Positions 1 through 64,000 of a DNA stretch of 64,000 nt are shown one piece after another. Position numbers and translations under genes: made by a program. Origin of the DNA: Pyropia haitanensis (taxonomy: Eukaryota > Rhodophyta > Bangiophyceae > Bangiales > Bangiaceae); the NCBI GenBank assembly GCA_008729055.1, contig SDUX01000007.1:124001-188000 (forward strand). Reading direction: 5' to 3'. The stretch's first letter is position 1. Each line of letters starts with the position of its first letter. The notes under the pieces were generated by a model. That model was not told where the DNA came from. It did no database searches and saw only the letters and a program-made list of their open reading frames with translations.

Positions 1-1
1 C

Positions 2-1159
2 TTTGTCATCAGTGCCGGCACCGTGTCTGACCCGCCGGTGCGAATTCTGGAGGGGGAGGACGTGGAGAGCCTGCTGGACGAGGCTACCTCGGACTTTCTG
101 GACGTGGCGGTCAGTGTGGACGTAGAGGCCCGCGTGGTGCGGGTGCCCCGCATCTTTTGTTGGTATGCGGTAGACTTTCCCCGCGGCACCGGGCCGCTGC
201 TCCGGTGGATTGCGCGGTACGTGCGGGATGAGCTGCGCGTCGCGCTGTTGGCGCTGGTGGATGGCGCTCCACCAGCGTCCCCAGCGCTGGCTGGAGGGGG
301 TGGCGCGGCGGCTGCAACTGGTGCGGCGGACTCGGCGGCTAGCGCCGCGGACGGACTGGTGTGGCGGAGCTCCTCTAGCTCTGTGGGCCTTGGTATGGGC
401 GGTGTCGGCGGCGGCAGCAGCAGGGGAGGCGCCGCCAGCGGCAGCACCGGCCTGGGTGGCGTCGGCGGCGGCGGCGGCGGCGCGGAGAGCCCGTCCGCGC
501 CTGCTATTGCCGCGGCAGTCTCGCCTGGCGGTGGCAGCGTCGGCGGTGGCGACGCGCCGTCCGTGACGATCAAGTACGAGAACTTTGACTGGACGGCCGA
601 CGCGCGCTTCTCCGCGGCGGTCGTCCGGCGCAAGCGGCGGCGGCTAGCGCGGGCGGCGGCGGCTGCCGCCGCGGCCGCCGCAGGCACCGCCGCACCCACG
701 GGCCACCTGCCGTCGCTTCACCAGTCGACGGCACCGGCCTTGGCGCTCCCGGCAGGCACCCTCCCCGAGGGCGCGGTCGTCACCGTTCCGCCCGTGACGT
801 TTGCGCAGGGGGTGTTCTCGTCAGGTCCTGCCGGCGGCGGCGTGGGTGGAGGCGGCAGTGGGGGCGGCGCCGGTGCCGGCGCCGGCGCTGGCGCCGGCGG
901 TATCGGCGGCACCGGCGGCGGTGGGGGCCCTCGCTCCTCGCCGCTGCCGCCAGCAGATGGGGCGCCTGGCGGGGCGAGCCGCCGCGGTGGCCACGCTGCC
1001 GCCGCCGCCGCCGCCCCCGTAGCCGTGCCCGACGTGGCCGCCATGGCGGTGCCCGACGTGGGTGCCGCGACGTCGCCCGCCGCGGCGGGCCGGCGGGCGG
1101 AGCGGAGAGGGGGCGGCGGCCCGCCTCGCCCAGAGCTGGGCGGCGCGCAGGTGAGGTGA
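2..1159 (+). CDS. DUF547-domain protein, C-terminal part (5' end outside window)
   Basis: The frame is open from base 2, so the gene starts to the left of the window; 385 residues are visible. The first ~85 residues fit the C-terminal half of a DUF547 domain: FVISAG, then PPVRI, a conserved acidic helix (VESLLDEATSDFLD), the IFCWYAVDFP motif and LLRWIARYVRDELR. The last expected block, IKYENFDW, is present but displaced about 100 residues downstream by a Gly/Ala/Ser-rich insert (bases about 265-560). The remaining ~190 residues are basic and then low-complexity Ala/Gly/Pro. In eukaryotes DUF547 often follows glutaredoxin or DEP domains; no N-terminal partner can be checked here. Its biochemical role is unknown. 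Family assignment is fairly secure, function is not. Confidence 0.8.
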   Translation, partial: FVISAGTVSDPPVRILEGEDVESLLDEATSDFLDVAVSVDVEARVVRVPRIFCWYAVDFPRGTGPLLRWIARYVRDELRVALLALVDGAPPASPALAGGGGAAAATGAADSAASAADGLVWRSSSSSVGLGMGGVGGGSSRGGAASGSTGLGGVGGGGGGAESPSAPAIAAAVSPGGGSVGGGDAPSVTIKYENFDWTADARFSAAVVRRKRRRLARAAAAAAAAAAGTAAPTGHLPSLHQSTAPALALPAGTLPEGAVVTVPPVTFAQGVFSSGPAGGGVGGGGSGGGAGAGAGAGAGGIGGTGGGGGPRSSPLPPADGAPGGASRRGGHAAAAAAAPVAVPDVAAMAVPDVGAATSPAAAGRRAERRGGGGPPRPELGGAQVR

Positions 1160-1937
1160 GCGCTGCGCGCGCCGCGTGCGCGTGCGCGTGCGCGGCCCTG
1201 GCGCGCCCTGGTTGCGCTGCTGTTGCCCTCCCCCCCCGCGCTGGTGGTGTGTTTTTTTCTCGTGTGCCCTGGCAATCTCTTGGTTTCTCCCGCTGTTTTT
1301 GTCACTGTGCTTGTCGAGCCGCTCTTTTTCTCTCTTGTTGTAGCGCGCTGTTGCATCGACCACGCGCTTCTCTTTTCCCCCTTTTCTTCCCGCCCCCCCC
1401 GTTTCTTTTTGTTGCCCCGCTGCTGGGTGGGGTCGTACGGCCTCCGGCAAGCTCGGACGCGCACTGCGTCGCCGTGTGGTGAGCGCTCTGACGTCCCAGA
1501 GGCGGCGTTGCTACCGCCACCGTCTGCGCGTGCGGACACGTGGCACACCTCATCTTCCATCTTTTTACATTGAAATTAAGTCCCGGCGGATCAGCGGACG
1601 CCGGCGTCGCCCGGCGGCTGTTCTGCCTGTGCCGGGCGCGGAGTGTCGCCTGCCGCAGTTCCAGACTTGCGCCGCGCTCCGCGTGGGCGACGGCGGCCGT
1701 GACGGTGGCCGGGGTGCGGCAGCGGCGGCCGCGTGTCGTTGCTGCCGCCTTCTGCCTGTGGCTCCGTTCTTCCCCGACCCAGCCGACCTTGTCTAGCCGC
1801 AGCAGTCTCCTAGCGCTGACCGTGGCCGGCGCCGCTGCCCACGGAGGGCGGCTCTACGGGTAGCGCGTGCCGGCTGACCCCCCCCACCCCCGCCCGCCCC
1901 CCCCATTCCTCCTGCCGCGGCCCCCGCCCTCGCAGTC
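1160..1937. other. intergenic spacer between DUF547 gene and BMS1
   Basis: Presumed 3' UTR of the upstream gene and 5' UTR/promoter of BMS1, both on +. It contains T- and C-rich tracts (about 1240-1410) and C runs just upstream of the BMS1 start (about 1878-1910). No convincing gene, RNA or repeat was seen. Confidence 0.5.
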
Positions 1938-4900
1938 ATGGATGCTGGGGACGTGGCCGCCGCCAAGGCGCACCGCCCCTCCCGCCGCAAAGCGTCGGAG
2001 AAGCGGGCGGCCAACGCGGCGGCCGTCGGCGGCGGCCCGTCGCGCAAGGCGTTTGCCAAGCCCGGCGCGCTCGCGCGGCGCATCCACATTGCGGCGGAGC
2101 GGTCGGAGAAGCGGGCGTCCAACCCGGTCACCCCCGTCGACCGGCCCGACGTCGGCGGCGGGGACCCTGCGCCGCACCTGGTCGTCGTCATCGGGCCGGC
2201 GCGGTCGGGCAAGTCCACCCTCATTCGCAACCTGGTGCTCCACTGGTCCCGCCGCCGGCTGGCCGAGGTGACTGGGCCCATCACGCTGTCGACGGGGCCG
2301 GGGCGGCGCATCACGCTGCTCGAGGTGCCCGCCGACCTGGCCGCCATGATCGACGCGGCTAAGGTGGCGGACCTCGTCCTCCTCACCGTTGACGGCGCGT
2401 TTGGGTTTGAGATGGAGACCTTTGAGTTCCTCAACATTGTCGCCACCCACGGGATGCCCAAGGTCATTGGGGTGCTCACGCATCTGGACCTCATCCCCGA
2501 CGGCAAGCGGCTGCAGTCGACCAAGAAGCGGCTCAAGGCGCGCTTTTGGGCCGAGCTGTACGACGGCGCCAAGCTGTTTTACATCTCGGGCATCACCGCG
2601 TCGGGCAACTATCTCCGGCGGGAGGTGCTGAACCTGGCGCGGTTCATCAGCATCACCAAGTTCCGCGCCCTCACCTTTCGCTCCGTTCACCCCTACCTCC
2701 TCGCGGACCGCGTGGAGGACGTGTCGGGGCTGACGCCGTCGCACCCCGCCTACGCCACCGCCAACCGCACGGTCGCGGCGTACGGCTTTGTCCGCGGCTG
2801 CCACCTGCGCACAACGGGCGGGCGGGACGCCGCGTCGGGCGCGTGGCGGGTGCACCTGCCGGGGGTGGGGGACCTCGTCGCCGCTCGCGTCGACCCGCTG
2901 CCCGACCCGTGCCCGGCGCCCGCCAAGCACACCAAGGGCGGCGGCGTCGCGGTCGCGACGGGCGCCGACGGCAAGCCGCGGCGGCGGCGGATTGGGGAGA
3001 GGGAGCGGCTGGTGTACGCGCCGATGGCGGCGGACGTGGACGGCGTGCTCTACGACCGCGACGCGGTGTACATTAGCATCCCGGACGAGCTGGTGCGCTT
3101 CACCGACCGGGCAGGCAGCGCCGCGGGGGGGGTGGGCGGCATTGCCGCCGCGTCGTCGGCGCTGCGGCGGGCGGCGGACGCCGCCGCCGACGGCGGCGAG
3201 GGGGGTGACAGCGGCGACAGCAGCGGCGACGGTGAAAGTGATGATGGGGATGACGCGCCCGCGGCGCCGCCTGGCGAGGGCGAGCGCCTCGTCAAGGAGC
3301 TCCAGCGGGTGGATGTGGGGATGGACGAGCGCCTCGGCGGCGCCACCCTCCAGCTGATGGCGGGGGCGGCGGCCATCCAAAGCGCGGCCTTTGCGGCGGC
3401 GGCGCAGCCGGCGGGCGCCGCCGTGGCAACGCCGCCGTCACCGAGGCGCAGGAGACGGACGACCGCCCGGGGGAGAGTGGAGGGGGGCGGCGTCGCGGCC
3501 TCGGACAGCGGCGCGTCGGCAGGTAGCAACATCGACTCGGATGTTGGAGGCGCTGATACCGACGGTGGCGGCGGCAGGGCGTCGGGCAGTTCGTCGGCTG
3601 CTTCTGGAGGGGACAGCGGCAATGGTGGCGGCAGCGGCAGCGGCAGCGGCAGCGGCCGCAGCAGCGGCAGCAGCAGCGGGAGCAGCAGCGGTAGCAGCAG
3701 CGGCAGCAGCAGGGGCAGCGACAGCGACGGGGACGGTGACCCTGACGGGCATGCTGAGGACAACGACGAGGGCGATGGCGACGTTGCGGTTGACATTCGT
3801 GGCAGACGGACCAAGGTGCCTGCGGTAGGCTGCGTCATGGCCGACGGAGTGCAGCCACGCAGAGCGCCCGTGGTGGCACGGCGACCTCGCCGTGGCCCTG
3901 CTTCCCGTCGCCTAGACGCCGACGACTTGGAGAGTGGAGAGGATGAAAGCGCCGCCGAGGACGATGAGGACGATAGTGACCGTGATGGGGACGATGGACT
4001 CAGCGACGCGGAGGACGATGGCTCGTCGGCCGCGTCTGGTGCGTCGGACTCGGCGGGCGGCAGTGACTCTGCCGTGGACGCCGACGCTGACACCGCCGAT
4101 GATGCTGACCCCGACGCCCCTCCCGGCGTGCCATCGTGGTCTACCCAGCTGTTGGCCCGCACGGCTGCCCGCGGGGCGGTCCTCCGTCCATCAGCGGCCC
4201 TCACCCGCCTCATCTACGAGACGAATGTGGAGGACGTCGGCGCACCGACCATCCCCGCTGCCGCCGTTCGTGGCGGCGACGACGACGATGAAGACGACCT
4301 CTTCCGACGTGCGGATGCCGACTCCGCGGCCCTGGCACGCGATGAGGACATCAGCCGCCTCAACGTTGCGTTTGCGCGCGACTGGTCGGCCGACTCGGCG
4401 GCACTGGCGACGCTCCGCCTGCGACGGTTTGGCACGGGCGCGCGGGAGCTGGAGGCGCGCCTCGACGGCGGCGGCAGCGGCTCAGAGGACGGTGACTTTG
4501 AGGACCTCGAGGCCCCCGCCGCGGGTGACGGCAGCGACAGCAGCGTCTCGGACAGCGACGGCGGCGGCGGCGCGCGCACAACGCCTGTGGTGCTGCGGTC
4601 GGGGGATTTTGAGGTGACCGACTCGGCGGCCGGGGCCCGCGGTGCCACTGCCGGCGGGGATGACGAGGAGGCGGTGGCGCGGCTGCGGGCGCTTAAGGTT
4701 CAGCGCAAAGCCGCGTTTGACTCTGCCTGGGACGCCAAGTCGCCCGCGCTCACCAGTCCGGCGGGGGCGGGGCTGGGCGCTGGTGGCGCCGTGGGCGGCG
4801 GCGACGACGGCGGGGGGACGGGCGCCGCCGCTGACGGCGAGGCCGGCGGCGGCGACCGCCTGGACGCGTCCGACGTGGCGCTGCTGCAGGGGGTGGTGAC

Positions 4901-6332
4901 GGCGAAGGGCGACGGCGCCGCCGCCGCGGACGCGGACGCGGACGCTGGCGGCGGCATGGATGACCTCGTCAAGGCTGAGCGCACCCGCCGCGCGGCGCTG
5001 CGCGTGTCAGAGCTGGGCGGCCTTTCCCCCGCCGCGCGGGCGGCGCTGCAAGGCCACCCTCCCGGCACGTACGTGCGGGTGGAGCTAACCGACGTGCCCG
5101 TCGAGTTTGTGCGGCACTTTGACCCCGCCGCGCCGGTCGTGCTAGGCGGCCTGTCGGGTGCGCTTGAGGAGCGGCCCGTGTACATGCGCTGCCGCGTCAA
5201 GCGCCACCGGTGGCGGCGGCGGGTGCTTAAGTCGGCCGACCCGCTCATCTTTTCGGTCGGCTGGCGCCGCTTCCAGTCCGTCCCCATCTATGACATGGAG
5301 GACGCCAACGGTCGGCGGCGGTACCTAAAGTACTCGCCCGAGCACATGCACTGCTATGCGACCGTGTACGGGCCGGCCGCGCCGGCGGGGACTGGTGTGG
5401 TGATGGTGTCGGGGCTGGGGCGGGAGCGGTCGGGCTTCCGGGTAGCCGGCACGGGGGTGGTGCTGGAGCTGGACGTGTCTCCCAACGTGGTCAAGAAGCT
5501 CAAGCTGGTGGGCGAACCCTTCCAGGTGCGCAAGAACACCGCCTTCATCCGCCACATGTTCACGTCGGAGCTGGAGGTCGCCCGCTTCATCGGCGCCGCG
5601 ATCCGCACCGTGTCGGGGGTGCGCGGGGCGGTCAAAAAAGCGGTGACGGCGGGGAGTGAGGTGAAAGGCCCGCCCGGCTCCTTCCGGGCCACGTTTGAGG
5701 ACAAGATTCTCCTGTCGGACATTGTGTTCCTCCGCTCGTGGGTGCCGGTGGAGCCGCCGCGGGTGTGCGTCATGGCGGAGGACCTGCTGGAGCCGGCACT
5801 CCATCGGGGCGTCACCGACGCCGCCCCCTGGCGGATGCGGACGGTGCGGGAGGTGCGGGAGGCGGGCGGCCTGCCGCAGCCGCTCAACCGGGACTCGCTG
5901 TACAAGCCGGTGGAGCGGGAGGCGCGGCGGTTCGCGCCGCTCAAGGTGCCGCGGGCGCTCGAGGCGGCGCTCCCGTTTGCGTCCAAGCCCAAGGACACGC
6001 CCGCGACCGCCGCGGCGCCCGGCCGTGCCGAGCGGTTGCGGCGGGAGCCGGGCCGCAAGCGCGCGCGCCGCGCCGAGACGGCGGTGGTGCTTGAGCCTGG
6101 CGAGCGCGCCGCGCGGCGGCTGCTCACCACCATTGGCACTGTGCGGCGAGACAAGGAGGCGACGCGCAAGGCCGCCAACGATCGTCGGCGGGCGAAAAAG
6201 AAGGCCGAGCAGGCGGTGGAGGCGGAGAAGCACCGGCGGGGCGAGGCGAACCGCCGCAAACGCAAACACGTCATGGCGGGACAGCAGGCGGCCAAGCGCG
6301 CGCGGGCAGAGGGGGCGGCGGTGGAGTTGTGA
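1938..6332 (+). CDS. BMS1: BMS1, ribosome biogenesis GTPase (40S assembly)
   Basis: A 1464-residue single-exon protein. BMS1 is a nucleolar GTPase of the small-subunit processome needed for 18S rRNA maturation and works with RCL1. Order of parts: basic N-terminus; P-loop GPARSGKS (residues 86-93) in the sequence [19 protein letters not shown]; the hallmarks [31 protein letters not shown] and [24 protein letters not shown]; an AARP2CN-like segment with the motif LPGVGDL (about 270-390, ending [20 protein letters not shown]); a long Asp/Ser/Gly-rich acidic region (about 400-930) with a Gly-Ser repeat near bases 3630-3720; the C-terminal RIBIOP_C region (about 1040-1280) with [13 protein letters not shown] and [14 protein letters not shown]; and a Lys/Arg-rich tail. 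It is longer than the human and yeast proteins (about 1200-1300 residues), mainly because of the acidic region. The first ATG of the frame fits the family N-terminus. Confidence 0.97.
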
Positions 6333-6524
6333 TGGGCAGGAGCGCTGCGCTGTGCCGGCTACACCGTCTTCAGCGCATCGGGGGCAAGACCGTGTACCTT
6401 TGAATCGGCCGATTTGACCTGTTCTGGTCTATTCGACTCCTGGACGTGTGTCTGCAACGTGGCCCTCAGCGCCCCAGAACGCGTGTTCCTGTGGCAGACG
6501 CCCAGCGCAGGCGGGCTCCGCATT

Positions 6525-6570
6525 AGAGGGATTTTGTGAGATCGTTTGTGAGATCTTCGTGAGAACTAAG
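6525..6570 (+). repeat. left terminal inverted repeat
   Basis: Matches the reverse complement of 11041-11089 with roughly five mismatches and one small gap. The longest shared run is GTGAGATCTTCGTGA, and both end in ACTAAG on the inner side. Confidence 0.7.
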
Positions 6571-7263
6571 GCTCTAATTGCGGACACCACGGTCCATTTT
6601 AAGGTCAAACTCAAGATTCGACATCTCACGTGAGATCGTTTGGTGACAACTCGGGGGTCTATTCTCACATACTGGTAAGACCTCTCCACGCTCCCTGTAA
6701 GTCCCAAGGTCCAGCTGTTGTGCAGGGAGTAGCAGCCAATTGATGGCGCAATGGAACTGTTGGCGCCGCACTGGTCCGCGCGCGCACGTCGTGTGCACGC
6801 CCAGTTAAGGGCGGTCTTGCCGTATATGTCCATTACAGTGCCACGGTCGGTGGATTGTCGACTTTTTCCAAAACAGATGGCATCTGTGCGCGGTCGTCGT
6901 CGTCGTGGAGCCCGACACTGCCGCACCTCGCCAGCGTCTGCTGACGCCCTGCACGCTCCCATCGCCCATGCCGTCCAACCACCACGCTCCGGCAAGCCCC
7001 CCATCCAACATCCATCGCATCCCTGTGCCCCACGCGGGGACGAGAACGCCAGTTGAGGCCATGACGGATGACTCGCAACATGGGCCCGACCTGTACGTTC
7101 TTTTGAGACCCGCAAACCGTCCCGCGCGTCGCGATTCTTGGACAACTGCCTCTTTGAGTGGGAGCAGGATGGCTCCCTGACCCTCCCTGCCGTCTTGGAA
7201 ACCCTGGAATCGTTACTCATTTTTTCGCTATGGAGCTTTGTTCGCCTTTGGTTCCCACGACCC
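6571..7263. other. transposon 5' non-coding region
   Basis: Between the left terminal repeat and the first ATG of the transposase frame. That frame is open from 7072 but has no ATG until 7264, so an upstream spliced exon is possible. No other feature was recognised. Confidence 0.4.
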
Positions 7264-9969
7264 ATGATTGATTGGTCCAGTTCTCAAGCCTCTCTCCTGA
7301 TTGATAAATCCTTACCAGGTACACCCCTGGCTTTTGTCTGCTCCGCACGCGCGTCTCCATTCGTGCGAGACAGTCAGGCCGGTCGCCTGTGGCGGCAGGC
7401 GGTGACGTCGGGCGTCATCATTGAGGGACCGGCTGTGGCACTCCTGGCCGCCGCGCCTTTACGCAAGTGTGCCGTTTCAGGGCCGGCGGACAGTCGCGGA
7501 GTGCCCACCGGCACCTGCTCAGTTTGCTACCTGAGGGCCCGCAAGAGGGCGTCGCTCGGTGCCCAGGACAGGCCCAGCGGTGGGCGCCAGGCGCTTGAGA
7601 CCGCACGCCTTCCTGGCTGCCATGTGCCACCGCCTCCTCCACTGGAGACAGTGTGGGTGCCTGGTGTTGACGTGGCGCCACTGCCATGGCGTGCCCCGGC
7701 CGACCGTGCGGCGCGAGTGAGCGGGACGGTCAGAGCCTCCGACTCGGGCGAGGAACCCCTCCGAGACGGTCCAGTTGGCAAGGCCGACCGACGGGTGACC
7801 GTCGCACTGGTTGGGAATGGGCGCGTGGCAGCCACACTTTTGAACGACTACTTGGCTGCCACGCGGCCGGGGACCAGCAAGGTCACTTTTGGCAACGGAA
7901 GTGTTCGCATCTACCAGCGCGAGACCATCCCCCGCAAGACGGAGGTGGGCCCACGCCAAAAGCGGCGAAGGGTGGCTGAGGCTGCGGCCGCTGTGGGCAG
8001 GGTGCTGGGGGCTGAGCCTGGCCTCTTAGTGGCAACTGTGGAGGATTTGTGTCGGCGGGCCCGCCAGAGTGGTGGCGTAGTGGTTGCCCCTGCTGCGGCC
8101 GCCCTGGCGCCTCCCTCGGTTCGTCTGCAAACGCAATTTATCCTGGACAACAACATTAGCCGGACGCTCTGGCAGCGTGTCCGTCTGTTATTGGGTGGGC
8201 CAACCAGTGGCCTAGCCAGCCGAGAGGTACTGCGACGTGACCTCGGCGAGGCCCAAGCTGAGGAACGGAACCAGGTGACATCGGACGGGGCGGGCGCCTT
8301 CCTCGTCACGCCGCGGGCCGCTGTGCAAGGGCTGATAGGCGACCTGCTCGCCAGCGGCGAGTTCCTGGAGCAGGCGACACGTGGACGCGACGGCAAGGAG
8401 ATTGAAGCCGTGTCCGCGTTTGAGGGACAAGACTGCCCGGGGGCTGTGCCAGACCCGAAGGTGCGGGACGTCCAGCTCTGTTTTGGGCATGACAAGGGTG
8501 GCCAACTAAGCTCATGTAAAGCCATCCTCTTTATCTTGAATCAAGAGCACCCATGCAGTCGAGGGAACACCATTCTTTATGGCGTTTTCCCGTCCAAGAA
8601 AGATGACCAGGACGCCCTCTCAAGAATGGCTGACGTGTACGTCCCAGATATTGACGCGCTACGGATGGACGGGGTGGAGGTGTCAGGGGAACGCCGCGCC
8701 GTGCGGCTCATCCTGACGGGTGACTACAGCTTTGTCACCCTCTGGTGTGGCCACATGGGCGCCAGCAGTCGCATGCCATGCCTGTATTGCACAGCAATGC
8801 GCTGCCGTACAGCACGCAACGGCCTATTGGTCGACAAGTATGGTGACATGCAAGCGGGCAGCAAGGCACGTGGCGCTCCACGCACACGCCAACACCTGGA
8901 GAAAATGGCAGAGGCCTATCAAGACGGCGACAACGCGAGTCGCGGGACTCCGCTGTCATTGAAGGAGCACCTATCGATTGAACGGCGCCCCCTGCTCATT
9001 CTCGACCCAAGTCATATCTCCCCTATGCCCCTTCATTTGGTTTTGGGTGTCACGGTATGGCTCCTCCGTCTGGGGATTGAGGCCGTCTATTTTTACAACG
9101 GGCTGGCGCGAGCGCGCCTGTACGCCCAGGACCTCGCGCGTGTGCTACGCTACGCTGTCGGGGTCAAGTCGAAGCCCTACTTTGGGAGGGCTTTTGAGGG
9201 CCGACAATGCCAGCGCATTGAGCGACGGTTGGCCGTGGTGTGCACCCTATTGGAAGGCAGCGTGCCCCATCGGGTCAGCACGGCGTACGCAGACGCCTGC
9301 GCGACGTGGCGGCAGCTCCTGCCCGTGCTGACCACGGTCGCCACCATTCCTAAGGACGACGTGGCACTTTTCAAACGCAACGCAGCCCAGCTGGTGGATG
9401 GGCTGAAGCGACACTTTGAGTGGTCGTCTGTCACCCCCAAGCTGCACGTGCTGGCGTGCCACGCCCCAGATTTTCTCGCCCTGTTCGGCAGCCTGGGGCG
9501 TTACAGTGAACAAGGGCTTGAGGCTTGGCACGGGCATTATAACCAGAATGCAAGCCAGTACGCGGCTGGCACTTTCCTTGAGAGCTGCCTGGCCTACGTG
9601 CGGCGCGTGGCTGTGAGCCGGGCTCCAGGCGACGGGGCCTACAACCGCGGAGTGCGGAGGGCCTCAGCGCCAGAGGGAGCCCGGGTGGCCAAGAGCATGA
9701 CTGACAAGCGGACCGCTGTGGGCCGGGCCGCGGCTGGTGGGCCCCGCCTGGACTCTGCCTCCTGCGCTCAAAAGCAGGCGGACGAGGCTGCCAAGTGGGC
9801 GGCTGATAATCTGGCGTTGGCTGTGCGCAAGATTGACTCATACCGCCGTCGCGTGGGTGGGCCACAGACAGAGGCGGGGACAGATGACTGCCCTTCCGAT
9901 GAGGAGGACCACTATGAGGAGCTCCTGGAAGCCGAAACTGCGTGCCTGATGAGTTTAGGACAAGACTAA
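7264..9969 (+). CDS. putative transposase of the inverted-repeat element
   Basis: 901 residues from the first ATG (the frame is open from 7072 without an earlier ATG). A Cys/Arg/Lys-rich N-terminal part (CSVCYLRARKR; VGPRQKRRR) is followed by a conserved helical block (LWQRVRLLLGG, GLASREVLRRDL) that recurs in the relic at 14390-15644. The core has LILTGDYSFVTLW (Asp at residue 487), then CGHMGASSRMPCLYC (a zinc-knuckle-like insertion), LSIERRPLLILDPSHISPMPLHLVLG (quoted in parts: DPSHISPMPLHLVLG), HVLACHAPDFLALFG and SEQGLEAWHGHYNQN (Glu at 753). A GDY...CLxC...PLH...SEQ-E-H pattern is typical of an RNase H-like transposase family found in many eukaryotic genomes. D487, a middle Asp/His and E753 are proposed as catalytic by inference. 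The frame is intact, so the copy could be active or recently active. Confidence 0.7.
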   Translation: MIDWSSSQASLLIDKSLPGTPLAFVCSARASPFVRDSQAGRLWRQAVTSGVIIEGPAVALLAAAPLRKCAVSGPADSRGVPTGTCSVCYLRARKRASLGAQDRPSGGRQALETARLPGCHVPPPPPLETVWVPGVDVAPLPWRAPADRAARVSGTVRASDSGEEPLRDGPVGKADRRVTVALVGNGRVAATLLNDYLAATRPGTSKVTFGNGSVRIYQRETIPRKTEVGPRQKRRRVAEAAAAVGRVLGAEPGLLVATVEDLCRRARQSGGVVVAPAAAALAPPSVRLQTQFILDNNISRTLWQRVRLLLGGPTSGLASREVLRRDLGEAQAEERNQVTSDGAGAFLVTPRAAVQGLIGDLLASGEFLEQATRGRDGKEIEAVSAFEGQDCPGAVPDPKVRDVQLCFGHDKGGQLSSCKAILFILNQEHPCSRGNTILYGVFPSKKDDQDALSRMADVYVPDIDALRMDGVEVSGERRAVRLILTGDYSFVTLWCGHMGASSRMPCLYCTAMRCRTARNGLLVDKYGDMQAGSKARGAPRTRQHLEKMAEAYQDGDNASRGTPLSLKEHLSIERRPLLILDPSHISPMPLHLVLGVTVWLLRLGIEAVYFYNGLARARLYAQDLARVLRYAVGVKSKPYFGRAFEGRQCQRIERRLAVVCTLLEGSVPHRVSTAYADACATWRQLLPVLTTVATIPKDDVALFKRNAAQLVDGLKRHFEWSSVTPKLHVLACHAPDFLALFGSLGRYSEQGLEAWHGHYNQNASQYAAGTFLESCLAYVRRVAVSRAPGDGAYNRGVRRASAPEGARVAKSMTDKRTAVGRAAAGGPRLDSASCAQKQADEAAKWAADNLALAVRKIDSYRRRVGGPQTEAGTDDCPSDEEDHYEELLEAETACLMSLGQD

Positions 9970-10636
9970 AGAAATCTAGGCCGGTGTTAAGGCTGTGCTG
10001 ACCCGCCGGCAGGACACACCCCCAGGGTGCATCGCCCGCTGGTCACGTGTCGCGCCAGCATGCGGCGCTCACGCCATCGGGTCATACTTCCGGCCTGCCT
10101 GTCTGCTACGGGCTGTCATCCGGGTGCACGGCGGGCCCCAGGGACGCGGGCGGGTGATTAGCTTGGCGGGCTGTGGCCGGGCAAGCCGCCTGGTTGGCGC
10201 GCCCCGCTCGAGCCTCGTCCGCTGTCTTGGCCCCCGCACAGGACAAGACACGACTCGGAACAGCACCAAGTCATTCAGGCGCGGCCACTGCCGACATGTG
10301 CACCACGACAGCAGACATTTGGAATTTTCTCACGATGAGTCTGAGGGCCGCTATGATTTGGCCTCATGATTCGACTGCTGGGGCCCCACTCCGGTGCCAC
10401 CCGGGAGGGTGCAGCCTGCCACGTCGCTGGGTTCCGAGGGTCTTTGGAACGTTCGCGCGTGACAACTGACACCCTGCGACGTCACCAATCCCCAGGCTCG
10501 GATCCTTCAGAAGTTCTCCGGCCACCAATGGAGCGGCTAGGACCGGCTCGAAACCCGTATGTCCGCTCTGAGGGGGTCTTAACTGGGTGTGTATGCCGCC
10601 TGTGCCGCGTCCCGACGTCGACTAAGCGACCGCAGC
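9970..10636. other. gene-free interval inside the DNA transposon
   Basis: Downstream of the transposase stop. Short open frames occur on both strands, but none has a recognisable motif or a convincing start. Confidence 0.35.
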
Positions 10637-10930
10637 GCGTGTGCAACGTCGTTTTCCCTCGCGGCCAAGAACACGGTGGCATCCAAGGAGCAGCTTGACG
10701 AGGCCACAAGCCTGACAACCCCCGATCGAGGCACTCGCGAGGTGGCGCCCCAGCCTTCTCCTCCCTCCAGTGTGAACGACGATGCAGACGCCTCTGGTGA
10801 TCGCTCTGCCACGGCGAAGGGCAAGCGTCGCATCTGGACGGACGAACAAGATGTACTGGCCCTGAAGGCCATTGTGGATGCCTCGGCTCACATCGCTCCT
10901 CGTGGCCGTCGTGTCAAGTCGGTCTCTCGT
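10637..10930 (+). CDS. possible exon of a Myb/SANT-like accessory protein
   Basis: An open stretch whose C-terminal part reads KGKRRIWTDEQDVLALKAI, resembling the first helix of Myb/SANT-like DNA-binding domains (W-T-x-E-x-D...L). It has no usable ATG, but is bounded by an acceptor-like cgcag at about 10632-10636 and a donor-like GTATGT starting near 10930, so it could be an internal exon. A second open segment after ttgcag (about 11287-11510, containing Asp/Ser-rich and Arg/Lys-rich helix) lies beyond the right terminal repeat and might be the next exon. Some DNA transposons carry such a second DNA-binding ORF. Weakly supported. Confidence 0.3.
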
Positions 10931-11040
10931 ATGTAAATATTGGGACCAACTACTAGAGCGTTCTCCTTCTCACGCAGGAGGATCTCGCAACAACACTGGC
11001 GTCTCGTTGTGACAAGATCTGGCAAAGACCCTAGGTATTG

Positions 11041-11089
11041 CTTAGTTGTTGTCACGAAGATCTCACGAACGATTTCACAAAAACTCTCT
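11041..11089 (-). repeat. right terminal inverted repeat
   Basis: Inverted counterpart of 6525-6570. Read on the minus strand it begins AGAGAGTTTTTGTGAAATCG and ends ACTAAG. Confidence 0.7.
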
Positions 11090-14000
11090 ATTGAAGGGGA
11101 AGCTGCGGCGAGTTCCCGTTTTTGGTATAGAGCAGCCGTGCCGGCGATCGGCGGGAGCCGGGCCAGCGGCGGCGGCGGGTCGGATCCGTGCCGGCGGTCG
11201 ATCGGAGGCGTGCCGGCGATGCTCATCGCCCAATAGATTTCATGAAATGAAGGCATCTGAAGCCTTCGACGATCGCCCTAACCCGATTGCAGGCGCGAGA
11301 GTTTTCGAGAAAGTGCTCTCGTCTACGCGGGCGCAAATTCGCCACCATCCGAGTGCGCGATCTCGAAACGGTCGGCGATTCTGATAGCGAGTCCTCTTCG
11401 CTTCACGACTTGGTTGCAACTTCGCGCCGCGAGAGCATCGCGCGTCTCAAAGAGAAACGGCCTCGAGTACTCAGGCGCGGGGTTCTTGGACGTACAACTC
11501 CATGTTTATGGTAGTGACACTGGCGCTCTCTTCCTCGGTCGCGCCCCCCCACGCGACCCCTCCCTCTGTGGACGCCCCCAGAGCACGCCCTCGGACGCAA
11601 CCCACCACGACGCCGGCACCCTCACCGCCTGCCACGTCGAGCGGCTAGGCTGCTCGACAGAACAGCTCTTGTACCTGTACCAGTCGCTGGTGCCACGCCT
11701 CCCCCAAAGCAAGACATCACGTAGTCACCCATACATCTACATCCTTCCCTGGTGCACGCCTCCCATCAGCGGAGTGTCTCAGAGCACAAACAGCGGCTGG
11801 CCCATAAAACGAAGAACAAGCAGTACGAGACGAAAGGAGGCTAGTGCATGACGGTCAGAAAATGCTTGCAAACGGGCGCGGTATCCCTCGTCAGGCCTCC
11901 TCGCAGGAAACAAAAGCCGTCGTATCGCGTCGGCAACACCACCGCACCCTGAGCGGCCAAAACGTCGAGCCACCCCAGCAACAAAATCACAACCCACCAC
12001 CCTGAAAAGGATCGAACTCAGAGACAGTGCACTCACCTTCTCATGCGCAGGTACCACTGTCTCTAGAAGCCGCAGACATGCAAGCACAACCTTTATAGTG
12101 GTGACATACCAAGCACACAGGAGTGGCAACAGGTCTGGACAACAGCGGCACCGCTCCAGTGTTCTCCCCGGTTGCTGACCATTCTCTCTGCGCCTACGCT
12201 CTCTCCTCGAAGACCACACATAACAACCGCCGAAGCACTGTACCCGCACACTAAGGAACACGTGGTCCAGCACAACGGATGGTGGAGGGGACAGCAGATG
12301 AGCCATGCAGCAGAGCAGGGGCGCGTCGTCGCGCGCTGCGTTGCCCTTAGCCAGTCTGGTTCAAATGTCGACCAATCTGACAACCAGCTCCGCGCCCAGA
12401 CGTCGCCCGGAGACCCACCGCGCACCAAGAAAAAGGACATAGCGAGTATGCCCTGCCTACGAAGTTTGGTGCACAGGGAGTAAGAACTCAGTCGTGGAGG
12501 AGGCTATGAAGATTATTGCATTATTTTATCGTGTTTTTCATGTTGTCCACTTTACAGTTGCAGGGATCTGGCAGCGCACCTTCACCGTGCAGAGGTATTA
12601 TTGCGACTAGAGCACGCTACCATCATCTTGGTGTGCCGTCACCCATCACAGACACACTTTCGACTACACGGCCATCTAATGACGTGCGCGCTCGCGGCGC
12701 GGCTCGGTCTCCAGCTCTTCGCGAGCTGCGGCCAGCTTGCCACGCATCACCGAGGACAGCCGAGTGCCCCACTTGCGGCGGGTCGGGCCATCCTCATTGG
12801 GCGTCGTGGTCGTCTCTTTCGCGGAAGACATGCTTCTTGCGCGACGGAAAAAAAAAGGGTGGTAAGGTGACGGAGTGTGCAATGGCAGTGGAAGTGTGGC
12901 GGGTAGCACAAGTCAGGTGAGTGTCAATGGTAAATCTTGGAAGGCGCTCGTATGCGGGATCCGGACGACGGATGAGCCGACGGTAAAGTCAAACGCGCTT
13001 TCTTGCAGCCGTCCTTACAGCCCTCCTTTACTGTAATTTGGTCGACATTTCCGGCGGTGGCGGACATTTAACACCGGAGTGCTACCAGGGCACGAGAAGA
13101 GGAGTGGAAGAGAGGGTGTTCCCGGTGGTCGGCAGCGACTCGAAACAACCTATTGGCCGACGGCCGTAGCCGGCAGGCGGTGCCGAGGCGAGGCAGTAGG
13201 CCAACGCGGCGGTCCCGAGGCGCGCAGGAGCAGCAGCTGCACGACGCCACGGCGCTGCGCACGCTGCCTTCGAGACTAGCTGTCAACAAATGCGCAGCAA
13301 ACTGACCATGAATTGACGGAAAGATGGACTACTTTTATGACGTGAAGCAAAAAGTAGCACTGGTACGATTAATTCGATTAGTTCCAAGCGACCCTCAAAC
13401 GTCCTCCGACTACCAGACCGCATCGAGACGCTCTCCCGCTCCTGCTGCCGTCGCGACGGCGTCCCGCGACGGTGTGCCACGGAGAGGGCGGGTCTTCCCG
13501 CGGCGACCGCAGGCCAAGGGGGGCAGAAGGGAAGCGGCGATGTGGCGACGGCGGCGGTGCCGGTCGCAGCGAATGGTGGGCAGCGGCCGCCAAGCGGCCC
13601 TTCTACGGCGTGCAGGTCGGGTGCGCAAGATCAACAAGAAGTGCAGGCGACAGTGAGGGTGCGAAGGACTGCGAGTTAAACAAGGGAACGCGGTGGGGAA
13701 CGCATGAAGAGAGCAGTGAGGAGGTCGACTGACGCCTGGTTAAGGTGACCCCGTAGCGTGCTAAACAGCCTCTTCAATGCCACGCTGTCAGCCAGTTTGT
13801 CGGCTGGCGTCTTACGACTGCTCCCCGCTCACTGCAACGATGGCAGACATACGTGTCGGACACGTGGATCGGGCTTACACGCCACGCGTCTCTTTTGAGC
13901 TGCCACGCAAATTTGTAGGCCTTCTCTCTCGTCTACCGCCCCGCGCCGCTCGTAACACCCACTCTACACATGCTTCTGACCGCCCCTGACGACACCGACA

Positions 14001-14389
14001 CAGAAGCGGCTTCCCGTGACCCATCCATCAATTTTTGGAACCTCCTACACAATAAAAGAGGGCAGCATGCCGGCAGGCGAGACCTCAACCGACACGGAGC
14101 ACCCCCCCTCGACGAGGTATTCACGCGTTTCCGCTTTGAAGTGCTCTAGCAATGGCTAGCAAGGTGCTCTGACGTTGCTACCTAGCACATATGGATGCCA
14201 TGCTCACTGAGATTACGGGAACTCATTTAGTTACACACTTTTTCTCATCAGTTGGCGCGCTTTTGCTCGTTGATTGTGTTTCTATGTGTTTGTGACCCCT
14301 ATACAGGTATACGGAATCAAAAACCCTGAAGAGGATTTTTATTGGTGACGCGCCAGCTTATGAATGCGTTGGGTGTCACCTCTCTTTTC
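11090..14389. other. gene-poor interval
   Basis: No gene could be recognised over 3.3 kb of moderate GC. Open frames exist, for example minus strand 11779-12306 with a hydrophobic C-terminus and the + segment 11287-11510 mentioned with the SANT-like exon, but none has a domain, a convincing start or homology to another part of the window. Three spaced copies of the short motif GTGCCGGCG lie at about 11140-11220. A candidate micro-gene on the minus strand is listed separately. Confidence 0.4.
12676..12831 (-). CDS. possible 51-residue basic protein
   Basis: ATG-initiated minus-strand frame: a hydrophilic N-terminus (MSSAKETTTTPNEDG) followed by an amphipathic basic helix (RKWGTRLSSVMRGKLAAARE) and a charged tail. 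It has the composition of a small soluble or membrane-peripheral protein, but no family was recognised and length alone gives little support. It may be a chance frame. Confidence 0.2.
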   Translation of the reverse strand: MSSAKETTTTPNEDGPTRRKWGTRLSSVMRGKLAAAREELETEPRRERARH

Positions 14390-15644
14390 AGCAACCCTGC
14401 GCTCACACCGAGTGCTGGCTTCGTGCTGTCCGCGCGAGTGTCATCCCTGATGTCGAGTCTGTCGGCCTCTCGGCCTCGGCGCGAGTACAGCGGTCCGCTG
14501 CGTCTCGCGGGAAGGATACCAATGGCGTCTCGTTGGGGACCAGCCTGCTGTGCTACAAGACTATTCCGAGGGTGGTCAAACGCCATGGGCCACCATGCCT
14601 GTCTCTCTTGCACCTTCCAGGCGCGGCTACTGTTGTGGCCAAGTCCCGCCCCGGCCCGGCTTGCCTTCCCTTCCTGTGGCCGCAAGACTAGGCGCGGGAC
14701 GAGGCGCAGCTCGCCACTCCGGAGCATGAGACTGTGTGCAGTATGCGCAATTCCAAGGCCGAGGCACGCAGTCGTGGGCACTGCCGACCACTGTACTGCA
14801 AGTGGCACGTCAGCACGCTCTCACCGCCTCAGTGGTATGTGTGGCGCCTAGCGCTGCGGTGGGTTCCGGCTTAACGTACTCAATGGCAGTTGGCCCTCCC
14901 ATCTCGATTGCGCCAGACTGTGCGACCGTGATGGCTGTGGTGGACGCGCACCTGAAGCGGACGCGCCCTGAGCAGATTTCCCTGACTTCTGAAAATGAGA
15001 CGACCCCCACGTAACGCCAGGTCGGTCAAGCAAGGAAGGTTGTGGTTGGCCCGCGCCAAGAGTGGAGGCGGAAGGCGGAAACGGTTTCTCTGTTGTCCTG
15101 CCGCCTGGGTGCCAAGGCAGCCGACATCAGCCTCGCCATCGCCGTGGTGCATCGCATGGCTCGAGCAAACGGTTGCGCATCCGTTGCCCCCTTCCATTCG
15201 CTAACATTCATGCAGCAGACGCAGTTTAAAGTGGCTAAGCGTATCCGCGGTGTGCTTTGGAATAATTTTCGGTGCTTCCTGGGTAGGAGCGCCAACGGCT
15301 TGGCCAGCCGTGAGGCCATGCGAAGCGACCTGTCGGCCGCTGTGGCCGAGAGAGCAGCGGCTGTGACTACGGACAAGTTGGGCGCGTATCTGATGAGCCC
15401 ACGTTCTACATTGCAAACCCTGCTGGATGACCTCGTGGCGGCTAGCAATTTTTTCGAGTGCCCTTTGGGGTCTCGACCCGTCGGCAGCCGACTCACCGCT
15501 GACGCGGCTGACACGGAGGATGCGTCCGGGACAGGGCTGCAGGCGGGAAATCTTCCACCCAATGGCCAACGAGGACGCACGGCGGCGGCAGACGGCTCTC
15601 CGGCTCCGCCACGCATGCAAGTTTGTTTTAGCATGGACAAAGGT
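14390..15644 (+). pseudogene. decayed paralogue of the 7264-9969 transposase, truncated
   Basis: Segments in several frames align with the intact transposase in the same order: TPSAGFVLSARVSS (versus TPLAFVCSARASPF), a CxxC stretch, VVDAHLKRTRP, VVGPRQEWRRK (versus EVGPRQKRRR), QQTQFKVAKRIRGVLW, GLASREAMRSDLSAAVAER, GAYLMSPRSTLQTLLDDLV and MQVCFSMDKG (versus VQLCFGHDKG). The longest intact frame is 15042-15689. An in-frame stop near 15012 and frame changes show decay. Similarity stops abruptly after CFSMDKG, where piggyBac-type sequence begins, so the catalytic half is missing. Confidence 0.65.
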
Positions 15645-15646
15645 AA

Positions 15647-16861
15647 AAAAGGAAAGCACGGTCAAGATCTGGATTGGAATCTCGAGTAAGTCCCAGCGAT
15701 TTGCTGTGCGTCGACGAGTCCATTTCCAAATGGTACGGACTTGGTGGGGACTGGATTGACCGCGGACTGCCGATGTACGTCGCCATTACCCGGAAACCCG
15801 AGAATGGCTGCGAACTTCAAAATGCGGCATGCGGTCGAAGCGGCATAATGATGCGACTTCACGTCGTGTCCTCGGCGAAGCACCAACGAGCTCACGCCAG
15901 TGAGGAGGACACTGGCGTCGGGCATGGGACGGCCATTCTCAAGCGCCTTGTAAGGCCTTGGGCAGCATCCAGGCGCATTGTGTGCGCCGACTCATACTTT
16001 GCGAGTGTGGAGGCCGCGGTGGAGCTCCGACGGATGGGTCTGGGGTTCGTAGGCGTCGTGAAGACGGCGACTCGTGGGTTCCCTATGAACACGCTGTCGC
16101 GTTTGGAGATGGCCGCTCGTGGCGACCATCGAACATACGTCCACATGGGGGAAGACGGCGCAGTGGACATGATGGCCATCGTTTGGGTGGATCGCGAGCG
16201 ACGCTTCTTCGTGTCTACTACCTCATCAAGCGCTCCAGGCACCCCCAGCGAGCGGGAGCGGATCCGGCAGGTTGGGCAGCGGTCTGAGCGCGTCGTGCTG
16301 ACTGTGCCCCAGCCAAAGGCGGTGGAGTTGTACTACAGTTGCTGCGCGCACATTGATCGACACAATCGGTACAGACAAGATGACCTACGCCTAGAGCAGA
16401 AGCTAGGCACGCATGACTGGTCCCTGCGCGTCAACCTGTCTGTGCTGGGAATGTGTATCGTCGACTCGTGGCTACTGTAAGTCGGCGCACGCGGTCCCAG
16501 GGCTACTTTGACCCAGAAGCAGTACTACGAGGACCTGGCCGCCGGTTTGATTGACAACAACTTCGACGTCGTTGGTGTTCGGTCACGCGGTCCCAGCAGC
16601 GCGGATGCTGAGGAGGATAAGCCGCCAGCTTTTGGCGTGTGCTATCATCTGACCCCTACGAACAAGCGACGCTTGGGGGCGGGTAAGCAGGCCCAACAAT
16701 GCGCGCAGCGTGCTTGCAGCATTTGCAAGCGCAAAGGTACCTCTTACGTGTGTTCTGGATGCCGTCAGATTCCAGCTGGAGAGGTTTTTTTTTGCGGCCC
16801 CAAGACCGGGCGCACTTGCTTCCAAGAGCATTTAAATAGTACTTACGATGTGGACTTGTAG
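15647..16861 (+). pseudogene. piggyBac-type transposase (DDE_Tnp_1_7), N-terminus missing, one in-frame stop
   Basis: One frame runs from 15647 to the TAG at 16859-16861, interrupted once by TAA at 16478-16480. The three catalytic aspartates expected of piggyBac are visible: LLCVDESISKWYG, RIVCADSYFASVEAA and CCAHIDRHNRYRQDD, the last followed by the usual DWSLRVNLSVLGMCIVDSW. After the stop the same frame continues with TQKQYYEDLAAGLIDN and a C-terminal cysteine-rich finger (CSICKRKGTSYVCSGC ... CFQEH) as in piggyBac. The ~200-residue N-terminal part is absent; upstream is the relic of another transposase. No ATG starts the frame. Probably a dead copy, although the DDD triad is intact. Confidence 0.8.
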
Positions 16862-19060
16862 GTCAAGTGGGCCGATCAATGCGTTGTTCCATTGTGCACA
16901 CTTCAATGCTGGAATTGTTTAGCACTTGAGCTTTATAGTTTGAGCTGCCTTGGTACTTGTTGTGGGCCTGGGCACACTCTCCGGCTTGCCGTCTCTTCCG
17001 GAGACGCGCACTTCCTTCACCAACAGCTGCAGAGAGCCTTCTGGTAGCCGGCGGGTTGGTGGCTGAAGGCACCCAGCCAACCTTGGCGCGGGTGGTGACC
17101 ACCCCGGCTCCGCGCCGGGGCCGTATTCGCTTGAACACGGCAATGGCAGCGACGGTGAGGACGCCTCGTGTCACCCCCGCCTCCACCCCACCTGTACTTC
17201 TTCCATTGTCTCGTCTAAAGGGAGTCTGCTCTGCGCGAATAGCGCCAGCGGCACCCGTCTCACCTGCCCCCCCCCCGACCTCCTGTTGTTCCCCCGAGAC
17301 CAACGGACGGACGGGCGATTCTGACGGAAGAAGAGGTGGAGCTTGGGGGCTTGTGCGCGTGTGCGTACGTCCGGCAGTAGGCCTGGAGGGACGCGGGGAG
17401 TGCTGGGTTGTGGTGACGCGCGCCTTTTTCCGGAGTAGGCGTGCATTTGGCGCGCCACGCCGCCGCTCGGCGGGCGGTGGGTGGGCACGGAACGAGACCG
17501 CTCTGCATAGATTGTAGGCTATCGAGAGTCCGCCCGAAGTCGAGACGGCCGTGGCGTCGTCGTAGGACAAAAAAAAGTCCCGAACAGGTGTCAGGGCGTG
17601 GGGGTGGAGCGGTTGGTTGTGCTCTCACTGGGATCCGTGACGCTGTGAGGGCCTCTTTGTAGGCCCCCATCCACGAGACCAGAACACCCCCAGCAGAAAA
17701 AAAACTCCCCAAGGACCTTCCGAGAGGTGCAAGGAAACTGGACCGTCAGCGAGTGCTTGGTGAAAGTGCCGCATACGCTTGCAAGAGGACAGAAAGACAA
17801 AAAACGCTTCATCCGTAGGCACCGAGACAACGATTTATCTATGCAGGCGCGCTGGAATGGGCGATTTCGAGGTCGCGGATCTCGGGCATCATTTGATGCC
17901 CGGCCGGGCATCATTTGATGCCCAGGCCCGGTAGAATAGACACTAGTGGGGACCCTCCTGGCGCGGCTGCTGTGGTTGGGGCTGGGCGAGTCGTACGGCT
18001 CCGGGGTGGTGGCCGGGCGCGTGCCGGGCGGAGTGCAGCCCGTGGATATCCTCATTGTGCAGGCTTCTGCGAATGGAATGCTTGGGCTGGTGTGTTCGCG
18101 GGGGGTGAGCCTCTGGCTGTCGACGCGGGTGGAGAAATGGTCCCGTGGCGTTGGCGCCAAGTGAGGGAGGCGCGGGTCGGTTGGCGACACTGGGGACGCG
18201 GGTGGCACCTTGAGATTGTTTACGTTTCGGGTGGCGGGTCTGTAAGTGTTGAACCGCTTGGTCCTTTCTGTTGCGTGGGGGGCTGTTGTTTTTTTCCGGA
18301 CTGGCGTTGTTGCCGGGTTTCGTGCGCGTCTACGCGAGAGTGTCTTACTATTTTTTTCTGTGGGTTTCAAGTATCTATTTTCATTTTCGTAAAAATGTGA
18401 AGCTTGCAGAAGTTGTGCTGACAGTGCAGATGTCGTGGCCCATGTCAATTGTTATTGCAGTTGATGTGAGCACCACATCGAATTCGGTGCCTGTGTAGTT
18501 GTCGGCGCGGCGGGCCCAGAAATACAGTACAGCACCGTGTGGAGAGGGCGGAGCAGCGCCCCCGCCCCACGCCCCCTCTGCCGGGGGGGTCGCTCACGCC
18601 CCCGCCAATGCCGCGCTTTGAAAGGGCCTCGGTGGCTGCCGTGTCACGCCACTCACCGCTGCGCGGCCGTTGGGGCTGACGGCGGCAGCGGCAGCGGCGG
18701 CGGCGGCGGGGCGGTCAGTCCCACCGTCTGCCTATCGGCTTGGTAGAGGTGGACGAGTCATCCTCGGTTGTACTCCGGCTGTTCTTCTGTCGTCCCAAGG
18801 CGTGGCGCCGCCGGTTGGCGGCCCGCTGCGGCCTGTGTCAGCTGGCCCACTGCTCCGTTCCTGTGCGTCCCATCGGGTGCCACCGTCACTGCCCGTGAGC
18901 GGCGGGTGGACCCGCCGCGCCAGTGATCACCGCGCTGCTGCCGGCATTTGCCCCGTCGCTGATCACCGCGCGCGTGTGTCGCCTGTGCTCGCCGCGACCC
19001 CCCTCGCCCATTCCCCTCCCCCCCCCCCTTCCCGACCCGTCCCTCCGGCGGGCGGCCACC
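16862..19060. other. gene-poor interval and 5' flank of the PDI gene
   Basis: Open frames of 100-285 codons occur on both strands but are Pro/Arg/Ser-rich, mostly lack ATG starts and have no recognisable motif. The last ~500 bases, with C-rich tracts at 19000-19040, are presumed promoter and 5' UTR of the PDI/ERV gene. A duplicated hairpin at 17884-17923 is listed separately. Confidence 0.4.
17884..17923. repeat. two tandem copies of an 18-nt hairpin
   Basis: GGGCATCATTTGATGCCC occurs at 17884-17901 and again at 17906-17923, separated by GGCC. Each copy is an 8-bp perfect stem (GGGCATCA/TGATGCCC) with a 2-nt centre. No gene is adjacent on either side. Confidence 0.75.
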
Positions 19061-20428
19061 ATGAAGCTCTCCTCGGTGGACATGTTCCGCCAAATCCCCA
19101 AGGACCTGACCCAGAGCAGCACCCAAGGGGTGGTCCTCTCCGTGCTGGCCTACCTGCTGCTCACGACGCTGCTGATGCTGGAGACGTCCTCCTTCCTCCG
19201 TGGCACCGTCGAGTCCTCGGTGATGATGGACCTGAGCCCCGACGTGCCCATCCCCCTCAGCCTCCACATGACCTTCCCGTCGCTGCCGTGTGAGCTGCTC
19301 ACCGTGGGCCTGTGGGACCAGTCGTCGGGCCAAAAGCTGCCCCTGGTGGGGGACGTGCACAAGACGATGGTCGCGGGCCCCCGCGGGGAAAAGGTGCTCG
19401 GCACCTGGGACGACAGCGACCCGCACTTTGCCAACAACCGGGCGGCGGTGGAGGGGGAGGGCGCGGTGCGGCCCCACCCGGGGCTGGACGAGGCGGAGCA
19501 CCTGTCGTCCAAGTCCTTCGAGAGCACCCTCGAGGGGAACGACTGGTCCTTTATTAATTTTCACACCCCGTGGTGCTCCTGGTGCCGCAAGCTGTCCCCC
19601 ACGTGGGAGGCGTTTGCGCTGACGGTGCACGAGAAGGACATCCGCGTCAAGGTGTACAAGGTGGACTGCGAGCGGGAGATCACCCTCTGCCGCGCGCAGG
19701 CCATCGGGGGCTACCCAACGCTGCGCATTTACAAAAAGGCGGTCCCGATGCTGCCCGAGTTTCGTGGCAAGCGCACCGTCGGGGACCTCCTCCAGTGGAT
19801 GGAGACGGTGACCAACGAGCACGCGCACCGGAGCGCGGCGGAGCTGCGTGCGCTGCAAAAGCACGAAGGGTGCATCCTGGTGGCGTCCCTCAAGGTCAGC
19901 CGTGCGCCGGGCAACCTGGTCGTCACCGCCGAGTCGCCTGCACACGACGTGGACGCGGCGGCGACGAATGTGAGCCACTTCGTGCACCACCTGTCGTTTG
20001 GGCCGCCGCTGCTGCCGTCTGTGCGGCAGCGCCTGCCGTCGACGATGCTGCGGCACCTGTCGCCCCTGAATGACCGGTGGTTTGTGAGCTCCTCGGCGTA
20101 CCAGAGCCACGACCACTACGCCAAGGTGGTGAGCACCCACTACCGGATGGGCTCCTCATCCCTTTGGGGGGCGGGCGACGTGACGGGTTACCAAATGACG
20201 ACGACGAATATGCGGTACGGGAGCACCCCCAAGGTGCCCGAGGTGCGGTTGGCGTATGACATGTCCCCAACGGCGGTCCTGGTCACCCACGGGGGGCGCC
20301 GCTGGTACGAGTTCTTGACGTCCGTGGTTGCCATTGTAGGAGGTGCGTACACGGTGTTGGGGCTGGTGGACTCGGCCATCTTTTCCGTCCGCAAGACCGT
20401 CAAGGAGAGACAAGGGAAGCTGTCGTAG
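19061..20428 (+). CDS. PDI/ERV fusion: ER-Golgi protein disulfide isomerase (PDIL5-3/5-4 type)
   Basis: 455 residues. The start was chosen for its perfect Kozak context (gccaccATG) and fit to the family. Order: short cytosolic N-terminus SVDMFRQIPKDL; transmembrane helix about residues 22-42; ERGIC N-terminal domain (VMMDLSPDVPIPLSLHMTFP); a thioredoxin domain with active site PWCSWCRKL (Cys 172 and 175) and cis-Pro loop GGYPTLRIY; a COPII-coat Erv C-terminal domain (HEGCILVASLKVSRAPGNLV, NVSHFVHHLSFG); and a second transmembrane helix (about 422-441, VVAIVGGAYTVLGLVDSAIF) with a short basic tail. This architecture is known from plant and algal PDI-like proteins and predicts a thiol oxidoreductase anchored at both ends and cycling between ER and Golgi. 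Intronless and apparently intact. Confidence 0.95.
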   Translation: MKLSSVDMFRQIPKDLTQSSTQGVVLSVLAYLLLTTLLMLETSSFLRGTVESSVMMDLSPDVPIPLSLHMTFPSLPCELLTVGLWDQSSGQKLPLVGDVHKTMVAGPRGEKVLGTWDDSDPHFANNRAAVEGEGAVRPHPGLDEAEHLSSKSFESTLEGNDWSFINFHTPWCSWCRKLSPTWEAFALTVHEKDIRVKVYKVDCEREITLCRAQAIGGYPTLRIYKKAVPMLPEFRGKRTVGDLLQWMETVTNEHAHRSAAELRALQKHEGCILVASLKVSRAPGNLVVTAESPAHDVDAAATNVSHFVHHLSFGPPLLPSVRQRLPSTMLRHLSPLNDRWFVSSSAYQSHDHYAKVVSTHYRMGSSSLWGAGDVTGYQMTTTNMRYGSTPKVPEVRLAYDMSPTAVLVTHGGRRWYEFLTSVVAIVGGAYTVLGLVDSAIFSVRKTVKERQGKLS

Positions 20429-20781
20429 GTGTGCTGCTTATCATCTGGTTTTTTTTCCGCTTATTGTCTCACCCCTGCGGCAGTGCCTCGGCACCGGTCC
20501 GCAACGTCTGCCTGTGTTGTACGAAACGAGCAGTGTGGCGTGCCCGCGGCACGTGTCGCAATGTCCCACAGCAAGCGGGGCCGGGCGCACCTGCCCCGAG
20601 ACGGCCATTGCGAGCGCTGCGGCGCTGCCCTGCCCAGTACGTTGTTTCCCCCTCCCAGACACTCAGCGCTCCCACGCCTCCCGGCCGGCCACACCTTGGT
20701 GCCACAACCACACCCGCCGCCTGCGCGGCCTGGTGAACACGCCTCGCACCAACGGCCAGCCGCTCCCCCCCCCCCCCTTCC
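20429..20781. other. convergent intergenic region
   Basis: Lies between the 3' ends of the PDI gene (+) and the small minus-strand gene. A + frame from about 20561 contains HCERCGAALP, but it is short and Pro-rich and is more likely non-coding. Confidence 0.4.
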
Positions 20782-21387
20782 CTAGTTTTGGGACGCCTTC
20801 ACGGCCGCCTTGAACTGCTTGACGTTATCCACCAGGCGGGTGAGGAGCGCCTGCGACGCGACTACCACCCCCCCACTCTCCACCTTGACGTACACGGTGG
20901 CCTTGAAGGCGCTCTGGTGCAGGTTTGGGTTGCACTCCATCGCCACCCGCAGCCCCCCCTCCTCGTGCGTAAACTCCATGACGGGCTGCTTGTCGCGCTT
21001 CCCCTCTGCCGCCGCCGCGGCAACGGCCTTGAAGGAGGCGAGGAGAGTGTTGAGGGCAGACCCCAGGGGGGCCACCGCCGACGGCGGCAGCGCCACCGTA
21101 ATGGTCGTGTTGTCCCCGGTATTGAGCGTCAGCCGTGGGGGGGCGGCGGTCTGCGGCGCCGCCGACGCCGTGGTGGTGGTGGTGGCCCCCGTCGTCGACG
21201 TCGTCGTCGTCGTTGGCCCGGGCACCCGCGTGCACCGCCGGTGGGCCGGGGCGGGGGAGACGGCGGGCGTGACGGCCCGTCCGGGTGCGGGCCGACGGCC
21301 GGCGGCGGGGGCGGACAGCCAGCCGCGGCGGGCGCTCACCGTGGGGGCCACGGCAAAGCCCAGAGCCGCACCGCGGGTGGACACCAT
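20782..21387 (-). CDS. uncharacterised protein with organelle-targeting-like N-terminus
   Basis: 201 residues, ATG at 21387. The first ~55 residues hold no Asp or Glu and are rich in Ala, Arg, Pro and Ser (MVSTRGAALGFAVAP...), as in plastid or mitochondrial transit peptides. A Thr-rich stretch (about 59-76) links to a folded-looking C-terminal domain (about 85-201) with alternating hydrophobic strands (RLTLNTGDNTTITVALP; FKATVYVKVESGGVVV) and a C-terminal helix (ALLTRLVDNVKQFKAAVKA). The domain family was not recognised. Codon use (high GC3) and a clean frame support a real gene. It converges on the PDI gene. Confidence 0.65.
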   Translation of the reverse strand: MVSTRGAALGFAVAPTVSARRGWLSAPAAGRRPAPGRAVTPAVSPAPAHRRCTRVPGPTTTTTSTTGATTTTTASAAPQTAAPPRLTLNTGDNTTITVALPPSAVAPLGSALNTLLASFKAVAAAAAEGKRDKQPVMEFTHEEGGLRVAMECNPNLHQSAFKATVYVKVESGGVVVASQALLTRLVDNVKQFKAAVKASQN

Positions 21388-21667
21388 GACGGGGGGATGG
21401 GAGTGGGAGGCAGCGGATGCGCCTCACAGCGGCGGGGGCGCACCGGTCAGTGCCCGGCCACGGATGTGGAAGACGCGAGGCCGGCCGGGGGGGCGGGAGG
21501 AGCGAGCGCGCGACGGGCAGGGCGGGCAGGGCGGGCAGGGCGGGGGGGCGCGGGCGAGGGGGATGAGCTCCCCCAGACATTTCGACCCCCGAGGTGATTG
21601 CAGCGGAGCCTTTTCAAAAATGGCACCAAAATGATTTCAACCTCAAAAAACGGAAGTAGCCACTGAA

Positions 21668-24235
21668 TTACGGCTGGCGGCGGTCAAAAAAGGCGAAACG
21701 GGCGGTCAAACAAGGAGAAGAAAACCTTCCGGTTGTCGCGTCGGGTACCACGATCTTGACCCCCTCGCGGTCGACCACCAGCCGCCACCCCAGTGGACTC
21801 TGCTGCCATCCGAACCGCCCCCCCGCGTCCGTGCCCGCCGCCGCCGCCGCCGCTGCCGCTGCCGCCGCGATCGACGCTGCCGTCGCCGCCACCCGCGGTA
21901 GCGCGCCCACCGCCGGGCGCTCACGTCAATGGGGATCCTCTAGGGGGGGCCGGTTGGCGGCGTCGCCGCCGCCGCAGCCGCCCTGGTGTGCCACGACACC
22001 ACTTTCCGCGCTGGTGCGGGCGGGGGAGCACACCCGCTGGCGGGGCGAGGGCGACGGCCACACTTTCGATGGCGCCCTGGACGGTGGCATGCCGTGGCGG
22101 GCGGGCGTCAGCGGTGTGCGCCTGGCGCCAGAGGTGACGGCGGGCAGCCTGGAGGCCCTCCCGGTCAGCTGTTGCCCGAAAAAGGGAGGGGAGAGGGGCG
22201 CGTGCCCGTGAAAAAGAGGAAGAGGGCGCGCGGCGGTGGCAGGAGAGCGCGCGGTGTGCGCTTGCGTACTCTCTTGTTGCGGGTGCGCGGCCGCCTCCCT
22301 CCGTGGCGCCGTTGCGCGCCCCCCACCGGCTGGTGCGGCGGGCGACCTCCCCCCCCAGGGGCCCGCCGCCCGCCCCCCACCCCCAGCCACCCCCCCGGGC
22401 ACTCCCCCCCCCCGCACCCGCAAAGCCCCCCCGCCACACCCCACTCCCGCCCCCCGCACCCACCCGCCCACGCACCCACCCACCCACACGGCCACCCGCC
22501 GCCCCCACCCTCCCCCCACCCCCCCCCCCCCCTCAGCCTGCAACCTGCACTCCCCCCCCCCCTCCCCCCCCCCCCCTCCGGCCCCCCTCCCCACTCCCGC
22601 GCCACCCCCGCCGCCGCCACAGCGTCGGCAACGGTGGTGACGAGGGCGTCGGCCCATCCCTCCCCCCCAATCCCCTCCGCTCCCCCCTCCGCGGCCCGCA
22701 GCAACGCCGCCGCCGCCCGCCGGTCCCCCACCCGCAGGCACACGTACACGCCCAGCGTGCGGAGCGGGCGGGATAGGTCCCCACCCCCCCCCCCCTAACC
22801 CTCCCTGCCCCCCACCCCCCCCGCCGCCACCACCGCCGCCATCCCCGCCGCCGCCCCCGCCACGTCCCCCGACGCGGCCGCCGCGGCGGCGGCGTTGAGG
22901 CGGGCCGCGGCGGCCAGGTACCCGCCCCCCCCCCCCACCCCCCCCAACCCCCCCCCGACCGACCGGGAGAGGGACCCCAACTCCGCGACGGCCCCCGCCA
23001 GGGCCACCCTCCGCACCAGCAGGTCTGCCGAGTAGAGGGCGGCCAGCCGCAGCGCCCGCCCGGCCGCCACCGACGCGGCAGGGGCGGAGAGGCACCGCCC
23101 GAGCGCCGCCTCGGCCGCGTCGTCGGGCGCGGGGGGGGTGCCGCGGGGGGGGGGGGTGGCGCGGGGCGTCCTCGAAGCTGCCCCCGCCCCCACCGCCGCA
23201 GACGCACCCACCCCCGCCCCGACCCCCGCCCCCGCCCCCGTACCCGACCCCGCTGCCGCTGCCGCCGCCGTCGCCGCCGCCGCCCGCGCCGCCCCGACCG
23301 CGTGGGCCCCGTACGCGTCCACGGCGGCGGTGGCAACGCCGCCGACATTGCCGCCGCCGCCGCCGCCGGCCACGACGCCCCCCTCTGAGGTGGCGGCCTC
23401 CACGTCGGCGTACGCCACGAGCACCAGCGCCGCCATCCGCACCGCGCCGTCCGCGTCCGAGCCGGGTGAAAGGCCATCCAGCGCCCCAACCGCCGCGCCC
23501 GCCGCGAGGAACGCGTACTGCAACAGCGCCCGGCGGGTGGCCGCCGCGCTCGGCGGGGGGGGTGTGGGGGGGGGGCGCGCGGCCGCTGCTGCCGCCGCTG
23601 CCGCCGCCGCTGCCGCCGCCGCGGCGGCGGAGGCGGCGGCGGCCTTTCCCCCACCCCCACCCCCCCCGCCACGCCCGCGGCCGCCCGGCGGTGGCCGCGC
23701 CGGCGTGATCAGCGTCGGCGGGGTCTGATAGACCCACCCGCCCTCCCCCCCCCCCCACCCCCCAAGGGCCCCCCCCCACTTCCCCCCTCCCCCCCCCCCG
23801 CTCCTCCCCTTCCCGCGACCCCCCCCACCACGTGCCGCCGTCCCCCCCCGCCCCCCACCAGCACCGCCAGCACAGACACCGCGGCGGCACGGTCCCCCCC
23901 CCCCACCCCCCCCCCCAGGGGGCGGCCGCCGCCGCGACCGCCGCCTCGGCCAGGCGCACCCACAGCCGCCGCCGGGCCGCCGGGTGCGCGTACCGCAGCG
24001 CGGCGGCCGGCAGTGGCGCCGCCACCGCGGGGCGGCCGGCCAGCAGCGCCGCCACCCCGGCCACCCCCGCCGTGGCGCCCGCCCGAGAGGCGGTCGCCGC
24101 GGGGAGCGCCGCCGCCAGCGTCGGGCGGGGGGGGGGGGGGAAGGGGTGACGGCGGCGGCCGCCCCCGCCCCCGCCCCCGCCCCCGCCCCTGCCCCTGCCC
24201 CCGCCGACGACGACCGGGAGCGCCGAAGGAAGTAG
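21668..24235 (-). CDS. unidentified alanine-rich helical protein, frame broken at G/C runs
   Basis: No single frame covers this interval, but helix-rich Ala/Leu segments follow each other on the minus strand: AALLAGRPAVAAPLPAAALR and WVRLAEAAVAAAA near 24000; RRALLQYAFLAAGAAVGALD, AVRMAALVLVAYADVEAA, ALRLAALYSADLLVRRVALA and YLAAAARLNAAAAAA (22,850-23,540); VYVCLRVGDRRAAAALLRAA and WADALVTTVADAV near 22,700; EGLQAARRHLWRQAHTADAR near 22,130; and a C-terminus GWRLVVDREGVKIVVPDATT ending at 21668. The pattern suggests a TPR/HEAT-like repeat protein. Frame changes coincide with long C/G runs (for example 22360-22600 and 23750-23920), so they may be sequencing errors, introns or decay. Exact ends and function are unknown. 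Confidence 0.45.
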
Positions 24236-25126
24236 CGCGAGGAAGTACGTCTTGTAGCACAACAGACGTCGGTAACGACGGTTGGGTGCGTGGATGGCCA
24301 TCCGACGGTCGAACACCTCGTGTTCGTTCTTCTTTGATCGCTTGGACTTGAGTCCGCGTCGGCGTCGCGTAGCTTCCTCCTCGTCCGTGGTGCTCTTGTC
24401 GGAAGATTCCGACGGGGAAGACGGCGGAGAAGGAGGGGTCGGGGGCCCCGATGTCGACGATGACGACGATGACCGATCGGACGAAGTAGATCGGTCCGTC
24501 GCCGTCGATGACCGGGACTTGGAAGGGGCGTCGTCACGTCGAGTGTGACGAGGGCCCTTGCGTGTGCGGCGGCCGCGCTCGGGGGTACCCTGAGCGGGGC
24601 GCTCACCGTACACTTGAAGGAGAGCCTGGAGTCCCGCAAGTAGCTCCGCCGTGTCATGTTGTTCCTTGACAGGCTCAGGTGTCGGCTGCTTGCGATCCTT
24701 GGGCTGACCCTTCTTGGTGGGTCGGGGCTTTTTCATGGAGCCACTGGCGGATCTGCTCCCTTGAGCAGACTTCTGCATCTCAACCAGCAGATCTTGTTGC
24801 TGCTGCAGACGTCGCGTCAGTTCGGCTACCGTGGTCTGCTCGTCATTCAAAGCTTGCTCCGCTTGAGCAAGGGCAGCTTCATAGGCGGCAGTCCGGCCGT
24901 CGTCTTCCGCCTCTGCGGTAGGCCTCGGCCCAGCCGCCGACGCCGAAGCCGCTGGGAACGTCAGCGGGTCGTCCTTTGAGTCCACGTCGGCGTGCGCCGA
25001 CGGGGCCCGACGAGGAGGCGGAGGGGGGTCGTTGCGGGCTTGAGTGGTAGAGGAAGACCTCGTGGAGACGCCCTTTCGGCGCGTCCCATCGGGGGGTACG
25101 TAGTCCTTCGGAAGATGAGGATCCAT
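24236..25126 (-). CDS. Ser/Arg-rich protein with coiled coil, C-terminus unclear
   Basis: ATG at 25126 (MDPHLPKDYVPPDGTRRKG). It has a predicted coiled coil (AAYEAALAQAEQALNDEQTT, then LTRRLQQQQDLLVEMQ), a Lys/Pro-rich basic stretch, a long Ser-rich region (DRSTSSDRSSSSSSTSG) and a basic end (RRRRGLKSKRSKKNE ... RRMAIHAPNRRYRRLLCYKT). GC is clearly lower than in the alanine-rich gene that follows in the same open frame, and the composition shift near 24236 suggests a junction of different sequences. Coiled coil plus basic tail recalls retroelement Gag-like proteins or SR-type proteins, but no diagnostic motif (CCHC knuckle, protease) was seen. Not identified. Confidence 0.4.
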
Positions 25127-25959
25127 GTTACCCTCGCCGATCAGGTCCTCCCCTGTCGAGGACCGGCGATCGTCGTCGTCCACGGGGCTACGGCCCGTGG
25201 CGACCCCTTGACGTGATGAGCCCCGCTCACCACCACCTTGACCCGGGTCCGTTTGCGCCCTGCGCTCCGGCCGCCCAAGTCGAAGTCCACGATGACACCG
25301 CTACCCGTCTTAGCCGTAAAAGATAAGGAGATACACGTCCACCTCACGGCCGAGGGCCGTGAGTTTCTGCGTATCCCCTGCTGCTCCACCAATGTGGCAA
25401 GTCGGGTGTCCACAGGGTACCGTAATCAGGGGGGAGGGTTGACGCACAAACCCGTAACCGCAGTGCCAAGACTATGGCAAGTAAACGGGACAAAGAAGGA
25501 TACGTTTAGACCTGCCGAGCAGGGAGGGGCAGGGCGAGAACGCCGTCGCGAGCCCAGAAGTGGCGCCGCGCGCCCGCCACAACCCTCGATCGGACAGGTC
25601 GATCGGGTAGGGTCGACCTGTCCTGAGAAATAGAAGCGAAATCCCTCCAGGACGATAATTGCATGCGAAATTGGTGAGTACCCCCCGAAAGGGCGTACCA
25701 CAATCGATAGGTAGATCCTATCGATCGTCACAGGGAGTACTCGATCCAGCTCCCGCGGCCGTCCTCCCCCGGCCCGGGAGCTGTCCCTCAGACAGAAGGA
25801 TCACCCGCCGGCACACGCCTTCGATCCAATCAGAGGCGGCCGAGGGGAGGGGGGCTAACCCCACCGGTGACGCGACCGTTGGGGCCCTGCGAGCCACCCG
25901 ACTCCTTCGCAGGGGTCGGGGAGGGGTCGCGACGACGCCCTCGGTGGGTGTGGTCGCTT
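25127..25959. other. unassigned region left of the 5S array
   Basis: A minus-strand open frame lies at 25141-25413 (GVIVDFDLGGRSAGRKRTRV), immediately upstream of the Ser/Arg-rich gene and possibly its 5' part, but no ATG or domain supports it. The rest (25430-25959) shows short palindromes such as the pair around cgatcgggtagggtcgacctg (about 25599-25620) and no recognisable gene. A degenerate retroelement is possible; no LTRs were found. Confidence 0.3.
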
Positions 25960-26127
25960 GCGGGGCCGCCGCGCGTGGCCGTCCATTTAGTCGTGGACGG
26001 CCCCCGCGTGCCCCCCTAGGCGCACATATGCCAGAGGTGTGGCCACCCGCGGGGCTGCAGCGCGCGGCCGTCCACGGCTGTGGGACGGCCCCCGCGTGCC
26101 CCCCCCCTAGGCGTATATATGCCAGAG
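25960..26127. repeat. two tandem ~78-bp repeats, each with a hairpin
   Basis: Copies at about 25960-26036 and 26049-26127 share GCGGGGC, CCCCCGCGTGCCCCCC, CTAGGCG and TATGCCAGAG. Each contains an inverted repeat: GGCCGTCCA...TGGACGGCC in the first (9-bp stem) and GGCCGTCC...GGACGGCC in the second. The second copy ends exactly where the 5S spacer sequence begins. Confidence 0.75.
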
Positions 26128-26514
26128 TTGCATCCTTGAATGATCATTTTGGAGGTATGGCTGCACCTTGCTAGACGCGCCCTATTTTACTATTACGTAC
26201 GGCGTACCATTTATCATCCAGATCGGTGGTGCTCATCATCGAATACCCTTCCGTGTGGACGTGAACAGGGGCACTTGTCACGTACGTCTTCTCATCGGGT
26301 TTGCGGTGGCGGCTTTGGGCACTGCTTCCCTGCTCGACCTTTGCCCGGCTGTATGCACAAGGCGAGGGTGCGTGCGGGGCCGACGCGGCGGGCTGCTCCT
26401 ACGACGGTAGTTTTGGCTATGACCAGATGCCGAAAGGCAGTACGGGTGACGTCTACTGTGTCGTCGGCCGGTGGTGGACGTGGGGTTGTATGCAGCATGC
26501 GAGCATTTTGTGTC

Positions 26515-26636
26515 ACGTACGGCCATATCTGAGACACGTGCACCGGAACCCATTCCGAATTCCGAAGTTAAGCGTCCACGAGCTGGGTTAGTAGTCTGGT
26601 GAGGGATCACAGGCGAACCCCCAGTGCTGTACGTCT
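26515..26636 (+). rRNA. 5S ribosomal RNA, copy 1
   Basis: About 120 nt. The ends ACGTAC and GTACGT pair (helix I). The polymerase III internal promoter is visible: A-box-like GAAGTTAAGCGTCC and C-box-like GGTGAGGGATCACAGGCG. C at -1 and a T-rich -30 region (TTGTATG) precede the start. Confidence 0.95.
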
Positions 26637-26651
26637 TTTATCCTTTTTTTT
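26636..26651 (+). terminator. polymerase III terminator of 5S copy 1
   Basis: A T4 run at 26636-26639 is followed by a back-up T8 run at 26644-26651, directly after the 5S 3' end. The same arrangement follows every other 5S copy (seven Ts in copies 4 and 5). Confidence 0.85.
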
Positions 26652-27058
26652 GTTGTTTTCTCCACCGACAGAAATGGGGACACATGAAGAAGCGGGGGTG
26701 AAAGAGGGGCAGCCGTGAAGAGGCACAAGAGCAGGCCACAAAAAGAAAAAAAATGCACAACACATTCGCTAAAGCCAGTCTACGGCGCTCGAGTGTGAGA
26801 ACAGTAAGGGCACGTGTATTAACGTCAGCCATCGCGATTATTCGCCGAGATCTTTGCCACGTATACACATGATCGCTCGGATGGGTCGGTGGGGCCTAGT
26901 CAACGACGTGAGGGGAGCTAAGCGGGCCGAAATGGGCCTCATTGTCGTCAAATCAGGCAATGAAGTTAGAAATGAACGCGGCGGAAGAAACGCCGGGCAC
27001 GAATGAGCGTGTGCCGACTCGTGACGGATAATCTGGTCGCTGGGCTGGCGGGAGCCAT

Positions 27059-27095
27059 CCCGCGAGCCATACGCTGCGAGTTTGGCTCGCGCGGG
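27059..27095 (+). other. stem-loop in the retrotransposon-like leader of the spacer
   Basis: CCCGCGAGCC (27059-27068) pairs with GGCTCGCG(C)GGG (27084-27095). A second small hairpin (CTCGGAGCCATCCGAG) follows. The same sequence is present in every unit and directly upstream of ORF1 in the full elements, so it is part of the shared 5' leader. Confidence 0.7.
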
Positions 27096-27213
27096 GGCTC
27101 GGAGCCATCCGAGAGCCATACCATCCGAGACGGTTGCTCCCTCTCGCGCTTTTGTGGCGGGGTTCCTCTGCGGGGGGACCCCCCTCACTCTCCTACCGCT
27201 GTTTTCTGGCGCT

Positions 27214-27540
27214 ATGGCTTCGGTTGTGGCGCCGGGGGGCGACGGAGAGGCGCTGGCGCGTGCGATTGTCGCGGTCGTCGTCGCCGTCGCCGTCGACGCG
27301 GCGCTGGTTGAACGAATGGGTTTATTGGATTCTGCTCTGACAGTGATTCGGGCCAATGGGGAGGCGGCATTCGCCTCCCCGGCGGATTCTTGTCACCCTC
27401 CGGCGGTTGTTGCCCCTTCTTCTTCCCCGGCTTCCCCACCCACGCTCGACTCGTCCCCTCCCGCGGCCGCCCCTCCCCCCCATCTGTCATACGTTGCATC
27501 CTTGAATGATCATTTTGGAGGTATGGCTGCACCTTGCTAG
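27214..27540 (+). pseudogene. relic of retrotransposon ORF1 in 5S spacer, unit 1
   Basis: ATG-started frame of 108 residues. The first 93 (MASVVAPGGDGEALARAIVA...) align with the ORF1 start of the full elements (MASAVAPGCGGVALARAIAA...) with scattered substitutions. From 27493 the frame runs into ordinary spacer and stops at TAG. It shows that the spacer holds an old, truncated element 5' end. Confidence 0.85.
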
Positions 27541-27880
27541 ACGCGCCCTATTTTACTATTACGTACGGCGTACCATTTATCATCCAGATCGGTGGTGCTC
27601 ATCATCGAATACCCTTCCGTGTGGACGTGAACAGGGGCACTTGTCACGTACGTCTTCTCATCGGGTTTGCGGTGGCGGCTTTGGGCACTGCTTCCCTGCT
27701 CGACCTTTGCCCGGCTGTATGCACAAGGCGAGGGTGCGTGCGGGGCCGACGCGGCGGGCTGCTCCTACGACGGTAGTTTTGGCTATGACCAGATGCCGAA
27801 AGGCAGTACGGGTGACGTCTACTGTGTCGTCGGCCGGTGGTGGACGTGGGGTTGTATGCAGCATGCGAGCATTTTGTGTC

Positions 27881-28002
27881 ACGTACGGCCATATCTGAGA
27901 CACGTGCACCGGAACCCATTCCGAATTCCGAAGTTAAGCGTCCACGAGCTGGGTTAGTAGTCTGGTGAGGGATCACAGGCGAACCCCCAGTGCTGTACGT
28001 CT
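27881..28002 (+). rRNA. 5S ribosomal RNA, copy 2
   Basis: Identical to copy 1, followed by the same T-run terminator. Confidence 0.95.
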
Positions 28003-28579
28003 TTTATCCTTTTTTTTGTTGTTTTCTCCACCGACAGAAATGGGGACACATGAAGAAGCGGGGGTGAAAGAGGGGCAGCCGTGAAGAGGCACAAGAGCAG
28101 GCCACAAAAAGAAAAAAAATGCACAACACATTCGCTAAAGCCAGTCTACGGCGCTCGAGTGTGAGAACAGTAAGGGCACGTGTATTAACGTCAGCCATCG
28201 CGATTATTCGCCGAGATCTTTGCCACGTATACACATGATCGCTCGGATGGGTCGGTGGGGCCTAGTCAACGACGTGAGGGGAGCTAAGCGGGCCGAAATG
28301 GGCCTCATTGTCGTCAAATCAGGCAATGAAGTTAGAAATGAACGCGGCGGAAGAAACGCCGGGCACGAATGAGCGTGTGCCGACTCGTGACGGATAATCT
28401 GGTCGCTGGGCTGGCGGGAGCCATCCCGCGAGCCATACGCTGCGAGTTTGGCTCGCGCGGGGGCTCGGAGCCATCCGAGAGCCATACCATCCGAGACGGT
28501 TGCTCCCTCTCGCGCTTTTGTGGCGGGGTTCCTCTGCGGGGGGACCCCCCTCACTCTCCTACCGCTGTTTTCTGGCGCT

Positions 28580-28906
28580 ATGGCTTCGGTTGTGGCGCCG
28601 GGGGGCGACGGAGAGGCGCTGGCGCGTGCGATTGTCGCGGTCGTCGTCGCCGTCGCCGTCGACGCGGCGCTGGTTGAACGAATGGGTTTATTGGATTCTG
28701 CTCTGACAGTGATTCGGGCCAATGGGGAGGCGGCATTCGCCTCCCCGGCGGATTCTTGTCACCCTCCGGCGGTTGTTGCCCCTTCTTCTTCCCCGGCTTC
28801 CCCACCCACGCTCGACTCGTCCCCTCCCGCGGCCGCCCCTCCCCCCCATCTGTCATACGTTGCATCCTTGAATGATCATTTTGGAGGTATGGCTGCACCT
28901 TGCTAG
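28580..28906 (+). pseudogene. relic of retrotransposon ORF1 in 5S spacer, unit 2
   Basis: Same 108-residue truncated frame as in unit 1, unchanged. Confidence 0.85.
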
Positions 28907-29246
28907 ACGCGCCCTATTTTACTATTACGTACGGCGTACCATTTATCATCCAGATCGGTGGTGCTCATCATCGAATACCCTTCCGTGTGGACGTGAACAG
29001 GGGCACTTGTCACGTACGTCTTCTCATCGGGTTTGCGGTGGCGGCTTTGGGCACTGCTTCCCTGCTCGACCTTTGCCCGGCTGTATGCACAAGGCGAGGG
29101 TGCGTGCGGGGCCGACGCGGCGGGCTGCTCCTACGACGGTAGTTTTGGCTATGACCAGATGCCGAAAGGCAGTACGGGTGACGTCTACTGTGTCGTCGGC
29201 CGGTGGTGGACGTGGGGTTGTATGCAGCATGCGAGCATTTTGTGTC

Positions 29247-29368
29247 ACGTACGGCCATATCTGAGACACGTGCACCGGAACCCATTCCGAATTCCGAAGT
29301 TAAGCGTCCACGAGCTGGGTTAGTAGTCTGGTGAGGGATCACAGGCGAACCCCCAGTGCTGTACGTCT
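29247..29368 (+). rRNA. 5S ribosomal RNA, copy 3
   Basis: Identical to copy 1, with T-run terminator. Confidence 0.95.
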
Positions 29369-29945
29369 TTTATCCTTTTTTTTGTTGTTTTCTCCACCGA
29401 CAGAAATGGGGACACATGAAGAAGCGGGGGTGAAAGAGGGGCAGCCGTGAAGAGGCACAAGAGCAGGCCACAAAAAGAAAAAAAATGCACAACACATTCG
29501 CTAAAGCCAGTCTACGGCGCTCGAGTGTGAGAACAGTAAGGGCACGTGTATTAACGTCAGCCATCGCGATTATTCGCCGAGATCTTTGCCACGTATACAC
29601 ATGATCGCTCGGATGGGTCGGTGGGGCCTAGTCAACGACGTGAGGGGAGCTAAGCGGGCCGAAATGGGCCTCATTGTCGTCAAATCAGGCAATGAAGTTA
29701 GAAATGAACGCGGCGGAAGAAACGCCGGGCACGAATGAGCGTGTGCCGACTCGTGACGGATAATCTGGTCGCTGGGCTGGCGGGAGCCATCCCGCGAGCC
29801 ATACGCTGCGAGTTTGGCTCGCGCGGGGGCTCGGAGCCATCCGAGAGCCATACCATCCGAGACGGTTGCTCCCTCTCGCGCTTTTGTGGCGGGGTTCCTC
29901 TGCGGGGGGACCCCCCTCACTCTCCTACCGCTGTTTTCTGGCGCT

Positions 29946-30272
29946 ATGGCTTCGGTTGTGGCGCCGGGGGGCGACGGAGAGGCGCTGGCGCGTGCGATTG
30001 TCGCGGTCGTCGTCGCCGTCGCCGTCGACGCGGCGCTGGTTGAACGAATGGGTTTATTGGATTCTGCTCTGACAGTGATTCGGGCCAATGGGGAGGCGGC
30101 ATTCGCCTCCCCGGCGGATTCTTGTCACCCTCCGGCGGTTGTTGCCCCTTCTTCTTCCCCGGCTTCCCCACCCACGCTCGACTCGTCCCCTCCCGCGGCC
30201 GCCCCTCCCCCCCATCTGTCATACGTTGCATCCTTGAATGATCATTTTGGAGGTATGGCTGCACCTTGCTAG
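29946..30272 (+). pseudogene. relic of retrotransposon ORF1 in 5S spacer, unit 3
   Basis: Same truncated ORF1 relic as in unit 1. Confidence 0.85.
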
Positions 30273-30612
30273 ACGCGCCCTATTTTACTATTACGTACGG
30301 CGTACCATTTATCATCCAGATCGGTGGTGCTCATCATCGAATACCCTTCCGTGTGGACGTGAACAGGGGCACTTGTCACGTACGTCTTCTCATCGGGTTT
30401 GCGGTGGCGGCTTTGGGCACTGCTTCCCTGCTCGACCTTTGCCCGGCTGTATGCACAAGGCGAGGGTGCGTGCGGGGCCGACGCGGCGGGCTGCTCCTAC
30501 GACGGTAGTTTTGGCTATGACCAGATGCCGAAAGGCAGTACGGGTGACGTCTACTGTGTCGTCGGCCGGTGGTGGACGTGGGGTTGTATGCAGCATGCGA
30601 GCATTTTGTGTC

Positions 30613-30734
30613 ACGTACGGCCATATCTGAGACACGTGCACCGGAACCCATTCCGAATTCCGAAGTTAAGCGTCCACGAGCTGGGTTAGTAGTCTGGTGA
30701 GGGATCACAGGCGAACCCCCAGTGCTGTACGTCT
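30613..30734 (+). rRNA. 5S ribosomal RNA, copy 4
   Basis: Identical coding sequence to copy 1; its second terminator T-run is one base shorter. Confidence 0.95.
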
Positions 30735-31309
30735 TTTATCCTTTTTTTGTTGTTTTCTCCACCGACAGAAATGGGGACACATGAAGAAGCGGGGGTGAAA
30801 GAGGGGCAGCCGTGAAGAGGCACAAGAGCAGGCCACAAAAAGAAAAAAAATGCACAACACATTCGCTAAAGCCAGTCTACGGCGCTCGAGTGTGAGAACA
30901 GTAAGGGCACGTGTATTAACGTCAGCCATCGCGATTATTCGCCGAGATCTTTGCCACGTATACACATGATCGCTCGGATGGGTCGGTGGGGCCTAGTCAA
31001 CGACGTGAGGGGAGCTAAGCGGGCCGAAATGGGCCTCATTGTCGTCAAATCAGGCAATGAAGTTAGAAATGAACGCGGCGGAAGAAACGCCGGGCACGAA
31101 TGAGCGTGTGCCGACTCGTGACGGATAATCTGGTCGCTGGGCTGGCGGGAGCCATCCCGCGAGCCATACGCTGCGAGTTTGGCTCGCGCGGGGGCTCGGA
31201 GCCATCCGAGAGCCATACCATCCGAGACGGTTGCTCCCTCTCGCGCTTTTGTGGCGGGGTTCCTCTGCGGGGGGACCCCCTCACTCTCCTACCGCTGTTT
31301 TCTGGCGCT

Positions 31310-31636
31310 ATGGCTTCGGTTGTGGCGCCGGGGGGCGACGGAGAGGCGCTGGCGCGTGCGATTGTCGCGGTCGTCGTCGCCGTCGCCGTCGACGCGGCGC
31401 TGGTTGAACGAATGGGTTTATTGGATTCTGCTCTGACAGTGATTCGGGCCAATGGGGAGGCGGCATTCGCCTCCCCGGCGGATTCTTGTCACCCTCCGGC
31501 GGTTGTTGCCCCTTCTTCTTCCCCGGCTTCCCCACCCACGCTCGACTCGTCCCCTCCCGCGGCCGCCCCTCCCCCCCATCTGTCATACGTTGCATCCTTG
31601 AATGATCATTTTGGAGGTATGGCTGCACCTTGCTAG
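31310..31636 (+). pseudogene. relic of retrotransposon ORF1 in 5S spacer, unit 4
   Basis: Same relic as unit 1. A one-base loss in the C run upstream opens the leader into the same frame (from 31100), which does not change the relic itself. Confidence 0.85.
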
Positions 31637-31976
31637 ACGCGCCCTATTTTACTATTACGTACGGCGTACCATTTATCATCCAGATCGGTGGTGCTCATCA
31701 TCGAATACCCTTCCGTGTGGACGTGAACAGGGGCACTTGTCACGTACGTCTTCTCATCGGGTTTGCGGTGGCGGCTTTGGGCACTGCTTCCCTGCTCGAC
31801 CTTTGCCCGGCTGTATGCACAAGGCGAGGGTGCGTGCGGGGCCGACGCGGCGGGCTGCTCCTACGACGGTAGTTTTGGCTATGACCAGATGCCGAAAGGC
31901 AGTACGGGTGACGTCTACTGTGTCGTCGGCCGGTGGTGGACGTGGGGTTGTATGCAGCATGCGAGCATTTTGTGTC

Positions 31977-32098
31977 ACGTACGGCCATATCTGAGACACG
32001 TGCACCGGAACCCATTCCGAATTCCGAAGTTAAGCGTCCACGAGCTGGGTTAGTAGTCTGGTGAGGGATCACAGGCGAACCCCCAGTGCTGTACGTCT
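31977..32098 (+). rRNA. 5S ribosomal RNA, copy 5 (upstream of retrotransposon copy 1)
   Basis: Complete and identical to copy 1. Its spacer is normal up to 32643 and then continues as retrotransposon sequence instead of the relic. Confidence 0.95.
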
Positions 32099-32693
32099 TT
32101 TATCCTTTTTTTGTTGTTTTCTCCACCGACAGAAATGGGGACACATGAAGAAGCGGGGGTGAAAGAGGGGCAGCCGTGAAGAGGCACAAGAGCAGGCCAC
32201 AAAAAGAAAAAAAATGCACAACACATTCGCTAAAGCCAGTCTACGGCGCTCGAGTGTGAGAACAGTAAGGGCACGTGTATTAACGTCAGCCATCGCGATT
32301 ATTCGCCGAGATCTTTGCCACGTATACACATGATCGCTCGGATGGGTCGGTGGGGCCTAGTCAACGACGTGAGGGGAGCTAAGCGGGCCGAAATGGGCCT
32401 CATTGTCGTCAAATCAGGCAATGAAGTTAGAAATGAACGCGGCGGAAGAAACGCCGGGCACGAATGAGCGTGTGCCGACTCGTGACGGATAATCTGGTCG
32501 CTGGGCTGGCGGGAGCCATCCCGCGAGCCATACGCTGCGAGTTTGGCTCGCGCGGGGGCTCGGAGCCATCCGAGAGCCATACCATCCGAGACGGTTGCTC
32601 CCTCTCGCGCTTTTGTGGCGGGGTTCCTCTGCGGGGGGACCCCGTGACACCGGGGCCCCCCTTCTTGTTCGTACCCTTTTTTTTTCCGGCGCT

Positions 32694-35209
32694 ATGGCTT
32701 CGGCCGTAGCGCCGGGGTGCGGCGGAGTGGCGCTGGCGCGCGCGATTGCCGCGGTCGTCGTCGCCGTCGCCGCCGATGCGGCGCCAGTTGAGCGAATGAG
32801 TTTGTTGGATTCGGCCCTTACAGTGATTCGGGCCAATGGGGAGGCGGCATTCGCCTCCCCGGCGGATTCTTGTCTCCCTCCGACGCTTGTTGCCCCTTCT
32901 TCGTCCCCGGCTTCCCCACCCACCATCGACTCGTCTCCTCCCGCGGCCGCCCCTTCCTCCCCTCCGGGCGCGATCCTTACCCCGACGGCCGTTCCGGCCG
33001 CGGGGGCTACTTCCTCCGCCTTCCCCGCCCCCGCGGACGCCGCGATGGACACGAGGGGCGCGTTCATCCTCGTTGAGCGCCGTCGCCGCGGCGGTGCCCG
33101 CCGCCGTCCCCCCCCCCTTGCTGATGCCGCGGCGGGGGAGCGCCGTGCCTCGGCGGCGACTGACGTCGGGGACGTCGCGGCGGCCACGGGCAGCTACGCG
33201 GCGGCTGCGGCCAAGCCTGCTGCTGGCGCGGCGGCCGGTCACCACGCGCCTGACCGCGACGCCGGCGGCGTGCCGGGTGGCCGTCCTGCTGACCACGGCG
33301 AGCTTCCCTCTTCCTCCCCCGCCGTCGCTGGCGCGGACGCGGCGGCGGCGAAGCTGAGGGCGGCCGCAGTCGCGCGTCTGCGCGCCTTGGCGCGCGACTC
33401 GCGCGGCCTGCCCGCGCTGAAGACTGTCTATCTGCGCGGGGTGCCACGCGAGGCGCGCGCCAAGGACCTGCGCGTCCTCCTGGCGCAGGTGACGGGCACC
33501 CCTCCGCGGGCCATCGTCGACGTCGACCGTTTTGGTGCGTTGGCGGCGGTGACGCTGGAGGCGGGGGCGACGGTTGCTTTTGTGGCGGCCGTCCGTGCCC
33601 CCGCGGCGGCCGAGTTCTTCTCGGTCGCCGAGGGGTTCGATCCACTGTCCCGCGACGCGCTCGGCGCCCGCCGCCGTCGCGCCCTGGGCGCCGCAGCGGG
33701 GGACAAGACGGCGGCGGACTTCTTTGTCCGCCGCCTCACAACCAAGCTGGCCCAGCTGGACGTGCGGCGCCAGCTGCCGGCGCGCCTGCGCGACGCTCTG
33801 CGTCGGCACGTGCATCAGCAGCTGGCGCCGCACGTCGCGACGCTGGGGGCTGCCGCCGCGACGTCTGTGCCAGCAGCTGACGCGCCTCCCTCCGCTGTTG
33901 GCGAAAGCGTGGCCGCCGCTGCAACCGCCCCGGGCGCCGCCACAACGGCCGGCCCGGACCTGGCAGCCCCGGCCGGCCCTGCGTGCCGCTCCCCCGCGCA
34001 AGGCGTCCCGGCCGCGAGGCCTGCCGTGGCGGGGTCTTTGGTGGTGCCGGTCGCGCCGGCGGCAACGGAAGTGGCGGCATGCCCGGCCGGAGAGCTCACT
34101 CCGGCCGGGGGTGCAGGCACGGGCGCTGTTGCCGCGCGCCCGCCACGGGTTTGGCGCCGCGCCCGCCCAGCTGGCCGCACCCGGCCCCCCCCCACGGCTG
34201 CCGACGGCGGTGGTGTGGCCGCGGACCGAAGCGCTGTCCAGCGCAGCGGGCGCGCTGCGACGGGCGCCGTAACGTCGGCGGCGGGCGGGGAGGGGTGCCG
34301 TCCGTCCGAGGCCGCGGGCCCCGCCCCGACCGGGGGAGCAACCGCCACCTGCCCGGCCAGCGCGACCAACCCCCCCCCCACCCATCTTTTTGACGCACAT
34401 GGCGTGCGCCGCCCGAAGCCGTCACCCCTGCCGCCCTCCTCTCGCGGGGACGGCCCCCCCCCTGGCCCTCCGCCGCCTGCGGCTGCGCGGCTGGGGCCGG
34501 TCGGCGGCGGGGCAGCGACTTCTGCAGCGGGCCACGGCGAGGCCACGGACGCGGCCAGCGCGGCAACCGCAGGCGCCGCGGGCACCCCCGCCGCCAACCG
34601 CTCTGACCGCGCCGACGGCGGAGGGGGGGAGCTCCTGGAGGAGGAGGAGCTGACCCCTGCTCCGCCGGCCTCCACGGCCACCCCACTCGCGCCCCCACTC
34701 CGTCCCCCTCCCGCCCGGGTCTGTCCGTGGCCGCAGCCGCAGTCGATGCGCGCCGGGCGAAGCGCGGCCGTAGCCACCTCCGGGCGGCCGCGCGTCGCAG
34801 CGCCGACGCCGCCGCGGCCCGCCGGCTCGACGTGGCCGCCTGCTGTGCACTGGCCGCGGCGGCGGTTCCGCTTCCGCGACCGGAGCCAGGCGCGGCCGCT
34901 TGCGCGGATGCGCCGGCGGGCGGCACGGGCGGCGGGGGGGACGCGATGGACATCGTCGGCCCCGCGGCCGTCCCGGAGCCTGCCCCGCCGCCGCCCCTGT
35001 CGGACCCGGTGCCTCGGTCGCCGGGCGGGGAGCGGACGCCCAAGGCGACCCGCACGCCCGCCCGGACGGAGGCCCCGCGCCGGCGGAGCACGGCGCCGCC
35101 GCCGCCGCGGTTCGAAGCGGCGGCCGCCGCGGAGATGTCCGTGCCGGCAGCGTCGCCGACGCCCCTCGGGGCCGCCCCCTGCGCTAGCGACGTCGTGCAC
35201 AATGAGTGA
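32694..35209 (+). CDS. retrotransposon ORF1 (copy 1), one frameshift
   Basis: ATG at 32694. Ala/Pro-rich, about 838 residues allowing for one lost C near 34690 (the third copy has one more C there). N-terminal hydrophobic Ala/Val helix; RRM-like stretch about residues 244-300 (LKTVYLRGVPREARAKDLRV, then IVDVDRFGALAAVTLEAG); helical segment RLTTKLAQLDVRRQLPAR; long disordered Ala/Pro/Gly region; C-terminus ending DVVHNE. ORF1 proteins of non-LTR elements usually bind element RNA; RNA binding here is an inference from the RRM-like part. Because of the missing C, the 5' frame continues into ORF2's frame, giving a 1902-codon fused open frame. Confidence 0.7.
33424..33594 (+). other. RRM-like segment of ORF1
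   Basis: TVYLRGVP resembles RNP2 (beta1), followed by an Ala/Lys-rich helix, VDVDRFGALAAVTLE (beta2-beta3-like) and a second helix. It is conserved in copy 3 at about 58010-58190. Fold assignment is tentative. Confidence 0.4.
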
Positions 35210-38200
35210 CAACGCCGGTCACGCGGGCGCGGCACCGAGGGGAGCCGCCGGCCTGCCTTACGCGGCGCCCCTCCCCGCCACTCCTCTCTCGCCACCGACG
35301 GCGGCGCGGACATCGTCCCCCCAGCCCCACCTAGCTCAGCGTGGACGCACGTCACCTCCGGGGCGGCGGATTTCGCCCTCCCCTTCTTCCCCCCCCACCC
35401 CAGGCGAGGTGGCGTCTTCTTCTTCCCCGGTCAGATCTTCCACCCCCGTTGTGGCCACCCTTGCCACTGCCGACGTGGTCGGAGGGGGTGGGCCATTTTC
35501 TGTTTGCCCGGTGCCCGGATGTGGACACCGGGCGGCGAGTGCCGCGGGGGGCCGGCCCGCCCTGGCTCACTTGCGCTCGTCGCACACCGCAGGGGAGGTT
35601 CCCGCAGCGGCTATGACGGCGCTGCGCCTGCGCCCCTGTCCGCACTGCGACCGCCCCTTTTTGGCGTGGAAGCGTGGCAAGGGGCCGACCTCGTGGTCGG
35701 CCCACGCGGTGCAGTGCCCGGTGCGGCGGCGGCGGCTGGCCGAAGCCGCGCCGATGACTGGGCGCAGCGGAAGCGTCTTCCCCCCCCCCTGCGCCCCGCC
35801 GACAGCCAAGGGCAAGCCACCGCCTGGCGCCTCCCCTCCCCACACCCCTGACCTCCTCGCCGCCGACCCCGGGGCGTGGCGACGCGCGATGAGCGCCTTT
35901 TTAGCCGCCGCCCTCCCGGATGGCGCGGACTGGGCGCCGATGGTGGCGTCGGGCGCTCGGACGTGCGCGCACGTCCCAACCGCCCTCCTCCCCGTGTGGC
36001 GGCGTTTGGGCGCGGAAGCGCTGGAATGGGTGGGCCAGCAGCCGTACAACGCCCAAGCATGGCAATGGCTGCTGACCCTCCCGTCTCTGCTGCTGCACGA
36101 GCCGGCCGCCGCCCGTGGGGCCCGGCCAGGCTACACCCCACTGTCGCGGGAGGCGCGGGCGGCTGCCCTGCTGGGCGGGGATTTTGCTGCCGCGTTGGCC
36201 GACCGGAACGGCGGAGTGTGGCGGGAGGACCCGCCGGATGCGGCACGGGCCCCGCCCCCTGCAGCCCCCCTCACCCACACTCCCACAGGCGCCGCGGCTA
36301 CAGGCGCCAGGCGCGGCGGCCAGCGGCGCGCAGCGGTTGCCGCCGCGGGCGGGCTCGGCGCCCGCCGGGGGGAGGCGGCGCGCAACTCCCGCCCGCTGAC
36401 GCGCGCGCAGCGCCGGGCTCTGCGGCAGGTTCGGGCGGGGCGACTGACTGCCGCTGTCCGGTCGCTAGTGGGGGCAGACCCTGCGCCTCGCACGTCGGCG
36501 GTGTGGGCCAAGGCGCAGAGCCTCTTCCCCGCCGCGGCCACGGGTTCGTGCTCCTCCGCCTCTGTCGAGGCGGAGTTTGCCGAAGAGCTTGAGGAGCTCG
36601 AGATTGCGGCCTCGTGGGCTGAGCCCTACGAGGGCGAGGCCGTCCCTGCGGCGGCCGTCGAGGCCGCCATTCGGTCTGCACCGCGCGGCTCCGCGCCGGG
36701 GCCGTCTGGGCTGCGGGCCGAGCACCTTTGGGCGCTCGGCCCTGGCGGCCACGCCGCCCTGGTGAGGGTGGTGCGGTGGCTGACGGGGGAGGCGGCGGCG
36801 GCGCTCCCCCCGGCTGCGGCACAGGCGCTTGCCGGGGCGGAGCTTCTCCTGCTCCGCAAGCCAGGGCCGCCGGACGCCGCCGGCATCCCACCTCTCCGCC
36901 CGATAGGAATGCCGGAGGCGCTGCGCAAGCTCGCCGCCGCCGCCCTGTCCCGCCACGTGCGCACGGCGGCGGCTAGATTCTTCCGCCCACTGCAGGTCGG
37001 CCTCGGCGTCAGCAGCGCCTGCGAGCGCTTGCTGCACGGCCTAGAGGCCCACCTGGCGCAACACCCCTCTCACGGGGTGCTGCAGCTGGACTTCAGGAAC
37101 GCCTTCAACCTGGTCGGGCGGGCGGCGGCGGTGGCGGTTCTGACACGCGCGTTTCCCGCCCTCATCCCGTACGTCACGTGGACGTACAGGGGCCGCCCGC
37201 CCCCAGTCTACGGGTGGGCGGCCGGCGGCGACGGCGCCTCGCCCCCCCCTCCCCCCCCGCCTCCACCTACCGGCTCGCCCACGGCGGAGGCGCTACTCCA
37301 AGAGCTCCCCACACGCCTTCGCCTGTGGGTCGAGCGTGGCACGCAGCAGGGCGACCCGCTGGGGCCGCTGCTCCACGCCGCAGCACTGCACTTGGTGCTG
37401 CTGCGGCTGGAGACACGGTTTCCCGAGCTGCTCGTTTGGGCCTACCACGACGACGTCGTCGTGGTGGGCCCCGTCGAGCAGCTCGGGGTCGCGCTTTCCG
37501 CAGCGGGCGAGGTCGGCCGCGCCGTGGACGCGGAGCTGGCGCCGGCCAAGTGCCGCGCCTGGTCGCCCACGGCGCGGCCACCGCCTGCTGATCTCGCCAC
37601 GCAGTGGCGCGCGGAGGGGATCGAGCAGTTTTCCACCCCCCTAGGCGGCCCGGACTTTGTCGACCGCGCGGTGGCCGCGGCGGTGCGCCGGCAGGAGGCG
37701 GTGGTGGCGGCCGTCACCGCTCTCCCAGACGAGGAGCTGCAGGCCCAGCTCCTCCTGCTGCGCCTCTGCGCGGGCCCGGGCACTACCTACGCCCTCCGCG
37801 CCTTTCCGCCCGACGCCGGCGCGGCAGTCGCCGCTGCCTCTGACCGGCTGTCGGCGGCCGCCCTGGCGTCGCTGGTGGAGGAGGCGCACGACGGACCGGC
37901 GGAACGCGCTGCGCTGCTGGAGCGCGCGGCGCTGCCGGTGGCCCTGGGCGGCCTCGGCCTGTGTGACCGGCGCCGGGTGGCGCCTGCGGCGGCGCTAGCG
38001 TCTTGGGTCGACGCCATCCGCGATGGCGAGGCGCACTCGCCAGCGCTGCGCGCCCTCGGCGCCGCCGTGACCGGCGCACCGGAGCCGAGCGCGGCGGAGG
38101 CGCGCGCGGCGGCGGAGGCTCGGACGGCCGCCGCGGACCACCCTCCCTACTGCGACAGCCAACGGTGGTGGGGGGGGGCCGGGCCGAGGCACGCGAGGCG

Positions 38201-41200
38201 CGCGGAGCTTCACTGGCCGCGTCGGCGCCGGGCGGTGTTGGCGCCGGTCGTGTGGACGTCGCAGCGGACGCGAGCGCGTGGGCAGCACTGGTGGGCCGCC
38301 TAGACGCCCTCGCCCTCGCCCACGCGGATCCGCTGCGGGCGGCCACGTGTGCGGGGCACGTGGCCGCGGAGGCGCCCGCGGCGGGGCATCCACCGCAATC
38401 GGCGCGTCCCGCTCCCGCACAAATATTGCGGGCGGCGGGCGCCTCGCCCGCGCGATCGCCGGCCGCGAGGCCGATCCCCCCCTCGGACGATCTCCCCACG
38501 GGGGGCCGGGGCGCGGTGAAACCGCCACCTCCCCCCACCCCCTCCGGGGGGGCAGCGGTTGGCGGCGACCCGCCGCCGGCGGTTACGAATTCGCCGCCGC
38601 CGCCGTCGGCGGTGGCAGATTCGCCGCCGCCGCCGCCGCCGGCGGTGGTAAATTCCCCGCCGCCGCCGCCGGCCGGTTTTGTTTCGCCGCCGCCGCCGGC
38701 CGTTTGTGTCTCGCCGCCGCCGCCGCCGCCGGCGGCCGCGGCGAATTCGCCGTCGTCCGCCCGGCGGCTCGCTGCACACGTGCGGCGTGGTGCGGTTTCG
38801 GCTTCGCCCCTGCTCCCGGCCGCGGGGGCGGCGGCGGTTTGGCCGACCTCGCCGCCGGCACCGTCTGGCCAGCCCGCACCGCGGCTTTGGCTGCGGCCAC
38901 GGCGCCGGCGTGCGGCGGACGAGGGCACCGCCCGCTCGGCAGCAACCCCCGCTTTTTTGTCGTTGGGGTGGCCCGGCGGGGGCGGTGGCGGCGGGGCGGA
39001 TGGCGCGCTGCCACCCCCGCGGTCGGTGGACCCGCCGGCTGTGGCGGCCGCCACCGGCGCCTCCCGCGGTTGCCACGATGGCGCCGGCGCGGCGCCGCTG
39101 GCGGCCACACTTGCGGCTGGTCCGCTGGCCGGGGGAGTCGGAGCGGGCGAGGGGCCACCTCCCCCTGTCGTCGCCACGGCCAAGGCCGGCTGCCGCGAGC
39201 GGCGGCAGGACGGTGGCGCCGCGGACGGCGCGGCGGCGAGGCCCGGCGGCAAGTGCGGCACGGCCGTCGCGGCTGGCTGCGCGGGCGGTGCGGTGGCGGC
39301 AGCGGACTGCGCGGCCGCGGTGTCGGTGGTGGTACTGCCGGTGGCGTCGGCGTCCGCGGACGGCGCCGGGACGGCAGCGGGCGTCGGCGACGCGACGGTG
39401 GAGGGCGGCGGCGACCTGGCGACCGTGGCGGCGGCGGCTGGGTTGGGCGTCGGCGCGGGGGTGGTCACGGCGACGGGTGGGCGCGGGGCGCCAGGGAGGG
39501 TGGACCGCCGCGCGCTGGCTGCGCCGGCCGCGACGGCGACGGCGGGGGAGCCTGGCGGGGGCTGGGGCAGTGGCGGGGGCGGCAGGGTCCCACGGGATGG
39601 AGGGGGGCGATCCCCCTCCGTCGGCCCCCGTGCCTCCGCCCGGCCGACTCCTGCCGCTGCCCCGGCCGCCGGCACGGGGGCGACGCCGGGCTGCGGCGGG
39701 GCGCTGGCGGACGCTGCCGCTGACGAGGCACCGGCGGCGGCGCGGACGGCGGGGGGGACGACGGGCGGCGCCGGCGCGGCAAGGCTGGCGAGGGGCGGCG
39801 ACGCGGTGGCGGCGACGACTGCGGACGGGCCCGGCGTTGACGGAAGCGCAACGGCGGCGACGGGTGGACGTGTGGCGCTGGAGGGGTCGGACGGCTGCGC
39901 CCCGGCCGCGCCGGTGACGGCGATGGGGGTTGGTGGGGCTGGCGCGGCCGCTGGCGGTGGCGGGTGCGGCAGGGGCGTGTCTGATGGGGGGGGCCGATAC
40001 CCCTCCCGCGGCGCCCCCGCTGCCGACCGGCCAGCCCCCGCGCCACGCCCCCCCCAGCGGGCGGCCTGGTGCCACGGCCGCCCCGGCGAGGGGGGGGGGT
40101 GCTTGTCGCGGCGGGCGCGGGGTCGCCGGACTGGTGCCCGGCGGGGGGGTGCGATTCCCCCTGGCGGCCCCGCCGGCTGTGGTGGCGGATTCGCCGCCGC
40201 CGCTGTCGGCGGGGGCAGATTTTTCGCCGCCGCTGCCGGCGAGGGCGAATTCGCCGCAGGTGCCCCCGACCGGATTCGTTCCGCCACCGCCGCCGCCGAT
40301 GGTGGCGGCGGCGATTTCGCCATCGTTCGCCCGCCGCCCCGCCGCCCGCCGGCGGCAGGGTGCGTTGATTGCCTCGCCCCCGCCCACGGCCACGGGCGCG
40401 GGGGCGGTGGGGTCCACCGCGCCGCCGGCGGCGTCTGCCGTGTTCGCGCCGCGGCTGCTGTCGCGGCCACGGCGCCGGCGCGCAGGCGGCGGGAGCGCCG
40501 CCCGTACGGCGGCGATACCCGCCTTTTTGTTGGGTGGGGGGCCGAGCGGTGGCGTTGGCGGCGGGGCGCGTGGCACGCCGCCGCCCCCGCGGCTGGTGGA
40601 CCCGCCGGCGGCGGCCGCCGCGACCGGCACAGCAAGCGCCACCGAGGCCGGTGGGCCGGCCCGGCGGGCTGGCGGGTGCAGGCGGCTGCCGCCCCCCGCC
40701 GACTCCACGGTCGCGGCCGGCGGCCACGCGCGGGGGCGCCACGGCGGCGCAGCGGACGGCGCGGCGGCGGCGCCCTACGAGGCGGCACGGCAGCGGAGGC
40801 CGGCCGCGCGGCCGATGCGGGGGGGGCAGTCGACTGCGGCGGCCCCGCGCCGGCGGGGGTGCTGGCGTTCGCTTCGGCGGCCGCGGACGGCGCCGCGACG
40901 GCGGACGGCGGCGGCGACGTGACGACCGCGGCGGCGGCAGATGGGCTTGGCGTTGGCGCGGGGGCGGGGGCGGCGACGGGCGGGCGCGGGCCGCCGGGGA
41001 GAGGGGACCGCTGCGCGCTTGACGCGCCGGCCGCGACGACGACGGCGGGGGAGTCTGGAGTGGGCCGGGGCAGTGGCGAGGGCGGCGAGGTCCAACGTGA
41101 TGGAGGGGGGCGATCCCCCTCCGTCGGCCCCCACGCCTCCGCCCCGCCGACCCCCGCCACTGCCCCAGCCGTCGGCATGGCGGCGACGCCGGGCTGCGGC

Positions 41201-43477
41201 GGGGCGCTGGCGGAGGCTGCCGACGACGCGGCGTCGGCGGCGGTGTGGACGGCGGCGGTGAGCGCGGCCGGCGCCGGCGTGGCAGGGCTGGCGAGGGGCG
41301 GCGACGCGGCGGCGGCGACGACTGCGGACGGGCCCGGCGTCGGCGCAGGCGCGGCGGTGGCGACGGGAGGACGTGCGGTGCTGGGGGGGGCGGACGGCGG
41401 CGCGCCGACCGCGCCGGAGACGGCGGGCTGGGTGGGCGCGGCGGGAGGTGGTGGCGGGCGTGGACGGGGGCTACATGGCGGGGTTGAGCGCAGCCGCGTT
41501 GCCTGCGCCCCCGCTGCCGTCCTGCCTGCTCCCGCGCCACGCCCCTCCGCGGCTGGCGACACGGCCGCCTTTTTGGGCAGCGGCAACGCGCTGGCTTGGG
41601 GTGGCGGCGCTGCGTCTGCTGTGCTGCTGGCTGAGGCGGCGGCGGACGACGACGGCGCGGCGTTGGCGGCGGACGGCGCCGGCACGCCGTCGGCGCCGAG
41701 CGCGGTTGGGCGTGGCGTCCGCGGTGGGGTGTTGGCGGCGTCGGGCAGCCGTGGGGCTGCCGGCCGCAGCGCGGCTGACGCGCCGGTTCGGGCGGTGCTG
41801 GCCGGCGCAGGGCGGCAGGCCGCGGCGGGGCGTGCTTGCGGGGCGCCGGGCAGGGGCGGTGGTTGCGCAGGTGGACTGCTGGGAGGGGGCAGTCCGCACC
41901 CTTCTGGCGGCCCTCCTGCTGCGGCCACCGTCCGCTGGCTCACCCCTGGCGCTGGGACGCCGGGAGGTGGCCGGCTGTCGGGCGCCCCGCACCCGACTTG
42001 CGAGGCGCCCGTGCCAGCCGCCTCGATGGCGTGGCCGAGCGGCAGAGTCGGCCACGGTAGCGGCGGCGGTGCGGCCGCATCGCCGGCCGCTGCCTGGGAG
42101 GGCGCCGGCGCTGCGCCGCTCATCGCCACCATGGGGTGGGCGGATGCCGTGCGGCTGCACCTGCCGCTCGCCTCTCCGACGGAGGCCGCCACGACCAACG
42201 ACGACGGCGTCAGAGGGCCCGCCGCCGCGGCCGCGGCCAGCCCCTGCCGGCCGGCGACGCCCTCGCCGCCGGTCTGGACGGCACCCAACACTGGGTCGCC
42301 GGGGTGGTCCACGCGGCCGGGGCGGCCGCGCTCGCCGTCCGGCCGCCGTTTGATTGCGGCCGAGCCGCCGTCCAGCCGCGGCCCCCCGGCGCCGATACCC
42401 CTCGGAGTACCCCGCCGCGCCCCAAGCGCGGCGCCGGCCGCCGGTGTCGCCCCGCCGGGCTGCCCGCCAGTCTCCGCCTCACCTCCTGTGGTTCCCATCG
42501 ACACCACGGCCCCTGGCCTACACTGGCCCATGGGAGATGACAGAGCGGCGGCCACGGCGGCCTGGCAGCGGTGGCTGAGAGGTAACGCGCCGACGGCGCA
42601 GCGAGACCTGGCGCGGCCTGCCGCGCTGGCGGCGCAGACGCGGCTGTGGCGGCGGGCTTCCCTCGCCGGGCGGGCGCGCATGGCGGCATGTGAGGGGGGC
42701 GGCGCGGGTCTGTTTCTGGGCGCCCTCCCCACCAGCGGCCGGGCTGGCACCCGCATCGGCGGGGATGAGATGCGGGCGGCCGTGCGGATGTGGTTGGGCG
42801 TTGCGGCGCGGCCGTCGGCTCGCCCTCTGCGCTGTCGCTGCGGCGCAGTGGTGCGCGCCGACGGCGCCCACTTTCTCGGAGAATGTTCCGAGCAAGTAGG
42901 CGACCGGACGCGGCGCCATCACGCCATCTCTCACCTCGTTGCCGACGCGCTGCGCGCGTCCGGACGGTGGGCGGCCGTCGAGCTGGAGCTCCGGCTGGGC
43001 GAGGAGCGCCAGGGCTCCCTCCGCCCGGACCTGTGCGCAACGCGCGCGGGGTCGGGCGTGCGCGTGTGGGGGGACGTTTCCGTCGTGTCCCCCCTGCGGG
43101 AGGTGGTACTGTCGAGGGTGGTCGCCAACCCTCGACAGGCTGCCGCCGCCGCCTGGCGGGAGGGGATGAAGGCGGCCAAGTACGGCGCTCATCTTCCTCC
43201 CGCCGACCCGCCATCCACCTTCACGCCCCTCGTGTGGGAGGCGTATGGTCGGGTGGGGCCGGCAACGGCAGAGTTCCTGGCGGCGGCGCTGGGGGGGCCG
43301 ACGGGCGGCCCGGCGCATGCGACGCTGCTGCGACGCGTGAGCGTCGCGCTGTGGCGTGCCAACGCTCGGGCGGCCTTGACCGGCGTGCGCAACAGCACGC
43401 CCACCGCGGAGTCGGGCGACATGGCTACCACGGCCGCCGCGAGCGGCCACAACTTGCTTGCGATAATTAGCGAATAG
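35202..43477 (+). CDS. retrotransposon ORF2 (copy 1): zinc fingers, reverse transcriptase, giant linker, restriction-like endonuclease; one frameshift
   Basis: ATG at 35202 overlaps the ORF1 stop in ATGAGTGA. About 2758 residues if one G is restored in the run near 38170 (nine Gs here, ten in copies 2 and 3). Domains: C2H2 finger (Cys 102, VCPVPGCGHRAA ... HLRSSH); CPHC...H...C finger (from residue 146); reverse transcriptase with motif A LQLDFRNAFNLV (Asp 630), motif B GTQQGDPLGPLL (about 713) and motif C AYHDDVVVVG (Asp 750, 751); thumb to about 990; Ala/Pro/Gly-rich linker about 1060-2440; RAGTRIGGDEMRAAVRMWLG; C-terminal endonuclease with CxCx9Hx4C (RCRCGAVV...AHFLGEC, from ~2544), RRHHAI and catalytic-type RPDLCA...VWGDVSV; then RRVSVALWRANARAAL, typical of the end of this RT group. 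The polymerase copies element RNA at a nicked 5S target. Confidence 0.85.
38540..41480 (+). repeat. internal tandem duplication (~1.5 kb x 2) within ORF2 linker
   Basis: Anchors recur about 1500-1600 bp apart: GTGGACCCGCCGG at 39026 and 40596, CGACGCCGGGCTGCGGCGGG at 39681 and 41183, CTGGCGAGGGGCGGCGACGC at 39785 and 41288, and the GATTCGCCGCCGCCG block at about 38590 and 40187. The copies have diverged by substitutions and small in-frame indels. Element copy 2 has the same duplication. Confidence 0.8.
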
Positions 43478-43536
43478 GGGGTAGTAGCCCCCCTGGGGGT
43501 GGTCTGAGGAGTTCGTTCCTAGCAGAGAGTAAAACG
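43478..43536 (+). other. retrotransposon 3' UTR, copy 1
   Basis: 59 nt from the ORF2 stop to the 5S junction. It can form GGGG...CCCC and AGGA...TCCT hairpins and ends AGAGAGTAAAACG. Copy 2 (55157-55215) is also 59 nt and keeps the AGGA/TCCT stem with a changed loop. This is probably the RNA recognised by the reverse transcriptase for target priming. Confidence 0.65.
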
Positions 43537-43642
43537 GAGACACGTGCACCGGAACCCATTCCGAATTCCGAAGTTAAGCGTCCACGAGCTGGGTTAGTAG
43601 TCTGGTGAGGGATCACAGGCGAACCCCCAGTGCTGTACGTCT
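43537..43642 (+). rRNA. 5S rRNA gene interrupted by retrotransposon copy 1 (nt 17 onward)
   Basis: Starts at GAGACACGTGCACC, lacking the first 16 nt of 5S. The internal promoter and terminator are intact, but helix I cannot form with the 3' end, so no normal 5S is expected. Confidence 0.9.
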
Positions 43643-44219
43643 TTTATCCTTTTTTTTGTTGTTTTCTCCACCGACAGAAATGGGGACACATGAAGAAGCG
43701 GGGGTGAAAGAGGGGCAGCCGTGAAGAGGCACAAGAGCAGGCCACAAAAAGAAAAAAAATGCACAACACATTCGCTAAAGCCAGTCTACGGCGCTCGAGT
43801 GTGAGAACAGTAAGGGCACGTGTATTAACGTCAGCCATCGCGATTATTCGCCGAGATCTTTGCCACGTATACACATGATCGCTCGGATGGGTCGGTGGGG
43901 CCTAGTCAACGACGTGAGGGGAGCTAAGCGGGCCGAAATGGGCCTCATTGTCGTCAAATCAGGCAATGAAGTTAGAAATGAACGCGGCGGAAGAAACGCC
44001 GGGCACGAATGAGCGTGTGCCGACTCGTGACGGATAATCTGGTCGCTGGGCTGGCGGGAGCCATCCCGCGAGCCATACGCTGCGAGTTTGGCTCGCGCGG
44101 GGGCTCGGAGCCATCCGAGAGCCATACCATCCGAGACGGTTGCTCCCTCTCGCGCTTTTGTGGCGGGGTTCCTCTGCGGGGGGACCCCCCTCACTCTCCT
44201 ACCGCTGTTTTCTGGCGCT

Positions 44220-44546
44220 ATGGCTTCGGTTGTGGCGCCGGGGGGCGACGGAGAGGCGCTGGCGCGTGCGATTGTCGCGGTCGTCGTCGCCGTCGCCGTC
44301 GACGCGGCGCTGGTTGAACGAATGGGTTTATTGGATTCTGCTCTGACAGTGATTCGGGCCAATGGGGAGGCGGCATTCGCCTCCCCGGCGGATTCTTGTC
44401 ACCCTCCGGCGGTTGTTGCCCCTTCTTCTTCCCCGGCTTCCCCACCCACGCTCGACTCGTCCCCTCCCGCGGCCGCCCCTCCCCCCCATCTGTCATACGT
44501 TGCATCCTTGAATGATCATTTTGGAGGTATGGCTGCACCTTGCTAG
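44220..44546 (+). pseudogene. relic of retrotransposon ORF1 in 5S spacer, after element copy 1
   Basis: Same 108-residue truncated frame as in unit 1. Confidence 0.85.
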
Positions 44547-44886
44547 ACGCGCCCTATTTTACTATTACGTACGGCGTACCATTTATCATCCAGATCGGTG
44601 GTGCTCATCATCGAATACCCTTCCGTGTGGACGTGAACAGGGGCACTTGTCACGTACGTCTTCTCATCGGGTTTGCGGTGGCGGCTTTGGGCACTGCTTC
44701 CCTGCTCGACCTTTGCCCGGCTGTATGCACAAGGCGAGGGTGCGTGCGGGGCCGACGCGGCGGGCTGCTCCTACGACGGTAGTTTTGGCTATGACCAGAT
44801 GCCGAAAGGCAGTACGGGTGACGTCTACTGTGTCGTCGGCCGGTGGTGGACGTGGGGTTGTATGCAGCATGCGAGCATTTTGTGTC

Positions 44887-45008
44887 ACGTACGGCCATAT
44901 CTGAGACACGTGCACCGGAACCCATTCCGAATTCCGAAGTTAAGCGTCCACGAGCTGGGTTAGTAGTCTGGTGAGGGATCACAGGCGAACCCCCAGTGCT
45001 GTACGTCT
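44887..45008 (+). rRNA. 5S ribosomal RNA, copy 6 (intact)
   Basis: Identical to copy 1, with T-run terminator. Confidence 0.95.
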
Positions 45009-45585
45009 TTTATCCTTTTTTTTGTTGTTTTCTCCACCGACAGAAATGGGGACACATGAAGAAGCGGGGGTGAAAGAGGGGCAGCCGTGAAGAGGCACAA
45101 GAGCAGGCCACAAAAAGAAAAAAAATGCACAACACATTCGCTAAAGCCAGTCTACGGCGCTCGAGTGTGAGAACAGTAAGGGCACGTGTATTAACGTCAG
45201 CCATCGCGATTATTCGCCGAGATCTTTGCCACGTATACACATGATCGCTCGGATGGGTCGGTGGGGCCTAGTCAACGACGTGAGGGGAGCTAAGCGGGCC
45301 GAAATGGGCCTCATTGTCGTCAAATCAGGCAATGAAGTTAGAAATGAACGCGGCGGAAGAAACGCCGGGCACGAATGAGCGTGTGCCGACTCGTGACGGA
45401 TAATCTGGTCGCTGGGCTGGCGGGAGCCATCCCGCGAGCCATACGCTGCGAGTTTGGCTCGCGCGGGGGCTCGGAGCCATCCGAGAGCCATACCATCCGA
45501 GACGGTTGCTCCCTCTCGCGCTTTTGTGGCGGGGTTCCTCTGCGGGGGGACCCCCCTCACTCTCCTACCGCTGTTTTCTGGCGCT

Positions 45586-45808
45586 ATGGCTTCGGTTGTG
45601 GCGCCGGGGGGCGACGGAGAGGCGCTGGCGCGTGCGATTGTCGCGGTCGTCGTCGCCGTCGCCGTCGACGCGGCGCTGGTTGAACGAATGGGTTTATTGG
45701 ATTCTGCTCTGACAGTGATTCGGGCCAATGGGGAGGCGGCATTCGCCTCCCCGGCGGATTCTTGTCACCCTCCGGCGGTTGTTGCCCTTCTTCTTCCCCG
45801 GCTTCCCC
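45586..45808 (+). pseudogene. ORF1 relic, truncated at junction with element copy 2
   Basis: Normal relic sequence with one C missing near 45787, then an abrupt change after GGCTTCCCC to sequence of the ORF2 linker. Confidence 0.75.
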
Positions 45809-48800
45809 GCCCCGCTGCGACGCGGCCCAGCCCCGCCCAACGCCCCCTCCAGCGGGCGGACCTAGGTGCCACGGCCGCCCCGGCGAGGGGGGGGGTGCTG
45901 TCGCAGGCGGCGCGCGGGGTCGCTCGGAGCTGGTGCCCGGGCGCGGTGGGGGCGATTCCCCTGCGCCTCTCCTGCTGTGGTGCGTGATCGCACGCGCGCC
46001 GTTCGTCGGCGGGGGCAGAATTTCGCCGCTCGCTGCCGGTCGAGGGCGTAATTCGCGCGTCAGGTGCCGCCGGATTCGTTCCGCACTCGCGCCCGCGATG
46101 GTGGCGGTCGGGTTTCGCCATCTGCCTGCACCCTGCGCACCCGTCGTCCGCGGCAGTGGTGCGTTTGATTGCCCTGCCCCCGCCCATCGCCGAGGGCGCG
46201 GGGCGGTGGTCCACCGCGCCGTCCGGCGGCTGTCTGTCTCGTGTTCGCGCCGCGGCTGCTTCGCGCTCACGGCGGCCGGCGTCGTGCAGGACGGCGGGAG
46301 CGGGCCGTCCGTAGTCTGCTGGCGATTATTCTCCGCCTTTTTTGTTTCGTGGTGGGGGGCCGAGCGGTGGCGTTTGGCGGTGGGGCGCGTGCAACGGGCG
46401 CGCCGCCCCGCGGTGCTGGTGGAACCCGCCGCGGCGGCCGCCGCGACCGCAACAGCAAAGCGCCACCGCGGCCAGGTGGGCCGGCCCGGCGGGTGGCGGT
46501 GGCAGGCGCTGCCGCCCCCGCCGACTCCACGGTCGCGGCCGGCGGCCGCGCGCGGGGCGCAAGCGGCCGCAGCGGAGGCGCGGCGGCGGCGCCCTACGAG
46601 GGCGCCACGGCAGCGGAGGCCGGCCGCGCGGCCGATGCGGGGGGGGCAGCTCGACGCGGCGGCCCCGTGCCGGCGGGGGTCTGGCGTCCTTCGGCGGCCG
46701 CGGACGGCGCCGCGACGGGCGGACGCGGCGGCGACGTGACGACCGCGGCGGCGGCGCAGAATGGGCTGCGTCGGCGCGGGGGCGGGGGCGGCAACGGGCG
46801 GCGGGGCCACGGGAGGGGGGACCGCTGCAGCGCTGAACGCGACGGCCGCGACGACGACGGGTCAGGCGGGTAGTCTGGAGTGGGCCGGGGCAGTGCGAGG
46901 GCGGCGGAGTCCAACGTGATGGGGGGGGGGATCCCCCTCCGTCGGCCCCCGCCTCCGCCCCGCCTACCCGCGCCACTGCCCAGCCGCCGGCACTGGCGGC
47001 GGACGCCGGGCTGCGGCGGGGCGCATGGCGGAGGTGCGACGACCGCGCGTCGGCGGCGGTGTGGACGGCGGCAGGTGAGGCGGCCAGAGCGCGCCGGGTG
47101 CGCAGGGCTGGCGAGGGGCGGCGAGCGGCGGCGGCGAAACGACTGCGGACGGGCCCCGGCGTCGGCGCAGGCCGCGGCGGTGGCGACGGGAGGACGTGCG
47201 GTGCTGGGGGGGGCGGACGGGCGGCGCGCCGACGCGCCGAGCCGGAGACGGCGGCTGGGTGGGCGCGGCGGGAAGGTGGTGGCGGGCGTGGACGGGGCTA
47301 CATGGCGGGGTTGAGCGCAGCCGTTGGCCTGCGCGCCCCGCCTGCGTCTGCCTGCTCCCACGCGCGCACGCCCCTCCGCGGCTGGCGACACGGCCGCCTT
47401 TTTGGGCAGCGGCAACGCTGGCTCGGGTGGCCGCGCTGCGTCTGCTGTGCTGCTGGCTGAGGCGGCGGCGGACGACGACGGCGCGGCGTTGGCGGCGGAC
47501 GGCACCGGCACGCCGTTCGGCGCGAGCGCGTTGGGCGTGGCGCTCCGCGGTGGGGTGTTGGCGGCGGTCGGGAGCCGTAGGGCTGCCGCCGCAGCGCGGC
47601 TGACGCGGCGGTTCGGGCAGGTGCTGGCCGGCGCAGGGCGGCAAGGCCGGGCGGGGCGTGCTTGCGGGGCCGCGGCAGGGGCGTGTTGCGCAGGTGGAAC
47701 TGCTTGGGAGGGGCAGTCCGCACCCTTCTGGCGGCCCTTCCTGCTGCGGCCACCGTCGCGCTGGCATCACCCCTGCGCTGGGGACGCCCGGGAGGTGGCC
47801 GGGCTGTCGGGCGCCCGACCGACTTGCGAGCGCGCCCGTGCCAGCCGCTCGTGGCGTGGCCGGCGGCAGAGTCGGCCACGGTAAGCGGCGGCGGTGCGGC
47901 CGCATTCGCCGGCCGCTGCCTGGGAGGCGCGCCGGCGCTGGCGCCGCTCATGCCACCCGACCCCCCCATGGGGTGGGCGGATGGCCGTGCGGCTGCACCT
48001 GCCGCCGCCTCTCCGACGGAGGGCCGCCCACGAACCAACGACGACGGCGTCAGCGGCGGCCGCCGCCGCGGCCGCGGTCCAGCCCCTGCCGGCCGGCGAC
48101 GCCCTCGCCGCCGGTCCGGACGCGCACCCAACACTGGGTCGCAGGGGTGGTTTCACCGCGGCCGCGGGGCGGCCGCCGCTTCGCCGTCCGGCGCCGTTTT
48201 GATTGCGGCCGAGCGGCCGTCCAGCCGCGCCCCCTCGCGCCGGATACCCCTCGGAGTACACCCGCCGCGCCCCAAGCGCGCGCCGGCCGCCGGTGTCGCC
48301 CGCCGGGCTTGCCCGCGCAGTCTCCGCCTCACCTCCTGTGGTTCCCATCAACCACGGCCCCTGGCCTACACATGCCATGGGAGATGACAGAGCGGCGGCC
48401 ACGGCGGCGTGGCAGCGGTGGCTAGGGTAACGCGCCGACGGCGCAGCGAGACCTGGCGCAGCCTGCCGGCGCTGGCGGCGCAGACGCGGCTGTGGCGGCG
48501 GGCTTCCCTCGCCGGGCGGTGCGCGCATGGCGGCATTTGAGGGGGGCGGCGCGGGTCTGTTTCTGGGCCCCTGCCACCAGCGGCCGGGCTGTGCACCACC
48601 GCATCGGCGGGGATGAGATGCGGGCGGCCGTGCGGATTGTGGTTGGCGTATGGCGGCCGGCGTTCGGCTCGCGCCCTCTGCGCTGTCGCTGCGGCCGCAG
48701 TGGTGCGCGCCGATCGGCGCCCACCTTTCTCGAGAATGTTCCGAGCAAGTGGCGAACCGGACGCGGCGCCATCACGCCGCATCTCTCACCTCGTTGCCGG

Positions 48801-49195
48801 GACGGCGCTGCGCGCGTCCGGAAGGAGTGGGCGGCACGTCGAGCTGGAGCTCCGGCTGGGCGAGGAGACGCCAGGGCTTCCCTCCGCCCGGACCTGTGCG
48901 CGAACGCGCGCGGGGTCGGGCGTGCGCGTGGGTGGGGGACGTTTCCGGTTCGTGTCCGCCCTGGCGGGAAGGTGTGCTGTCGGGGTGGTCGCCCAACCCT
49001 CGACAGGCTGCGCCGCGCCTGGACGGGAAGGCGGATTGAAGGCGGCCAAAGTACGGCGCGCTCAATCTTCCCCCGCGCCGACCGCCATCCCACCTTCACG
49101 CTGCCCCTCAGTGTGGGACGGCGTATGGTCGGTTGTGGGGCGCGGCGACGGCAGAGTTCCTGGCGGCGGGCGGCTGGGGGGGCCGGACGGGCGGC
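45809..49195 (+). pseudogene. indel-riddled ORF2 linker and endonuclease segment
   Basis: Aligns to 40015-43315 of copy 1 but with a one-base insertion or deletion every ~20-30 bases, insertions predominating and substitutions few. An example is the endonuclease region near 48740-49000, where extra bases break every frame. No open frame survives. The error type points to uncorrected long-read sequence rather than ordinary decay. Confidence 0.8.
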
Positions 49196-52100
49196 GCCGT
49201 GGACGCGGAGCTGGCGCCGGCCAAGTGCCGCGCCTGGTCGCCCACGGCGCGGCCACCGCCTGCTGACCTCGCCACGCAGTGGAGCGCGGAGGGGATCGAG
49301 CAGTTTTCCACCCCCCTAGGCGGCCCGGACTTTGTCGACCGGCGCGGTGGCCGCGGCGGTGCGCCGGCAGGAGGCGGTGGTGGCGGCCGTCACCGCTCTC
49401 CCAGACGAGGAGCTGCAGGCCCAGCTCCTCCTGCTGCGCCTCTGCGCGGGCCCGGGCACTACCTACGCCCTCCGCGCCTTTCCCCCTGACGCCGGCGCGG
49501 CAGTCGCCGCTGCCTCTGACCGGCTGTCGGCGGCCGCCCTGGCGTCGCTGGTGGAGGAGGCGCACGACGGACCGGCGGAACGCGCTGCGCTGCTGGAGCG
49601 CGCGGCGCTGCCGGTGGCCCTGGGCGGCCTCGGCCTGTGTGACCGGCGCCGGGTGGCGCCTGCGGCGGCGCTAGCGTCCTGGGTCGACGCCATCCGCGAC
49701 GGCCAGGCGCACTCGCCAGCGCTGCGCGCCCTCGGCGCCGCCGTGACCGGCGCACCGGAGCCGAGCGCGGCGGAGGCGCGCGCGGCGGCGGAGGCTCGGA
49801 CGGCCGCCGCGGACCACCCCCCTACTGCGACAGCCAACGGTGGTGGGGGGGGGGCCGGGCCGAGGCACGCGAGGCGCGAGGAGCTGCACTGGCCGCGTCG
49901 GCGCTGGGCGTTGTTGGTGCCGGACGTGCGGACGTGGCCGCGGACGCGGGCGCGTGGGCAGCACTGGTGGGCCGCCTACGAGCCCTCGCCCTCGCCCACG
50001 CGGATCCGCTGCGGGCGGCCACGTGTGCGGGGCACGTGGCCGCGGAGGCACCCGCGGCGGGGCATCCACCGCAATCGGCGCGTCCCGCTCCCGCACAAAT
50101 ATTGCGGGCGGCGGGCGTCTCGCCCGCGCGATCGCCAGCCGCGAGGCCGATCCCCCCCCCGGACGATCTCCCCACGGGGGGCCGGGGCGCGGCGAAACCG
50201 CCACCTCCCCCCACTCCCTCCGGGGGGGCAGGGGTTGGCGGCGACCCGCCGCCGGCGGTTACGAAGTCGCCGCCGCCGCCGTCGGCGGTGGCAGATTCGC
50301 CGCCGACGCCGCCGCCGGCGGTGGTAAATTCACCGCCGCCGCCGCCGGCCGGTTTTGTTTCGCCGCCGCCGCCGGCCGATTTTGTCTCGCCGCCGCCGCC
50401 GCCGCCGGCGGCCGCGGCGAATTCGCCGTCGTCCGCCCGGCGGCACGCTGCACACGTGCGGCGTGGTGCGGTTTTGGCTTCGTCCCTTCTCCCGGCCACG
50501 GGGGCGGCGGCGATCTGGCCGACCTCGCCGCCGGCACCGTCTGGCCAGCCCGCGCCGCGGCTTTGGCTGCGGCCACGGCGCCGGCGCGCGGCGGACAGGG
50601 GCACCGCCCGCTCGGCAGCAACCCCCACTTTTTTGTCGTTGGGGTGGCCAGGCGGGGGCGGTGGCGGCGGGGCGTATGGCGCGCTGCCACCCCCGCGGTC
50701 GGTGGACCCGCCGGCTGTGGGGGCCGCCACCGGCGCCTCCCGCGGTTGCCACGATGGCGCCGGCGCGGCGCCGCTGGCGGCCACACTTGCGGCCGGTCCG
50801 CTGGCCGGGGGAGTCGGGGCGGGCGACGGGCCACCTCCCCCTGTCGTCGCCCCGGCCAAGGCCGGCTGCCGCGAGCGGCGGCGGGACGGTGGCGCGGCGG
50901 ACGGCGCGGCGGCGAGGCGCGGCGGCAAGAGCGGCACGGCCGTAGCGGCTGGCTGCGCGGGCGGTGCGGTGGCGGCAGCGGACCGCGCGGCCGCGGTGTC
51001 GGTGGTGGTACTGCCGGTGGCGTCGGCGTCCGCGGACGGCGCCGGGACGGCAGCGGGCGTCGGCGACGCGACGGTGGAGGGCGGCGGCGACCTGGCGACC
51101 GTGGCGGCGGCGGCTGGGTTAGGCGTCGGCGCGGGGGTGGTCGCGGCGACGGGTGGGCGCGGGGCGCCAGGGAGGGTGGACCGCCGCGCGCTGGCCGCGC
51201 CGGCCGCGACGGCGACGGCGGGGGAGCCTGGCGGGGGCTGGGGCAGTGGCGGGGGCGGCACGGTCCCACGGGATGGAGGGGGGCGATCCTCCTCCGTCGG
51301 CCCCCACGCCTCCGCCCGGCCGACTCCTGCCGCTGCCCCGGCCGCCGGCATGGGGGCGACGCCGGGCTGCGTCGGGGCGCTGGCGGAAGCTGCTGCAGAC
51401 GTGGCACCGGCGGCGGCGCGGACGGCGGGGGGGACGACGGGCGGCGCCGGCGCGGCAAGGCTGGCGAGGGGCGGCGACGCGGTGGCGGCGACGACGGCGG
51501 ACGGGCCCGGCGTCGGCGGCAGCGCGGCGGCGGCGACGGGGGGACGTGTGGCGCCGGAGGGGTCGGATGGCTGCGCGCCGGCCGCGCCGGTGATGGCGGA
51601 AGGGGTTGGTGGGGCTGGCGTGGATGTTGGCGGTGGCGGGTGCGGCAGAGGCGTGTCTGATGGAGGGGGCCGATACCCCTCCCGCGGCGCCCCCGCTGCC
51701 GACCGGCCAGCCCCCGCGCCACGCCCCCCCCCAGCGGGCGGCCTAGTGCCACGGCCGCCCCGGCGAGGGGGGGGGGTGCTGGTCGTGGCGGCCGCGGGGT
51801 CGCCGGACTGGTGCCCGGCGGGGGGGGGCGATTCCCCCCTGGCGGCCCCGCTGGCTGTGGTGGCGGATTCGCCGCCGCCGCCGTCGGCGGGGGCAGATTT
51901 TTCGCCGCCGCTGCCGGCGATGGCGAATTCGCCGCAGGTGCCCCCGGCCGGATTCGTTCCGCCACCGCCGCCGCCGATGGTGGCGGCGGCGATTTCGCCA
52001 TCGTTCGCCCGCCGCCCCGCCGCCCGCCGGCGGCAGGGTGCGTTGATTGCCTCGCCCCCGCCCACGGCCACGGGCGCGGGGGCGGTACGGTCCACCGCGC

Positions 52101-55100
52101 CGCCGGCGGCGTCTGCCGTGTTCGCGCCGCGGCTGCTGTCGCGGCCACGGCGCCGGCGCGCAGGCGGCGGGAGCGCCGCCCGTACGGCGGCGATACTCGC
52201 CTTTTTGTTGGGTGGGGGGCCGAGCGGTGGCGTTGGCGGTGGGGCGCGTGGCACGCCGCCGCCCCCGCGGCTGGTGGACCCGCCGGCGGCGGCCGCCGCG
52301 ACCGGCACAGCAAGCGCCACCGCGGCCGGTGGGCCGGCCCGGCGGGTTGGCGGGTGCAGGCGGCTGCCGCCCCCCGCCGACTCCACGGTCGCGGCCGGCG
52401 GCCGCGCGCGGGGGCGCCACAGCGGCGCAGCGGACGGCGCGGCGGCGGCGCCCTACGAGGGCGGCACGGCAGCGGAGGCCGGCCACGCCGCCGATGCGGG
52501 GGGGGCAGTCGACTGCGGCGGCCCCGTGCCGGCGGGGGTGCTGGCGTTCGCGTCGGCGGCCGCGGACGGCGCCGCGACGGCGGACGGCGGCGGCGACGTG
52601 ACGACCGCGGCGGCGGCCGATGGGCTTGGCGTCGGCGCGGGGGCGGGGGCGGCAACGGGCGGGCGCGGGCCACCGGGGAGGGGGGACCGCTGCGCGCTCG
52701 ACGCGCCGGCCGCGACGACGACGGCGGGGGAGTCTGGAGTGGGCCGGGGCAGTGGCGAGGGCGGCGGGGTCCAACGTGATGGAGGGGGGCGATCCCCCTC
52801 CGTCGGCGCTCCCGCCTCCGCCCCGCCTACCCCCGCCACTGCCCCAGCCGCCGGCATGGCGGCGACGCCGGGCTGCGGCGGGGCGCTGGCGGAGGCTGCC
52901 GACGACACGGCGTCGGCGGCGGTGTGGACGGCGGCGGTGAGGGCGGCCGGCGCCGGTGCGGCAGGGCTGGCGAGGGGCGGCGACGCGGCGGCGGCGACAA
53001 CTGCGGACGGGCCCGGCGTCGGCGCAGGCGCGGCGGTGGCGACGGGAGGACGTGCGGTGCTGGGGGGGGCGGACGGCGGCGCGCCGACCGCGCCGGAGAC
53101 GGCGGGCTGGGTGGGCGCGGCGGGAGGTGGTGGCGGGCGTGGACGGGGGCTACATGGCGGGGTTGAGCGCAGCCACGTTGCCTGCGCCCCCGCTGCCGTC
53201 CTGCCTGCTCCCGCGCCACGCCCCTCCGCGGCTGGCGACACGGCCGCCTTTTTGGGCAGCGGCAACACGTTGGCTCGGGGTGGCGGCGCTGCGTCTGCTG
53301 TGCTGCTGGCTGAGGCGGCGGCGGACGACGGCGGCGCGGCGTTGGCGGCGGGCAGCACCGGCACACCGTCGGCGCCGAGCGCGGTTGGGCGTGGCGTCCG
53401 CGGTGGGGTGTTGGCGGCGTCGGGCAGCCGTAGGGCTGCCGGCCGCAGCGCGGCTGACGCGCCGGTTCGGGCGGTGCTGGCCGGCGCAGGGCGGCAGGCC
53501 GTGGCGGGGCGTGGTTGCGGGGCGCCGGGCAGGGGCGGTGGTTGCGCAGGTGGACTGCTGGGAGGGGGCAGTCCGCACCCTTCTGGCGGCCCTCCTGCTG
53601 CGGCCACCGTCCGCTGGCTCACCCCTGGCGCTGGGACGCCGGGAGGTGGCTGGCTGTCGGGCGCCCCACACCCGACTTGCGAGGCGCCCGTGCCAGCCGC
53701 CTCGATGGCGTGGCCGAGCGGCAGAGTCGGCCACGGTAGCGGCGGCGGTGCGGCCGCATCGCCGGCCGCTGCCTGGGAGGGCGCCGGCGCTGCGCCGCTC
53801 ATCGCCACCATGGGGTGGGCGGATGCCGTGCGGCTGCACCTGCCGCTCGCCTCTCCGACGGAGGCCGCCACGACCAACGACGACGGCGTCAGCGCGCCCG
53901 CCGCCGCGGCCGCGGCCAGCCCCTGCCGGCCGGCGACGCCCTCGCCGCCGGTCCGGACGGCACCCAACACTGGGTCGCCGGGGTGGTTCACGCGGCCGGG
54001 GCGGCCGCGCTCGCCGTCCGGCCGCCGTTTGATTGCGGCCGAGCGGCCGTCCAGCCGCGGCCCCCCGGCGCCGGTACCCCTCGGGGTACCCCGCCGCGCC
54101 CCAAGCGCGGCGCCGGCCGCCGGTGTCGCCCCGCCGGGCTGCCCGCCAGTCTCCGCCTCACCTCCTGTGGTTCCCACCGACACCACGGCCCCTGGCCTAC
54201 ACCGGCCCATGGGAGATGACAGAGCGGCGGCCACGGCGGCCTGGCAGCGGTGGCTGAGGGGTAACGCGCCGACGGCGCAGCGAGACCTGGCGCGGCCTGC
54301 CGCGCTGGCGGCGCAGACGCGGCTGTGGCGGCGGGCTTCCCTCGCCGGGCGGGCGCGCATGGCGGCATGTGAGGGGGGCGGCGCGGGTCTGTTTCTGGGC
54401 GCCCTCCCCACCAGCGGCCGGGCTGGCACCCGCATCGGCGGGGATGAGATGCGGGCGGCCGTGCGGATGTGGTTGGGCGTTGCGGCGCGGCCGTCGGCTC
54501 GCCCTCTGCGCTGTCGCTGCGGCGCAGTGGTGCGCGCCGACGGCGCCCACTTTCTCGGAGAATGTTCCGAGCAAGTGGGCGACCGGACGCGGCGCCATCA
54601 CGCCATCTCTCACCTCGTTGCCGACGCGCTGCGCGCGTCCGGACGGTGGGCGGCCGTCGAGCTGGAGCTCCGGCTGGGCGAGGAGCGCCAGGGCTCCCTC
54701 CGCCCGGACCTGTGCGCAACGCGCGCGGGGTCGGGCGTGCGCGTGTGGGGGGACGTTTCCGTTGTGTCCCCCCTGCGGGAGGTGGTGCTGTCGAGGGTGG
54801 TCGCCCACCCTCGACAGGCTGCCGCCGCCGCCTGGCGGGAGGGGATGAAGGCGGCCAAGTACGGCGCTCATCTTCCCCCCGCCGACCCGCCATCCACCTT
54901 CACGCCCCTCGTGTGGGAGGCGTATGGTCGGGTGGGGCCGGCGACGGCAGAGTTCCTGGCGGCGGCGCTGGGGGGGCCGACGGGCGGCCCGGCGCATGCG
55001 ACGCTGCTGCGACGCGTGAGCGTCGCGCTGTGGCGTGCCAACGCTCGGGCGGCCTTGACCGGCGTGCGCAACAGCACGCCCACCGCGGAGTCGGGCGACA

Positions 55101-55156
55101 TGGCTACCACGGCCAACGCGAGCGGCCACGACTTGTTTGCGAGAATTAGCGGGTAG
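49196..55156 (+). CDS. retrotransposon ORF2 (copy 2), C-terminal part
   Basis: Starts within the post-motif-C part of the RT (VDAELAPAKCRAWSP) and continues, after a one-base insertion near 49340, in one frame (open 49934-55156) through RT thumb, linker with internal duplication and endonuclease (RCRCGAVV, HFLGECSEQ, RPDLCA, VWGDVSV). The final frame has the same length as in copy 1 (within three bases), showing that the linker is kept open in two separate copies. The N-terminal domains are absent. Confidence 0.8.
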
Positions 55157-55215
55157 GGGGTAGTAGCCCCCCTGCGGGTGGTCTGAGGAATCCGTTCCTA
55201 GCAGAGAGTAAAACG
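55157..55215 (+). other. retrotransposon 3' UTR, copy 2
   Basis: 59 nt, same end (AGAGAGTAAAACG) as copy 1. Substitutions fall mainly in hairpin loops. Confidence 0.65.
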
Positions 55216-55321
55216 GAGACACGTGCACCGGAACCCATTCCGAATTCCGAAGTTAAGCGTCCACGAGCTGGGTTAGTAGTCTGGTGAGGGATCACAGGCG
55301 AACCCCCAGTGCTGTACGTCT
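55216..55321 (+). rRNA. 5S rRNA gene interrupted by retrotransposon copy 2 (nt 17 onward)
   Basis: Begins at GAGACACGTGCACC exactly as at 43537; the first 16 nt are missing. Confidence 0.9.
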
Positions 55322-55898
55322 TTTATCCTTTTTTTTGTTGTTTTCTCCACCGACAGAAATGGGGACACATGAAGAAGCGGGGGTGAAAGAGGGGCAGCCG
55401 TGAAGAGGCACAAGAGCAGGCCACAAAAAGAAAAAAAATGCACAACACATTCGCTAAAGCCAGTCTACGGCGCTCGAGTGTGAGAACAGTAAGGGCACGT
55501 GTATTAACGTCAGCCATCGCGATTATTCGCCGAGATCTTTGCCACGTATACACATGATCGCTCGGATGGGTCGGTGGGGCCTAGTCAACGACGTGAGGGG
55601 AGCTAAGCGGGCCGAAATGGGCCTCATTGTCGTCAAATCAGGCAATGAAGTTAGAAATGAACGCGGCGGAAGAAACGCCGGGCACGAATGAGCGTGGGCC
55701 GACTCGTGACGGATAATCTGGTCGCTGGGCTGGCGGGAGCCATCCCGCGAGCCATACGCTGCGAGTTTGGCTCGCGCGGGGGCTCGGAGCCATCCGAGAG
55801 CCATACCATCCGAGACGGTTGCTCCCTCTCGCGCTTTTGTGGCGGGGTTCCTCTGCGGGGGGACCCCCCTCACTCTCCTACCGCTGTTTTCTGGCGCT

Positions 55899-56225
55899 AT
55901 GGCTTCGGTTGTGGCGCCGGGGGGCGACGGAGAGGCGCTGGCGCGTGCGATTGTCGCGGTCGTCGTCGCCGTCGCCGTCGACGCGGCGCTGGTTGAACGA
56001 ATGGGTTTATTGGATTCTGCTCTGACAGTGATTCGGGCCAATGGGGAGGCGGCATTCGCCTCCCCGGCGGATTCTTGTCACCCTCCGGCGGTTGTTGCCC
56101 CTTCTTCTTCCCCGGCTTCCCCACCCACGCTCGACTCGTCCCCTCCCGCGGCCGCCCCTCCCCCCCATCTGTCATACGTTGCATCCTTGAATGATCATTT
56201 TGGAGGTATGGCTGCACCTTGCTAG
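55899..56225 (+). pseudogene. relic of retrotransposon ORF1 in 5S spacer, after element copy 2
   Basis: Same 108-residue truncated frame as in unit 1. Confidence 0.85.
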
Positions 56226-56565
56226 ACGCGCCCTATTTTACTATTACGTACGGCGTACCATTTATCATCCAGATCGGTGGTGCTCATCATCGAATACCCA
56301 TCCGTGTGGACGTGAGCAGGGGCACTTGTCACGTACGTCTTCTCATCGGGTTTGCGGTGGCGGCTTTGGGCACTGCTTCCCTGCTCGACCTTTGCCCGGC
56401 TGTATGCACAAGGCGAGGGTGCGTGCGGGGCCGACGCGGCGGGCTGCTCCTACGACGGTAGTTTTGGCTATGACCAGATGCCGAAAGGCAGTACGGGTGA
56501 CGTCTACTGTGTCGTCGGCCGGTGGTGGACGTGGGGTTGTATGCAGCATGCGAGCATTTTGTGTC

Positions 56566-56687
56566 ACGTACGGCCATATCTGAGACACGTGCACCGGAAC
56601 CCATTCCGAATTCCGAAGTTAAGCGTCCACGAGCTGGGTTAGTAGTCTGGTGAGGGATCACAGGCGAACCCCCAGTGCTGTACGTCT
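56566..56687 (+). rRNA. 5S ribosomal RNA, copy 7 (intact)
   Basis: Identical to copy 1. Its spacer continues into retrotransposon copy 3 at 57235. Confidence 0.95.
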
Positions 56688-57284
56688 TTTATCCTTTTTT
56701 TTGTTGTTTTCTCCACCGACAGAAATGGGGACACATGAAGAAGCGGGGGTGAAAGAGGGGCAGCCGTGAAGAGGCACAAGAGCAGGCCACAAAAAGAAAA
56801 AAAATGCACAACACATTCGCTAAAGCCAGTCTACGGCGCTCGAGTGTGAGAACAGTAAGGGCACGTGTATTAACGTCAGCCATCGCGATTATTCGCCGAG
56901 ATCTTTGCCACGTATACACATGATCGCTCGGATGGGTCGGTGGGGCCTAGTCAACGACGTGAGGGGAGCTAAGCGGGCCGAAATGGGCCTCATTGTCGTC
57001 AAATCAGGCAATGAAGTTAGAAATGAACGCGGCGGAAGAAACGCCGGGCACGAATGAGCGTGTGCCGACTCGTGACGGATAATCTGGTCGCTGGGCTGGC
57101 AGGAGCCATCCCGCGAGCCATACGCTGCGAGTTTGGCTCGCGCGGGGGCTCGGAGCCATCCGAGAGCCATACCATCCGAGACGGTTGCTCCCTCTCGCGC
57201 TTTTGTGGCGGGGTTCCTCTGCGGGGGGACCCCCGTGACACCGGGGCCCCCCTTCTTGTTCGTACCCTTTTTTTTTCCGGCGCT

Positions 57285-59800
57285 ATGGCTTCGGCCGTAG
57301 CGCCGGGGTGCGGCGGAGTGGCGCTGGCGCGCGCGATTGCCGCGGTCGTCGTCGCCGTCGCCGCCGATGCGGCGCCGGTTGAGCGAATGAGTTTGTTGGA
57401 TTCGGCCCTTACAGTGATTCGGGCCAATGGGGAGGCGGCATTCGCCTCCCCGGCGGATTCTTGTCACCCTCCGACGCTTGTTGCCCCTTCTTCGTCGCCG
57501 GCTTCCCCACCCACCATGGACTCGTCTCCTCCCGCGGCCGCCCCTTCCTCCCCTCCGGGCGCGATCCTTACCCCGACGGCCGTTCCGGCCGCGGGGGCTA
57601 CTTCCTCCGCCTTCCCCGCCCCCGCGGACGCCGCGATGGACACGAGGGGCGCGTTCACCCTCGTTGAGCGCCGTCGCCGCGGCGGTGCCCGCCGCCGTCC
57701 CCCCCCCTTGCTGATGCCGCGGCGGGGGAGCGCCGTGCCTCGGCGGCGACTGACGTCGGGGACGTCGCGGCGGCCACGGGCAGCTACGCGGCGGCTGCGG
57801 CCAAGCCTGCTGCTGGCGCGGCGGCCGGTCACCACGCGCCTGACCGCGACGCCGGCGGCGTGCCGGGTGGCCGTGCTGCTGACCACGGCGAGCTTCCCTC
57901 TTCCCCCCCCGCCGTCGCTGGCGCGGACGCGGCGGCGGCGAAGCTGAGGGCGGCCGCAGTCGCGCGTCTGCGCGCCTTGGCGCGCGACTCGCGCGGCCTG
58001 CCCGCGCTGAAGACTGTCTATCTGCGCGGGGTGCCACGCGAGGCGCGCGCCAAGGACCTGCGCGTCCTCCTGGCGCAGGTGACGGGCACCCCTCCGCGGG
58101 CCATTGTCGACGTCGACCGTTTTGGTGCGTTGGCGGCGGTGACGCTGGAGGCGGGGGCGACGGTTGCTTTTGTGGCGGCCGTCCGTGCCCCCGCGGCGGC
58201 CGAGTTCTTCTCGGTCGCCGAGGGGTTCGATCCACTGTCCCGCGACGCGCTCGGCGCCCGCCGCCGTCGCGCCCTGGGCGCCGGAGCGGGGGACAAGACG
58301 GCGGCGGACTTTTTTGTCCGCCGCCTCACAACCAAGCTGGCCCAGCTGGACGTGCGGCGCCAGCTGCCGGCGCGCCTGCGCGACGCTCTGCGTCGGCACG
58401 TGCATCAGCAGCTGGCGCCGCACGTCGCGACGCTGGGGGCTGCCGCCGCGACGTTTGTGCCAGCAGCTGACGCGCCTCCCTCCGCTGTTGGCGAAAGCGC
58501 GGCCGCCGCTGCAATCGCCCCGGGCGCCGCCACGACGGCCGGCCCGGCACTGGCGGCCCCGGCCGGCCCTGCGTGGCGCTCCCCCGCGCAAGGCGTCCCG
58601 GCCGCGAGGCCTGCCGTGGCGGGGTCTTTGGTGGTGCCGGTCGCGCCGGCGGCAACGGAAGTGGCGGCATGCCCGGCCGGAGAGCTCACTCCGGCCGGGG
58701 GTGCAGGCACGGGCGCTGTTGCCGCGCGCCCGCCACGGGTTTGGCGCCGCGCCCGCCCAGCTGGCCGCACCCGGCCCCCCCCCACGGCTGCCGACGGCGG
58801 TGGTGTGGCCGCGGACCGAAGCGCTGTCCAGCGCAGCGGGCGCGCTGCGACGGGCGCCGTAACGTCGGCGGCGGGCGGGGAGGGGTGCCGTCCGTCCGAG
58901 GCCGCGGGCCCCGCCCCGACCGGGGGAGCGACCGCCACCTGCCCGGCCAGCGCGACCAACCCCCCCCCCACCCATCTCTTTGACGCACATGGCGTGCGCC
59001 GCCCGGAGCCGTCACCCCTGCCGCCCTCCTCTCGCGGGGACGGCCCCCCCCCTGGCCCTCCGCCGCCTGCGGCTGCGCGGCTGGGGCCGGTCGGCGGCGG
59101 GGCAGCGACTTCTGCAGCGGGCCACGGCGAGGCCACGGACGCGGCCAGCGCGGCAACCGCGGGCGCCGCGGGCACCCCCGCCGCCAACCGCTCTGACCGC
59201 GCCGACGGCGGAGGGGGGGAGCTCCTGGAGGAGGAGGAGCTGACCCCTGCTCCGCCGGCCTCCACGGCCACCCCACTCACGCCCCCCACTCCGTCCCCCT
59301 CCCGCCCGGGTCTGTCTGTGGCCGCAGCCGCAGTCGATGCGCGCCGGGCGAAGCGCGGCCGTAGCCACCTCCGGGCGGCCGCGCGTCGCAGCGCCGACGC
59401 CGCCGCGGCCCGCCGGCTCGACGTGGCCGCCTGCTGTGCACTGGCCGCGGCGGCGGTTCCGCTTCCGCGACCGGAGCCAGGCGCGGCCGCTTGCGCGGAT
59501 GCGCCGGCGGGCGGCACGGGCGGCGGGGGGGACGCGATGGACATCGTCGGCCCCGCGGCCGTCCCGGAGCCTGCCCCGCCGCCGCCCCTGTCGGACCCGG
59601 TGCCTCGGTCGCCGGGCGGGGAGCGGACGCCTAAGGCGACCCGCACGCCCGCCCGGACGGAGGCCCCGCGCCGGCGGAGCACGGCGCCGCCGCCGCCGCG
59701 GTTCGAAGCGGCGGCCGCCGCGGAGATGTCCGTGCCGGCAGCGTCGCCGACGCCCCTCGGGGCCGCCCCCTGCGCTAGCGACGTCGTGCACAATGAGTGA
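57285..59800 (+). CDS. retrotransposon ORF1 (copy 3), one frameshift
   Basis: ATG at 57285. The frame shifts near 57712, where a C run has nine bases against ten in copy 1, and then stays open (57860 onward) through the RRM-like part to the natural stop at 59798-59800 after DVVHNE. This copy shows the undisturbed ORF1 C-terminus, which copy 1 lost through a different frameshift. Confidence 0.7.
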
Positions 59801-62800
59801 CCACGCCGGTCACGCGGGCGCGGCACCGAGGGGAGCCGCCGGCCTGCCTTACGCGGCGCCCCTCCCCGCCACTCCTCTCTCGCCACCGACGGCGGCGCGG
59901 ACATCGTCCCCCCAGCCCCACCTAGCTCAGCGTGGACGCACGTCACCTCCGGGGGGGCGGATTTCGCCCTCCCCTTCTTCCCCCCCCACCCCAGGCGAGG
60001 TGGCGTCTTCTTCTTCCCCGGTCAGATCTTCCACCCCCGTTGTGGCCACCCTTGCCACTGCCGACGTGGTCGGAGGGGGTGGGCCATTTTCTGTTTGCCC
60101 GGTGCCCGGATGTGGACACCGGGCGGCGGGTGCCGCGGGGGGCCGGCCCGCCCTGGCTCACTTGCGCTCGTCGCACACCGCAGGGGAGGTTCCCGCAGCG
60201 GCCATGACGGCGCTGCGCCTGCGCCCCTGTCCGCACTGCGACCGCCCCTTTTTGGCGTGGAAGCGTGGCAAGGGGCCGACCTCGTGGTCGGCCCACGCGG
60301 TGCAGTGCCCGGTGCGGCGGCGGCGGCTGGCCGAAGCCGCGCCGATGACTGAGCGCAGCGGAAACGTCTTCCCCCCCCCCTGCGCCCCGCCGACAGCCAA
60401 GGGCAAGCCACCGCCTGGCGCCTTCCCTCGCCACACCCCTGACCTCCTCGCCGCCGACCCCGGGGCGTGGCGACGCGCGATGAGCGCCTTTTTAGCCGCC
60501 GCCCTCCCGGATGGCGCGGACTGGGCGCCGATGGTGGCGTCGGGCGCTCGGACGTGCGCGCACGTCCCAACCGCCCTCCTCCCCGTGTGGCGGCGTTTGG
60601 GCGCGGAAGCGCTGGAATGGGTGGGCCAGCAGCCGTACAACGCCCAAGCATGGCAATGGCTGCTGACCCTCCCGTCTCTGCTGCTGCACGAGCCGGCCGC
60701 CGCCCGTGGGGCCCGGCCAGGCTACACCCCACTGTCGCGGGAGGCGCGGGCGGCTGCCCTGCTGGGCGGGGACTTTGCTGCCGCGTTGGCCGACCGGAAC
60801 GGCGGAGTGTGGCGGGAGGACCCGCCGGATGCGGCACGGGCCCCGCCCCCTGCAGCCCCCCTGACCCACACTCCCACAGGCGCCGCGGCTACAGGCGCCA
60901 GGCGCGGCGGCCAGCGGCGCGCAGCGGTTGCCGCCGCGGGCGGGCTCGGCGCCCGCCGGGGGGAGGCGGCGCGCAACTCCCGCCCGCTGATGCGCACGCA
61001 GCGCCGGGCTCTGCGGCAGGTTCGGGCGGGGCGACTGACTGCCGCTGTCCGGTCGCTAGTGGGGGCAGACCCTGCGCCTCGCACGTCGGCGGTGTGGGCC
61101 AAGGCGCAGAGCCTCTTCCCCGCCGCGGCCACGGGTTCGTGCTCCTCCGCCTCTGTCGAGGCGGAGTTTGCCGAGGAGCTTGAGGAGCTCGAGATTGCGG
61201 CCTCGTGGGCTGAGCCCTACGAGGGCGAGGCCGTCCCTGCGGCGGCCGTCGAGGCCGCCATCCGGTCTGCACCGCGCGGCTCCGCGCCGGGGCCGTCTGG
61301 GCTGCGGGCCGAGCACCTTTGGGCGCTCGGCCCTGGCGGTCACGCCGCCCTGGTGAGGGTGGTGCGGTGGCTGACGGGGGAGGCGGCGGCGGCGCTCCCC
61401 CCGGCTGCGGCACAGGCGCTTGCCGGGGCGGAGCTTCTCCTGCTCCGCAAGCCGGGGCCGCCGGACGCCGCCGGCATCCCACCTCTCCGCCCGATAGGAA
61501 TGCCGGAGGCGCTGCGCAAGCTCGCCGCCGCCGCTCTGTCCCGCCACGTGCGCGCGGCGGCGGCTAGATTCTTCCGCCCACTGCAGGTCGGCCTCGGCGT
61601 CAGCAGCGCCTGCGAGCGCTTGCTGCACGGCCTAGAGGCCCACCTGGCGCAACACCCCTCCCACGGGGTGCTGCAGCTGGACTTCAGGAACGCCTTCAAC
61701 CTGGTCGGGCGGGCGGCGGCGGTGGCGGTTCTGACACGCGCGTTTCCCGCCCTCATCCCGTACGTCACGTGGACGTACGGGGGCCGCCCGCCCCCAGTCT
61801 ACGGGTGGGCGGCCGGCGGCGACGGCGCCTCGCCCCCCCCCCCCCCCCGCCTCCACCTACCGGCTCGCCCACGGCGGAGGCGCTACTCCGCGAGCTCCCC
61901 ACGCGCCTCCGCCTGTGGGTCGAGCGTGGCACACAGCAGGGCGACTCGCTGGGGCCGCTGCTCCACGCCGCAGCACTGCACTTGGTGCTGCTGCGGCTGG
62001 AGACACGGTTTCCCGAGCTGCTCGTTTGGGCCTACCACGATGACGTCGTCGTGGTGGGCCCCGTCGAGCAGCTCGGGGTCGCGCTTGCCGCAGCGGGCGA
62101 GGTCGGCCGCGCCGTGGACGCGGAGCTGGCGCCGGCCAAGTGCCGCGCCTGGTCGCCCACGGCGCGGCCACCGCCTGCTGATCTCGCCACGCAGTGGCGC
62201 GCGGAGGGGATCGAGCAGTTTTCCACCCCCCTAGGCGGCCCGGACTTTGTCGACCGCGCGGTGGCCGCGGCGGTGCGCCGGCAGGAGGCGGTGGTGGCGG
62301 CCGTCACCGCTCTCCCAGACGAGGAGCTGCAGGCCCAGCTCCTCCTGCTGCGCCTCTGCGCGGGCCCGGGCACTACCTACGCCCTCCGCGCCTTTCCCCC
62401 TGACGCCGGCGCGGCAGTCGCCGCTGCCTCTGACCGGCTGTCGGCGGCCGCCCTGGCGTCGCTGGTGGAGGAGGCGCACGACGGACCGGCGGAACGCGCT
62501 GCGCTGCTGGAGCGCGCGGCGCTGCCGGTGGCCCTGGGCGGCCTCGGCCTGTGTGACCGGCGCCGGGTGGCGCCTGCGGCGGCGCTAGCGTCTTGGGTCG
62601 ACGCCATCCGCGATGGCGAGGCGCACTCGCCTGCGCTGCGCGCCCTCGGCGCCGCCGTGACCGGCGCACCGGAGGCGAGCGCGGCGGATGCGCGCGCGGC
62701 GGCGGACGCTCGGACGGCCGCCGCGGACCACCCTCCCTACTGCGACAGCCAACGGTGGTGGGGGGGGGGCCGGGCCGAGGCACGCGAGGCGCGAGGAGCT

Positions 62801-64000
62801 GCACTGGCCGCGTCGGCGCCGGGCAGTGTTGGCGCCGGTCGTGTGGACGTGGCAGCGGACGCGAGCGCGTGGGCAGCACTGGTGGGCCGCCTACGAGCCC
62901 TCGCCCTCGCCCACGCGGATCCGCTGCGGGCGGCCACGTGTGCGGGGCACGTGGCCGCGGAGGCGACCGCGGCTGGGCATCCACCGCAAGCGGCGCGTCC
63001 CGCTCCCGCACAAATATTGCGGGCGGCGGACGTCTCGCCCGCGCGATCGCCGGCCGCGAGGCCGATCCCCCCCCGGACGATCTCCCCACGGGGGGCCGGG
63101 GCGCGGCGAAACCGCCACCTCCCCCCACCCCCTCCGGGGGGGCAGCGGTTGGCGGCGACCCGCCGCCGGCGGTTACGAATTCGCCGCCGCCGCCGTCGGC
63201 GGTGGCAGATTCGCCGCCGCCGCCGCCGCCGGCGGTGGTAAATTCACCGCCGCCGCCGCCGGCCGGTTTTGTTTCGCCGCCGCCGCCGCCGCCGGCGACC
63301 GCGGCGAATTCGCCGTCGTCCGCCCGGCGGCACGCTGCACACGTGCGGCGTGGTGCGGTTTTGGCCCCGCCCCTGCTCCCGGCCGCGGGGGCGGCGGCGG
63401 TTTGGCCGACCCCGCCGCCGGCACCGTCTGGCCAGCCCGCGCCGCGGCTTTGGCTGCGGCCACGGCGCCGGCGCGCGGCGGACAGGGGCACCGCCCGCTC
63501 GGCAGCAACCCCCGCTTTTTTGTCGTTGGGGTTGCCCGGCGGGGGCGGTGGCGGCGGGGCGTATGGCGCGCTGCCACCCCCGCGGTCGGTGGACCCGCCG
63601 GCTGTGGCGGCCGCCACCGGCGCCTCCCGCGGTTGCCACGATGGCGCCGGCGCGGCGCCGCTGGCGGCCACACTTGCGGCCGGTCCGCTGGCCGGGCGGG
63701 TCGGGGCGGGCGAGGGGCCACCACCTCCGGCCGACGCCACGGCCAAGGCCGGCTGCCGCGAGCGGCGGCGGGACGGTGGCGCAGCGGACGGCGCGGCGGC
63801 GAGGCCCGGCGGCAAGAGCGGCACGGCTGTAGCGGCTGGCTGCACGGGCGGTGCGGTGGCGGCAGCGGACTGCGCGGCCGCGGTGTCGGTGGCGGTTCTG
63901 CCGGTGGCGTCGGCGTCCGCGGACGGCGCCGGGACGGCGGCGGGCGTCGGCGACGCGACGGCGGCGGGCGGCGGCGACCTGGCGACCGTGGCGGCGGCGG
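59793..64000 (+). CDS. retrotransposon ORF2 (copy 3), 5' part, frameshifted
   Basis: ATG at 59793 inside ATGAGTGA. Zinc fingers, RT motif A (LQLDFRNAFNLV near 61675), motif B (GTQQGDSLGPLL, Ser instead of the Pro of copy 1) and motif C (AYHDDVVVVG near 62033) are present. Frameshifts lie in C runs near 61848 (16 Cs against a 17-base C/T tract in copy 1) and near 63070 (one C fewer). The ten-G run near 62760 keeps RT and linker in one frame, supporting a single long ORF2. Confidence 0.75.

Follow-up and report, generated by a model that had tools for sequence, protein, structure and literature searches.

A restriction-like-endonuclease retrotransposon joined to 5S rRNA genes in Pyropia haitanensis, with relatives at tRNA genes

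Site-specific retrotransposons are thought to occupy multicopy genes because every hit costs the host one gene. In the red alga Pyropia haitanensis, a 5S rRNA array carries long elements whose 3' ends join 5S genes cut back at their 5' end, and intact 5S genes stand upstream. What kind of element is this, where does it sit, and how could its target remain intact? The locus lies on contig C9 (SDUX01000007.1, assembly GCA_008729055.1); the window is the whole stretch analysed, 64,000 nucleotides of this contig. A first-pass annotation described an R2-type retrotransposon inserted at one exact site inside 5S genes.

Element copies and their coding capacity

Nine 5S genes were identified in the window with Rfam. 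Seven score 85.5 bits; replacement of the first 16 nt lowers the score to 57.3 bits for the two at 43522 and 55201. The plain 5S repeat unit is 1366 bp long, and element E1 has a length of approximately 10.9 kb (Table 1). The extent originally given for E1, 32644..43656, had to be moved at both ends: positions 43537-43656 are 5S plus the first spacer bases and lie outside the element, which ends at 43536, and a start near 32607 (unit position 632) is suggested by a T-run and GC-rich hairpin resembling the starts of the tRNA-family elements described below. The middle ~3.4 kb of copy E2 is about 88–89% identical and represents a diverged subfamily; from its sequence, E2 looks like a deletion chimera in which a fragment of that subfamily is fused to an E1-like 3' part.

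Table 1. Features of the 5S array in the window
Feature	Position	Strand	Remarks
Four plain 5S repeat units	26515..31976	+	1366 bp each, last 1364; head fragment at unit ~632-970
Intact 5S upstream of E1	31977..32097	+	Rfam 85.5 bits; sequence as plain 5S
E1, full-length 5S-family RLE retrotransposon	32607..43536	+	5' edge placed by resemblance, 3' end exact
E1 open frame from ATG: N-terminal region, zinc-finger-like motifs, reverse transcriptase	32694..38303	+	
E1 second open frame: low-complexity linker, then CCHC, PD..D endonuclease	37967..43477	+	
5S cut back to nt 17-120, at E1 3' end	43537..43641	+	
Intact 5S upstream of chimeric copy E2	44887..45007	+	Rfam
Copy E2	45518..55215	+	Plain-unit-type head, ~3.4 kb diverged subfamily, E1-like 3' part
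5S cut back to nt 17-120, at E2 3' end	55216..55320	+	
Intact 5S upstream of copy E3	56566..56686	+	Rfam
Copy E3	57197..64000	+	Extends beyond window; 3' end C9:192101 (window-scale 68101), joins 5S nt 17

The window also contains a BMS1/Tsr1-type ribosome biogenesis gene (1878-6332), a piece of a DDE_Tnp_1_7 transposase (15647-16480) and an ERGIC/ERV-thioredoxin fusion gene (18899-20428). A neighbouring gene has its best named matches in Agarophyton, Porphyra, Pyropia and Chondrus, and light-harvesting genes are also present.

All of the protein motifs listed in the first-pass annotation were located in E1: zinc-finger-like motifs at 35505-35717, reverse transcriptase (RT) motifs A/B/C at 37083-37457, a CCHC motif at 42833-42886 and RPD..D at 43022-43075. 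The RT domain matches Pfam RVT_1 (E 4.4e-8), the sole Pfam domain found in the element; no APE domain was detected by Pfam. The linker of E1 contains two ~1.5 kb repeats that are about 75% alike. The modelled endonuclease matches R2 structures far above anything else. In a profile of RT relatives, R2 was the best match, and the top solved relatives included R2 and LINE-1. Searches of solved structures with one sequence at a time gave weak results, P0001 reaching R2 at E 0.003 and P0002 reaching nothing at E up to 1. The element has a non-LTR reverse transcriptase and, after the CCHC motif, a C-terminal restriction-like endonuclease (RLE), as do members of the wide RLE group (R2, NeSL, CRE, HERO).

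In E1, RT and endonuclease occupy different, overlapping frames, and none of the six full-length copies in this assembly has an unbroken frame from start to endonuclease. Copy E5 spans RT motif B to the endonuclease in one 2285-aa frame, E4 spans the zinc fingers to RT in one 2566-aa frame, and the relative P0002 has RT and endonuclease within a single ORF. Programmed frameshifting between RT and endonuclease was considered. The position of the break differs between copies, so that decay or misassembly in GC runs is just as likely a cause. A conserved 3'-UTR hairpin was also considered and is not counted as evidence; the fold z-scores were -0.55, -1.28 and -2.43, with the 5S and Asp families not clearly better than shuffled sequences.

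The 3' junction in 5S and the heads in the spacer

Both 3' junctions reported at the outset, 43536/43537 and 55215/55216, are present, and in each the 5S gene resumes at nt 17. The sequence at both low-scoring 5S genes reads ...AGAGAGTAAAACG/GAGACACG..., where the slash marks the joint and the 5S part begins with nt 17. The last 400 bp of the element were used as a query against the genome (52.9 Mb, 136 contigs; 18 of 18 candidates scored), giving at least 18 matches. Seven reach the 3' terminus, and every one of these runs into 5S nt 17, on contigs C9 and C86; all seven termini found join 5S instead of the 28S rDNA site of R2. The remaining 11 matches lack a 5S-family 3' end and comprise one diverged fragment and ten relatives with 68–77% DNA identity across part of the endonuclease stretch; several of these ten weaker matches led to relatives with 3' ends at tRNA genes. 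That an RLE element is joined to 5S between nt 16 and 17 is, in our judgement, nearly certain. Copies at unrelated sites had been named at first as a refuting condition, and the outcome is mixed. Outside the 5S array (C9 and C86) no close copies (97–99.7%) came to light, but the relatives include families joined to tRNA-Asp and tRNA-Leu genes, and there are also one dispersed endonuclease relative and one relic with a 5S fragment (L022).

A dispersed relative of the endonuclease was observed at G000:C9:1526628-1527209 (74% over 196 aa, within an 872-aa open frame). Its last ~60 aa are unmatched, and the 301 bp beyond contain no match to 5S or the element 3' end; it is possibly a fragment or a reused gene.

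The claim of one exact site inside 5S holds for the 3' end but not for the head, which lies in the spacer ~510 bp past a 5S gene. In an alignment of heads, plain and element-bearing units were practically identical through 5S and ~510 bp into the spacer, and they begin to diverge near unit position 650, at a GC-rich hairpin. At least seven A-type heads were found, with 40 of 43 candidates scored. An intact 5S gene and ~510 bp of spacer precede five of them; the other two come after the truncated 5S (nt 17-120) at the end of the preceding element. By exact match, 165 kb (114 kb of C9 and 51 kb of C86) contain 34 intact 5S starts and seven truncated ones, and in the same 165 kb 5S nt 1-16 are never followed by anything except nt 17. 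Simple interruption of 5S at one site was rejected as a full account, since no 5' junction in 5S was found and the heads seen are all in spacer. Matches to an HDV-like ribozyme at the element 5' end were at chance level and had no Rfam support.

The plain units themselves carry a diverged copy of the head at unit position ~632-970 (~340 bp), in which the start codon falls at unit position 700; at least 33 such fragments were listed on C9 and C86. Compared with E1, 23 of 85 homologous codons differ (11 silent, 12 not). The fragment can be recognised as element sequence within the spacer because its N-terminus is recognisably common to the tRNA families. In the simplest history, the founder unit of the array would be the deletion remnant of an older insertion. 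The homogenised spacer masks the exact 5' junction in 5S.

Two further 5S loci were observed. At L022:6747-6990 (C9:2688747), a relic consists of 5S nt 1-63, ~40 nt, and a related head that ends after ~140 bp; this separate locus supports the link to 5S, yet it leaves no intact gene. A second 5S array, L020 (C7:3709501-3719500), has 1074-bp units and a 5S sequence about 87% identical to that of the window; no element was found in these 10 kb, and several bases differ around the 16/17 site.

Relatives at tRNA genes and position in the RT tree

A genome search with the RT core returned 76 matches, with a single locus often represented by several pieces. The relatives share about 47–55% amino-acid identity, with up to 71% across one short RT stretch. 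In the tRNA-Asp family, the element end joins the tRNA from nt 8 onward (7/8; placed by visual comparison with five plain tRNA-Asp genes), and in the tRNA-Leu family it joins at about nt 14/15. The 3' flank at C6:2759294 (L033) contained no piece of tRNA-Asp or tRNA-Leu by eye.

The tRNA-Leu probe gave at least 21 matches (21 of 21 scored), consisting of 13 internal, three array ends, one array start and four plain. By query coverage, the 13 internal matches run through element end, tRNA, flank and next head; eight (L046-L053) were read, and at L049 the next head breaks off early. The three array ends have another flank, identical in all three, and may represent one locus. The tRNA-Asp probe gave 15 matches: six with an element 3' end, two array starts, one fragment before another head, and six plain genes that lie far apart in the genome. 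Plain matches were read for three of four tRNA-Leu genes (all but C4) and five of six tRNA-Asp genes (all but C8). At each of the three array starts, L054 (tRNA-Leu), L062 and L063 (tRNA-Asp), a complete tRNA is followed by a T-run and then an element head; the tRNA was identified by ARAGORN for L054, and completeness was judged by eye for L062 and L063.

The tRNA-Asp genes L058-L063 and L069 have a variable T-loop insert of about 10-15 nt, and L063 has a second insert in the D-loop. ARAGORN detected none of the insert-bearing genes L058-L062. We take these inserts to resemble the ectopic introns that have been described in red-algal tRNAs. In the tRNA-Asp array on C3, T-loop insert and flank are of one kind in the first gene and the internal fragments and of another kind in the last fragment; the three units of this array are 99.4–99.9% alike over the parts compared. 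The flank that follows tRNA-Leu is the same on the C6 and C9 copies and different at the array end, and on that basis it belongs to the mobile unit.

An RT tree was built from 68 of the 81 domains offered; 13 were excluded because the RT piece was shorter than 200 aa or unscored (P0033-P0037, P0040, P0047, P0066, P0067, P0069, P0072, P0073 and P0075). The 5S, Asp and Leu families and 31 database relatives form a 34-row clade with support of 100/100, and three animal R2 sequences form a separate 100/100 group, in a tree with an arbitrary midpoint root, long branches and only these three R2. Membership of the R2 clade was rejected, given this separation from the animal R2 and a target other than 28S. 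The R2-type label can be kept in its wide sense, for an RLE non-LTR retrotransposon of the broader R2 kind, but not for an element that groups with the three animal R2 or sits at 28S. The sole named protein among the close matches is from Pyropia vietnamensis (P0036, one of those left out of the tree), and the entire RT clade is probably red-algal. The suggestion of a new family fits the open-access literature, in which no identical published family turned up (Repbase was outside the search). Among its titles and abstract openings there was no RLE element at 5S, with Repbase and most subscription papers out of reach.

How an intact target could come to stand upstream

We propose a 5S-targeted RLE non-LTR retrotransposon that is one of several related families at Pol III genes in this red alga. 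In R2, reverse transcription is primed at the nick. By analogy, the protein would nick 5S between nt 16 and 17 on its antisense strand and prime reverse transcription there. As the tRNA families suggest, the transcript may begin upstream of the element and include the 3' part of the target gene, and homology with this carried part could then join the cDNA at its 5' end to the upstream target. After each insertion the element would stand between an intact target gene upstream and a copy lacking its 5' part downstream, and the upstream gene would be open to repeat insertion, so that elements stack head to tail. We consider the whole chain, including the donor-carried step, to be roughly an even bet.

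For 5S alone, duplication, deletion and donor-carried models end in the same sequence. The second strand might instead be cut downstream of the gene, so that the rest of the gene is duplicated locally as a target-site duplication with no donor-carried sequence. This has the same predicted outcome, an intact gene upstream and stacking, and would produce the 5S arrangement seen; it would need about 615 bp to be duplicated at 5S, which speaks against it, and only about 60–70 bp in the tRNA families. The flank after the tRNA would then be the element's own 5' end, which suits tRNA-Leu, although that flank fits donor-carried and local-duplication models equally. The L022 relic, with 5S nt 1-63 followed by a head, would fit a duplication of nt 17-63; it counts against our proposed mechanism, with head-like sequence ~40 nt after 5S nt 63 and a gene that is not intact. 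What makes local duplication rather doubtful is the C3 array, where the T-loop insert of the upstream gene is not that of the downstream fragment at the array's end, a difference inside the gene. Local duplication predicts matching inserts, and we therefore prefer a donor-carried 3' gene part; a single tRNA-Asp array supplies the evidence that favours this step over a local duplication, and its pattern might also reflect gene conversion.

An intact gene could also be the neighbouring unit, if an upstream top-strand cut or recombination removed the 5' fragment of the interrupted gene. Such a deletion predicts exactly the tandem-5S structure found, and it was argued for U2 arrays by Kojima and Jurka (PMC4640811). 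Plain tRNA-Asp genes are far apart, however, making a ready neighbour unlikely, and yet the C3 and C120 arrays start with a complete tRNA-Asp (L062 and L063); on balance we consider deletion unlikely. Since every 5S copy sits either in one array or on contig C86, which may be the same locus, independent insertion into 5S is not proven: one old insertion multiplied by unequal crossing-over would yield the same seven junctions, which would then be uninformative about target specificity. This is compatible with the other models and with the homogenised spacers and the 99.7% likeness of E5 and F2, and the likeness of the C3 tRNA-Asp units permits the same doubt there. We nevertheless regard it as improbable: divergence among the copies reaches 3%, whereas the flanking spacer hardly varies; the head position is the same in a second subfamily, represented by the plain-unit heads and the interior of E2; sister families sit at fixed bases of two tRNA genes; and the separate L022 relic has a related head.

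If the donor-carried mechanism is correct, an element that spares its target gene would escape the host cost and could use low-copy tRNA genes, which would explain the persistence of such elements in small gene families and bear on the puzzle of intact U2 genes upstream of Utopia. A broader, still tentative possibility is a red-algal RLE clade specialised on Pol III genes (5S, tRNA-Asp, tRNA-Leu and, given the 31 other RT relatives in the clade, perhaps many more), whose mobile RNA carries the 3' part of the target and rebuilds an intact gene upstream, so that insertion neither kills the gene nor uses up the site and elements stack; the same scheme might explain the intact U2 of Utopia in oomycetes. 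The clade offers related R2-like proteins at different, exactly defined targets and is useful for the study of site recognition.

Among known systems, R2 of animal 28S rDNA is alike in providing the best solved relatives of the RT and endonuclease profile, in the modelled endonuclease fold, in the order of CCHC and PD..D, in zinc-finger-like motifs before the RT and in an exact 3' junction within an rRNA gene. The P. haitanensis element differs in targeting 5S, in an RT from another strongly supported clade, in its ~10.9 kb with a long low-complexity linker, and in a 5' end that lies beyond the gene and in most cases follows an intact copy of the target. The zebrafish non-LTR element Mutsu, of the Tx1 group, has an APE-type rather than a restriction-like endonuclease, whereas the endonuclease here is an RLE by modelled fold and motif. 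Mutsu shares the 5S target, inserting in 5S rRNA genes, and is described as having two ORFs and ~5.5 kb (PMC3706591, PMC11202950). Other mobile elements associated with 5S genes are Dada-5S DNA transposons (DDE transposase), Jockey-type LINEs of Tribolium and the LTR element Cassandra; in the available portions of the sources, none is described as an RLE retrotransposon.

NeSL-clade elements target tRNA-Pro, tRNA-Arg and tRNA-Glu genes, and Utopia targets U2 (PMC4640811). Spliced leader genes are also among the targets of the NeSL and Utopia elements. They share with the P. haitanensis families the habit of an RLE at small-RNA genes, here 5S, tRNA-Asp and tRNA-Leu, which is not proof of kinship; the target genes are different, and oomycete Utopia carry RNase H, whereas only RVT_1 was found here by Pfam. 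Utopia-1_NVit occurs occasionally in tandem, and in Phytophthora, intact U2 genes, not fragments of U2 nt 1-38, lie upstream of Utopia and truncated U2 lies downstream, an arrangement ascribed there to deletion, with recombination allowed for (PMC4640811). Phytophthora Utopia at U2 is the closest precedent for the arrangement found in P. haitanensis.
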